Positions 1 through 43,729 of a stretch of 43,729 nt of DNA are shown here, piece by piece (position 1 is the first letter of the stretch; every line of letters starts with the position of its first letter). Origin of the DNA: Candidatus Accumulibacter conexus (GTDB lineage Bacteria > Pseudomonadota > Gammaproteobacteria > Burkholderiales > Rhodocyclaceae). The DNA is taken from positions 1 through 43,729 of the forward strand of contig JAGFNJ010000046.1 of the NCBI GenBank assembly GCA_017592775.1. Direction: 5' to 3'. The translations under genes were made by a program, and so were the position numbers. The notes beneath the pieces are model-generated. The model ran no database searches, had not been told where the DNA came from, and worked only from the letters and a program-made list of their open reading frames with translations.

Positions 1-141
1 GAACGGTTGCTCGCCAAAGGCAAGCTCAAAAAGGTCGCCTTGGTCGCTTGCATGCATAAGATGCTGACGATTATGAACGCGATCGTCAAATCGGGTATCC
101 CCTGGAATCCAGAACACCCAAACGCCCATAAAAACGCTTGA
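1..141 (+). mobile_element. IS110-family transposase, C-terminal end only
   Basis: This frame is open from the first base of the window to a TGA at 139-141 and encodes the last 46 residues of a transposase. The segment 'KKVALVACMHKMLTIMNA' followed by a short hydrophilic tail is typical of the C-terminus of IS110/IS1111 transposases (DEDD catalytic domain followed by a transposase_20 domain). The rest of the gene lies outside the window. The stretch is visibly poorer in GC than its neighbours. It abuts the 3' end of the wecE-like gene on the opposite strand, so the element evidently inserted into that gene. The exact element end cannot be fixed from one side but should lie at about 142-158. 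Confidence 0.8.
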
Positions 142-1085
142 CTTGGAACACAGTTGCTCATCTGTTCGATGAACCGGGTTCGCCGTTCGAGGTCCGGCAG
201 CAGCAGGTAATACATGTGCGCATTGTGCGAGCAGTCACGCGGAACGAGCGGCCGCCTGCAGGCGCCGCTTTCCTCGACCCGTCGGAACCACTGATGGTAG
301 GTCGACCAGAGGGCGAGCCGGCGTTTGTTGATGGCGTCGGCTTCTTCCATCTGCGCCCAGAGGAAGGCGGCGATGATCTCTCCGGGGAGATATGAAGACC
401 CGATATCGACCCAGGTGTATTTGTCGACCTGCCCACGAAAGAACTGACTGCGGTTGGTGCCCTTCTCGCGAACGATCTCCGCCCTGTTCACCAGACCGGC
501 ATCGTTGATCAGCAGCGCACCGCCCTCACCGGAGATGATGTTCTTGGTTTCATGAAACGACAACGCTGCCAGATGGCCGATACTGCCCAGTGGTCTGCCC
601 TTGTAGGTGGACATGATTCCCTGCGCCGCATCCTCGATGACCAGCAGGCCGTAGCGTCGGGCGATGTCCATGATGCTGTCCATCTCGCAGGCGACGCCGG
701 CGTAGTGCACGGGCACGATGGCCCTGGTGCGCGGCGTGATGGCCTCCTCGATCCGTGCTTCGTCGATGTTGAGCGTATCGGCCCGGATGTCGACGAAGAC
801 CGGGACGGCACCACGGAGGGCGAAGGCGTTGGCGGTCGAGACGAAGGTGTAGGAGGGCATGATCACCTCGTCACCCTCCTTGATGTCAGCCAGGATCGCC
901 GCCATCTCCAGCGCGGCGGTGCAGGAGTGGGTGAGCAGGGCCTTGCGGCAGCCGATACGGCTCTCCAGCCAGTTGCTGCAATGCCGGGTGAACTGTCCGT
1001 CGCCGGCGAGGTGTCCGGCGGCATGTGCTTGTGAGATGTACCAGAGTTCCTTGCCGGTCATGTACGGCTTGTTGAACGGGATCAT
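142..1085 (-). pseudogene. wecE: WecE/RffA-type sugar aminotransferase, 3' end lost to an IS110 insertion
   Basis: The gene encodes a PLP-dependent DegT/DnrJ/EryC1 aminotransferase that closely resembles WecE, the dTDP-4-amino-4,6-dideoxygalactose transaminase of E. coli (376 residues). It starts MIPFNKPY at an ATG at 1085. The family landmarks are present: GDEVIMPSYTFVSTANAF near residues 71-88, VPVHYAGVACEMD near 125-136, EDAAQG near 151, and SFHETKN with the Schiff-base lysine at K181. Similarity continues to about residue 309 (FIEQM) and then stops. The frame then runs, without a stop, antisense into the IS110 transposase and off the window. About 65 C-terminal residues are replaced, so the product is probably inactive unless another copy exists. 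It is the last gene of the minus-strand glycan cluster, 160 bp after the preceding gene. Its upstream 20 bases resemble those in front of the wecE remnant at 4656-4751. Confidence 0.8.
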
Positions 1086-1245
1086 GGGCGGTGGTCCGGA
1101 AGTGAAGTCAGTGCGCAGGCACCGGCGAAAGGTGAGGGCGGCAGGCCTGCAGAAGTTCGGCAGGGGGCTGTCGACCCGGGGGGAGTCGGGCGTTGACCAT
1201 CGGCAGGTGCCCAGCGCCAGCTGCGAGGAAGACTTGTCGGGCCGG

Positions 1246-3198
1246 TCATGACGATGATCCGGTGAGCCCTGCAGAGAAGGCATGGCCGACCCGTGCTGCA
1301 CAGGGGAGTCCAGGCTTTGCTCCAACGCGCAAGGTGAGCCGCGGTTGCGGAGCATCGTAGATGGCAATGAAGGGACGGGCCCCTGCCACAAGTTGCACGG
1401 GCTCGACACGCCCTGCCGGCAGGCTGACCAGACCCGGTACCCAGTGGTAGCGCAGGATCAGCGGAGAACCCGAGACATCCGCGAGTTCCAGGCGATTGAT
1501 GCAACGACCGGCGATACGAGCGTGTCCCTGGACCACGAATCCCGGGCTCGAACTCCTGCCATAGGCCACTACCGGCCCCAGGACGGCCAGTTCCTGCACT
1601 CCCGGCAGTGTTGCCATCGCCGTGCGGCAACCCTCGCTGTGACACAGCATCCAGCGCACGTTGAACGCATCCAGCAGGTCGACCATCGCTTGCGGCGAAT
1701 GGTCGCCATAGCCTGCACCAAAGGCGTGGTCATCCCAGGAACTGGCGAAGTCCGTGAATGGGTAGGGCCCACCGATGAACTCGCGGTCGCTTGCCAAGGC
1801 GTAGAGGCCTGCGAAGTGGCCGCGATCATGCACGCGCGCCAGTGAATTCTCGAACAGCACACGTCCCGACGGGTCCGTATGCTGGCGCAGGAACTCGATG
1901 ATCTGCCGCGACAACTCGCCCGTTGGCCGCGCTTCCGGCGGTGCAACCGCGTAACGCGGGGCGCCATCCGGGGCGAAGACTTCATGCCAGGTTTCGCGCG
2001 CGAAGAACAGTGTCAGCACACCGACAGCAGCCACTGCTCCGCCACGCAGCCAACGCCCCACGCCCCGGCTCGAAGGCCACTGTCTGGCGGCTGCATCAAG
2101 GCCGGCGGCTGCCGGCAGCAGCAGACACAGCCAGCCGAGGGCGCTGAACCTGTTCGGCTGCAAGGTGGCCAGCGGGGGCACCAGTGCGGCAAGCGATGCC
2201 CAGAGAAGCGTCAGGACAGCCGCGGCGGTGAGTGCCAGCAGGGCACGGCGCTGGCGTCCCTTGTAGAACGCCAGGAAGAGAGCGGCAGCGACGACCAGGC
2301 CGCCATACAGGCGCGATCCGCCAGCGGCGGTCGGGGCCGTCCCCAGCAGTTCGCGCAGGGGCAGCAACGGATCGACCACACGCTGATAGGGCTGAGCCAC
2401 GTTGGCGAAGCCGGGGGCCGACAGCGACTCTGCCAGCCAGAAGGTGTTCAGGGCCAGCATCCCAAGCACCAGCGTCGTCGCCACCGCTGCCGACCGTCCA
2501 GGTTTTCCTGTTGCCGCGCGATCGGCGAGCAACAGGGGCAGGCCGAGCAGTGTGGCCGCCAACGCAAACAGCGGATGAAGAAGGAAGCCAAGGGTTGCAA
2601 GCAGCGTCAGCAATGCAATGCGGACCGTCGTCGGCCGCCCACAGGTTGCTGCCGCTGCCACAGCAAACGGAATGCATGCATATGCGGTGAGGACGTAGGC
2701 GACCATCCCGGCCGTGTGATACCAGCGCATCGCACCGGTCCACCAGGTAAGGACGGCGAGAATGGCTGCCAGGGCGGCGACGCTCGCGGGCAGGCGAAGG
2801 AGGCTGCACGCCAGGACCGGCAGCGCGGGTGCCAGAACGCCACTCCAGAAGCTGAAATGCTTGTAGATCGTGCTCACCGACTCGGGGGACCCGATCATGC
2901 AGGCGAGCAGCGCCGGCAGCTTGGCGCTGGCGTTGAAGGTGACGCCACCGAGATGGCCGGCGGCGAAGAACGGGTCGTAGCCAACGGCCTGTCCCTCCGC
3001 GCAGAGCTGGCGCGCCAGTTCCATCTGGTATTGGTGAAACGGGGCATCGATGTAGCCCAGACTGGTCGCATCGAAGAGGGCCGGGAGCGGAAAGAAGGCC
3101 GCCTGGAGTGCGAATTGCAGCAGCAGCGTCACGGCGATCATCACCAGCGTTGCCTTCCCGCCGGCCCCTCCCCCTGCTGTCGGCGCCGGAGGAATCAC
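1246..3198 (-). CDS. large polytopic membrane protein, GT-C/YfhO-like, in glycan cluster
   Basis: The product is a 650-residue protein with an N-terminal membrane segment, a loop containing the acidic/aromatic stretch GYIDAPFHQYQ, many further hydrophobic helices up to about residue 400, and a soluble C-terminal part of about 200 residues. The arrangement resembles large membrane glycosyltransferases of the GT-C type and the membrane proteins labelled 6-pyruvoyl-tetrahydropterin-synthase-related, but I cannot assign a reaction. The start is a GTG at 3198, whose GTGA overlaps the TGA of the upstream GT2 gene. A frame extension to 3498 lies antisense-free but entirely inside the GT2 gene, so it was not used. 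Tight coupling with the GT2 and GtrA genes points to a role in building or transferring a lipid-linked sugar at the inner membrane. Confidence 0.6.
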   Translation of the reverse strand: MIPPAPTAGGGAGGKATLVMIAVTLLLQFALQAAFFPLPALFDATSLGYIDAPFHQYQMELARQLCAEGQAVGYDPFFAAGHLGGVTFNASAKLPALLACMIGSPESVSTIYKHFSFWSGVLAPALPVLACSLLRLPASVAALAAILAVLTWWTGAMRWYHTAGMVAYVLTAYACIPFAVAAAATCGRPTTVRIALLTLLATLGFLLHPLFALAATLLGLPLLLADRAATGKPGRSAAVATTLVLGMLALNTFWLAESLSAPGFANVAQPYQRVVDPLLPLRELLGTAPTAAGGSRLYGGLVVAAALFLAFYKGRQRRALLALTAAAVLTLLWASLAALVPPLATLQPNRFSALGWLCLLLPAAAGLDAAARQWPSSRGVGRWLRGGAVAAVGVLTLFFARETWHEVFAPDGAPRYAVAPPEARPTGELSRQIIEFLRQHTDPSGRVLFENSLARVHDRGHFAGLYALASDREFIGGPYPFTDFASSWDDHAFGAGYGDHSPQAMVDLLDAFNVRWMLCHSEGCRTAMATLPGVQELAVLGPVVAYGRSSSPGFVVQGHARIAGRCINRLELADVSGSPLILRYHWVPGLVSLPAGRVEPVQLVAGARPFIAIYDAPQPRLTLRVGAKPGLPCAARVGHAFSAGLTGSSS

Positions 3199-4226
3199 TC
3201 CCTCTCTCCCGGAGCGCCGCCGCTCACCAGTCGCTCGATGAAGAACAGCGGGCGGCGTTTGGTCTCGATGAAGATCTTTGCCAGGTACTCGCCGATGATT
3301 CCCAGCGACAGCAACTGGACACCCGAGATCAGGAACAGCGGAATGACGATGGACGCCCAGCCGGGTACGGCATGGTCCGAAAACAGCCGGATGCCCAGGG
3401 CCCAGAGGCCCATCGCCAGACTGAGCATCGAGACCGTGACGCCCAGCGCCGTGATGGCACGCAGGGGAAGCGCCGAGAACGAGGTGATCCCCTGCCATGC
3501 CAGTGCCAGCATCTTGCCGAGGGGGTACTTCGACTCGCCGGCATGGCGCTCGGCACGGTCATAGGCGACGGTGGTCGTCGGGAAGCCGAGCTGCGGGATC
3601 AGACCGCGCAGGAAGAGGTTCGATTCGGGAAACTCGCGCAGTGCCTCGACGGCACGCCGGCTCATGAGCCGGTAGTCGGCGTGATTGAACACCACCTCGA
3701 CTCCGAGACGCTGCAGCAGGCGGTAGTAGCCCTCGGCGCTGAGACGCTTGAAAAAGGTGTCGGTGTCGCGGGACTTGCGCACACCATAGACGATGTCGTG
3801 GCCACGCGAGAACTCGTCGAGCATCTGCGGAATGACGTTGAGGTCATCCTGCAAGTCCGCATCGACACTGATCAGAACCTCTCCCTGGGCGGTGAGGAGC
3901 CCGGCAAGCAGGGCAATCTGGTGTCCCCTGTTGCGCGAGAGCTTGATGCCACAGACACGCGAGTCCGGTTGCGCGGCAGCGAGATCGATGACTTGCCAGG
4001 TGCGGTCACGGCTGCCGTCGTCAATGAGCCAGACGCGGCTGCTCCCGTCGATCTGCCCGCCTTCCACCAGCTCGCTCAACAGCTGGCAAAGGCGCCTGGT
4101 CGTTTCTGGCAGGACCTCCTGCTCGTTGTAGCAGGGCACGACGATCGCCAGCACCGGTAGACGGGCCGGAGGGTGGAGCGATGCAACGGCACGCTGATCA
4201 CTGGCCGGAATGACGGAAGACGACAT
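3195..4226 (-). CDS. GT2 glycosyltransferase, GtrB/DPM1-like, with two C-terminal membrane helices
   Basis: The 343-residue protein has a GT-A fold glycosyltransferase family 2 domain: LAIVVPCYNEQEVLPET at about residues 26-42, VWLIDDGSRDRTW near 64-76, SRNRGHQIALLAG near 96-108 and the metal-binding SVDADLQDD near 119. Two hydrophobic helices follow at about 235-265 and 275-300. This is the architecture of GtrB and dolichyl-phosphate-mannose synthase-like enzymes, which move a sugar from a nucleotide sugar to undecaprenyl phosphate on the cytoplasmic face. It overlaps the GtrA-family gene by 29 bases upstream and the membrane protein gene by 4 bases downstream, so the three are probably one translation-coupled unit. 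GtrA-type proteins are thought to flip the undecaprenyl-phosphate sugar made by GtrB-type enzymes. Confidence 0.87.
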   Translation of the reverse strand: MSSSVIPASDQRAVASLHPPARLPVLAIVVPCYNEQEVLPETTRRLCQLLSELVEGGQIDGSSRVWLIDDGSRDRTWQVIDLAAAQPDSRVCGIKLSRNRGHQIALLAGLLTAQGEVLISVDADLQDDLNVIPQMLDEFSRGHDIVYGVRKSRDTDTFFKRLSAEGYYRLLQRLGVEVVFNHADYRLMSRRAVEALREFPESNLFLRGLIPQLGFPTTTVAYDRAERHAGESKYPLGKMLALAWQGITSFSALPLRAITALGVTVSMLSLAMGLWALGIRLFSDHAVPGWASIVIPLFLISGVQLLSLGIIGEYLAKIFIETKRRPLFFIERLVSGGAPGERE

Positions 4227-4659
4227 GGCGGTTTACCAGGTAGAAGGAAACGGTGTAACTGGCCATCGCCACGGCCTGTGCGAAAGGTCCGGCGAGTCCG
4301 AGCCAGGACAGGGAGTAGTGGAGCACCGCTGCGTTGACGCCGTAGCAGCACAGCGCGGCAACCACGAAGCTGGGCATGCTGGCCTTGTGCGAGCGCTGGC
4401 TCTGGAAGACGAAGCGACGACTGAGTACATAGCTGACGACCCAGCCGACCAAGTAACCACCGGCATTGGCCATCAGGGGCGTCAGCCCCACGCCATACTG
4501 CAGGAGCATGATCACGCTGTAGCCGGCCATGGTGTTCACCACGCCCACCATCAGGAAACGGGCAAACCGCGCCCCCTCGGAAAGTGCCGTATCGGCGTCG
4601 CCAGATTTGGGGGCGGGCGCGGAGGCAGAGTCCGCTGCCGGATGTCGTGCCATGCTCAT
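4198..4659 (-). CDS. GtrA-family membrane protein, putative lipid-linked sugar flippase
   Basis: The 153-residue protein has four hydrophobic helices and the GtrA signature features: RFLMVGVVNTMAGYSVIMLL near residue 35, GGYLVGWVVSYVLSRRFVF near 65, and SFYLVNRHVVF near the end. GtrA-family proteins sit in the inner membrane and are believed to translocate undecaprenyl-phosphate-linked monosaccharides. The ATG at 4659 overlaps the stop of the 31-codon wecE remnant (ATGA), so translation may be coupled to that remnant. The gene overlaps the following GT2 gene by 29 bases. Confidence 0.85.
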   Translation of the reverse strand: MSMARHPAADSASAPAPKSGDADTALSEGARFARFLMVGVVNTMAGYSVIMLLQYGVGLTPLMANAGGYLVGWVVSYVLSRRFVFQSQRSHKASMPSFVVAALCCYGVNAAVLHYSLSWLGLAGPFAQAVAMASYTVSFYLVNRHVVFRHSGQ

Positions 4660-4751
4660 CGCACGGTGTTCGCCGGTGCATCGACGGCATGTGCCTGGGC
4701 GGTGCGGCCGAGCTTCCTGTCAGCCACGTACTGCCTGGTGCACGGGATCAT
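4656..4751 (-). pseudogene. decayed N-terminal remnant of a wecE-like aminotransferase
   Basis: A 31-codon open frame begins MIPCTRQYVADRKL and continues to AQAHAVDAP before a TGA. Aligned with the wecE-like gene at 1085 it shares MIP, Y8, K12, L14 and the QAHA at 19-22 in the same register, while the residues between have diverged. The bases before both ATGs are also alike (ttccggaNcaNcgcccATGATCCCG in both). This is best read as what is left of a second wecE copy after deletion of everything past codon 30 or so. Its stop overlaps the gtrA start by 4 bases, so it could act as a leader ORF. Confidence 0.6.
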
Positions 4752-4822
4752 GGGCGTTGCTCCGGAATGGACGTGTGGATGTGCGGCAGATGGTGGGTTG
4801 CGTGAGACACGTTGCGCGATGA

Positions 4823-5203
4823 TCAGCGAGTCATGATCACCAGCCCGGTGACCACCAGCAACGTGCCCAGAATCCGCTGCAGCGAAAGGGCCTCATTGAG
4901 GAAGAGTACCGAAAAGGCCATGACGATGAGGAAGGCGAGACTCATGAACGGGTAGGCGTAGTTCAGGTCGAGGCGTGTCATGGCTGCCATCCACGCCAGC
5001 GATGCGAGAAAGGCGGAAGCCAGACCGGTCATGATCCACGGGTTGAGAAACTGCAGCAGCAGGAATTGCAGTTTGCTGAACGTGCCTTCGGGCAGGGGGC
5101 CGACGTCGCTCATCTGCCACTTCAGAACGAGCTGGCCATACACCGTGAACAGCAGCGTGAGCGCAATATATACGTGTCCGGCAATGTCAAATCGCGCCTG
5201 CAT
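4823..5203 (-). CDS. small EamA/ArnE-like four-helix transporter
   Basis: This is a 126-residue, very hydrophobic protein with four predicted membrane helices. One begins at about residue 8 (YIALTLLFTVYGQLVLKW) and the last is at 105-125 (LGTLLVVTGLVIMTR). The length and the pattern of a half-EamA unit match ArnE/ArnF and other small multidrug-resistance-like proteins. ArnE/ArnF flip undecaprenyl-phosphate-aminoarabinose. In this cluster, next to an ArnT-like GT-C protein, a sugar-lipid flippase role is likely. An AGGAG lies before the ATG. The 238 bp between this gene and the GT-C gene hold no recognisable feature. Confidence 0.75.
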   Translation of the reverse strand: MQARFDIAGHVYIALTLLFTVYGQLVLKWQMSDVGPLPEGTFSKLQFLLLQFLNPWIMTGLASAFLASLAWMAAMTRLDLNYAYPFMSLAFLIVMAFSVLFLNEALSLQRILGTLLVVTGLVIMTR

Positions 5204-5441
5204 CGGGCTTGCTCCTGGTCAAGAAAGGCCAACCGGCGGGCCTGCCCGGGATATCTCGCCGAGGGCTGGCCTGGTACCCCGGCGATTCGTGTCTGGCAGC
5301 GACGGCGACGCCATCGCTGGGTGGCGATCGCGAGCCGGTCGCGGGATGCCCGCGGCAAGGCGAACGATAGCGCGACGAGAAGCGGGAGACCGTGATCGAA
5401 TGACCAGTCGTGCGCAGATTCCCGCCACCGCAGTGCCATCC

Positions 5442-7100
5442 TCAGCGTGCGGCTGCGCCGCCCGCGTCCGGCACGAGGCAATCCGCGCCGATCCCGTAGA
5501 TCGTCGCCGGCAGGGGACGTGCCAGCGGGTCAAGCTGGCTCGCCACCCTCTGGCCGATCGTGGCAGGCAGGACCGCTGCCATCGACCGCAGACCAGTGAC
5601 GATCCGTGATCCAAGCCCCATGCCGGTGGGCTCGAGTTCGCCGACTCGGCTCCAGCAGCGGGGCAGGCCATCCAGGCGGGAATAGGGGCCCTGCTGGCCC
5701 CAGTCCGCAGTCTGGCGATCGAAAACCGCGTAGGCGACAAAGCCGTCGGCGTCCGTGTCGAGCGCCATGCCCGGAGCGCCGGTGGCCAGCAACTGGATAT
5801 CGGCGATCTGCGGCACGTCAGGCGGGGAACTCGCGAAGAGTCGGGCGTAGTTCGCGGTGCGGATGGCGCTCGTCATGCCAAAAACGACGCTTCCAGGCCG
5901 CTCGCTGGCGAAGCCAAGCACCGCCTTGCTGTTGGCGACGAAGGACTGGATGACCTGTTGTTCCAGCGCTGTGCCGATGACGCCGAGAGGGATGATCACG
6001 ATCACGGCGACGAGGATCGACAGGCGGTGGCCGAGGCGCGACAGCGCATGGCCTGCAAGCAGCGCCAGCGGGGCGAGGAAGACGATCGCGTAGTTGACCT
6101 GCTTGGTGATCAGCAGCAGCGGCTTGAACGATACGATGAAGAGGCTGAAGACGCCGATCAGTCCGAGGCACCAGAGGGCCACGCGGGTCAGGCCGTCATC
6201 GTGCCGCTGCCGCGTCAGCCAGAGGAGGAGCCCCGCCGCTGCCAGCGGCCCGAGCAGCCAGGTGTGCTTGATGTCGAGCAGGAGGAGGCGAAGGTAGAAC
6301 GTCGGGTCGTTGCTCGCGCTGATTTTCTGGACGTACTCGGCGGCGCCCGAGGTCGTCATCCGCCAGATTTTCCAGAAATCGCCCTCCATGCTGAGGAACA
6401 GCAGCCCGTTCAGTACGAGCATCGCCAGGAAGCCCGTCGCCATCAGCAGCCACTTGCCGTGCCAGCGCCTTTCCCGAACGAGGTAGAGGGCAAAGACGAG
6501 GACGTAGACGAGCGCGACCGAACTCTTGATCCACCAGACAAAACCGGCTGCCAGCCCGGCGCAGAGGTAGTACACGCGCCGGCCAGTGCGATCCCCCTCG
6601 AAGAGGGCGAAGAAGCTCAGGCTGACGAAGAAGGCGAGCGGCGCGTCGGCCATCAGGCGGCCGGCGTAGTGGGCGTGCAAGGGGGTGAAGGCGAGCACGA
6701 GTCCCGACAGCACGGCGGCCCGCTCGCCCCAGAACCGCCGCGCGATCAGGTAAACGAGGGCGATCTCGCCGAGCGAGCAGAGCAGTGACCAGAGGTTGGC
6801 GACGAACTCGCTGCGGCCAAACAACCAGACCAGGAATCCGACCGGCAGGCTGATTCCCAGGCGAACGGCGCCGATGTAGTCGGCGCGGGCCCACTGTCCT
6901 TGAGCAATCTTCAGCGCTTGTTCAGTGTAGGTGACTTCGTCGGAGCCGAAGCAGCCGGTGAAGAACGCCAGGCGCAGGGTCAGGGCAGCGAGGAGCAGGG
7001 CAGGGAGCAACCAGAGCGTGCTGTCCCGGGAGGTGGCCGCACCCGCCGCGGGCTGGCCGCGCAGAGGCGCGACGACGCCCGCCTGCTGCTCGCCGTTCAT
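5442..7100 (-). CDS. ArnT/PMT-like GT-C membrane glycosyltransferase (GT39/GT83 type)
   Basis: The 552-residue product has about a dozen hydrophobic helices and a soluble C-terminal tail. After the first helix it carries FGSDEVTYTEQA with the D54-E55 pair, the catalytic acidic motif expected in the first periplasmic loop of PMT/ArnT/GT-C enzymes. Further on, HAHYAGRLMADAPLAF resembles the second conserved loop of this superfamily. These enzymes take a sugar from undecaprenyl (or dolichyl) phosphate and place it on an acceptor outside the inner membrane. The ATG at 7100 overlaps the stop of the amidohydrolase-like gene (ATGA). A frame extension running further upstream lies inside that gene and is not used. 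Confidence 0.75.
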   Translation of the reverse strand: MNGEQQAGVVAPLRGQPAAGAATSRDSTLWLLPALLLAALTLRLAFFTGCFGSDEVTYTEQALKIAQGQWARADYIGAVRLGISLPVGFLVWLFGRSEFVANLWSLLCSLGEIALVYLIARRFWGERAAVLSGLVLAFTPLHAHYAGRLMADAPLAFFVSLSFFALFEGDRTGRRVYYLCAGLAAGFVWWIKSSVALVYVLVFALYLVRERRWHGKWLLMATGFLAMLVLNGLLFLSMEGDFWKIWRMTTSGAAEYVQKISASNDPTFYLRLLLLDIKHTWLLGPLAAAGLLLWLTRQRHDDGLTRVALWCLGLIGVFSLFIVSFKPLLLITKQVNYAIVFLAPLALLAGHALSRLGHRLSILVAVIVIIPLGVIGTALEQQVIQSFVANSKAVLGFASERPGSVVFGMTSAIRTANYARLFASSPPDVPQIADIQLLATGAPGMALDTDADGFVAYAVFDRQTADWGQQGPYSRLDGLPRCWSRVGELEPTGMGLGSRIVTGLRSMAAVLPATIGQRVASQLDPLARPLPATIYGIGADCLVPDAGGAAAR

Positions 7101-7894
7101 CGCGCCGGTACCTGATAGCCGGCAAACAGGCGCTCGAGGTTGCGGTACATGATGTTCTCGATGCGGTGCGCTTCGATGCCCTGGCTGAGCATGGCGAACC
7201 GCTCGCGGATGGTCGCCGGCGGGTATTCGGGAAAGTCGGAGCCGATGGTGATCAACTGGTCCGTCGTCGAGAACAGGTAGCGCATGTCGTCGTCGAGGCG
7301 ACTGCCGGCGTAGCGCATCAGCGTGAAGGAGAAGTCGAGCATCAGGTTCGGGTTGGCGCGAACGATCTCGAACAGGTCGAGCATCGACGGGCCGGCGGCG
7401 TGCAGCAGCAGGATGCGCGTGTCGGGGCAGGCGTTGGCGATGTGGTCGATCGTGTCGGGGGCGTTCGTCGTCGCCAGTCCGCGACGCCTGAACAGCGTGT
7501 CGAGCAGGATCACCAGCCCGTGCTCGGCCGCGGCATCGAAGACGGCGATGCACTTCGCGTCGAGCGGATCGTAGCCGTTCATGCGCGGATGCAGCTTGAT
7601 GCCGGCAAAGCCCTGCGCCGCCAGCTCGGCTACCACCGCCTCGACGCGGCGCAGGGTCGGCAGGCTGCGCGGGTTGAGGCCGGCGATCGGGACGAAACGG
7701 TCCGGATGCGCGCGCGCCGACTCGATGATGATCTCGTTGTCGACGTAATCCGCGATGGCGACCAGGCAGGCGCGGTACACGCCGCCTTCCTCCATGTCCT
7801 GCAGCAGCCTGGCGAGCGATGCGTCGTAGCGCCGCTCGCCGCACCAGCTGCCGTCACGGGTGACATGTGTCAGAGAGTCGAAAAGCTTCATCAT
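7097..7894 (-). CDS. amidohydrolase-2 family TIM-barrel protein
   Basis: A 265-residue protein of the amidohydrolase-related (Amidohydro_2) type. The visible landmarks are an N-terminal FDSLTHV, GFAGIKLHPRMNGYDP near residues 94-109, a strand ending LLLHAAGPS near 155, and IGSDFPEYPP near 220. In typical members the first motif is D-x-H-x-H. Here it is D6-S-L-T-H10, so one of the metal-binding histidines is replaced by leucine and metal use may differ. AAGGA precedes the ATG. The gene overlaps the GT-C gene by 4 bases and follows the ATP-grasp gene by 17 bp. It therefore belongs to the glycan operon, perhaps as a deacylase or lactonase acting on a sugar or its substituent. The substrate is unknown. 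Confidence 0.7.
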   Translation of the reverse strand: MMKLFDSLTHVTRDGSWCGERRYDASLARLLQDMEEGGVYRACLVAIADYVDNEIIIESARAHPDRFVPIAGLNPRSLPTLRRVEAVVAELAAQGFAGIKLHPRMNGYDPLDAKCIAVFDAAAEHGLVILLDTLFRRRGLATTNAPDTIDHIANACPDTRILLLHAAGPSMLDLFEIVRANPNLMLDFSFTLMRYAGSRLDDDMRYLFSTTDQLITIGSDFPEYPPATIRERFAMLSQGIEAHRIENIMYRNLERLFAGYQVPAR

Positions 7895-7911
7895 GGTTTC
7901 CTTTCAGTCAA

Positions 7912-9129
7912 TCAGCCGACGCTGGTGAATCCGTCGTCGCCAGCCATGCGGATCCGCAGCAGGGAAATGGCACGCCGGGCGATCTCGATGACCTCGGCCG
8001 GGCTGTCGGCGAGGCTGACCACATAGCCGGGGCGGCGATCCTTGTGCTCGAGCGGACCGACTTCATCACCGGCTTGCAGGTTGAAGTGGACTGCGGCGAC
8101 ACCGGGAACCGCGGCTGCCGCGTCGGCCCCGCTGATTTCCGCGATCGTGCCCCGCGGCATGCTGAAGAACTCGATGTTGGCGGCTCGTGGAACCGCCAGC
8201 GGGTTGATGCGGATCGGCTCACCGAGTGCCCGCTCGATCATCGCCTGATTCACGTTGACCCCCGAGATGTGTGGCAGGACATGGGTGTAGATCATGACGC
8301 CGCCGCCACGCGCAGCGATGTCGAGTGGCACCACGTGCTCGCCGCTGAGCATGAACTCGGCGTGGAAGACGCCGTCCTGGAGACCGAGCACCGACAGGGT
8401 GGCGCAGGCCGTTGCCCGGATGCGCTCGTATTCGGCGCCTGGCAGCGCTCCCGGATAGTGAATGCGGGATGAGACGGTGAGCGAATCGGCAAACGGAACC
8501 TTGCGGGCGATGCCGAGGATCTGCGGCCTGCCGGCAATGACGAAGCCGTCGACGATGATCTCGCTGCCGTCGACGCAGCTTTCGATCAGCACCTCACCCG
8601 ACCGCGAGCAGCTTCGCGCGAGACGGTAGGCGGCATCCAGTCCGTCCGGTCCGGACAGTCTGCTGACGCCTCGTCCCGACTGGCTGTCCACCGGCTTGAC
8701 GATCAGTGGGTAGGCGACTTCTGCTGCCGCCGCCGTCAGACCGGCGGCCGACGACAGCAGGCGGTAACGGGGAACGACCATGCCGGCGGCGGCGGTCAGG
8801 CGACGCATCCGTCCCTTGTCGGTGAAGTTGCGCGCGGTTTCATGGCCGATTCCCGGCAGCCCGAGCCGCTCGGCGACGAAAGCGGCGGTCACGACGCCGA
8901 CATCGGTGGTGTCGCAGATGATGCCGTCGATGCGGCAGCGCGAGGCAAGCTGCAGCGTCGCTTCGCAGTCGGTGATATCGACCACCTCGTGCTCGTCCGC
9001 CAGGGCATAGGCTGGCCGCTCGCGATACATGTCGCTGACCAGAACCCGGTGCCCCAGCGCCTTCGCGAGGCGAACCGTCGGCAACTGCCAGGGCCCGCCA
9101 CCCAGCACATGCAGCAATTTCGGTTTCAT
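7912..9129 (-). CDS. ATP-grasp ligase in glycan cluster
   Basis: The 405-residue protein begins KLLHVLGGGPWQLPTVRLAKALGHRVLVSD, a pre-ATP-grasp Rossmann-like domain as in carbamoyl-phosphate synthase and PurK/PurT relatives. The ATP-grasp core follows with YPLIVKPVDSQSGRGV near residue 192, a second strand region, and VPLDIAARGGG near 306. The position normally occupied by a metal-binding E-x-N in the last motif reads D-I-A here. ATP-grasp enzymes join a carboxylate to an amine, thiol or hydroxyl through an acyl phosphate. Between a WbqC-like gene and an amidohydrolase in a sugar cluster, it may attach an amino acid or small acid to an amino sugar. That role is inference. The start at 9129 keeps the conserved N-terminal strand; a 26-residue upstream extension looks non-coding. 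Confidence 0.75.
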   Translation of the reverse strand: MKPKLLHVLGGGPWQLPTVRLAKALGHRVLVSDMYRERPAYALADEHEVVDITDCEATLQLASRCRIDGIICDTTDVGVVTAAFVAERLGLPGIGHETARNFTDKGRMRRLTAAAGMVVPRYRLLSSAAGLTAAAAEVAYPLIVKPVDSQSGRGVSRLSGPDGLDAAYRLARSCSRSGEVLIESCVDGSEIIVDGFVIAGRPQILGIARKVPFADSLTVSSRIHYPGALPGAEYERIRATACATLSVLGLQDGVFHAEFMLSGEHVVPLDIAARGGGVMIYTHVLPHISGVNVNQAMIERALGEPIRINPLAVPRAANIEFFSMPRGTIAEISGADAAAAVPGVAAVHFNLQAGDEVGPLEHKDRRPGYVVSLADSPAEVIEIARRAISLLRIRMAGDDGFTSVG

Positions 9130-9146
9130 CCTGGGTCGTTCCCTGC

Positions 9147-9878
9147 TCAGACGGGCGCAGGCCCTGGCGGGTTGCCTGGGTCGCTGCGCCAGCCCCAGAT
9201 GTACCACGGGGCTGCCGGGCCGACGTTGAACAGCAGATCAAGGATTGACAGCCGATGCTCGAAGGGCGGGTACCGTTGCGGATACTCCGGGTAGCCAGAA
9301 TAGTCCTTCCATACCAGTTCGACGCCGAGTTCGGAGAAGCGGTGCGGGTCGACGTAGTCCTGTGCGGCCGGTCCCGAGACATAGCGAGCGGCACCGGTCA
9401 TCCTCACCAGGTCGAGAAGTCGTTCGAGCTTTTGCCCCTTAGCAGCGTACTCGCGCGAGTCCCTGAACTCGGTCGTGATGCCGAGGAACTCGCGAGCGAT
9501 CTCGCGGATCAGGTAGTGGTTGAGCTGCGAGAGACTTTTCCATTCGCGGCCGAGATAGAAGTCCTGGAAGAACGGTGCGTAACGGCTGAAGTGCGGGCAT
9601 CTGCCATAGTTCTGCTGAATGGTCTTCCAGTGCTTCGTCTGCCAGAGCGGGTTGGCGATCGTAACCTCGCAGACCAGCCGGTTGCTGTCCTCTCCGGCTG
9701 GGATGGTGATCCACTCGGCCCCGTTGCCGGTCTTGATGCGGTTACGGTTGCGCCAGTCGTTCTTGGTGTACTGGAGATCATCGTAGAAGACGAACAGGTC
9801 GACATCGTGAATGATGTCGAAGTAGCCTTTCCACGGCAGGTAGTTCGACTGGAGGATGGCGAGACTGCGGGTCGTCAT
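9147..9878 (-). CDS. WbqC-like family protein
   Basis: The 243-residue protein starts MTTRSLAILQSNYLPWKGYFDII and continues with VDLFVFYDDLQYTKNDWRNRN, the hallmark of the WbqC-like family (PF08889). The family is named after an O-antigen cluster gene and recurs beside sugar aminotransferases and acyltransferases. The biochemical activity of the family is not clearly established; some members have been linked to N-acylation of amino-deoxysugars. The start chosen is the ATG at 9878, because the 32 residues encoded upstream are Arg/Ala-rich and lack similarity. It lies 17 bp upstream of the ATP-grasp gene, suggesting a joint step. Confidence 0.85.
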   Translation of the reverse strand: MTTRSLAILQSNYLPWKGYFDIIHDVDLFVFYDDLQYTKNDWRNRNRIKTGNGAEWITIPAGEDSNRLVCEVTIANPLWQTKHWKTIQQNYGRCPHFSRYAPFFQDFYLGREWKSLSQLNHYLIREIAREFLGITTEFRDSREYAAKGQKLERLLDLVRMTGAARYVSGPAAQDYVDPHRFSELGVELVWKDYSGYPEYPQRYPPFEHRLSILDLLFNVGPAAPWYIWGWRSDPGNPPGPAPV

Positions 9879-10041
9879 GTTCTGGACTCGTCGCCTGGCC
9901 AATGGCCCGCAGCGCATCCGGGTGTCAGCGCCCGGTGCGGCCGACTCGGCTGTCCGCCGCCTGCGGGTAACCAACGGCAGCCCAGTTCCGCACCGTTGCA
10001 GCTGGATCTACCAGAGCCCCTGATGCGCTCGCGGTGCCTGC

Positions 10042-10665
10042 TCATGCCACTTGAGGAGCGAGCGATCGGGGTGGAACAGGCTCCACGCCGCCTTCGTTCT
10101 GGAGGTACTCGTTCTCCAGTTGCAGCATGCGACGGCTTCGCTCCCGCACCTTCTTGGCCGGCACTCCCACGTAGACTGCCCACGCATCGGTGGACTTCGT
10201 CACCATGCTGCAGGCGCCGACCGACGATCCTTCAGCGAAAATCACGCCGGGAAAGACGACGGTTCCGGCACCAATGATGACGTGCCGGCCCAGTTCGACA
10301 CGGGCCCTGGCGATCTTTCGGTATTGCATGGGCACGGTCGGGTTGGTCAGTGCCTCTCCCGTGTAATCGTCCGACTGGGCGAAGATCGTCACGCCGAAGG
10401 CAAGTCCCGAGAAGTCGTCCATGAGCACACCTTCGCGGCCAGCGATCACCCGACATCCGTGGGCGATGTGGACGTTGCGGCCGATCTGCAGGTTGCCTGA
10501 AAGGACGCAGAAATCATCGACGATCGAGTGATCACCGATGGCGACGTACTCCGGGTCGTAGATGCGCGTCGTGCGGCTGATGAGGACATCTCGTCCAAGG
10601 CGGCGGAAGCCCATCGATTCCAGCTCCTGCCGCGAGAAATAGCGTGTGTTCTGTTCCGACGTCAT
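10042..10665 (-). CDS. hexapeptide-repeat sugar acyltransferase
   Basis: The 207-residue protein contains repeated [LIV]-G-x4 hexapeptides from about residue 40 to 170, for example IGDHSIVDDFCVLSG, IGRNVHIAHGCRVIAG, LGRHVIIGAGTVVFPG and the closing VYVGVPAKKVRER. This is the left-handed beta-helix of trimeric acetyl- and acyltransferases. The active-site histidine of the family could be the one in HIAHG or in GRHV. The gene starts at the ATG at 10665 with a strong AAAGGAAG upstream. It probably O- or N-acetylates a sugar of the glycan made by this cluster, with acetyl-CoA as donor. About 160 bp without recognisable features separate it from the WbqC-like gene. Confidence 0.83.
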   Translation of the reverse strand: MTSEQNTRYFSRQELESMGFRRLGRDVLISRTTRIYDPEYVAIGDHSIVDDFCVLSGNLQIGRNVHIAHGCRVIAGREGVLMDDFSGLAFGVTIFAQSDDYTGEALTNPTVPMQYRKIARARVELGRHVIIGAGTVVFPGVIFAEGSSVGACSMVTKSTDAWAVYVGVPAKKVRERSRRMLQLENEYLQNEGGVEPVPPRSLAPQVA

Positions 10666-10765
10666 CGATCTTCCTTTAGCTGTGCGATCAAACGGTGTGC
10701 CCAAGGCGGCTGGTCATTGTCCGGATGGCCTTCGGCATGTGAGGTGGTCCGCTGGCAACGGATGC

Positions 10766-11752
10766 TCACCGGTGAATGTCCTTCACGATATAGGTCGGCC
10801 GGTTCTGGACCTGGGTGAAGACCTTGCCCAGGTAGATGCCGACGAGCCCGATGGCCATCGTCAGGATCCCCAGGCTGAGCGCGATCAGCCCCATGACCGA
10901 TGTGAAGCCGAGCAGGGAATCGCCAAAGAGCAGCTTTCTGATCACCAGATAGATGGTGTAGGAAAAGCTGGCGAAGGTCACCAGGGCGCCAAAGTTGAAC
11001 AGCCAGACCAGGGGTTGCGCCGAGAACGAACTGACGGCGTTGATCATCAGGTTGACGCGCTTGAAGAGCGTGTAGGTGCTCGCTCCTGAGCGCTGGCTCT
11101 TGCCCACTGCGAGGCCGATCTGATGGAAGCCGGTCCAGCTCATCATCCCGCCGAGGAAGAGGTTGTGGTCGCCCAACTGCAGTAGCGCGTCGACGAAACG
11201 GCGGTTCATCAGGCGCTCGGTGACGATGTTTTCGGGAATCTTGGTTTCGCTCAGCAGGTTGAAGCCTTTCCAGAAGAGGCCACCGCTGATCTGCTCGAAC
11301 CAGCTCCCCTTCCTCTTCTCCTGATAGCCGAAGACCATGTCGCAGCCGGTTTCGTGCAGCTTGTCGTGGAACGAACACAGGGTCAGCGGGGAGACCTCGA
11401 GATCGCAGTCGATCAGGAATACCAGATCGCCACGCGCCTCGCGCAGGCCCGCCTGCATGGCATGGTGGTGGCCAAAATTGCGTGACAGGTCGACGACCAC
11501 CAGTTGCGCCACATCCTGACGGCGTGCCAGCACGTAGTCGAGCGAATCGTCCGGGGAGCCGTCGTTGACCAGGACGATTTCGAAATCGACGATGGCGAGC
11601 CGGCGCAGTGCCTCCAGACAGCCGGCGAGGAAGTCCTCGAGGAATGGCCGCGAACGGTACAGGGTCGAAACGATGCTGATCTGTGGTCGTGGCGGTCCAA
11701 GGACCTGTGGCGGCTGGCTCTGAGGCAGCTCCTGCAACGTGGTGGGCATCAT
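10766..11752 (-). CDS. GT2 glycosyltransferase, GtrB-like, first gene of the glycan cluster
   Basis: The 328-residue protein has ISIVSTLYRSRPFLEDF at the start of a GT-A fold, IVLVNDGSPDDSLDYV, LSRNFGHHHAMQAGL, and the metal-binding motif FLIDCDLEV. Two membrane helices near residues 230-260 and 270-300 follow, and the end is KVFTQVQNRPTYIVKDI. This is the GtrB/undecaprenyl-phosphate glycosyltransferase layout. It is distinct in sequence from the other GT2 at 3195-4226, so the cluster probably loads two different sugars onto the lipid carrier. The start is one of two consecutive ATGs at 11752; an upstream extension of 52 codons shows no similarity. The 233 bp upstream would hold the operon promoter, but I see no clear one. 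Confidence 0.83.
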   Translation of the reverse strand: MMPTTLQELPQSQPPQVLGPPRPQISIVSTLYRSRPFLEDFLAGCLEALRRLAIVDFEIVLVNDGSPDDSLDYVLARRQDVAQLVVVDLSRNFGHHHAMQAGLREARGDLVFLIDCDLEVSPLTLCSFHDKLHETGCDMVFGYQEKRKGSWFEQISGGLFWKGFNLLSETKIPENIVTERLMNRRFVDALLQLGDHNLFLGGMMSWTGFHQIGLAVGKSQRSGASTYTLFKRVNLMINAVSSFSAQPLVWLFNFGALVTFASFSYTIYLVIRKLLFGDSLLGFTSVMGLIALSLGILTMAIGLVGIYLGKVFTQVQNRPTYIVKDIHR

Positions 11753-11985
11753 CCGAGGCGGTTCCCCCGTGGCGTCAATGGCACATCCGTGGCGACCGGA
11801 TGTCGGCTGGAGCGGGATTGCTGCTGCACTTCGCCGATCCAGAGGCCGCCAATGATAACCCGTGGTGCGCACGGATCCCGCCAAATAAATCACGCTCTTG
11901 GCCGCCAACGAGGCAGGCGCGCTGCTGCCCGACTGGCCCTGCGTCTGCCTGCGCGTTGGGCAAGGCTGACGCTTCTGCTGCCGCC

Positions 11986-12546
11986 TCAGGCAAAGCCCGG
12001 CAGCCAGCCACTCTCCGGGTTGCCGGTCACGGCTTCAAGTGTTCCCTGGAACAGGGCTTCGATGACCGGCGGTTCGCGCCAGCGCTCATCGAGGAAAGTC
12101 AGGCCGACTTCTTCGACCAGGGCGCCGCGCCAGTAGTGGTTGGCGATCTCGTCGAGAGCCGACAGGCTGAGGCTGTGCGGCAGTCGCAAGTAGTCGAGCC
12201 AGCTCGCGTCGTGGAACGAGCAGACGTAGGCCCCCTTGCTGCGCGCGCGCACCAGCGCCTTGCCAAAGACACGGGTCGGGTGCTTGTGGCGAAAGGTTTC
12301 GGCGTCGATGCGGGTGGCGAAGAGCAGCAGGGCGTGCAGACGGCTCGGGAACTGTCGGTACAGGCGCTGCCGGAAGTACTCCAGATGGTACTCGGCGAAG
12401 TAATTCTGGACCGTCGTGAACTGGTCTTCCGGCAACGACCGGCCGAACGGGTTGCCGACCAGGATGTCCCAGCCAGGCAGTTCGGCATCGTCGTCAAGCC
12501 AGGCGTAGAGCTCGAGCGTCGTACTGTCCTTGAGCAAGTGATCCAT
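11986..12546 (-). CDS. uncharacterised protein, possibly DUF2441/ADP-ribosyltransferase-like
   Basis: A 186-residue acidic protein without signal peptide or membrane helix. The middle carries PSRLHALLLFATRIDAETF, then VFGKALVRARSKGAYVCSFHDASWLDYLRLP and HYWRGALVEEVGLTFLDERW. The order 'arginine/histidine plus strand plus LFAT...A', then 'R plus basic strand', then 'W/Y...E' reminds me of DUF2441-type proteins and more loosely of the minimal ADP-ribosyltransferase fold. I cannot confirm this. GCAGGAAATC gives a good ribosome-binding site for the ATG at 12546; an ATG five codons upstream at 12561 is the alternative. The gene lies 101 bp downstream of the ProQ-domain gene on the same strand and may be cotranscribed with it. 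Confidence 0.55.
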   Translation of the reverse strand: MDHLLKDSTTLELYAWLDDDAELPGWDILVGNPFGRSLPEDQFTTVQNYFAEYHLEYFRQRLYRQFPSRLHALLLFATRIDAETFRHKHPTRVFGKALVRARSKGAYVCSFHDASWLDYLRLPHSLSLSALDEIANHYWRGALVEEVGLTFLDERWREPPVIEALFQGTLEAVTGNPESGWLPGFA

Positions 12547-12647
12547 GATTTCCTGCCGCACTGTCGTGCCGATGCTTGCCGGATCCCTCCTGGCGCCTGC
12601 GGCGGCGGGGCGCGTTGCGGCGAGACCGCCAGGTTGCCACCGCGTGG

Positions 12648-13067
12648 CTAACGGTTGCGGCCGAACTTGTCGACCAGGCGACCAAGTTTCTCGGTGGTCC
12701 GCCGTGCCTGCTCCTCAGCCTCGCGTTGCAGCTTGCGCTCTTCCGCCTGCTTCCGCAGCCGTTCCTTCACCAGTTCGGCGGCATGACCGCGGTGCGCCTC
12801 GGTGACCTCGCCGGTTGGCTGTCCATCGAGATCGAAGCGGCCCGTCGCTCCCGCCATCGTCTTCAGGTAGCGCAGCGAGTGCGTATGCATTGCCAGGGCG
12901 ATGCGCAGCGTCTTGCGATGGAGGCCCGGCACACGGGTCAGCAGCTGCTTGTCGATGCCGATCGCCAGCGGCTGGCAGTCGCGGAATACCGGGAAGCTTT
13001 CCTGCAGTTCCTTCAGGAGCTGACGGGGGTTGTGCTCCGGCCCGGGGTTGGTCGTCGGCGTTGTCAT
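12648..13067 (-). CDS. ProQ/FinO-domain RNA chaperone
   Basis: This is a 139-residue protein with a FinO-fold RNA-binding domain at about residues 14-100. It includes LLKELQESFPVFRDCQPLAIGI, LRIALAMHTHSLRYLKTM and RFDLDGQPTGEVTE, which match the ProQ/FinO signature. The C-terminal 35 residues form a highly charged helix (KERLRKQAEERKLQREAEE) likely to help bind RNA. The domain binds structured 3' ends of small RNAs and mRNAs and promotes their pairing. The protein is shorter than E. coli ProQ (232 residues) and lacks its C-terminal Tudor-like domain, as is usual in betaproteobacteria. The start at 13067 places the domain right after a short Pro/Thr-rich lead. Confidence 0.85.
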   Translation of the reverse strand: MTTPTTNPGPEHNPRQLLKELQESFPVFRDCQPLAIGIDKQLLTRVPGLHRKTLRIALAMHTHSLRYLKTMAGATGRFDLDGQPTGEVTEAHRGHAAELVKERLRKQAEERKLQREAEEQARRTTEKLGRLVDKFGRNR

Positions 13068-13215
13068 GATGATCGGTGCCACAGAACGGGCGTTGGGTGG
13101 TGGGGACAGTGGCGGCACACTCCGGCAGATCGCTCTGCCGGTCTTGTGCGTCGGTCGTCCGGCGTCTCGCCCATTCCGGCGGCGCTGCACCAGGACGATT
13201 TCAGCCCGCCGCTGT

Positions 13216-15201
13216 TCAGAAATGGATACCGCGCATGATCTGCGAGAAGGCGACCTGATCCGCTGTCTGTGGCGCGGGCTCGTTCGGCTTGTGCGCGGCG
13301 GCGCTGGAATCGGGGAACATGCGAAAGCTGGTGTTCATGACGACCTGTGCCACCTTCGGCATCAGCGAATGCAGCAGGGCGCCGAAGATCCCCAGCCGGG
13401 TGGCAATGCGGACCGGCTTGTGGATGATCGCTTCGACGACCATGTCGGCGGCTTCGTCCGGTGTCAGCGTCGGCACCTGGTCGTAGAGCTTGGTCGGGGC
13501 GATCATCGGTGTCTTCACCAGCGGCATGTTGATGGTGGTGAACTCGATGCCGCGATCGGCAAACTCCGACGCCGCACAGCGCGCCCAGGCGTCCATCGCT
13601 GCCTTCGAGGCGACGTAGGCGGAGAAGCGGGGCGCGTTGGTGAGGACGCCGATCGACGAGATGTTGATCACGTGGCCCTTGCGCTTGGCGATCATTGCCG
13701 GCAGGAAACCCATCGTCAGCCGCAAGGCGCCGAAGTAGTTGACCTCCATCGTCCGCTCGAAGTCATGGAAGCGGTCGAAGGAGTTCTCGATGCCGCGGCG
13801 GATCGAGCGGCCGGCGTTGTTGACCAGAATGTCGATGCCGCCATGCTCCTCGTTCATGAACTTGACGAATGCCTCGCACTGCTGCGGGTCGGAGACGTCG
13901 ACCGCGTGCGTGATCAGGCGCAGCCCGGCATCCTCGAACTCCTTGCGGACTTCGTCGAGCGTCTTCGCGTCGCGCGCGATTGTGACGGCAATCGCGCCCG
14001 CTTCGGCCATCTTGCGGATCGTCGCCTTGCCGATTCCCGACGAGCCGCCGGTCACCAGAACCACCTTGCCTTCGACCTGCCCGCGCAGCGTCCGGTCGAT
14101 GAACAGGTCGGGGTCGAGATGGCGCTCCCAGTAGTCCCACAGGCGCCAGGCGTAGCTGTCCAGCGGCGGCACCGCTATGCCGCTACCCTTGAGCGCGCGC
14201 TGTGTCTCGCGGCAGTCGAAACGCGTCGGGTAGTTGACGAAATCGAGAATGTCGTCGGGCAGCCCCAGATCCTTCATGACCGCGGTACGGATCCGCCGCA
14301 CCGGGGTCAGCGCGAACATTGCCTTGCGCATCGAGCGCGGGATGAAGCCAAGCAGGGCGGCATTGATGCGCATCGCCATTTCCGGCGCGTGAGCTGCGCG
14401 GGCGAAGGTGTTGAGCAGGTCGCCGACGCGCATCGGCATCGGGTCCGTGAGATGGAAGCACTGGCCATCCTCGTTGTCGAGGTGCGCAATGTGGTCCATC
14501 GCGGCGACGACGAAGTCGACCGGTACCACATTGATGCGCCCGCCCTCGATGCCGATCGTCGGCATCCACGACGGAAACATCCGGCGCATCTTCTGGATCA
14601 GCTTGAAGAAGTAGTAGGGGCCGTCGATCTTGTCCATTTCGCCGGTGCGCGAATCGCCGACGACGATGGCTGGCCGGAAGATGCGCCACGGGATCTTGCA
14701 CTCCTGGCGCACGATACCCTCGGAATCATGCTTGGTGCGGAAGTACGGATTCTCGAGGTTCTCCGCTTCTTCGAACATGTCCTCGCGAAAGAGTCCCTCG
14801 AAGAGGCCGGCGGAGGCAATCGAACTGACCAGATGAAAGTGCTTGGCACCGAGTTCCTCGGCCAGCCTGACCGTGTTGCGCGTGCCGTCGACATTGGCTC
14901 GCTGCTGCTCCTCGGCGCTCGCCTTGAGATCGTAGATGGCGGCGAGGTGGAAGAAGTGGTCAACCCGGCCCTTGAGCTTGCGCACGTCTGCCTTGGCGAC
15001 GCCGAGTTCGGACTGTGTCAGGTCGCCAACGACCGGGATGGCCCGGCTCTCGTCGCAGCCCCAGTAGTCGTACCATTCCTGCAGGCGGGGCTGTTCAACG
15101 GCGCGCGTCAGGAAGTAGACGGTGGCTTCAGGGCGCGCAAGCAGCTTGGCGACCAGCCGCTTGCCGATGAAACCGGTGGCGCCGGTGACAAAGTAGATCA
15201 T
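13216..15201 (-). CDS. two-domain fatty acyl-CoA/fatty aldehyde reductase (Marinobacter Maqu_2220 type)
   Basis: The 661-residue protein joins two Rossmann domains. The N-terminal one is an extended SDR/male-sterility-type reductase with TGATGFIG (G7-x2-G10-x2-G13) and the active-site pair Y153-x3-K157 in NPYFRTKH. The C-terminal one is a classical SDR with TGGSSGIG at 384-391, NNAG at 461, serines at 515-516 and the catalytic Y529-x3-K533 in AYVASK. Length, domain order and long stretches match my memory of the Marinobacter enzyme that reduces fatty acyl-CoA and fatty aldehyde to fatty alcohol with NADPH, the first committed step of wax ester synthesis. The start at 15201 has GGGGAGA upstream and gives exactly the family length; an in-frame ATG 11 codons earlier is less likely. 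The gene diverges from the phasin gene, with 177 bp between them. Confidence 0.85.
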   Translation of the reverse strand: MIYFVTGATGFIGKRLVAKLLARPEATVYFLTRAVEQPRLQEWYDYWGCDESRAIPVVGDLTQSELGVAKADVRKLKGRVDHFFHLAAIYDLKASAEEQQRANVDGTRNTVRLAEELGAKHFHLVSSIASAGLFEGLFREDMFEEAENLENPYFRTKHDSEGIVRQECKIPWRIFRPAIVVGDSRTGEMDKIDGPYYFFKLIQKMRRMFPSWMPTIGIEGGRINVVPVDFVVAAMDHIAHLDNEDGQCFHLTDPMPMRVGDLLNTFARAAHAPEMAMRINAALLGFIPRSMRKAMFALTPVRRIRTAVMKDLGLPDDILDFVNYPTRFDCRETQRALKGSGIAVPPLDSYAWRLWDYWERHLDPDLFIDRTLRGQVEGKVVLVTGGSSGIGKATIRKMAEAGAIAVTIARDAKTLDEVRKEFEDAGLRLITHAVDVSDPQQCEAFVKFMNEEHGGIDILVNNAGRSIRRGIENSFDRFHDFERTMEVNYFGALRLTMGFLPAMIAKRKGHVINISSIGVLTNAPRFSAYVASKAAMDAWARCAASEFADRGIEFTTINMPLVKTPMIAPTKLYDQVPTLTPDEAADMVVEAIIHKPVRIATRLGIFGALLHSLMPKVAQVVMNTSFRMFPDSSAAAHKPNEPAPQTADQVAFSQIMRGIHF

Positions 15202-15295
15202 CCCATTCTCCCCATGTTGGTAGCCTGTGGTCATGTTGCGCGCTTTCCCAGCACCCTTGGCTGGAGGACCCTGCGCAGACCTTTAGTGTGCGTCC

Positions 15296-15314
15296 TCTAG
15301 ATATTGTCACTAGA
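15296..15314. promoter_or_regulatory. possible operator: inverted repeat between acyl reductase and phasin genes
   Basis: In the 177 bp between the divergent acyl reductase and phasin starts there is an inverted repeat TCTAG-N9-CTAGA inside an AT-richer patch (about 15285-15365). A TTGACC at 15344-15349 could be a -35 element, but no good -10 is spaced from it on the plus strand. A repeat of this size fits a TetR-type dimer site, and a PhaD-like regulator is encoded 2 kb away, but five-base arms can occur by chance. Confidence 0.25.
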
Positions 15315-15378
15315 CTCTCTTCTCAGGGCAAGCAAAAAACTTGTTGACCTCTTGATTATCGTGTTTAAGGAGACCGAA

Positions 15379-15972
15379 ATGGGCAAGAAACTCAAGGAAC
15401 TGGCTGGTGGCGTGAGCGAGAACCAACTGGCGTCGACCGTCAAGGAATCGGCCCAGCAGATCTGGTTGGCGGGGCTTGGCGCCTTTGCCAAGGCGCAGGA
15501 AGAAGGCGGCAAGGTGTTCGACGCGCTGGTCAAGGAAGGCGAGAGCATTCAGTCGAGGACGCGCAAGATGACCGACGAGCGGATCGCACAGGTGGCCGGC
15601 AAGGCGGCGGGCACGTGGGACCGGCTCGAGCAGGTTTTCGAGGACCGGGTTGCACGAGCGCTGGGCAGCCTCGGCGTTCCGAGCAAGCAGGATATCGAAC
15701 GTCTCTCGCGGCGCGTCGTTGAACTGAGTGCGGCCGTACAGGCGCTGACCGAAGGGAAAGCGCCGCCCAAGGCAACTGCCAGAGCCGCCCGGCCGGCGAC
15801 GCAGGAGGCCGCCGGCACTGCCGTCGAGCCTGCGGAGAAGGCGCCTGCGAGCAAGCCGGCGACCGCGCGGCCGGCAACGCGCCGTGCCGCTGCCAAGCCG
15901 GCTGCCGCCAAGGCGGTGCCGCCGGTGACGCCGGCCGACGTGCTCAGCACGATTCCGCAGGCAGGCGAGTAA
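15379..15972 (+). CDS. PhaF/PhaI-type phasin (polyhydroxyalkanoate granule-associated protein)
   Basis: The 197-residue protein has an N-terminal amphipathic helical region with the phasin signature: ESAQQIWLAGLGAFAKAQEE near residues 26-45, then KVFDALVKEGESIQSRTR. A second helical stretch carries the leucine/valine heptads LSRRVVELSAAVQAL near 115-130. The tail from about 130 to 185 is rich in Ala, Pro, Lys and Arg, with AAKPAAAK-like repeats. This resembles the DNA-binding, histone-like tail of Pseudomonas PhaF. Phasins coat PHA inclusions, and PhaF also ties them to the nucleoid. The start at 15379 has AAGGAG nine bases upstream; a 25-codon extension is unlikely. A strong hairpin follows the stop. 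Confidence 0.87.
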   Translation: MGKKLKELAGGVSENQLASTVKESAQQIWLAGLGAFAKAQEEGGKVFDALVKEGESIQSRTRKMTDERIAQVAGKAAGTWDRLEQVFEDRVARALGSLGVPSKQDIERLSRRVVELSAAVQALTEGKAPPKATARAARPATQEAAGTAVEPAEKAPASKPATARPATRRAAAKPAAAKAVPPVTPADVLSTIPQAGE

Positions 15973-15981
15973 GCTGCCGTG

Positions 15982-16003
15982 TGCGGGGCCAGCAGGCCCC
16001 GCA
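15982..16003 (+). terminator. hairpin after the phasin gene
   Basis: A 9-bp perfect stem (TGCGGGGCC / GGCCCCGCA) with an AGCA loop begins ten bases after the phasin stop. No real T-run follows, so it may work as a stabilising 3' hairpin or a weak terminator. The 213-bp gap to the patatin gene holds nothing else I recognise. Confidence 0.5.
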
Positions 16004-16185
16004 GCCTTCGTCCAGCGCCGGGTCCGGCCGACGGTCGGCGGCGTAGGTCACGTCGCGGGCGAGGAGGCTGCCGCGTTGCCTGGTCGGCTTCGGTCACTGC
16101 TGGCGCGCTGGCGGCAGCGTTGCCCACAAACCAGCAGGCAAGCGGTTGCCACCGTCCGCCTCCCCATCGTGAAAGGACGACCTTG

Positions 16186-17403
16186 ATGAACGCTGCGACG
16201 ACGCATCCGATGATCGGCTTGGCGCTTGCCGGCGGTGGCCCGGTCGGGGGTATCTATGAGGTCGGCGCGATGGCTGCTCTGGCGGAAGCGCTCGACGGGG
16301 TGGACTTCACCGCTTTCGGCATTTACGTCGGCGTCAGTTCCGGGGCGTTCATCTCGGCGGCGGTCGCCAACGGACTCGGGCCCGACAAGCTGGCGCGGAT
16401 GCTGGTCGAGAATGACACGGATGAGGTGTTCGATCCCGAGATGCTGCTGCGACCCGCCTTCGGCGAGTACTTGCGGCGTGCGCTGGCACTCCCGGTCCTG
16501 TTCTGGTCCGCGCTTCGCCAGTACCTGTCGGATCCTTGGCATCTGCGTCTGATCGAGGCCTTCCAGAGCCTGAGTCATGCCATTCCGGCCGGGGTCTTCA
16601 ACAGCGGGGGCATTGATCAACTGCTTCGCCGGCTCTTTTCCAGCGGTGGCCGCACGAACGACTTCCGGCAACTGAAGCACCGCCTGTTCATCGTCGCGAC
16701 CGACCTCGACACCGGGGAGTCGGTCGCCTTCGGGTCGCCCGCATACGCGGACGTGCCGATTTCGGTCGCGGTCCAGGCCAGCGCCGCGCTGCCGGGGCTG
16801 TTTCCACCGGTGCGCATCGGCGACCGCTATTTTGTCGATGGCGCTCTGATCAAGACTCTGCACGCTTCGGTGGCGCTGCAGGCCGGTGCCGAGTTGCTCA
16901 TCTGCATCAACCCACTGGTGCCGTTCGACTCGCGCCTGGCGGCACAGCGACCGCTGCACGAGAATCAGCCGCATGCCCCCGAACACCTGGTCGACGGTGG
17001 TCTGCCGGTGGTCCTGTCACAGACCTTCCGCGCCATCATCCATTCGCGTATGCGCACCGGGATGGATCGCTATCGCCACGAATTCGAGGGCCGGGATGTC
17101 GTCCTCTTCGAGCCGACCCGTGACGATGCCGACATGTTCTTCACCAACGTCTTCAGCTATCGTGGGCGTAGCCGGCTCTGCGAGCACGCCTATCAGCGCA
17201 CGCGCAGCGATCTCTACCGACGGCGGCACGAACTGCGGCCGATTTTTGCCAGGCACGGCATCGAACTCAATCTCGGTGTACTGAAGGATCACAGCCGTTC
17301 GCTCCTGCCGCACAAGCGCCGTCCCGACCTGGCCACGAGCGCCAGCGCACTGGACGCCACATTGGCGGACCTCGATCGCTGGTTGCGGGCGCAGCAGGCC
17401 TGA
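16186..17403 (+). CDS. patatin-like phospholipase / lipid acyl hydrolase
   Basis: The 405-residue cytoplasmic protein has the patatin catalytic set. It shows the oxyanion-loop glycines LALAGGGPVGG at residues 12-22, the nucleophile elbow G49-V-S51-S-G53, and the Asp of the Ser-Asp dyad in YFVDGAL (D217). The family hydrolyses acyl esters of phospholipids, triacylglycerols or other neutral lipids without a classical triad. The C-terminal half (about 230-405) is Arg-rich and not recognisable beyond the patatin domain. The ATG at 16186 is preceded by GAAAGGACG. A 69-codon upstream extension is Arg-rich and unlikely. Neighbours (phasin, PhaD-like regulator, WS/DGAT) suggest a lipase of storage lipid or a membrane-lipid recycling enzyme. 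Confidence 0.82.
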   Translation: MNAATTHPMIGLALAGGGPVGGIYEVGAMAALAEALDGVDFTAFGIYVGVSSGAFISAAVANGLGPDKLARMLVENDTDEVFDPEMLLRPAFGEYLRRALALPVLFWSALRQYLSDPWHLRLIEAFQSLSHAIPAGVFNSGGIDQLLRRLFSSGGRTNDFRQLKHRLFIVATDLDTGESVAFGSPAYADVPISVAVQASAALPGLFPPVRIGDRYFVDGALIKTLHASVALQAGAELLICINPLVPFDSRLAAQRPLHENQPHAPEHLVDGGLPVVLSQTFRAIIHSRMRTGMDRYRHEFEGRDVVLFEPTRDDADMFFTNVFSYRGRSRLCEHAYQRTRSDLYRRRHELRPIFARHGIELNLGVLKDHSRSLLPHKRRPDLATSASALDATLADLDRWLRAQQA

Positions 17404-17512
17404 GTGGCCCTGGTCGCCGCAGTGTGCGATGCGCGTCGATACCGGCGAGGATTCCCCGCTGCCCCGCGGAGTGCTATCCTGCTCTTTGCCGAGCGATCAC
17501 CACGGAGAGCGG

Positions 17513-18160
17513 ATGGACAGGAAACCGAAGCGGCGTACGCGCGAGCGCATCATCGAAACGAGCCTGCGCCTGTTCAACGACTTTGGTGAGCCGAACGTGA
17601 CCACCACGGTCATTGCGGACGAGATGAACATCAGCCCGGGCAACCTCTATTATCACTTTCACAACAAGGACGAGATCCTGGAGTCGATCTTTGCCGTCTT
17701 CGAGCGGGAGATCGAGGACACCCTCGCTGCGCCAACCCGACGACCTGCCGACGTGGAAGACATCTGGCTGTTCCTGCATCTGCTTTTCGAACAGATCTGG
17801 AAGTACCGCTTCTTCTACCGCGACCTGAATGACCTGCTGACGCGCAATCGCCTGCTGGAAATCCATTTCCGGCAGATCCTCGCGCACAAGGTGCGGACGG
17901 CGACGACCCTCTGCGAGAGCCTGGTTCTGGCGGGCGCCATGCGCGCCAGCAGTGACGAGTTGCGGGCGCTGGCGACGAACATGACGGTCATCGCCACCTA
18001 CTGGCTGTCGTACGAATACGCGTGTGATCCGCGTGGCAGGCTTGAAAGCGGTCGCATTGGACGCGGCGTCTATCAGGTGATGGCGATGCTGTCACCATTT
18101 CTGGTCGGCGAATCGAAGGGCCTGCTCGACCGGCTGTCAAAGGAATACCTGGTCGCCTGA
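17513..18160 (+). CDS. TetR-family regulator resembling PhaD
   Basis: The 215-residue protein opens with RTRERIIETSLRLFNDFGEPNVTTTVIADEMNISPGNLYYHFHNKDEIL, given here in pieces: RERIIETSLRLFNDFG, then a helix-turn-helix ending ISPGNLYYHFHNKDEI. That close wording, and the later WLFLHLLFEQIWKYRFFYRD and YQVMAMLSPFLV, match what I remember of PhaD, the TetR-like regulator of the Pseudomonas pha cluster that controls the phasin operon in response to a CoA intermediate. GGAGAG precedes the ATG. It lies 109 bp after the patatin gene and 49 bp before the TPR gene, all on the plus strand. Likely targets are the phasin, acyl reductase and WS/DGAT promoters, but no operator can be proven here. Confidence 0.78.
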   Translation: MDRKPKRRTRERIIETSLRLFNDFGEPNVTTTVIADEMNISPGNLYYHFHNKDEILESIFAVFEREIEDTLAAPTRRPADVEDIWLFLHLLFEQIWKYRFFYRDLNDLLTRNRLLEIHFRQILAHKVRTATTLCESLVLAGAMRASSDELRALATNMTVIATYWLSYEYACDPRGRLESGRIGRGVYQVMAMLSPFLVGESKGLLDRLSKEYLVA

Positions 18161-18209
18161 GCGGGCGCCGGTGACAACAGAGCTTTCCCAACCTATCGAG
18201 GAGGATGCC

Positions 18210-18983
18210 ATGGCCTGGAACAAGTTTCCCTATCCCGACAAGGCGTACGGCCATGCCGGCGCAGCCTTGCAGCAGAACTGGGCACGCCTGCATCGCGGCG
18301 ACTGCGAACCATTCCCCGCCGATACGAAGCTGCAGGATGCCTGGCGAAGGTATCACGCCGGTGATTTCGAACAGGCGGTCGCTGCCGGACTGGCCTGCGG
18401 CATCGCAGGTTACAATGTCGCCAACAAGGCGACGACGATCTACGCGAGCTATCTCGAGACCAGCGATGAGCGCAAGCTCAGCCTGCTGAACGAGGTGGCG
18501 CAGCGTTGCGAGGAGCAGCAGGAGAAGAAGCCGGACGATGCCAACGCCTGGTATCTGCATGCTTTCGCCCTCGGTCGCTACAGCCAGAGCATCTCGGTCG
18601 TCAAGGCGTTGGCGCAGGGGCTGGGTGGCAAGATCAAGCACAGCCTGACGCAGGCGCTGGCGCTGCAGCCCGCGCACGCCGACGCGCATATCGCCCTGGG
18701 TGCCTATCATGCCGAAGTGATCGACAAGGTTGGCGCGTTGGTTGGCGGCATCACCTACGGCGTCAAGAAGGATATCGGCAGGGAACTCCTCGAAACAGCG
18801 ATGAAACTCAACCCCGACTCGGCGATCACCCGCATCGAGTACGCCAACGCGCTGCTCCTGATGTTCGGCAAGACGAAGATGAAGGAGGCCGAGCGGCTGT
18901 ACGGGGAAGCTGCAGCCTGCGTGCCCCTGGACGCCATGGAACGGCTCGACGTCGAGGCTGCGAAAGCTGAACTCGCCGACTGA
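18210..18983 (+). CDS. TPR-repeat protein of unknown function in the storage-lipid island
   Basis: The 257-residue protein has no signal peptide. It contains at least three tetratricopeptide-like helix pairs: one around residues 40-75 (AWRRYHAGDFEQAVAAGLAC), one at 105-165 (NAWYLHAFALGRYSQ through ALALQPAHADAHIALGAYH), and one at 195-245 (METAMKLNPDSAI-like stretch through MKEAERLYGEAA). Between the second and third is a Gly-rich segment, VGALVGGITYGVKK. GAGGAGG lies eight bases before the ATG. TPR proteins act as scaffolds, so binding to lipid enzymes or granules is possible but unproven. The position after the PhaD-like gene is the only functional clue. Confidence 0.65.
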   Translation: MAWNKFPYPDKAYGHAGAALQQNWARLHRGDCEPFPADTKLQDAWRRYHAGDFEQAVAAGLACGIAGYNVANKATTIYASYLETSDERKLSLLNEVAQRCEEQQEKKPDDANAWYLHAFALGRYSQSISVVKALAQGLGGKIKHSLTQALALQPAHADAHIALGAYHAEVIDKVGALVGGITYGVKKDIGRELLETAMKLNPDSAITRIEYANALLLMFGKTKMKEAERLYGEAAACVPLDAMERLDVEAAKAELAD

Positions 18984-19108
18984 GGGCCTGTCGGGACATC
19001 GTCGCGAGCAGGCCAGGACGCAAGACGCGAGCGAGCGACGAGTCAGATCCCGTGGAGCGGCGCGATGGTCTGCCGACTCTTGTGCCGCACGTTGCGCGTC
19101 GCCGTCGG

Positions 19109-19138
19109 CCGTTCCCGGCAGGCCGCGGCCGGGAACGG
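19109..19138. terminator. hairpin between converging TPR and WS/DGAT genes
   Basis: An 11-bp perfect stem (CCGTTCCCGGC / GCCGGGAACGG) with an 8-base loop lies in the 213 bp between the two converging genes. It could terminate transcription from either side. There is no T-run on either strand, so a Rho-independent role is only probable. Confidence 0.45.
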
Positions 19139-19196
19139 TTGAGCAACGCTGCACGCTGGCGGCGCAACCGACGCATGCACAACGTTCGCGGCAGGC

Positions 19197-20708
19197 TCAG
19201 CCAGATTCGTGAGCGCCGTTCCGGCAGCTCAGGGCGAGCACATCGTCCGCCACGAGCAGCGGATCGGCCAGCCGATCCGGAGTCTCGAGCAGTGCCAGCC
19301 ACAGGAGCTTTTCGAATTCGCGGCCGAACTGGTCGGCGATCAGTTGCGGATCGTCGACCATGTTCCGGTCGCTGATGAGGCCGAACTGGACGCAGCCATG
19401 GTAGGACAGGATGCTGACGCCGATGCCGATGTCGCCGGCCTGCGGCACCCATGCCAGTTGCTGCACGATCCTGCAGCCGGCGAGGAAGCGCACCGCAGGT
19501 GACCCCGGTACGTTGGTCATCACCGCCGTCGTCTTGCTGGTCAGCAGCTTGAGGATCTGGTCCTCGACGAACCTCGGCGCCATACCGACGGCACCAAGCA
19601 GGGCAAAGGTCAGCATCGCCTGATACGAGGACTTCAATGCGGCCATCCTGGCTCGCGTTGCGTAGAGGCGGGCGAGCGGGTTGTCGCTGGCGAGCGGCAA
19701 CTCGAGCGCGACCAGACCGAAGCGGTTGCCAAGTTCCTCGCTGTCACCCGGTTGTCGGAGGTTGACCGGCACCATGGCGCGAATCTCGACTCCTTCCACC
19801 GCATTGCCCCTGTTCACCAGATAGCTGCGCATGGCGCCGGCGACCGAGGCGAGCAGCAGGTCGTTGACCGAGCACGAGAGCGCCCGGCCGACGGCCTTGA
19901 TCTCTGCCAGCGGCAGCGGTTCCGACCAGGCGACGCGCTTGACGGTGCCCGCCTTTCCCTTGAAACGCGTCCGTGTGTCATCGGGCATCAGGGCGAGCCT
20001 GCCAATCTCCTCGGCAACGGCCCGGGCGACGCTGGCATAATCGCGCAGACCTGCCGGATCGCGGCGCAGCCCCTGATACTGGCCCCAGAGGTTGCCACCG
20101 AGATTCAGCGAAGCCTGCGCCACGTCGGCAAGCGGTTCAATCACCGTGCGCCAGAAGCCGCCGCCCGTGCCGCCGTTGGCGTCGCGCTGCCGGCGCGCCG
20201 GCCGTTCGGCTGGCACTGTCGCCGGCTGACCAGCGTTCGTCGGCGCGTCGGCCCGGTCATCGGTCAGCGAGTCGATGACGCCAATCAGGGCGATGCCGTC
20301 GGCGATGGCGTGGTGGATGCGGATGACGATGGTCGAGTTGCCGTCAGCCGTGTCCACGACGTTGAACTCCCAGCGTGGCCGTGCCGGGTTGAGCGGCGTG
20401 CTTGCCATCTCGGCGACGAAATTCTGCAGTTCATGTTTGCCGCCGGGCGGCGGCAGGAACGACCGGCGAACATGCGCTTCAATGGCAAAGTCCGCATCGT
20501 CCACCCACCATGGACCATCCGTGTCCTCTCTGATGATCTGCCGAAAGCGCCGGTAGTGCGGCAGCCGCCCAGCAACCGTCCGCTTCAGTCGCTCGTCATC
20601 GATGCGGCCGCTGCAGACCATGATCCCGAGGATCTGCATCAGGTTCTCCGGACGATCCATTCGCAGCCAGGCCGTGTCGACGCTGGAGACTCTTTCGCGC
20701 GCGGTCAT
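19197..20708 (-). CDS. wax ester synthase / diacylglycerol acyltransferase family (WS/DGAT)
   Basis: The 503-residue protein shows the WS/DGAT signatures. The catalytic H132-H133-A-I-A-D137-G138 lies in RIHHAIADG, PLNPARPRWEF sits near residue 105, SVNDLLLASVAGAM near 275, VPVNLRQPGDSEELGNRFG near 310, and a C-terminal DUF1298-type domain contains SYHGCVQFGL near 450. Enzymes of this family use acyl-CoA to esterify fatty alcohols (wax esters) or diacylglycerol (triacylglycerol) at the cytoplasmic membrane, and many have both activities. The length fits the family (about 450-510). It diverges from the ACBP gene with only 76 bp between the starts. With the acyl reductase nearby, wax ester production is a reasonable prediction. 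Confidence 0.9.
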   Translation of the reverse strand: MTARERVSSVDTAWLRMDRPENLMQILGIMVCSGRIDDERLKRTVAGRLPHYRRFRQIIREDTDGPWWVDDADFAIEAHVRRSFLPPPGGKHELQNFVAEMASTPLNPARPRWEFNVVDTADGNSTIVIRIHHAIADGIALIGVIDSLTDDRADAPTNAGQPATVPAERPARRQRDANGGTGGGFWRTVIEPLADVAQASLNLGGNLWGQYQGLRRDPAGLRDYASVARAVAEEIGRLALMPDDTRTRFKGKAGTVKRVAWSEPLPLAEIKAVGRALSCSVNDLLLASVAGAMRSYLVNRGNAVEGVEIRAMVPVNLRQPGDSEELGNRFGLVALELPLASDNPLARLYATRARMAALKSSYQAMLTFALLGAVGMAPRFVEDQILKLLTSKTTAVMTNVPGSPAVRFLAGCRIVQQLAWVPQAGDIGIGVSILSYHGCVQFGLISDRNMVDDPQLIADQFGREFEKLLWLALLETPDRLADPLLVADDVLALSCRNGAHESG

Positions 20709-20738
20709 TGCAGGGGCCCCGGGGAAATTTCAAGACCA

Positions 20739-20770
20739 TATAATAGCAAGCCGTTGCAACCGATCATCAA
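20739..20770. promoter_or_regulatory. AT-rich divergent promoter region of WS/DGAT and ACBP
   Basis: The 76 bp between the two divergent starts contain a consensus -10 TATAAT at 20739-20744 on the plus strand, about 40 bp before the ACBP start. On the minus strand it contains TATTAT (20745-20740) preceded by TTGATG (20770-20765) with a 19-base spacer. The plus-strand -35 is poor. The overlap implies that one regulator could control both genes. Confidence 0.4.
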
Positions 20771-20784
20771 CCGGAGAAACCAGC

Positions 20785-21045
20785 GTGAGTGACCTGACAG
20801 CCCAATTCGAGGCCGCCGTGGCCAATTCCAAGACACTGCCCGAGCGCCCCGGCAACGCCACCTTGTTGAAGCTGTACGCGCTCTACAAGCAGGCGAGCGA
20901 GGGCGACGTCAGCGGCAGGCGTCCGGGCTTTACCGACATGGTCGGTCGTGCCAAGTTCGATGCCTGGGCGGCGCTGCAGGGCACGACGGGCGAGGAAGCG
21001 ATGCAACAGTACGTCGCACTGGTGGAGCAGTTGCGGGCAGGCTGA
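20785..21045 (+). CDS. acyl-CoA-binding protein (ACBP)
   Basis: This is an 86-residue four-helix protein matching the ACBP family in length and motif order. LTAQFEAAVANSKTLPERPGNATLLKLYALYKQA is seen here in parts: AVANSKTLPERPGN, then LLKLYALYKQASEGD, then RPGFTDMVGRAKFDAWAALQG. The KLYxLYKQAxxGD box and the K-x-DAW motif, which bind the CoA phosphate and adenine, are intact. ACBPs bind medium- to long-chain acyl-CoA and deliver it to acyltransferases. They are universal in eukaryotes and scattered in bacteria. The start is a GTG at 20785 with GGAGA upstream; this gives the exact family length. It is divergent from WS/DGAT, a likely consumer of its cargo. Confidence 0.92.
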   Translation: MSDLTAQFEAAVANSKTLPERPGNATLLKLYALYKQASEGDVSGRRPGFTDMVGRAKFDAWAALQGTTGEEAMQQYVALVEQLRAG

Positions 21046-21078
21046 GCCCTTGCCTGCACGAGCGCTTCCCGGGCGGCT

Positions 21079-21357
21079 TCAGACCGGGAAATTCTCATCG
21101 AAGAAGCGGTGAATCTCGCGCTCGATCGTCGGTTTGAGGGCGAAGAGCAGGAATCCCAGGCGGATGTTGAGGGCGACTTGGTGCTCGTCGACCGCCAGAT
21201 CTCCCGAGACACCGGGCCGCTTGAAGCGCATGACGTCACCGCTCCAGGAATAGCTGAGGTCGAATTCCTCGTTCAACTCGGCCGCCATGTGTTCGGCCGA
21301 GGCTCGTGCCTCGCTGAGGCTCTTGCCGTGGCGGCGGCGGATGACGATGTCACTCAT
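21079..21357 (-). CDS. polyhydroxyalkanoic-acid-system family protein (PHA_gran_rgn)
   Basis: This 92-residue protein reads IVIRRRHGKSLSEARASAEHMAAEL, then a strand with SYSWSGDVMRFKRPGVSGDLAV and a basic C-terminal helix (ALKPTIEREIHRFFD). It fits the small family annotated as putative polyhydroxyalkanoic acid system protein (PF09650/TIGR02610), found beside PHA genes and of unknown biochemical role. The ATG at 21357 has GGGAG upstream. It lies 22 bp downstream of rsgA on the same strand, so it is probably the last gene of the M48-phhB-rsgA operon. It converges with ACBP, 33 bp apart. Confidence 0.8.
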   Translation of the reverse strand: MSDIVIRRRHGKSLSEARASAEHMAAELNEEFDLSYSWSGDVMRFKRPGVSGDLAVDEHQVALNIRLGFLLFALKPTIEREIHRFFDENFPV

Positions 21358-21379
21358 GCGAAGGCTCCCTTGTGGCGGG

Positions 21380-22246
21380 TCAGTCGATGTCGGCACAGAG
21401 TGCGCGAAAGGCGGCGAAGCGACGGGAATCGATTTCCCCGCGGGACAGCGCGGCCTGCACGCTGCAATCCGGTTCACGGTCGTGGCGGCAGTTGCGGAAC
21501 CGGCAACTGCCGAGCAGCGGGCGCAGCTCGATGAAGGCCTCGGCAATCTCGCCGGCCGACAGGTGGTGCAGCCCGAACGCGGTCAGTCCGGGCGAGTCGA
21601 TGAGTGCCGATTGTGGGCTCGGGCGGTAGAGGCGCGCGTGCGTCGTCGTGTGCTTGCCGCTGTGCAGTGCGTGTGAAATCTCTCTCGTGCGGGCGCGGGC
21701 GCTCGGGAGCAGGGCATTGATCAGCGTTGTCTTGCCCATGCCCGACTGTCCGATCAGCAGGCTCAGTTGGTGCGACAGGTGCTCCGCGAGCGGGCTGGCA
21801 TCGTGGCGTGCCGTCAGCCTGAGCACACGGTAGCCGAGTCTCTCGTACGGTGCGAGGACGGCTGCCGCTGCTGCCAAGCGGTCTTCCAGATCGCACTTGT
21901 TGAGGACGATCAGGACGGCGATGCCCTGGCTTTCGGCGGCGACGATGCAGCGGGTGATCAACTCGTCCGAAAATGGCGGATCGGTTGCGACGACGATGAC
22001 GATCTGCGTCACGTTCGCCGCGATGAGCTTCTCGCGGCCCGAGTCCGAGCGATAGAGCAGGCTTCGCCTTGGTGCGAGCGACTCGATAACCCCTTGTTCC
22101 GAGTCGAGCTTCTCGATCAATACGCCGTCGCCGCAGACCAGTTCGCTCTTCTTGCCACGAGGCACGCAGAGCACGGTTGCGCCGTCGGCCAGCTCGACGC
22201 GATAGTGTCGCCCGTAGGCGGCGACGACCGTTCCGGTTACCGTCAA
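21380..22246 (-). CDS. rsgA: ribosome small-subunit-dependent GTPase A
   Basis: The 288-residue protein is a circularly permuted GTPase that assists late 30S subunit maturation and is activated by the ribosome. After an N-terminal OB-fold (residues 1-65) the motifs come in the order G4-G1-G3: NKCD at 116-119, GQSGMGKTT at 166-174 and DSPG at 217-220. A C-terminal zinc-binding module follows with C248, C253, H255 and C261. All key residues are present. The ATG overlaps the stop of the pterin dehydratase gene by 4 bases (ATGA), so the two are translationally coupled. Confidence 0.95.
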   Translation of the reverse strand: MTVTGTVVAAYGRHYRVELADGATVLCVPRGKKSELVCGDGVLIEKLDSEQGVIESLAPRRSLLYRSDSGREKLIAANVTQIVIVVATDPPFSDELITRCIVAAESQGIAVLIVLNKCDLEDRLAAAAAVLAPYERLGYRVLRLTARHDASPLAEHLSHQLSLLIGQSGMGKTTLINALLPSARARTREISHALHSGKHTTTHARLYRPSPQSALIDSPGLTAFGLHHLSAGEIAEAFIELRPLLGSCRFRNCRHDREPDCSVQAALSRGEIDSRRFAAFRALCADID

Positions 22247-22584
22247 ATTCTTGCCAGCGCCTCGACCTTGGCCGCGCAGATGAAATCATTGCGCGACAGG
22301 CCGCCGACGTCGTGCGTGCTGTAGCGGACGACGACACGGCCATAGCCGACCTCGAGGTCGGGGTGGTGATTCTCGCGCTCCGCCAGTCCGGCGAGCATGT
22401 TGACGAAAAGGATGGCGGCGGTGTAGCTGCTGAAGCCGAACTCCTTTCGCAGAACGCTGGCCGCGTCAATCTGCCACCCCGGCAGGTGGGCGAGCAACGC
22501 CGCCGTCTGCGTCGGGTCGATGGCGTGTTCCGTGCCGCGCAGCGGGCGGCAGTGTTCAGCTGCGAGATTCTGTTCGCCTGACAT
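22243..22584 (-). CDS. phhB: pterin-4a-carbinolamine dehydratase
   Basis: The 113-residue protein has the PCD/DCoH signature: WQIDAASVLRKEFGFSSYTAAILFVN, then AERENHHPDLEVGYGRVVVRYSTHDVGGLS with the catalytic His pair in ENHHP and the third His in THDVGG. The enzyme dehydrates 4a-hydroxytetrahydropterin and returns the cofactor to the cycle after aromatic hydroxylation. No hydroxylase gene is seen here. The chosen ATG at 22584 removes a 26-residue Arg-rich lead. Coupled to rsgA downstream, it follows the M48 protease gene by 25 bp. Confidence 0.9.
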   Translation of the reverse strand: MSGEQNLAAEHCRPLRGTEHAIDPTQTAALLAHLPGWQIDAASVLRKEFGFSSYTAAILFVNMLAGLAERENHHPDLEVGYGRVVVRYSTHDVGGLSRNDFICAAKVEALARI

Positions 22585-22609
22585 CACTCGGCCTCGTCGT
22601 CGCTCGTCT

Positions 22610-23848
22610 TCATGGTCGCTGCAGGTGCGCGATGCGCAGCGCAGCGGGTGGATGTGAGTCATAAAAAAGCGAGTGTAACGGGTCCGGGGTCAAGGTGGCT
22701 GCATTGTCCTCGTAGAGCTTCACCAGCGCCGCGACCAGCTCGCTTGCCGAGGCGTTGGCCGCGGCGTAGCGATCGGCTTCGTACTCGTCGCGGCGTGACA
22801 GCAGGCTGAGCAGAGGTGTCAGCAGGAAAGTGAAGACCGGGCCGACGAGGAAGAAGAGCAGCAGTCCGAGGGCCGTGTTCTCGTCGCGCAGGCCAAGGCC
22901 ACGGAAGAACCATTCGGCGTCGATCAGTTGGCCGAGAACGGCAAGCATGGCGAGCGAGACGGCGAACAGCATGATCATCCGCTTGACCACATGGCGGTGC
23001 CGGTAATGTCCGAGTTCGTGTGCCAGCACGGCTTCGACCTCGCCCGGCTGCAGGCGGGTGAGCAGGGTGTCGAAAAAGACGATCCGCTTGCTGCGGCCAA
23101 AGCCGGTGAAGTAGGCGTTGCCGTGGCTGGATCGCTTCGATCCGTCCATGACGAAGAGCCCGGAACTGGCAAAGCCGCAACGCGCGAGAAGTGCCTCGAT
23201 GCGCGCCCTGAGACCAGCGTCGTCGAGCGGCGAGAACTTGTTGAAGAGAGGCGCAATCCACGTCGGGTACACAAACAGCAGAAAGAGATTGAACGCGCAC
23301 CAGAACAGCCAGACGTAGAACCACCACCACTGCCCCATCCGCTCCATCAGCCAGAGCACCGCGAGGAGCGCGGGGGTGCCGATGACCAGTGCGAGCGTGG
23401 CCTGTCTGGCCAGGTCGGCGAGAAAGAGGGTCGCCGTCATCCGGTTGAAGCCAAAGCGCTCTTCGATGACGAACTGCCGGTACAGCGTCAGCGGCAGGTC
23501 GGCCAGGGCCGAGATCAGGACGACGCTGAAGATCAGGGCAACGCCATAGGCCAAGCCGTCGAGGCGCGGTGACCAGAAGTCGTGGATCGCCTGCAGGCCG
23601 CCGCCGAAAGTGAGCAGCAGCAGCAGGCAGACCTCGACGAACAGGCAGGCCCGGCCGAAGTGGCTACGCGCCAGCGTGTAGTCGGCGGCCTTCTGGTGCG
23701 CCTTGAGTTCGATCCGACCGGCAAAGCCGGCGGGGACCGCTGCCCGGTGTGCCATGACGCAGGCAGCCTGGCGTCGCGCCAGCCAGAGTCTGCAGCCACA
23801 CATCAGCAGCAGGGCGGCGATGAAGGAAAGGGAGAAGGCGTTTGGCAT
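22610..23848 (-). CDS. M48 family membrane metalloprotease (Ste24/CAAX protease 1-like)
   Basis: The 412-residue protein has an N-terminal helix, several membrane helices up to about residue 195, the zinc site HELGH at 277-281 preceded by PGEVEAVLA, two more helices, and the third ligand in DEYEADRYA near 355. The N-terminal part ([11 protein letters not shown] near 128) matches Ste24/CAAX-prenyl-protease-type M48 peptidases. In bacteria these are inner-membrane proteases of quality control. The ATG at 23848 was chosen over one five codons earlier. It diverges from orn across 44 bp. Confidence 0.9.
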
Positions 23849-23892
23849 GTGGTTGTGACACAATGGCGCTTTCGCGGTTCAGGTGGGATTAT

Positions 23893-24438
23893 ATGGCACA
23901 GGCCGAAAATCGCCTCGTCTGGCTGGATATGGAAATGACCGGGCTCGAGCCCGAGCGGGACCGCATCATCGAACTGGCGATGGTCGTGACCGACGATCAA
24001 CTGGTGACGATTGCCGAGTCGCCGGTGTGGGCGGTGCACCAGAGCGACTCCTGCCTCGGCGCGATGGACGAGTGGAACCGCAAGACGCACGGTCGTTCGG
24101 GGTTGATCGAGCGCGTCAGGACGTCGTTCCTTGACGAGGCGGCGGTCGAAGCGGCAGCGCTGGATTTTCTGCGCGCACACGTGGCGCAGGGGGCGAGTCC
24201 GATGTGCGGCAACTCGGTGGGCCAGGATCGGCGATTCATGCTGCGCTACATGCCGCGACTGGAGGCGTGGTTCCACTATCGCAACCTCGACGTCAGCACG
24301 CTGAAGGAGCTTTGCCGACGTTGGAAACCCGAGGTCGCCAGGGGATTCGTCAAGAAGGCCGATCACACGGCTCTGGCCGACATCCGTGAATCGATCGGCG
24401 AACTGCAGTACTACCGCGAGCATTTCATCCGGCCGTAG
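23893..24438 (+). CDS. orn: oligoribonuclease
   Basis: The 181-residue protein is a DEDDh 3'-5' exonuclease that degrades two- to five-nucleotide RNAs, including the pGpG left from c-di-GMP breakdown. Visible active-site residues are D12 and E14 in LDMEMTGL, the Asp in [11 protein letters not shown], and the His and Asp in [10 protein letters not shown]. Length and sequence are standard for Orn. The start at 23893 (ATGGCACAG) gives the family N-terminus. Confidence 0.97.
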
Positions 24439-24469
24439 CGAAAGGACGTCGCGGCTGCGTCCTGCCCGA

Positions 24470-26134
24470 TCACGAGTCGGCTGCCGCGCCCCGCTTGCTG
24501 CCGCGCAGGTAGAGCTGCAACTTCTCGCTCTCGCGGCGATCGGTCGGACGCCCGCCCTGCCATATCTTGCGCCAGCCGCTTCCCGTCGTCAGGCCGCCGT
24601 CCTTCGGCGAGCCATGGATCAGGCGCAGCTCGCAGGTTCTCGCGGCGGGTGATGCCGCCGGCAACGTGCGTATCCCCTCGAAGTAGTCGAGCGAGGCGAG
24701 CACGGGATCCGCCACGTTGACGCTCGCGATACACCCGTGGCTCGTCGGCAGGTTCCTGGCGAGCGACGCGGCCGGTTGACGATAGGTCTTGATGTGGTCG
24801 ATCCACGGCATCCAGAGCGCTGCCACCAGCAGCCAGAAGAGCGTCAGGCCGGCCATCCAGTGCATGATGCCGCGCATCGGGGAGCGGGCCGTGGTGACGA
24901 TCAGCCAGCACCAGGCGGCTGTCGCCAGCAGTGCGAAGCCGGCAGCGATGAGGCTGAAGTGGGCGATGAAACCCGGTGCCAGCCGCAGGGACTGCCGGCC
25001 CAGGCTTGCCGGCCAGCCGAAGACGATGGCGCACCAGCCGAGCCAGGCGAGCAGCGCCAGAATACTGAAGGTGATCATGCCGAACCAGTCGAACGCGTTG
25101 GCGGCGCCGCGTCGCAGCGAGGTGACTCCCGGCACTGCCAGCAGCACCAGCGGCGGCAGGAGCAGCAGCGCCGACGCGCTGCGGGCATCCAGCCAGAAGC
25201 TGATCGTCGGCAGGGCGAACAGAAGGGCGAAGATCGGCAGGGCAAGGGGCGTGCTGCGCAGATGCCGGCGTCTTGCCCACAGAGCCCAGGCGGCGAGCGG
25301 GAAGGCCGGCCATGCGTACCACGGCAACATGAGCACGAGGCGCAGCAGTCGTGGCCACGGTTGCGCAGTGCCGCCGAGCTGGCTCAGCTCAGCGACACTG
25401 AAGGCAGCCAGATACGCCGGGTCGTGCAGGGACAGGGCAAGGAGCCAGGCGGCGGCAGGAAGGGCGGCCGGCAGCAGGGAGGCTGCCAGCAGGAGCGCGG
25501 CGCGCTGCCGGTTCTCGGCACGCCAGGCGACGAAGGCTGCGACCGGCAGCAGGGGCAGCATGGCCGCCAGGCCGTTGGTCAGCAGGCCGAGGCCGAGGGC
25601 CATGGCGAAGACGAGGGCGCCACGGCGCGGCCGCCGCTCGAGCTGTGTCAGCCCCCAGTAGGCGGCTGCATGCGCCGCCAGCGTCGCCAGCATGGGCTGC
25701 GCCTCGTGCGCGTGGAACAGGAAGCCGATGCTGCCGGCCAGCAGCAGCGGCGCCGCTGGCGCCTCGGTGCGGCCGTGCAGTTCGCGGGCTGCGAGCAGAA
25801 TGAAGGCAAGCGCCAACAGGGTGCACACGCCGCTGGCCAGACGGGCGCCATCATGCAGCGGCAGCAGCCAGGATGACAGGTAGCCGCTGCTCGCTGCCAG
25901 CCAGTAGTACAGGGGCGCGTCAGGGTAGGGGCGGCCGGCAAGTCCCGGTGTCAGCCATCTGCCACTCGACAACATCTCGTGTACGACGCCGATGGTCACG
26001 GCGTCGTCGTTCTTCCATGGGTCGTGGCCGATCAGGCCCGGCAGGACGTAAAGGGCGAGCAGGACGGCGAGGCTCCAGCCGCCTGGCGGCAGGGTGAGGC
26101 CCCGAAAACGAGCCGGCTTCGCATATTCCAGCAT
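24470..26134 (-). CDS. ArnT-like GT-C membrane glycosyltransferase
   Basis: This is a 554-residue polytopic membrane protein. After the first helix it has GHDPWKNDDAVTIGVVHEML, with paired acidic residues in the first periplasmic loop, and then PYPDAPLYYWLAA, a pattern found in ArnT/PMT-family enzymes (usually H/D-P...K.DE and P..K.PL). About eleven more helices follow, and a soluble tail of about 120 residues ends in a basic stretch. These enzymes transfer a sugar from undecaprenyl phosphate, for example to lipid A. It is next to rpmE on the same strand, but after that gene's terminator, and away from the glycan cluster, so its acceptor is unknown. Confidence 0.7.
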   Translation of the reverse strand: MLEYAKPARFRGLTLPPGGWSLAVLLALYVLPGLIGHDPWKNDDAVTIGVVHEMLSSGRWLTPGLAGRPYPDAPLYYWLAASSGYLSSWLLPLHDGARLASGVCTLLALAFILLAARELHGRTEAPAAPLLLAGSIGFLFHAHEAQPMLATLAAHAAAYWGLTQLERRPRRGALVFAMALGLGLLTNGLAAMLPLLPVAAFVAWRAENRQRAALLLAASLLPAALPAAAWLLALSLHDPAYLAAFSVAELSQLGGTAQPWPRLLRLVLMLPWYAWPAFPLAAWALWARRRHLRSTPLALPIFALLFALPTISFWLDARSASALLLLPPLVLLAVPGVTSLRRGAANAFDWFGMITFSILALLAWLGWCAIVFGWPASLGRQSLRLAPGFIAHFSLIAAGFALLATAAWCWLIVTTARSPMRGIMHWMAGLTLFWLLVAALWMPWIDHIKTYRQPAASLARNLPTSHGCIASVNVADPVLASLDYFEGIRTLPAASPAARTCELRLIHGSPKDGGLTTGSGWRKIWQGGRPTDRRESEKLQLYLRGSKRGAAADS

Positions 26135-26173
26135 CTGGGCGCTATTGCCGAAGGCGTCTGCCTGGCGGAAACG

Positions 26174-26198
26174 AAAAAGGCAGCCGGGGGGCTGCCTT
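26174..26198 (-). terminator. Rho-independent terminator of rpmE
   Basis: On the minus strand a perfect 9-bp stem (AAGGCAGCC / GGCTGCCTT) with a CCCC loop is followed by TTTTTC. It lies about 24 bp after the rpmE stop. Confidence 0.85.
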
Positions 26199-26221
26199 CC
26201 TGGTCGACCCCGCCGTTCGAC

Positions 26222-26437
26222 CTAGGCCGTCTTGCGCATGGCGCCGTACTTCTGGTTGAACTTCTCGACCCGGCCCGCCGTGTCGATGATCTTTTGCTTG
26301 CCGGTGTAGAAGGGATGGCAGGCCGCACAGACCTCGACGTGCAGTGCCTTCTTCATCGTCGATCGGGTGGTGAAGACGTTGCCGCAGGAGCAGGTCACCG
26401 TGATCTCGTTGTATGCGGGGTGAATCTTGTCTTTCAT
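26222..26437 (-). CDS. rpmE: 50S ribosomal protein L31
   Basis: The 71-residue protein is the zinc-binding (C+) type of L31, with cysteines at positions 16, 18, 37 and 40 (CSCG and [13 protein letters not shown]). It sits at the base of the large subunit central protuberance. GGAAG precedes the ATG. It follows rho by 198 bp, a common pairing in betaproteobacteria, and ends at a strong terminator. Confidence 0.97.
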
Positions 26438-26635
26438 CTGTTGTTCTTCCGGTACGTTGGAACTGGCGGGTCATCACGAATGGACGCTGCCCGGGAGGTC
26501 GGGATTCTCCGAGAGGCGAGATTATCAGCGATTTCTTCCCGATCTGCAATCGGCTGCTGCAACTGCGCGCTGCCGCAGGCGCCTCATCCCTGCCGGGCCG
26601 GGGAGAATCCCGGCGGTGCCCGCTGTGGCTGGTGG

Positions 26636-27892
26636 TCAGCGGCGCATCGAGTCAAAGAACTCCGCGTTGTTCCGGGTTGCCTTGATCTTGTCGAGCAGGA
26701 ACTCCATCGCTTCGAGATCATCCATGTTGTAGAGCAGTTTGCGCAGGATCCACATCTTCTGCAGGACGTCCGGCTTCAGCAGCAGCTCTTCCCGACGCGT
26801 TCCGGATCGATTGACGTTGATTGCCGGATAGACACGCTTTTCCGCCATTCGCCGGTCGAGGTGGATTTCCATGTTGCCCGTGCCCTTGAACTCCTCGTAG
26901 ATCACGTCGTCCATGCGGCTGCCGGTATCGATCAGCGCGGTGGCGATGATCGTCAGCGAGCCGCCTTCCTCGATGTTGCGGGCGGCGCCAAAGAATCGCT
27001 TGGGTTTCTGCAGCGCATTGGCGTCGACACCGCCGGTGAGGACCTTGCCGGAGGCAGGCTGGACGGTATTGTAGGCGCGCGCCAGGCGGGTGATCGAGTC
27101 CAGCAGGATGACGACGTCCCGCTTGTGTTCGACCAAGCGCTTGGCTTTCTCGATGACCATTTCGGCGACCTGTACGTGGCGCGTCGCCGGCTCGTCGAAG
27201 GTCGAGGCGACGACTTCTCCGCGTACCGAGCGCGTCATTTCGGTGACCTCTTCGGGACGTTCGTCGATCAGCAGGACGATCAGCGAGACATCAGGGTGAT
27301 TGCTGGTGATGGCGTGCGCGATGTGCTGCATCATCACCGTCTTGCCACTCTTCGGGCTGGCCACCAGCAGGCCCCGCTGCCCCTTGCCGATCGGCGCGAT
27401 GATGTCGATGATGCGGCTGGTGATGTTCTCCTCGCCGCGCATGTCACGTTCGACTTCCAGGTGCTCGGCCGGATGCAGTGGCGTCAGGTTCTCGAAGAGA
27501 ATCTTGTTCTTTGACGCCTCGGGCGCCTCGCCGTTGATCCGGTCGACCTTGACCAGGGCGAAGTAACGCTCACCTTCCTTGGGCGTGCGAATCTCCCCCT
27601 CGATGGTGTCGCCGGTATGCAGGTTGAAGCGCCTGATCTGGCTCGGGCTGACGTAGATGTCGTCGGTGCTGGCGAGGTACGAGGTATCTGGTGAACGGAG
27701 GAAGCCGAAGCCGTCGGAGAGGGTTTCGAGCGTGCCGTCGCCAAAGATGCTTTCGCCCTTGCGGGCCTGGTTCTTCAGCAGAGCAAAGATCAACTCGTGC
27801 TTGCGTAAGCGGTTGGCGCCCTCGATGCTGTTGTTGACCGCCATGTCGAGCAGTTGGCTGACATGTAGTGCTTTGAGTTCGGATAGTTGCAT
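26636..27892 (-). CDS. rho: transcription termination factor Rho
   Basis: The 418-residue protein is a hexameric RNA-dependent ATPase that ends transcription. The N-terminal helical domain starts [18 protein letters not shown]. The primary RNA-binding OB-fold contains GFGFLR at residues 61-66. The ATPase domain has the Walker A SPKSGKT at 179-185, the Walker [14 protein letters not shown], the Q-loop [20 protein letters not shown] and the R-loop near the end. Length and motifs are typical. No clear Shine-Dalgarno stands before the ATG, and a large hairpin lies in the 198-bp gap upstream. Confidence 0.98.
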
Positions 27893-27991
27893 GTGCTGAC
27901 GAGAGAGGAGGGAATGACCGGGCGGCCGCTCGCACGCAGATCAACCAGAGATATGCGGAAGCGGCCGAGAGAGGGCGGCTGGGATTGCTGG

Positions 27992-28074
27992 AAAAAGCGA
28001 GAATGCCTGAAGGCTCTGGGTTGGGCGGGGGGCTCTGAGCGGGAGACTCGTGTCTGCCCCCGGATCCTTCAGGC
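27992..28074 (-). terminator. long hairpin with U-run between trxA and rho
   Basis: On the minus strand the arms GCCTGAAGG (28074-28066) and CCTTCAGGC (28013-28005) can pair, with an inner GGGGGC/GCCCCC stem and a large loop. Eight bases after the outer stem comes TTTTT (27996-27992). It starts 17 bp after the trxA stop and ends 100 bp before rho. It could end trxA transcripts or act as an attenuator in a rho leader. Confidence 0.5.
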
Positions 28075-28090
28075 CGCGAGGGTAGCGGCT

Positions 28091-28417
28091 TTAGAGGTTG
28101 CTGTCAATGAAAGTGACCAACTGTGCACGCGACAGCGCGCCCACTTTCGTCGCCTCGACGTTGCCGTTCTTGAACAGCATCAGCGTCGGGATGCCGCGGA
28201 TGCCATAGCTGGCAGGCGTCTTCTGATTGTCATCGATGTTCAGCTTGACGACTTTCAGGCGGCCTGCATAGTCGGTGGCGATGTCGTCGAGCAGCGGCGC
28301 AATCATCTTGCATGGGCCGCACCATTCTGCCCAGTAATCAACCAGGACCGGTTCTGTCGACTGCAACACGTCGGCAGTGAAGCTGTCGTCCGTGACGTGA
28401 TGGATGTGTTCGTTCAT
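28091..28417 (-). CDS. trxA: thioredoxin
   Basis: The 108-residue protein carries the redox motif W32-C33-G-P-C36 in [10 protein letters not shown], the cis-proline in [11 protein letters not shown], and the usual buried Asp in LVDYWAEW. It reduces protein disulfides (ribonucleotide reductase, methionine sulfoxide reductase and others) with electrons from thioredoxin reductase. The AGAGG before the ATG is a fair ribosome-binding site. trxA upstream of rho is a common order in proteobacteria. Confidence 0.98.
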
Positions 28418-28611
28418 TGAAAGCCTCTTGCGGGATCTTGGATCGGGAGCTTGGTGAGCGCTGGCGGGGCTGCCTGGGGAGAGAGCTCGACTCCGGTCGG
28501 CGAGCTTGGCAATGCTAGCGAAAAAATCTCGTCAAGGGAAGCCGTGCATCTGCCCCGACGGTCGCAATTACGCTATAGTCGCCATCGTCTCATATCTCCA
28601 GAAGCGTGATC

Positions 28612-28935
28612 ATGGCATACGTTGTTACCGAGAACTGTATCAAGTGCAAGTTCACCGATTGCGTCGACGTTTGTCCGGTGGATTGCTTTCATGAAGGACC
28701 GAACTTCCTGGTGATCGATCCCGAGGAATGCATCGACTGCACCTTGTGCGTCCCCGAGTGTCCGGCGGAAGCCATCTTCGCCGAGGACGATGTGCCGCAG
28801 ACACAGCTCGGGTTCATTGCGCTGAATGCCGAACTGTCGCAGGTCTGGCCGGTCATTGCCGAACGTCGGGAAGCCTTGCCCGATGCCGACGAGTGGAACA
28901 ACAAACCGGACAAGCTGCAGTACCTGGAACGTTGA
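28612..28935 (+). CDS. fdxA: 7Fe ferredoxin (3Fe-4S plus 4Fe-4S), FdxA type
   Basis: This 107-residue protein matches Azotobacter ferredoxin I throughout. The cysteines fall at C9, C12, C17, C21, C25, C40, C43, C46 and C50. By analogy C9, C17 and C50 hold the 3Fe-4S cluster and C21, C40, C43 and C46 the 4Fe-4S cluster. The C-terminal extension with [10 protein letters not shown] and LQYLER is the FdxA cap. It is a low-potential electron carrier. The ATG at 28612 is chosen because MAYVVTENC is the family start. A TATAGT lies about 35 bp upstream. Confidence 0.95.
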
Positions 28936-29208
28936 TCGGGCTGCCGCTCGTGCCGGGTGCCGGCGGCGTCGTGCGTGTCGGCATTTGGCGGCTGCCCAGC
29001 CGCGATGTGAACGGAGCCATCGTCCGTCCGCAGCAGCAGCGGACGCCGGCAGGCAGGCAGCGCCGGTGGCGCAAAATCCTTTAGAATTGTCCATGGCTGC
29101 GTCAATCGGGGCGCTCGTGTCTGGCAGGCAGGCAGGAGCGGCAGGACATCCGGTGGCGGGCATGGCGGCACTCTACATACATACACGCGAAATCACAGGA
29201 GGAGAACA

Positions 29209-30894
29209 GTGGAAAAGATCTGGCTGCAGAGCTATCAGAAGGGTGTGCCCGCCGAGATAGACCTGGGTGAGTTCCAGTCGCTTGGCGAGTTGTTCGAGAA
29301 GAGTGTCGGCCAGTATCGCGATCGCGTCGCCTATATCAGCATGGGTGCGCAGATTACCTACGGCGAACTCGACAAGCTGTCGCGGGATTTCGCCGCCTAC
29401 CTGCAGTCGGTCCTCAAACTGCCCCCGGGCGCGCGCGTCGCGCTGATGATGCCGAATGTCCTGCAGTATCCGATCTGCATCTTCGGTGCGCTGCGGGCTG
29501 GCTACGTCGTGGTCAACGTCAACCCGCTCTACACGCCGCGCGAACTCGAACACCAGCTCAAGGATTCCGGCGCCGAGGTGATCGTCATTCTCGAGAACTT
29601 CGCCGTGACGCTGGAGCAGGTGGTTGCCCGGACGCCGGTCAAACACATCGTCGTGGCTCGTCTGGGTGACATGCTTCCCTTTCCCAAGGGGGCCGTGGTC
29701 AACTTCGTCGTCAAGTATGTCAAGAAGATGGTCCCGGCCTGGACCTTGACGCGGGCGGTGAATTTCCGGACGGCACTTGGCAAGGGCGCAACCGCCGAAC
29801 TGAAATCGGTCATCGTGCAGCAAGAGGATCTGGCCTTCCTGCAATATACCGGTGGTACCACGGGTGTCTCGAAAGGGGCGATGCTGATGCATCGAAACAT
29901 CCTGGCCAACCTCGCACAGGCGCATGCCTGGATCAAGCCGGCACTTGGCGACGAGCAGCACATGGTCGTCACGGCACTGCCGCTCTATCACATCTTTGCT
30001 CTGACGGCGAACTGTTTCACCTTCTTCAAGATCGGTGCCAGCAACCTGTTGATCGTCAATCCGCGCGACATTCCAGGATTTGTCGGCGAGCTCGCCAAAC
30101 ATCCCTTTACCGTCATCACCGGTGTCAACACCCTGTTCAACGCGCTGTTGAACAACGACGCCTTCTGCGCGCTCGATTTCAGTCACCTCAAGGTCACCCT
30201 GGGCGGTGGCATGGCGGTACAGAAGGCGGTGGCGGAAAGATGGATGCAGGTTACCGGCAAGCCGCTGATCGAGGCTTACGGCCTCACCGAAACGTCCCCG
30301 GCAGCAACCATCAATCCGCTCGACATCCCGGCTTACACCGGCGCCATCGGTGTTCCCATTTCGTCGACCGAGGTGGCCATTCGTGACGATGCAGGCGTCG
30401 ATGTGCCGCTCGGCGAGCGCGGAGAACTGTGCATCCGTGGCCCGCAGGTGATGAAGGGCTACTACAACCGCCCCGAAGAGACGGCGAAGGTGATCATGCC
30501 GGACGGCTTCCTCCTCACCGGCGACATCGCGGTGATGGACGAAAAGGGTTTCGTGCGCATCGTCGACCGCAAGAAGGACATGATTCTCGTCTCCGGTTTC
30601 AATGTCTACCCGAACGAGGTCGAGGACGTGGTTGCGCAGCACGCTGGAGTCCTCGAGGTGGCGGCGGTGGGAGTGCCCCATGAAAAATCAGGCGAGGTGG
30701 TGAAGATCTTCGTCGTCAAGAAGGATCCGGCGTTGACGGCCGAAGCCCTGATCGCCCATTGCCGGGAACATCTGACCGGCTACAAGGTTCCAGGACAGAT
30801 CGAGTTCCGCAGCGAACTGCCAAAAACCAACGTCGGCAAGATCCTGCGCCGCGAGTTGCGCGACGAAGCGATCAAGAAGCCCGGTGAACGCTGA
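29209..30894 (+). CDS. fadD: long-chain-fatty-acid--CoA ligase
   Basis: The 561-residue protein is an adenylate-forming enzyme that activates fatty acids to acyl-CoA with ATP. Key motifs are the P-loop [13 protein letters not shown] near residue 214, the A5 motif [12 protein letters not shown] near 358, and the A7/A8 region [24 protein letters not shown] near 432-455, here in parts. The catalytic lysine lies in [12 protein letters not shown] near the C-terminus. The start is a GTG at 29209 behind a very strong ACAGGAGGAG. The length equals E. coli FadD (561). It is alone on its strand, 273 bp after fdxA; that gap has a TTTAGAAT near 29082 but no convincing promoter. The product could feed the storage-lipid island. 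Confidence 0.93.
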
Positions 30895-30999
30895 GCTGCA
30901 TCGAAGACCTGCGGACGACGGGTTGGCGGACGGGTAGTGCTGTGCCGATTGGCTGTGCGGTGACTCTCGTCGCCAGTGCCGGCTCTGTTCCCCCCTCGG

Positions 31000-31614
31000 T
31001 CAATCCTTCGCCGAGTGCTGCCGGAGCACTTCCGCGGTGACCGGATGCTTGTTCCTCGACGCGTAGAACAGCGGTGTGTTGCCGTTCTTGTCCTTGATCT
31101 GTGTGTCGGCGCCGTTTTCGATCAGGGCGCGTGACACTTTGGGTTGGCCGGTTGCCGCCGCCAAGTGGAGTGGCGTCTGACCGGTCTCGCTGCGCGCATT
31201 GGCGTTCGCCTTCCTGGACAGCAACAGTTCAACTTCCAGTCTCCCACCGGCGACGACCGCTGCATGCAGCGGTGTCATGCCGATGCGGTCGCGGGCTTCG
31301 ATGTTCGCACCATTGGCGAGCAGCAGTTCGCTGGCTTTGGTGCGGCCGTAGAAGGCCGCCATGTGCAGGGCCGTCCTGCCCAGAGCGTCGGTGTCGTCGA
31401 TCTCGGCGCCACCCTCGAGCTGTGCCCTGATCGCTCCCAAGTCACCACGCGCTGCGGCGGCGGCCAGTGGGGCTGCCGCCGTTGGCGGCTCCTCGACGCT
31501 GACGGCCGGTGGCGGCGTCGGGGCGCTGGCCTCGGGCTCGCGGTTGCAGCCAGCCGCGGCGAGGAGGAGTGCGCAGATCATCGAGACGGCGGTGTGGGGA
31601 AAGGCTGTCTTCAT
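31000..31614 (-). CDS. ankyrin-repeat lipoprotein
   Basis: The 204-residue product has a lipoprotein signal peptide ending LLAAAGC (Cys near residue 23), a Pro/Ala/Glu-rich linker to about residue 50, and four to five ankyrin repeats. Examples are GRTALHMAAFYGRTKASELLLANGA, given in parts as GRTALHMAAFYG and ELLLANGANIEARD, then TPLHAAVVAGG, TPLHLAAATGQP and TPLFYASRNKHP. Anchored in the outer or inner membrane, it probably binds a protein in the periplasm. Partner unknown. It converges with fadD. The 299 bp upstream of its start hold nothing I can support. Confidence 0.83.
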   Translation of the reverse strand: MKTAFPHTAVSMICALLLAAAGCNREPEASAPTPPPAVSVEEPPTAAAPLAAAAARGDLGAIRAQLEGGAEIDDTDALGRTALHMAAFYGRTKASELLLANGANIEARDRIGMTPLHAAVVAGGRLEVELLLSRKANANARSETGQTPLHLAAATGQPKVSRALIENGADTQIKDKNGNTPLFYASRNKHPVTAEVLRQHSAKD

Positions 31615-31913
31615 CTCACAAGGTTCCTGCCCGGTTCAAGCGCACCTCCACCGGCAATTCGCCTGCAGCGCCGGCTCTTGCAGGAGCCAGCAGGCGTGTC
31701 CAGGTGGGAAGGCACGGATCCGTCACGGATCACGGGTTCGCAATCGGTGCCGCGAATCTTACCATCGCAGTGCCGGCCGCGCGTTTTGGCGGGCCTGGGG
31801 CGCGCTTCTCGGAGGCATCGCCGACGGCATACCAGCCGCTGTCCGGGCACAGCTGAAGACGCGATGTCCCGCTTCGTCCATCCTGGTGCAACGGGCCTGC
31901 GCGCATTCGTCCC

Positions 31914-32813
31914 TCACTGGCGGGCTACGGTCTGGCGCTTGGCGACTGTGAGCTGTAGCTGACTGCGCAGCAGCGGCTGACCGTTGCCCGCCAGGAAGCT
32001 GAGGTCGATCTCGTAATCCCCCGGGTTCAGATCAAGGACCACCTCGGTCTGGCCGTCGCTCAGACGGAGGTTGCGAAGCGGCGCGCGATTCTGCCTGACT
32101 TCGACCTGGAAGAATCCGGTATCGGGGATGGCCGACTTCTCCGCGGCAACGCCCAGGCCGACGACCCCGAGTTTGAGCAGGAAGGGGCTGCTGACCGTCT
32201 CGCCGTCGCGGAGGTTCTTCACGTAGACGATTCTGTCTGCCTTCGGTGGTGTCGTGACCTCGTCCTGGTACCATGTCTGGCACGTGTCGGCAAAGCGCGT
32301 CGGGTCGATCTTCGGCTGCGGCAAGTCCTTTCGGCTACCCGTCACCGTGACGTTGATCTTGCGGCTGAAGACGTAATACGGCCGATGTTCGTGATCGGCA
32401 AACAGCAGACGCAGGCTGTGCTGCCCGGGCGACAGTTCGAGTGCGACGGCGGTCTGTCCCTTGCCAAAGTGCCGGTGCTTGTCGGAGAAGGGAAGCGGTT
32501 CGGCAACTGAGGCGGGGAGCGGCGTGTCGATCAGCAAGTGGTGGTGGCCGCTTTTCTCGCGCTTGTTGCCGGCGGGCATCACACCCATGCCGCGGATGCC
32601 GAACTCGATCCACAGCGGGCTGCGGACCTGGAAACCATCGCGCAGGTTGGAGAAGGTCACCGGCGTCGAGTCGGCGAACAGGCTGACGGCAGTCCGGTCG
32701 GCGGTGAACTGCAGCCAGCAGCGACGCTCGAGTGGGTCATCCGGCAGCGGTCTGGCGGCGGCGAAGGAGCACAGGAGCAGCGCAATCAGGGAAAAACTCA
32801 GCCGGTGATTCAT
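31914..32813 (-). CDS. exported DUF4399 protein with a second, degenerate copy of the domain
   Basis: The 299-residue protein has a Sec signal peptide (RLSFSLIALLLCSFAAA, cleavage near residue 20). DUF4399 follows at about 45-155, with FQVRSPLWIEFGIRGMGVMPAG, SGHHHLLID, HRHFGKGQTAVALELSPGQH and FADHEHRPY. A second unit at about 190-290 repeats the plan (VYVKNLRDGETVSSPFLLK, GVVGLGVAAE, LRLSDGQTEVVLDLNPGDYEI) but has lost the GHHH and HxHF histidines. DUF4399 proteins are of unknown function; the His clusters suggest metal binding in the first unit only. GGGAGG precedes the ATG. The 409 bp downstream to icd contain only the icd terminator. Confidence 0.75.
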   Translation of the reverse strand: MNHRLSFSLIALLLCSFAAARPLPDDPLERRCWLQFTADRTAVSLFADSTPVTFSNLRDGFQVRSPLWIEFGIRGMGVMPAGNKREKSGHHHLLIDTPLPASVAEPLPFSDKHRHFGKGQTAVALELSPGQHSLRLLFADHEHRPYYVFSRKINVTVTGSRKDLPQPKIDPTRFADTCQTWYQDEVTTPPKADRIVYVKNLRDGETVSSPFLLKLGVVGLGVAAEKSAIPDTGFFQVEVRQNRAPLRNLRLSDGQTEVVLDLNPGDYEIDLSFLAGNGQPLLRSQLQLTVAKRQTVARQ

Positions 32814-33151
32814 CGGTGGCCTCCCTCTGGGCAGCAGGTGGTTGGCGACGGACTGCGGTTGCGGTGCGGTGCGCGCGGCGGATCCGCATCAGGAAACAGC
32901 CGCAGCACCGCCGGGCTCTGTCAACCCGCGCCATCGGCGAGGCGTGCGGTCCCGGAGGGCATCGGCCGGCCAGCACGGCAGCGCGCCTTGTCACTCCAGA
33001 ACTCAGAACTGGTCGCCGATTCTACAGCATCGTTCCCCCGGCCGGACAAGCATCTGCCTGGCGGCTCGTCATGTGGCAGGGAAGCGACCGCAATGGTGCC
33101 GGGATTTCCGGTCATCGGACAGACTGCCGATGCGCTGGTCGGAGCACGCGG
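32814..33151. other. non-coding stretch between the DUF4399 gene and the icd terminator
   Basis: About 340 bases upstream of the DUF4399 gene and downstream of icd. I see no gene with convincing codon structure, no tRNA and no clear promoter here. The DUF4399 promoter must lie at its left side. Confidence 0.4.
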
Positions 33152-33182
33152 AAAACGCAGGGCCCCCTTGCGGGGGCCCTGG
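33152..33182 (-). terminator. Rho-independent terminator of icd
   Basis: On the minus strand a 10-bp GC-rich stem (CAGGGCCCCC / GGGGGCCCTG) with a GCAA loop is followed by CGTTTTCC. It lies about 40 bp after the icd stop. Confidence 0.8.
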
Positions 33183-33222
33183 TGGTGCGGTGCGGCAGGC
33201 TCGGGCCGGCGCCGCCGCGCTC

Positions 33223-34452
33223 CTACATGCGGGCGATCATGGCGTCGCCGAATTCGGAGCAGGAAACCTCGGTGGCGCCTTCCATCAGGCGCGCGAAGTC
33301 GTAGGTGACGACCTTGTCACCGATCGCCGCTTCCATCGAGGCGATGATGAGGTCTGCGGCTTCGAACCAGCCGAGGTGGCGCAGCATCATCTCTGCCGAG
33401 AGGATCAGCGAACCCGGGTTGACCTTGTCCAGACCGGCATACTTGGGCGCCGTACCGTGCGTTGCTTCGAAACAGGCGTAGACGTCCGAGATGTTGGCGC
33501 CAGGAGCGATGCCGATGCCACCGACCTGGGCGGCGAGCGCGTCCGAAATGTAGTCGCCGTTCAGGTTCGTCGTGCAGATCACGTCATACTCGGCCGGGCG
33601 CAGCAGAATCTGCTGCAGGAAGGCGTCGGCGATCGAATCCTTGATGACGATGCCACTGGGCAGCTTGAGCCACGGCCCGCCGTCGATTTCGACGCCACCG
33701 AATTCCTTTTTCGCCAGAGCGTACGCCCAGTCACGGAACGCACCCTCGGTGAACTTCATGATGTTGCCCTTGTGGACGATCGTCACCGACTTGCGCTTGT
33801 TCGTGATCGCGTACTTGATCGCTGCGCGAACGAGGCGCTCGGTACCCTCCTGCGATATTGGCTTGATGCCGATGCCGGAGCTGGCCGGGAAGCGGATTTT
33901 CTTGACGCCCATCTCGTCCTGCAGGAACTTGATGACTTTCCGGCAGCCCTCGGAATTGGCTTCCCACTCGATGCCGGCGTAGATGTCCTCGGTGTTCTCG
34001 CGGAAGATCACCATGTTCGTCTTGGCCGGGTCCTTGAGTGGCGAGGGGACGCCGCGGAAGTAGCGCACCGGACGAACGCACTGGTAGAGATCGAGTTCCT
34101 GGCGCAGCGCAACGTTCAGTGAACGGATGCCGCCACCGACCGGGGTCGTCATCGGGCCCTTGATCGATACCGAAAACTCCTTGAGTGCGTCGAGCGTCTC
34201 GGGCGAGAGCCAGACGTCGGAGCCGTACATCTGCGTCGACTTTTCGCCCGCGTAGACCTCCATCCAGAAGATCTTCTTGGCCCCGCCGTAGGCCTTGGCC
34301 ACGGCCGCGTCCACCACCTTGATCATCACCGGCGTGATGTCGATGCCGATACCGTCGCCTTCGATGAACGGGATGATCGGGTTATCCGGGACAGCCTGCC
34401 CCGGAATGATTTTCTGGCCGCCTTGTGGGACTTTGATCAGACTTGCGCTCAT
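33223..34452 (-). CDS. icd: NADP-dependent isocitrate dehydrogenase
   Basis: The 409-residue protein is the E. coli-type homodimeric enzyme that oxidises isocitrate to 2-oxoglutarate in the TCA cycle. Substrate residues S111, N113 and R117 lie in [14 protein letters not shown]127 in QCVRPVRYF, and the lysine in [12 protein letters not shown]. The NADP site has [10 protein letters not shown]111 corresponds to the serine (S113 in E. coli) phosphorylated by AceK, whose gene diverges from this one. That makes phosphorylation control of the enzyme here very likely. GGAG precedes the ATG. Confidence 0.97.
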
Positions 34453-34817
34453 GCCTACTCCGTGTCGTGTCGTGTGGGTGAATCATCCGGTTCGGGTGCC
34501 AGCACCGCGGCACCTGGCCAGCGCAGCGTTGACTGGCTGCGAACCGGGCCTGCCGCGTTGCTGATCTTGTGGGCACGAGGGACTCTGTCAGAAGCAAATC
34601 ACCCAGCGGCACCACTCGCGATTATGTAGCAAACGCTGACGATTTGCCAGTGCTTCGCGTCCCGCTGGAAGGCTCGCCAGGAGCGGCCGAAGGGCTCCGG
34701 GCGGCCCTCTCCGGCCGCTGGGTCAGATCACGCGGACGCTGCCCGGCAGCAGCCTGTGGTGCGGCGCAGCAGGCACGGTGCTAGAATGCTGGCGTGTTGG
34801 ACCTGCGAGTGGCTGCC
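34453..34817. promoter_or_regulatory. divergent icd/aceK intergenic region
   Basis: These 365 bases separate the divergent icd and aceK starts and must hold both promoters. On the minus strand TGGCAA-N17-CATAAT near 34626-34655 is a possible icd promoter. On the plus strand TAGAAT at about 34782-34787 could be the aceK -10. Both are weak matches. No small ORF with good coding character is visible. Confidence 0.35.
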
Positions 34818-36569
34818 ATGGATCTCCCCAGCATTGAAAACCTGCTCCCGCGGCGTATCGCCGAGGCGATGATCGATGGCTTCAACCGGCACTACCGCAT
34901 CATTCGCCATTACGGTCAACAGGCCAAGCTGCTCTTCGAGGCCGCGGACTGGAAGGGCGTTCATGACGCGGTGCGCGAGCGCATCCGCTCCTACGATGAT
35001 CGCGTCAGCGAGACCGCCGAGTTGCTGTGCGCCAACTACGGTGCTGCGGCGCTCGACGACGCGACTTGGCAGCAACTCAAGCTCTTCTATATCGGGCACC
35101 TCATCAATCACAAGCAGCCCGAGCTTGCCGAGACCTTCTTCAACTCGGTATGCACGAAGATCCTGCACCGGACCTACTTCAACAACGACTACATCTTCGC
35201 CCGGCCGGCGGTGTCGACGGAGTACATCCAGTCATACCCACCGGTCTATCGCAGCTACTATCCGGCGCACCGCGGACTGCGCCGCACGGTCCGGCAGATC
35301 ATCATCGATTTCGATTGGCAGCGCCCTTTCGAGAATCTCGATCGCGACGTCGACTACATCATGCGAACCCTCAGGAAGCGGCTGGGCGAGTGGCCGGCGG
35401 CCGAGGCCAACGCACAGATCGAGGTCCTCCACTCGGCGTTCTATCGCAACAAGGGCGCTTACATCTTTGGCAAGGGAATCAACGGCCATGCCGAATTCCC
35501 GTTCGCCGTTGCCGTCGTGCATACGCCGGCCGGCGAACTGGTGGTCGACACCATCCTGCTCGACAGCGCGCAGATCAGCATCCTGTTCTCACTGTCGCGC
35601 GCCTACTTCATGGTCGATATGGAGGTCCCGTCGGGCTATGTGCAGTTCCTGCGCAGCATCATGCCGCACAAGCCACCGTCCGAGATCTACACCATGCTCG
35701 GCCTCGGCAAGCAGGGCAAGATTCTCTTCTTCCGCGACCTGAAGCACCATCTGCGGCATTCGCAGGACCAGTTCGTCATCGCGCCGGGAATTGCCGGCCT
35801 GGTGATGCTGGTGTTCACCCTGCCTTCATACCCCTACGTCTTCAAGCTGATCAAGGATGTGTTCGGACCGAGCAAGGAGATGGACCGCGAGACGGTCAAG
35901 CGCAAGTATCTGATGGTCAAGCAGGTGGACCGGGTCGGCCGGATGGCCGATACCCTCGAGTTCTCGCAGGTGCTGCTGCCGAAGAAGCGCTTCTCGGCCG
36001 AACTCCTCGAAGCCCTGCGCACGCTGGCACCATCGCTGCTCGAGGAAGAGGGCGACAATCTGGTGATCAAGCATCTCTACATCGAACGCCGCCTGACGCC
36101 ACTCAACCTCTACCTCGACGCGGCAACACCCGAGGAGATCGACCAGGCCGTCTGCGAGTATGGCAACGCCATCCGGGAACTGGCGATTGCCAACATCTTC
36201 CCGGGCGACATGCTGTGGAAGAACTTCGGCGTGACGAGCTACAAACGCGTGGTCTTCTACGACTACGACGAGATCGAGTACATGACCGACATCAACTTTC
36301 GTGCCATCCCGGAGCCGCCGTACCCCGAGATGGAGATGTCCGGCGAGCCCTGGTATTCCGTCGGTCGGTACGACGTCTTCCCGGAGGAATTCGCCAGCTT
36401 CCTGCTCGGCTCGGCGAAGGTCCGGTCGGCCTTCCTGAAGTACCATCGGGCCTTGTTGAACGTCAGGTTCTGGCAGACGACGCAGGAGCGAATCCGCGCC
36501 GGCCACGTTGAGGATTTCTTCCCGTACTCTGAGGAGCTGCGCTTCTGCAAGCTCTTTTCTGACGGTTGA
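34818..36569 (+). CDS. aceK: isocitrate dehydrogenase kinase/phosphatase
   Basis: The bifunctional 583-residue enzyme phosphorylates and dephosphorylates isocitrate dehydrogenase and so opens or closes the glyoxylate shunt. The N-terminal regulatory half contains FFNSVCTKILHRTYFNND and a central IEVLHSAFYRNKGAYIFGKG. The kinase core has APGIAGLVMLVFTLPSYPYVFKLIKD with the ATP-binding lysine, HLYIERRLTPLNLYL, and the catalytic stretch ANIFPGDMLWKNFGV followed by VVFYDYDEIEYMTDINFR. The family length is about 575-600. The ATG at 34818 is preferred. A GTG at 34794, just after a TAGAAT box, would add eight residues. It is not with aceA/aceB as in E. coli but sits opposite its substrate gene icd. 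Confidence 0.95.
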   Translation: MDLPSIENLLPRRIAEAMIDGFNRHYRIIRHYGQQAKLLFEAADWKGVHDAVRERIRSYDDRVSETAELLCANYGAAALDDATWQQLKLFYIGHLINHKQPELAETFFNSVCTKILHRTYFNNDYIFARPAVSTEYIQSYPPVYRSYYPAHRGLRRTVRQIIIDFDWQRPFENLDRDVDYIMRTLRKRLGEWPAAEANAQIEVLHSAFYRNKGAYIFGKGINGHAEFPFAVAVVHTPAGELVVDTILLDSAQISILFSLSRAYFMVDMEVPSGYVQFLRSIMPHKPPSEIYTMLGLGKQGKILFFRDLKHHLRHSQDQFVIAPGIAGLVMLVFTLPSYPYVFKLIKDVFGPSKEMDRETVKRKYLMVKQVDRVGRMADTLEFSQVLLPKKRFSAELLEALRTLAPSLLEEEGDNLVIKHLYIERRLTPLNLYLDAATPEEIDQAVCEYGNAIRELAIANIFPGDMLWKNFGVTSYKRVVFYDYDEIEYMTDINFRAIPEPPYPEMEMSGEPWYSVGRYDVFPEEFASFLLGSAKVRSAFLKYHRALLNVRFWQTTQERIRAGHVEDFFPYSEELRFCKLFSDG

Positions 36570-36636
36570 TCAAGAGTCCTTCGGTGACCAGCAGAGTTGG
36601 CCAGGAATGGTCTCCGCGGCTGCGGGCTGGGCGCCG

Positions 36637-37464
36637 CTACGGTCGGTCGGCACCCGCCCGCGGCAGGGGGTGCAGCCATTCGCGCGCCCAGCCGAGACTG
36701 CTTTCCGTATTCGCCAGCGTTGGCCGGTATTCGCAGCCCAGCCAGCCGTCGTAGCCGAGGCGGCGGAGCAGGTCGAAGAGAAAGGGGTAATTGATTTCGC
36801 CACTGCCGGGCTCGTTGCGGCCCGGGTTGTCGGCCAGCTGGATGTGGGCGATGCGGTCGAGGTGGCCTTCGATCGTCCGCGCCAGATCTCCCGCCATCAC
36901 CTGGGCGTGGTAGATGTCATACTGCAGCCAGAGATTGGGCATTGCCAGTTCGGCGATCAATGCCAGTCCCTTGGCGGGCGTGTCCAGCCAGAAGCCGGGC
37001 ATGTCGATGCGGCTGTTGATCGGCTCGATCAACAGCCGAATGCCGTACCGTCCAAGGTGCTCGGCGGCGTAGCGCAGATTGCCCGTCAGGGTTGCGCGCA
37101 ACTCGTCGTCGGGAATGCCGGCTGGCGCGATGCCGGCAAGGCAGTTGAGCTGCCGGCAGCCAAGCGTGCGTGCGAAGTCGACTCCCAGTGCGACCGATTC
37201 GCGAAACTCGGCTTCACGTCCCGGCAGGCAGGCGATTCCTCGTTCTCCTGCCGCCCAGTCTCCAGGCGGCAGGTTGTGGAGAACCTGCACCAGACCGTTT
37301 TCCCGCAGCAGGGCGCGCAACTCGTCGCGATCGCAGGCGTAGGGAAACATGTATTCCACGCCGCGAAAGCCTGCCCGCGCGGCGCGTTCGAAACGCTCGC
37401 CGAACTCACATTCGGTGAACAGGAAACTCAGGTTGGCACTCAGTTTCAGCGCGGGGGAGGTCAC
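36637..37464 (-). CDS. hydroxypyruvate isomerase family protein (Hyi/OtnI-like)
   Basis: The 275-residue TIM-barrel protein matches hydroxypyruvate isomerases and OtnI in LSANLSFLFTE, GFRGVEYMFPYA, LVQVLHNLPPGDWAAGERGIACLPGR, IEPINSRIDMPGFWLDTP, WLQYDIYHAQVMAGD and HIQLADNPGRNEPGSGEINYP. The metal-binding Glu (in LIEPIN), Asp (in QYDIYH), His and Glu (in GCEYRP) are present. It interconverts hydroxypyruvate and tartronate semialdehyde, or acts on 2-oxo-tetronate in OtnI. The start is a GTG at 37464 with AAGGAG six bases upstream. It diverges from the cobalamin adenosyltransferase gene over 49 bp. Confidence 0.9.
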   Translation of the reverse strand: MTSPALKLSANLSFLFTECEFGERFERAARAGFRGVEYMFPYACDRDELRALLRENGLVQVLHNLPPGDWAAGERGIACLPGREAEFRESVALGVDFARTLGCRQLNCLAGIAPAGIPDDELRATLTGNLRYAAEHLGRYGIRLLIEPINSRIDMPGFWLDTPAKGLALIAELAMPNLWLQYDIYHAQVMAGDLARTIEGHLDRIAHIQLADNPGRNEPGSGEINYPFLFDLLRRLGYDGWLGCEYRPTLANTESSLGWAREWLHPLPRAGADRP

Positions 37465-37479
37465 GAGCGCTCCTTCGTC

Positions 37480-37485
37480 TATAAT
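37480..37485 (+). promoter_or_regulatory. -10 box upstream of the cobalamin adenosyltransferase gene
   Basis: A consensus TATAAT lies 28 bp before the ATG, in the short gap shared with the divergent hydroxypyruvate isomerase gene. A matching -35 would fall around the GTG start of that gene and is weak, so the call rests on the -10 alone. Confidence 0.4.
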
Positions 37486-37513
37486 CGTCGTTATTCTGAT
37501 CAGGAAAATCCCC

Positions 37514-38074
37514 ATGGGCAATCGTTTGTCGAAAATCGTCACGCGCACCGGTGATGCCGGTACCACCGGCCTTGGTGACGGCACGCGTGTGGCCAAGGAC
37601 AGCCTGCGCATCGAGACGATCGGCCAGGTCGATGAACTCAATTCGACGATCGGCGTGCTGTTGACCGAGGAGATTCCTGATGACATCCGGCAGGCGCTGA
37701 CCGGTGTTCAGCACGACCTCTTCGATCTCGGGGGGGAGCTGTGCATTCCGGGAATGAATATGATCAGCGATGCGCAGGTGGGCCGCCTTGAGGACCTCGT
37801 CGAGCGCTTCAACGACGGCTTGCCGCCCCTGAAGGACTTCATTCTCCCTGGCGGCAGCCGGGCCGCGGCGTTGGCGCATCTTGCCCGGACGGTATGCCGC
37901 CGCGCCGAGCGCCATGTGGTGCACCTGTCGCACAGCGAGACTGTCTCGGACTTCGCGCGCAAGTACCTCAACCGTCTGTCGGATCTGCTGTTCGTCCTGG
38001 GCCGTGCGCTGAACCGCGCCGCCGGTTGTGGCGACGTGCTGTGGGTGCAGGGGAAGAACCGTTGCGCTGACTGA
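37514..38074 (+). CDS. PduO-type ATP:cob(I)alamin adenosyltransferase
   Basis: The 186-residue protein has the ATR/PduO signatures: an N-terminal TRTGDAGTTGLGDGTRVAKD at residues 10-29 that binds ATP, an IETIGQVDELNS helix, and CRRAERHVV with the conserved Arg and Glu near 130. It transfers the adenosyl group from ATP to cob(I)alamin to make coenzyme B12, needed by enzymes such as methylmalonyl-CoA mutase. That fits an organism making propionyl- or methylmalonyl-derived PHA, but no mutase gene is in the window. Confidence 0.95.
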   Translation: MGNRLSKIVTRTGDAGTTGLGDGTRVAKDSLRIETIGQVDELNSTIGVLLTEEIPDDIRQALTGVQHDLFDLGGELCIPGMNMISDAQVGRLEDLVERFNDGLPPLKDFILPGGSRAAALAHLARTVCRRAERHVVHLSHSETVSDFARKYLNRLSDLLFVLGRALNRAAGCGDVLWVQGKNRCAD

Positions 38075-38124
38075 AAGCGCCTGCGGCAGGCGCGGGTAAT
38101 GCTTCGTATCGAGGGAGTGGCAGG

Positions 38125-38682
38125 ATGACAAGCAACATCACGGTGATCACTACCGCGAACCGTGCGCGGCGTTTCGTCCCCACCGACGAAGGTCGCCTCG
38201 AAGCCATCATCGACAGCCTGCGGCGCAGTGGCCAACTTTTCAGCGGCAAGCCGCTGATCATCGGGGCGGGCGCGCAGACCGAGGTTTTTGCCGCTGCGGC
38301 GATCGCCTGCATCGAGATCGAGACCGCACGCGACCTGGAGGAGTATCTGCCCAGCCAGCACAATCTGAGCCTGACCGCGCTGACGCCGGCGCAGCGCGCC
38401 GAGCCCTTTGTCGGTGGCCTGAACGGCGATCACTTCAGCGTGCGGATCGAGTTTTTCTTCACCGGTGGCCACGTGCTGTACATGGCCGCTGCAGGCGTCC
38501 GCAAGCCGGCGCTTGCCGAACGGCTGATGAACCTGACCGGCCTGTTCGAACGGCCGGTGCTCCACTATCGGCTGGCGCAAGGGGGCATCGGCCTGATGAA
38601 TCCGCGCGCGATGACGCGCTTCGTCATCACCCCCGGGGTGCCCGATCTGCCGAGTGATGCCTGGCTCGCCGAGGCACTCTGA
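38125..38682 (+). CDS. conserved-looking protein of unknown function
   Basis: A 185-residue soluble protein that I do not recognise. It begins ITVITTANRARRFVPTDEGRLEAIIDSLRRSG, seen here as VITTANRARRFVPTDEG. A Gly/Ala strand LIIGAGAQTEVFAAAAIACIEI follows near 45-65, then FSVRIEFFFTGGHVLYMAAAG, and a C-terminal region with PRAMTRFVITPG. There is no signal peptide or membrane helix. GAGGGAG precedes the ATG. It follows the cobalamin adenosyltransferase gene by 50 bp on the same strand and may be cotranscribed. Codon use looks native. Confidence 0.6.
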   Translation: MTSNITVITTANRARRFVPTDEGRLEAIIDSLRRSGQLFSGKPLIIGAGAQTEVFAAAAIACIEIETARDLEEYLPSQHNLSLTALTPAQRAEPFVGGLNGDHFSVRIEFFFTGGHVLYMAAAGVRKPALAERLMNLTGLFERPVLHYRLAQGGIGLMNPRAMTRFVITPGVPDLPSDAWLAEAL

Positions 38683-38808
38683 CCCGCAGGCGTTCACCGG
38701 GCTGCCCGACGACCCGGGCAGCGCACGGCAGCTGATCCCGGCAAGCGCGGCCGCGGGTGGTGTCCGGCGCCGCCTGCCAGTGCCTGCGCTGCCGCCGTGC
38801 TCCCTCGC

Positions 38809-40287
38809 TCAATTCGTCGCCGTGCCGGGGTAGGGATGGAGGGCGTCGAGAGGGATGCTCCGCCCTGAGGGCTGGACGATGCGGACGTGCTCGCGGCGCA
38901 GCCCGCGGGCGTGCGGCAGACCACAGGAGTGGGCGATCATCTCGATCTCCCTGTTCATGTTGCGGCAGTAGGCGGCAACCCGCTCCGCCTTGTCTGCGAC
39001 GACCAGGCCGCGTTGCAGGCGGGGATCATGCGTGGTGACCCCGGTCGGGCAAGTGTTGGCGTGACAGCGCAGGGCCTGGATGCAGCCGAGCGAAAACATG
39101 AAGCCGCGTGCGGTGTTGACGAAATCGGCGCCCGCTGCGAGTGCCCATGCAACCCGCGCCGGAGTGACCAGCTTGCCGGCGGCGATCAGGCGAATCCGCT
39201 GCTTGAGGCCGCTGGCGATCAGTGCATCGGCCACCAGCGGCAGCGCTTCGTCGATCGACAGGGCCATGTGGTCGGCCAGCGCCTGTGGCGCCGCACCGCT
39301 GCCGCCCTCGCCACCATCGATGGTCAGGAAGTCGGGCGCGGCGTGCAGCCCGCGGCGCGCGACAGCCGCCGTGAGTTCGTCCATGAACGCGCTGCCGCCG
39401 ATCGCGGTCTTGACGCCGACCGGTTTGCCGGTCACCGCACGGACGTGCTCGACCTGGTCGAGCAGCTGGTCGATGTCGGCGACATCGCGGTGACGGTTCG
39501 GGCTCAGCGAATCCTTGCCCAGCGGGATGCCACGAATCTCGGCGATCTCGGGGGTCACCTTGTTGCTCAGCAGGACTCCCCCCTTGCCCGGCTTGGCTCC
39601 CTGCGACAGCTTGATCTCGAAGGCACGGACACATTCGTGTGCTGCCAGCTCACGCAGGCGCTGGTCGGAAAGCTGTCCGTTGGCATCGCGGACGCCGTAC
39701 TTGGCGGTGCCGATCTGGAAGATGACGTCGCAGCCCCCTTCGAGATGATAGGGTGACAGGCCTCCTTCGCCAGTATCCAGCCAGCAGCCGGCGGCGGCCG
39801 CGCCGCGCGACAATGCCTGCACGGCCGGTCTGGAAATGGCACCGAAACTCATGGCGCTGACGTTGACCAGCGAGCGGCCGCTGAACGGGGTCGGGCAGTA
39901 GCCCTCGCCGATCGGCAGCGGCGGCGTCGGCCGCTGTTCCTCGTCGAGAACCGGGAAGGGTGCGTTGACGAATACCAGTGCGCCCGGCTCGTGGAGCCGG
40001 TAGGTCGAGCCAAAGCCGATGATCCCGCCCTGGTTCTTCGCCATTCGGTAGACCCAGCTCCGCGTTGCCCGGTCAAAGGGCATCTCGTCGCGGTCGCCAA
40101 GGAAGAAATACTGCCGGAAGTACTCGCCCAGGCTTTCGAACAGGTAGCGCAGGTGGCCGACGAGTGGAAAGTTGCGCAGGACGGCATGCTTTTCCTGCGT
40201 CACGTCCTGTACGTAGAGGTAAACCAGGCATCCGGCGAACGCCAGTGCGAGCAGGACGCCCGTCGTGACGAGCAGCAGGTCGATCAT
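38809..40287 (-). CDS. FMN-binding glutamate-synthase-like protein with N-terminal membrane anchor
   Basis: The 492-residue protein has one membrane helix at residues 3-26 and then a TIM-barrel domain of the GltB central/FMN type: NVSAMSFGAISRPAVQALSRGA, CWLDTGEGGLSPYHLEGG, KLSQGAKPGKGG, DFLTIDGGEGGSGAAP, and the 3Fe-4S-type cysteines near LGCIQALRCHANTCPTG. This is the stand-alone synthase-domain family (YerD-like), lacking the glutaminase and FAD parts of GltB/GltD. Its physiological reaction is unsettled, and annotation as glutamate synthase should be read with care. GGGAGG precedes the ATG; nadC diverges 58 bp away. Confidence 0.87.
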   Translation of the reverse strand: MIDLLLVTTGVLLALAFAGCLVYLYVQDVTQEKHAVLRNFPLVGHLRYLFESLGEYFRQYFFLGDRDEMPFDRATRSWVYRMAKNQGGIIGFGSTYRLHEPGALVFVNAPFPVLDEEQRPTPPLPIGEGYCPTPFSGRSLVNVSAMSFGAISRPAVQALSRGAAAAGCWLDTGEGGLSPYHLEGGCDVIFQIGTAKYGVRDANGQLSDQRLRELAAHECVRAFEIKLSQGAKPGKGGVLLSNKVTPEIAEIRGIPLGKDSLSPNRHRDVADIDQLLDQVEHVRAVTGKPVGVKTAIGGSAFMDELTAAVARRGLHAAPDFLTIDGGEGGSGAAPQALADHMALSIDEALPLVADALIASGLKQRIRLIAAGKLVTPARVAWALAAGADFVNTARGFMFSLGCIQALRCHANTCPTGVTTHDPRLQRGLVVADKAERVAAYCRNMNREIEMIAHSCGLPHARGLRREHVRIVQPSGRSIPLDALHPYPGTATN

Positions 40288-40345
40288 TGATGCCTCCCAT
40301 TGGTGATAAGATCCGGGCAGTTGACGCTAGTGTACGGGAATCCTC

Positions 40346-41203
40346 ATGACCTTTGCAGCCATGCTCGAGGGCGAAGTCGAACGGAACGTTGCCGCAGCGC
40401 TGGCCGAGGACGTTGGCAGCGGCGACCTGACCGCGCAACTGGTGCCGGCTGCGGCGTGCGGGCGGGCGACGGTGATTGCGCGCGAGGACGCCATCCTCTG
40501 CGGTTCTGCCTGGTTCGCTGCCTGTTTTCAGCAGCTTGACACGACGGTTCGCGTCGCCTGGCAGGTGCGTGATGGCGAACGGATCAGGCCGGGCCAGTTG
40601 CTGTGCGAGATCGAGGGGCCAGCGCGCGCGCTGCTGACCGGCGAGCGCAGCGCGCTGAACTTCCTGCAACTGCTGTCCGGCGTTGCGACCAAGGCCCGGC
40701 AGTACGCCGATCGGGTGGCGGGAACGCGGGCGCAGGTGGTCGACACGCGCAAGACGATTCCCGGACTGCGGCTGGCGCAGAAGTATGCCGTCCGCTGCGG
40801 TGGCGGCGGCAATCATCGGCTCGGCCTCTACGACGGGATCCTGATCAAGGAGAACCACATCGTTGCCGCCGGCAGCATCGCTGGTGCGCTGGCGGCGGCG
40901 AAGCAGGTGGCCGCTGCCACCGGCGGAGTCTGCCAGTTCGTACAGATCGAGGTCGAGAATCTCGACGAGTTGCGCCAGGCGCTCGCCTGTGGTGCGCAGA
41001 TGGTCCTGCTCGACAACATGAGCCTGGATCAGTTGCGCGCCGCGGTGGCGATCGCCGCTGGCGGCGCGGTGCTCGAGGCATCGGGCAACGTCAGCCTCGA
41101 AACCGTCCGTGCGATCGCCGAGACCGGCGTGGACCGGATCTCGATCGGTGGCCTGACCAAGGATGTCCGGGCGCTCGATCTGTCGATGCGTTTCCAGGAC
41201 TAG
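40346..41203 (+). CDS. nadC: nicotinate-nucleotide pyrophosphorylase (carboxylating)
   Basis: The 285-residue quinolinate phosphoribosyltransferase makes nicotinate mononucleotide from quinolinate and PRPP in de novo NAD synthesis. Landmarks are [14 protein letters not shown] at residues 20-33, [13 protein letters not shown] near 102, [27 protein letters not shown] near 132-158 (seen in parts) with the PRPP-binding Lys and Arg, LIKENHI, and VEVEN-like IEVENLDEL. Length and motifs are standard. nadA and nadB are not nearby. Confidence 0.95.
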
Positions 41204-41364
41204 CCGGCCGGCGCCGACAAGCGGGGGCAGCCTGCGGGCGCTCGCTCGCGCCGCGCCAGAGGGGCGTACCGTAGTGCAAACCGCGGCTGCGGCGGTGATA
41301 TCATCCGGTCGATGCGAGGCAGGCTGGACGTTGTGGCTGCCGCCAACAGGGAGAGGGTGGTCTG

Positions 41365-41502
41365 ATGCTATTTGCGCTGTTCTACGTACTGGCGATCACG
41401 ATATTGATCATGCACTTCACGGGGTTTCTGGCGCGACACAATCTCGAATGGCTGGTACTGGTCCTGGCTGCGGCCGTCTTCCCGGCCGTCATCTACCTTT
41501 GA
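41365..41502 (+). CDS. 45-residue two-helix membrane protein
   Basis: An ATG behind GGGAGAGGG opens a 45-codon frame whose product is almost entirely hydrophobic: helix one FALFYVLAITILIMHF, a short polar turn ARHNLEW, and helix two LVLVLAAAVFPAVIYL. It falls in the 318 bp between nadC and thrC. I do not recognise a family. The good ribosome-binding site and the clean helix-turn-helix hydropathy support a real small protein. Confidence 0.55.
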   Translation: MLFALFYVLAITILIMHFTGFLARHNLEWLVLVLAAAVFPAVIYL

Positions 41503-41521
41503 AGCGACGACGGACGGCGGT

Positions 41522-43006
41522 TCACGGCACGTGTTGGGCGATGAAGCGCTGCACCTGATCAACACTGACGTCCATGATCTCCACACGCTGCGGCAGCTTC
41601 TCCAGGCCTTCCATGGCGGCGGGTCGCTCGGGCCTGCGCCCCAGTGCTTCGACGATCGTTTCCTCGAACTTGGCTGGCAGGGCGGTCTCCAGTACCACCA
41701 TCGGCATCCCCGCCGTGCGGCGTTCGCTGCCGACCTTGAGCCCGTCAGCGGTGTGCGGATCGATGATCAGGCCGTAGCGATCATGGGTCCGGCGGATGGT
41801 CTCCAGGCGGTCGGCATGCGTGCTGCGGCCGGAAACGAAGCCGAAGTCCGGCAGGCAGGCGAAACAGCGTTCTGACGACAGGTCGAAACTGCCACCGCGA
41901 TCGACCTCCGACCAAAACCGGTGGATGAGCTCGGGATCACGGCCAACCAGGTCGAAGGCGAAGCGCTCGAAGTTCGAAGCCTTCGAAATGTCCATCGACG
42001 GACTCGAGGTGGCGGCGGTTTCGCTGGTGGCGCGCGGGCGGTAGACGCCGCTGCGGAAGAACTCGTCGAGGACGTCGTTCTCGTTCGTTGCCAGGATCAG
42101 CCTGCCGATCGGCAACCCCATCATGCGCGCGATGTGGCCAGCGCAGATGTTGCCGAAGTTGCCCGACGGGACGGCGAAGGCAACCTGCTGCCCGTCGTTG
42201 CCGCCGGCGCCGCCGGTGGCTGCGAAGTATCCCTTGAAATAGTAGACCACCTGCGCGGCGACGCGTGCCCAGTTGATCGAATTGACTGCGCCGATGCGGT
42301 AGCGGGTCTTGAAAGCGTGGTCGTTCGACACCGCCTTGACGATGTCCTGGGCGTCGTCGAAGGTGCCGCGGACGGCGATGTTGTAGATGTTGGGATCCTG
42401 CAGCGAGTACATTTGGGCGCGCTGGAAGGCGCTCATTCGCTGGTGCGGCGAGAGCATGAACACGCGCACGCCGCGCTTGCCGCGCATCGCGTACTCCGCC
42501 GATGAACCCGTGTCGCCCGAGGTGGCGCCGAGGATGTTGATCTCCTCCCTCCTGCTTGCCAGGACGTACTCGAAAAGGTTGCCGAGCAACTGCATGGCCA
42601 TGTCCTTGAAGGCCAGGGTCGGCCCGTTGGACAGTTCGAGAATGGCCAGTCCGCTCTCGCCACGTTCCGGCGCCGGCGGTTCGAGCCAGCGCAACGGCGT
42701 GATCTCGCTGGCAGTAGACGGGTTGCGCCCGTTGCTGTAGATGGCCGGGGTGTAGGTCCTGTGGATCAGGGCACGCAGGTCTTCTGGCGGAATGTCATCG
42801 ATGAAGCGGGCCAGAACGGCGCAGGCGAGATCGGCATAGGACAGGCCGCGCCACTCGGCGAGCTCGGACGGGCCGATGCGGGGATAGGTTTCGGGGAGAT
42901 AGAGACCTCCGTCGGGTGCCAGGCCGCCAAGGAGGATTTCCGAGAACGTCGGCTTCGACGAATCCGCAGTGTTGATGGGCCGGGCACGAGTCGAGATGTA
43001 GCGCAT
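41522..43006 (-). CDS. thrC: threonine synthase
   Basis: The 494-residue PLP enzyme converts O-phosphohomoserine to threonine. The start MRYISTR at 43006 is the family N-terminus. The PLP lysine is K134 in SNGPTLAFKDMAMQ. Other landmarks are ILGATSGDTGSSA, MLSPHQRMSAFQRAQM, INSINWAR-like VNSINWARVAAQVVYY, and the phosphate-binding VAFAVPSGNFGN. It belongs to the long, fungal/proteobacterial form. The usual partner hom is not downstream, where the 45-residue protein and nadC lie instead. Confidence 0.96.
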   Translation of the reverse strand: MRYISTRARPINTADSSKPTFSEILLGGLAPDGGLYLPETYPRIGPSELAEWRGLSYADLACAVLARFIDDIPPEDLRALIHRTYTPAIYSNGRNPSTASEITPLRWLEPPAPERGESGLAILELSNGPTLAFKDMAMQLLGNLFEYVLASRREEINILGATSGDTGSSAEYAMRGKRGVRVFMLSPHQRMSAFQRAQMYSLQDPNIYNIAVRGTFDDAQDIVKAVSNDHAFKTRYRIGAVNSINWARVAAQVVYYFKGYFAATGGAGGNDGQQVAFAVPSGNFGNICAGHIARMMGLPIGRLILATNENDVLDEFFRSGVYRPRATSETAATSSPSMDISKASNFERFAFDLVGRDPELIHRFWSEVDRGGSFDLSSERCFACLPDFGFVSGRSTHADRLETIRRTHDRYGLIIDPHTADGLKVGSERRTAGMPMVVLETALPAKFEETIVEALGRRPERPAAMEGLEKLPQRVEIMDVSVDQVQRFIAQHVP

Positions 43007-43105
43007 GGCGATGAGGGTCGGGAAGTTGCGGGCAGCCAAGAGAGCACGCAGTCTAACATGCCGACCCTCGCCCGGGTTCCGGGGGCGTCCGGTGTCGCCG
43101 CCGCG

Positions 43106-43519
43106 TCAGCCGGTGAAGACGCGGTTCTTGCCCGCCCGCTTGGCGGCATAGGTTGCCGCATCGGCACGCTCGATCGACTCGCGCAGCGACTCCCCGGGCG
43201 ACTGCACGACGACGCCGGCGCTGAAGCTCAGGGCAACGCCACTGCCGGCGACGCGGCAGTCGGCGAGTTGTCGCTGAAAGCGGGTGAGGGCGGTCACCGC
43301 CTCGTCGAGTCCGGTGTCAGGCAGCATCAGGACGAACTCCTCGCCACCGAAACGGCCGAGGATGTCGGACGGTCGCAGCGCGGAGCGCAGGGTGTGGACG
43401 AGATGAATCAGTGCCTCGTCACCCGCCTGGTGACCCAGCGTGTCGTTGAGACGCTTGAAATCATCGAGGTCGATCAGGGCCAGCGCCAGCGGGCTCAGAC
43501 AACCTGATCTCGGCGCCAT
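43106..43519 (-). pseudogene. GGDEF diguanylate cyclase domain, N-terminus removed by a mobile element
   Basis: The frame encodes most of a GGDEF domain: LALALIDLDDFKRLNDTLGHQAGDE near the start, the inhibitory I-site R-P-S-D, and the intact catalytic FGGEEF. A normal C-terminal part follows, ending AATYAAKRAGKNRVF. Similarity begins only at about 43497. The first helix of the domain and any sensor or membrane part are missing, and the first seven codons read from the adjoining element. The piece could be a relic, or expressed from a promoter in the element. Confidence 0.75.
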
Positions 43520-43729
43520 GACGCTTGCACAAGTGACGTCATGAATCCGCGGTAAGTCATGGGGTTAGCGCCGGGATCAAGCACTGGAGAGGATTTCTGC
43601 TGAGGAGCGGGGCAGATATTGCGAAGATACCGCTGAAGGCGGATAGTCGAGTTTTTCTGGCGCGACGCCGACCTTGCGGGAGAATCCGATGCCCCAACTG
43701 CTCTTGCCGATCTTTCCTGATGCGGTAAC
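43500..43729 (+). mobile_element. probable left end of an insertion sequence and start of its first ORF
   Basis: Beyond about 43500 the sequence no longer matches the GGDEF protein, and base composition drops toward AT. Behind GGGAGA an ATG at 43689 opens MPQLLLPIFPDAV and runs off the window. This N-terminus has the flavour of a transposase, but 13 residues are not enough to name a family. I could not identify terminal inverted repeats with only one end present. Confidence 0.4.

Follow-up and report, generated by a model that had tools for sequence, protein, structure and literature searches.

We find that the eight-gene island described here is probably a self-contained system for neutral-lipid droplets, with its own coat protein, lipase and PhaD-like regulator, and that it probably stands apart from PHA storage. 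The island lies within a window of 43,729 nucleotides (the whole stretch of DNA analyzed) from the genus of Candidatus Accumulibacter, which confirms the betaproteobacterial origin proposed in an earlier sequence-only reading. Accumulibacter drives biological phosphorus removal in wastewater. Discussion of how it balances carbon and electrons under anaerobic conditions centers on polyphosphate, glycogen and PHA. A metaproteomic study from 2008 postulated that additional reducing power comes from a store of fatty acids or neutral lipid, and the section that contains this postulate names no neutral-lipid synthesis gene (PMC2289847). With a conserved gene set and a likely switch, the postulate as worded in that section becomes testable.

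RESULTS

Gene content and conservation of the island

Gene identities were assigned with Pfam and NCBIfam profile searches, and the most probable starts were read by eye; the homology queries for the phasin, the patatin and the TPR protein began 1, 2 and 13 codons before the likeliest starts, and matches to phhB, for which the query was out of frame, were left out. All eight genes named in the sequence-only reading were recovered by these profiles (Table 1).

Table 1. Features of the island, in coordinates of the window
Feature	Position	Strand	Basis
FAR, two-domain, Maqu_2507-type architecture	13216..15201	-	NF005539, PF07993 and PF00106; likely start 15201
Divergent FAR/phasin promoter region	15202..15378	.	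Block conserved in same-genus alignment
Predicted operator dyad TTAGTGTGCGTCCTCTAG	15283..15300	+	Intergenic shuffle comparison and held-out test
-10-like TAGACT, 10 bp after dyad	15311..15316	+	TA[ACG][AG][ACT]T at same spacing elsewhere
PhaF-like phasin, Ala/Lys/Pro-rich tail	15379..15972	+	PF05597, TIGR01837
Patatin-like lipase, proposed droplet lipase	16186..17403	+	PF01734; GxSxG and DGA present
PhaD-like TetR regulator	17513..18160	+	PF13972, 149.9 bits; PDB sequence neighbors 3nnr, 3rh2
All-helical TPR protein	18210..18983	+	Weak TPR_17 as sole profile match; AlphaFold model
WS/DGAT wax ester synthase/acyltransferase	19197..20708	-	TIGR02946, PF03007, PF06974; PDB 7nxg, 6chj
ACBP, acyl-CoA-binding protein, GTG start	20785..21045	+	PF00887
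PHA_gran_rgn protein, small alpha+beta fold	21079..21357	-	PF09650, TIGR02610

The FAR scored 1013.9 bits against NF005539 (cut-off, 549) and has the Maqu_2507-type layout, with an N-terminal NAD_binding_4 domain and a C-terminal short-chain dehydrogenase (adh_short) domain; two nucleotide-binding motifs and two YxxxK pairs were invariant across 13 aligned sequences. At about 660 aa, the length of Maqu_2507, the island protein also fits this type in size. The WS/DGAT matched the full-length TIGR02946 profile (372.3 bits; curated cut-off, 309.95) and carries the catalytic HHxxxDG motif as HHAIADG; HHxxxDG was found in 72/74 WS/DGAT-like ORFs of the fetched loci when paralogues are counted. The phasin scored 135 bits against PF05597 (cut-off, 28.8) and 101 against TIGR01837 (94.7), and we take its tail to be PhaF-like. 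GxSxG and DG[AG] were present in 83/83 homologous patatin ORFs kept, and the PHA_gran_rgn protein scored 91.8 bits against PF09650 (26.6), its model (pLDDT, 90.1) having START-like proteins among many matches. Profile searches found no PHA synthase among the eight island genes; the PhaC of this genome lies on contig C59.

Conserved linkage in relatives, which the sequence-only reading had put forward as a check, was borne out, with all eight genes present in 22/26 fetched same-genus genomes. Synteny within a single genus is little proof, and the flanks are conserved there too, so the genes could in principle have stayed together by chance or hitchhiking while having unrelated jobs. We consider this very improbable, since the gene set is found again in this order in other genera despite changed flanks, where the block splits into two stable sub-blocks, and an independent second locus bears the same promoter element. 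FAR and the phasin were divergent neighbors in 77/80 of the best named loci. Among cultivable relatives, Rhodoferax antarcticus (L161), Acidovorax facilis (L129) and Ramlibacter sp. Leaf400 (L124) carry all or most of the block. Counting against the droplet reading, three Accumulibacter genomes (G002, G007 and G021) keep FAR and the phasin, lack the island WS/DGAT and ACBP, and retain the second WS/DGAT without a second phasin or the promoter element. In G005, G008 and G011 an in-frame TGA interrupts the island WS/DGAT, and the G023 copy is short.

Co-occurrence of phasins and synthases

The phasin and the PhaD-like regulator had been assigned to PHA from the sequence, and the distribution of the phasin families does not support this, as the occurrence of PF05597 goes with that of WS/DGAT and FAR and not with that of PhaC. 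Across 94 genera of the order, PF05597 was present in 21/23 genera with WS/DGAT and 0/71 without it, also tracked FAR, and was absent from 54/75 genera with PhaC, while the PF09361 phasin family tracked PhaC (73/75 with, 0/19 without); part of the gene co-occurrence is inheritance as one block. These distributions weaken the reading of two storage systems side by side. The absence of PF05597 from most PhaC genera lowers the likelihood of a PHA phasin but not that of a phasin-type coat. In the same 94 genera, WS/DGAT was found in 20/20 with FAR compared to 3/74 without it, and it was found in 50/50 of the named FAR genomes queried (of 80), nonadjacent cases included. Together with the profile identities, this upholds the wax-ester gene content (FAR plus WS/DGAT) proposed earlier.

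Parts of the island also occur in other orders. One cluster (L178) holds the phasin, the patatin, a PF13972 TetR and WS/DGAT in a genome that is 100% complete and has no PhaC match; another (L179) combines the TetR, PF05597, PF09650, GPAT/AGPAT and WS/DGAT in a genome that is 84% complete, likewise with no PhaC match. The class sample also has cases that count against the droplet reading: 3/11 PF05597 genomes (G182, G334 and G379) had neither WS/DGAT nor PhaC, and 9/17 WS/DGAT genomes were without PF05597.

WS/DGAT enzymes are bifunctional, and the main product could be triacylglycerol rather than wax ester, with the FAR alcohols going to another use or being made under some conditions only. 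The link of the phasin and PF09650 to GPAT/AGPAT in L179 and the three genera with WS/DGAT but without FAR agree with this, as does G379, where FAR, phasin, TetR and PHA_gran_rgn are grouped and a WS/DGAT match is absent. However, FAR was always accompanied by WS/DGAT in the 94 genera of the order and the 50 named genomes, and FAR and the phasin have a promoter region in common, and we regard a mainly triacylglycerol product as the less likely outcome, with perhaps a minor but real chance of being correct.

A shared promoter element and a second locus

A dyad, TTAGTGTG-N4-CTCTAR, sits between FAR and the phasin. It was above the 99th percentile of shuffles in 76/107 distinct FAR/phasin intergenic regions, in what is a partly circular test, and it recurred in 20/20 second WS/DGAT-phasin loci held out from training; two further second loci (L237 and L238) also have it. 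A -10-like box, TA[ACG][AG][ACT]T, followed at the same spacing in 73/87 distinct sites. In 207 stretches (3.15 Mb), picked for holding island or PHA genes, 97/97 dyad matches of at least 18 bits lay upstream of a PF05597-like phasin at a distance of no more than 400 bp, most of them in trained-on regions and with some contigs counted twice. The dyad was above the shuffle threshold in 0/55 WS/DGAT-ACBP intergenic regions, and the island's own synthase is thus not visibly in the regulon. A second PF05597 phasin was present in 23/28 same-genus genomes, and in 23/23 it lies 0.6 to 2.5 kb from a second WS/DGAT. The PF13972 TetR sits beside the PF05597 phasin, with a conserved predicted site before the phasin, and to that extent the label PhaD-like is apt.

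These data also bear on the idea of an island that links wax-ester storage with PHA. In such a joint island, wax ester and PHA would share granules bearing the phasin and the PF09650 protein, or each granule type would carry these proteins, and the TetR would regulate both stores. The cells do have PHA capacity, as had been suggested, with PhaC in 47/47 FAR-carrying genomes (of 121) and in 49/50 named FAR genomes queried (of 80); PF05597, PF09650 and the PhaD-type TetR carry PHA-derived names, and the PhaF-like tail of the phasin points the same way. Nevertheless, most PhaC-bearing genera lack PF05597, the PHA side has a phasin family of its own, PF09361, encoded elsewhere, 0/23 PHA regions had the element at more than 10 bits, and clusters of the L178 and L179 types occur in genomes without a PhaC match. 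The proposed tie is not supported by these results, and we find a joint island unlikely.

Fold of the TPR protein

The AlphaFold model of the TPR protein (pLDDT, 95.8) had as top structural matches the TPR domain of PTPIP51, the bacterial transporter TPAT (8g52), a bacterial sterol transporter (7t1s) and TatT. The predicted fold may resemble those of lipid-binding TPR proteins, but the island protein differs from these in sequence (15 to 21% identity), and inspection by eye found no obvious export signal.

DISCUSSION

In the droplet system that we favor, FAR would convert fatty acyl-CoA to fatty alcohol, and WS/DGAT would join the alcohol with acyl-CoA to form wax ester and may also yield triacylglycerol, with ACBP as the likely acyl-CoA carrier. 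The PF05597 phasin would coat the droplet, possibly tethering it to the nucleoid through its basic tail, with the PF09650 protein as a second surface protein, and the patatin lipase would mobilize the store. If its fold is indeed like that of lipid-carrying TPR proteins, the TPR protein may move lipid into or out of the droplet. As for the switch, the dyad at the -35 of a putative phasin-patatin-TetR-TPR operon and of the divergent FAR is probably bound by the PhaD-like TetR, as repressor or activator. The second WS/DGAT-phasin locus, which lies apart from the island in the genome, would be bound at the same element, so that the two loci would form one regulon. PHA in the same cell would be made by genes without a detected element and with PF09361 phasins.

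A broader proposal, which we hold tentatively and at slightly less than even confidence, is that the "PHA phasins" of the PF05597 family in this order are coats of wax-ester/triacylglycerol droplets, under a dedicated PhaD-like regulon (TTAGTGTG-N4-CTCTAR-N10-TAnACT) separate from PHA. Accumulibacter would thus hold, in addition to polyphosphate, glycogen and PHA, an unrecognized store of carbon and electrons that has a coat and a lipase of its own, a cytoplasmic TPR protein for lipid transfer and two synthase loci acting in coordination. In this order, a family named for PHA appears to be a sign of neutral-lipid storage, and its annotations would then have to be read differently. PF05597 also lends itself to testing how a single family of coat proteins came to work on two types of storage body. 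The family is not specific to lipid, because PhaF, which we take to be a PF05597 phasin, serves PHA granules in Pseudomonas. Nor is a phasin-type coat general, because Rhodococcus jostii is described as making both wax esters and triacylglycerol although it has no protein with high similarity to known phasins (PMC2667194).

The Pseudomonas mcl-PHA cluster phaC1ZC2DFI, in which PhaD regulates the pha genes, resembles the island in having TetR and phasin genes and a logic of synthase, hydrolase, regulator and coat, as far as the cluster is outlined there (PMC7204398), but the island has WS/DGAT, FAR and patatin instead of PhaC and PhaZ. The Marinobacter wax-ester pathway uses the same two enzyme families, FAR (Maqu_2507) and WS/DGAT (PMC10351704), whereas here one island also holds the coat, lipase, regulator and TPR protein. 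The earlier statement that no locus with this exact set had been described is partly overtaken by that same paper, where betaproteobacterial metagenome scaffolds from Antarctic and Subantarctic sediments are described with WS/DGAT beside ACBP, a Maqu_2507-like FAR and a PHA-system protein, as in the island. The main text of that paper lacks the word patatin, and its passages on these scaffolds do not speak of a TetR, a TPR protein, a shared promoter element, a second locus or a co-occurrence of phasin and WS/DGAT (PMC10351704). The phasin described in those passages is on another scaffold and is treated as a component of PHA metabolism, and the betaproteobacterial FAR homologues are given as about 59% identical to Maqu_2507 (PMC10351704).

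Gene content and conservation of the island

Our results point to the island being a wax-ester or neutral-lipid droplet system that lies beside PHA storage, with its own phasin and probably its own regulon. Candidatus Accumulibacter is a polyphosphate accumulator of phosphorus-removing sludge, and the genome studied here is a 4.87-Mb draft with the window as its contig 44. Profile matches and reading of the sequence bear out the eight genes and the order given by the sequence-only reading, although the sole sequence-level match of the TPR protein is a weak one to TPR_17. The catalytic motif HHAIADG of the wax ester synthase/acyltransferase (WS/DGAT), GxSxG and DGA of the patatin, and both nucleotide-binding motifs and both YxxxK pairs of the fatty acyl reductase (FAR) are intact. 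One full-length FAR match was found in the genome, with 18 further matches confined to the C-terminal short-chain-dehydrogenase part.

Features of the island, of related loci in the same genome and of the rest of the window
Feature	Location	Strand	Profile	Bits (cut-off)
FAR		-	NF005539	1013.9 (549)
Phasin		+	PF05597
Patatin		+	PF01734
TetR		+	PF13972
WS/DGAT		-	TIGR02946	372.3 (309.95)
Acyl-CoA-binding protein (ACBP)		+	PF00887
PHA_gran_rgn		-	PF09650
Second WS/DGAT, divergent from second phasin	contig C50, L174 6841-8992		PF05597 (phasin)
Dyad of second locus	L174 8354-8371
Third WS/DGAT	contig C54, L093 9412-10827
Glycosyltransferases (two family 2, one PMT_2) and ATP-grasp L-amino-acid-ligase-like protein	window 3195-11908
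Small ankyrin-repeat protein	window 31000-31614
Isocitrate dehydrogenase, AceK	window 33223-36569	-, +

Of the 121 genomes searched, which represent 94 genera, 47 carry FAR, and these fall in 20 genera. FAR stretches were fetched for 26 of the 27 other genomes of the genus, G025 being left out because its FAR is split across two contigs, and the proposed linkage is conserved: all eight genes were matched in 22 of the 26, a count that includes three genomes with the block over two contigs and takes short or interrupted WS/DGAT copies as matches. Missing from the block are ACBP in G004, WS/DGAT and ACBP in G007 and G021, and, within the fetched stretch, WS/DGAT, ACBP and PHA_gran_rgn in G002. 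The island WS/DGAT match carries one in-frame TGA in each of G005, G008 and G011, and the G023 copy is short; together with the three absences, this suggests repeated decay of the gene in the genus, or draft errors, and speaks against a droplet role. In four loci (L057, L048, L061 and L064), the block is interrupted by 1 to 5 kb of extra DNA that follows either WS/DGAT or TPR.

More distant genomes, outside the genus and its closest neighbours, keep the block while the flanks differ (ProQ at one end, RsgA/M48/Orn at the other). The block is in two parts in G034, G054, G109 and G120, FAR-phasin-patatin-TetR-TPR and WS/DGAT-ACBP, with PHA_gran_rgn accompanying the latter in three of the four. 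Of 586 confirmed relatives with names, we compared the best 80, some of them also among the searched genomes and many with stretches ending at contig ends. The genes near FAR in these 80 were phasin (78), TetR (63), patatin (61), TPR (58), WS/DGAT (32), ACBP (25) and PHA_gran_rgn (18), and 77 have FAR and phasin side by side in divergent orientation. All 50 named FAR genomes queried, which are among these best 80, have WS/DGAT; in Acidovorax and Hydrogenophaga it is in the genome though outside the fetched FAR stretch.

Distribution of the phasin families

The PF05597 phasin tracks WS/DGAT and FAR and not the PHA synthase PhaC. The 121 genomes hold PF05597 in 48, WS/DGAT (PF03007) in 50, PhaC (PF07167) in 102 and the PF09361 phasin in 100. 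Every one of the 48 genomes with PF05597 also has WS/DGAT, 47 of them carry FAR, and PF05597 is missing from 54 PhaC genomes; PF09361 occurs in 100 of the 102 PhaC genomes versus none of the 19 without PhaC. Across the 94 genera, which are not independent units in these Fisher tests, PF05597 occurs in 21/23 with versus 0/71 without WS/DGAT (5e-19), 20/20 versus 1/74 for FAR (2e-19) and 21/75 versus 0/19 for PhaC (0.0055), while PF09361 occurs in 73/75 versus 0/19 for PhaC (6e-18). WS/DGAT itself is found in 20/20 genera with FAR versus 3/74 without; the wider class gave one exception to this pairing, G379, with FAR and no WS/DGAT match. Among PhaC-positive other genera, PF05597 follows WS/DGAT in the same way (20/22 versus 0/52). 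Part of this co-occurrence is owed to joint inheritance, since the island itself holds FAR, WS/DGAT and phasin. The PF09361 pattern contrasts with the Figure 3 legend of the review PMC5658603, where PhaP1 of Ralstonia eutropha is assigned to PF05597.

We also sampled 274 genomes from the class, of which two (G000 and G120) are shared with the 121. Here the link is looser but holds (PF05597 in 11, WS/DGAT in 17, both in 8; 5e-9), and PF05597 is found in 5 of 65 PhaC genomes (0.14). Against a droplet role, PF05597 is present in G182, G334 and G379 of this sample with no match to either WS/DGAT or PhaC, in G379 together with FAR, TetR and PHA_gran_rgn. In the other two (L184 and L185) the phasin adjoins PHA_gran_rgn, and these pairs may be what is left of a storage system that was lost.

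Independent arrangements join the same genes. A second PF05597 phasin occurs in 23 of 28 genomes of the genus, always 0.6 to 2.5 kb from a second WS/DGAT. In other orders of the class, L178 combines phasin, patatin, PF13972 TetR and WS/DGAT, and its genome, with a completeness rating of 100%, gave no PhaC match. L179 holds TetR, phasin, PHA_gran_rgn, AGPAT/HAD, GPAT and WS/DGAT in an 84% complete genome, likewise with no PhaC match. L181 has ACBP, WS/DGAT, phasin and TetR, and its genome (G238) has PhaC; G336, with no PhaC match, has PF05597 and WS/DGAT on separate contigs.

A shared promoter element

Alignment within the genus revealed a nearly invariant block between FAR and phasin. From 107 distinct FAR/phasin intergenic regions of all genera we trained a weight matrix, with the consensus TTAGTGTG-N4-CTCTAR. 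Of the 107, 76 score above the 99th percentile of shuffled sequences, a partly circular result; the site is weak or missing across much of the Acidovorax-Hydrogenophaga side. The held-out second loci carry the same dyad, at 28.4 bits in our genome and at 18.0 to 31.1 bits in 20/20 of other Accumulibacter, 98 to 102 bp before the phasin start in 17 and 218 to 219 bp before it in 3. Two more second loci have it (L237 and L238), and another, L239, is truncated by a contig end. In the three Accumulibacter lacking the island WS/DGAT and ACBP, the second phasin is also missing and no element was found at the second WS/DGAT. In 207 stretches, selected for holding island-type or PHA genes, all 97 matches of at least 18 bits sit upstream of a PF05597-like phasin, at a distance of no more than 400 bp. 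The third WS/DGAT has no dyad above 9.1 bits in the surrounding 19.9 kb.

None of 23 PhaC or PF09361 regions (5.5 to 18 kb each) holds the element above 10 bits. Of the sequence-only reading of a combined wax-ester and PHA island we keep the wax-ester or neutral-lipid part, while the PHA part finds no support in this absence or in the distribution of PF05597. However, the WS/DGAT-ACBP promoter regions also lack the element above the shuffle threshold (0/55), which is a point against the droplet reading.

Of 87 distinct sites, 73 have a TA[ACG][AG][ACT]T hexamer exactly 10 bp after the dyad, a spacing that puts the dyad where a -35 element would lie. Since no good -35 hexamer was apparent by eye, the arrangement suits an activator, the role ascribed to PhaD in PMC7204398, though the binder may be a repressor. 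From linkage, we infer that the island TetR binds the element.

Relation to known systems

The eight proteins fit a single neutral-lipid droplet, in which they would provide alcohol supply, esterification, acyl-CoA supply, a coat, a lipase, a regulator and possibly a lipid carrier. The island may be likened to a Pseudomonas pha cluster in which wax-ester enzymes take the place of those for PHA; membership of that cluster was ruled out because the block has no PHA synthase.

The idea that no such locus had been described holds only in part, since PMC10351704 reports betaproteobacterial scaffolds with WS/DGAT, ACBP, a Maqu_2507-like FAR and a PHA-system protein, and also phasin. For Accumulibacter, a search of an open-access library for wax ester, triacylglycerol, neutral lipid and phasin, mainly at the level of titles and abstract openings, yielded no description of this locus. 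PMC2289847 postulates that this organism stores fatty acid or neutral lipid, which would supply it with reducing power. Lipid bodies coated by phasins would not be a general rule, since PMC2667194 finds that a triacylglycerol-storing Rhodococcus lacks close homologues of the known phasins.

Other genes of the window

The glycosyltransferases and the ATP-grasp protein upstream of the island may form a surface polysaccharide stretch. A gene for a small ankyrin-repeat protein is also present. Isocitrate dehydrogenase adjoins its kinase/phosphatase AceK 12 kb from the island, and the two make up the glyoxylate-bypass switch.
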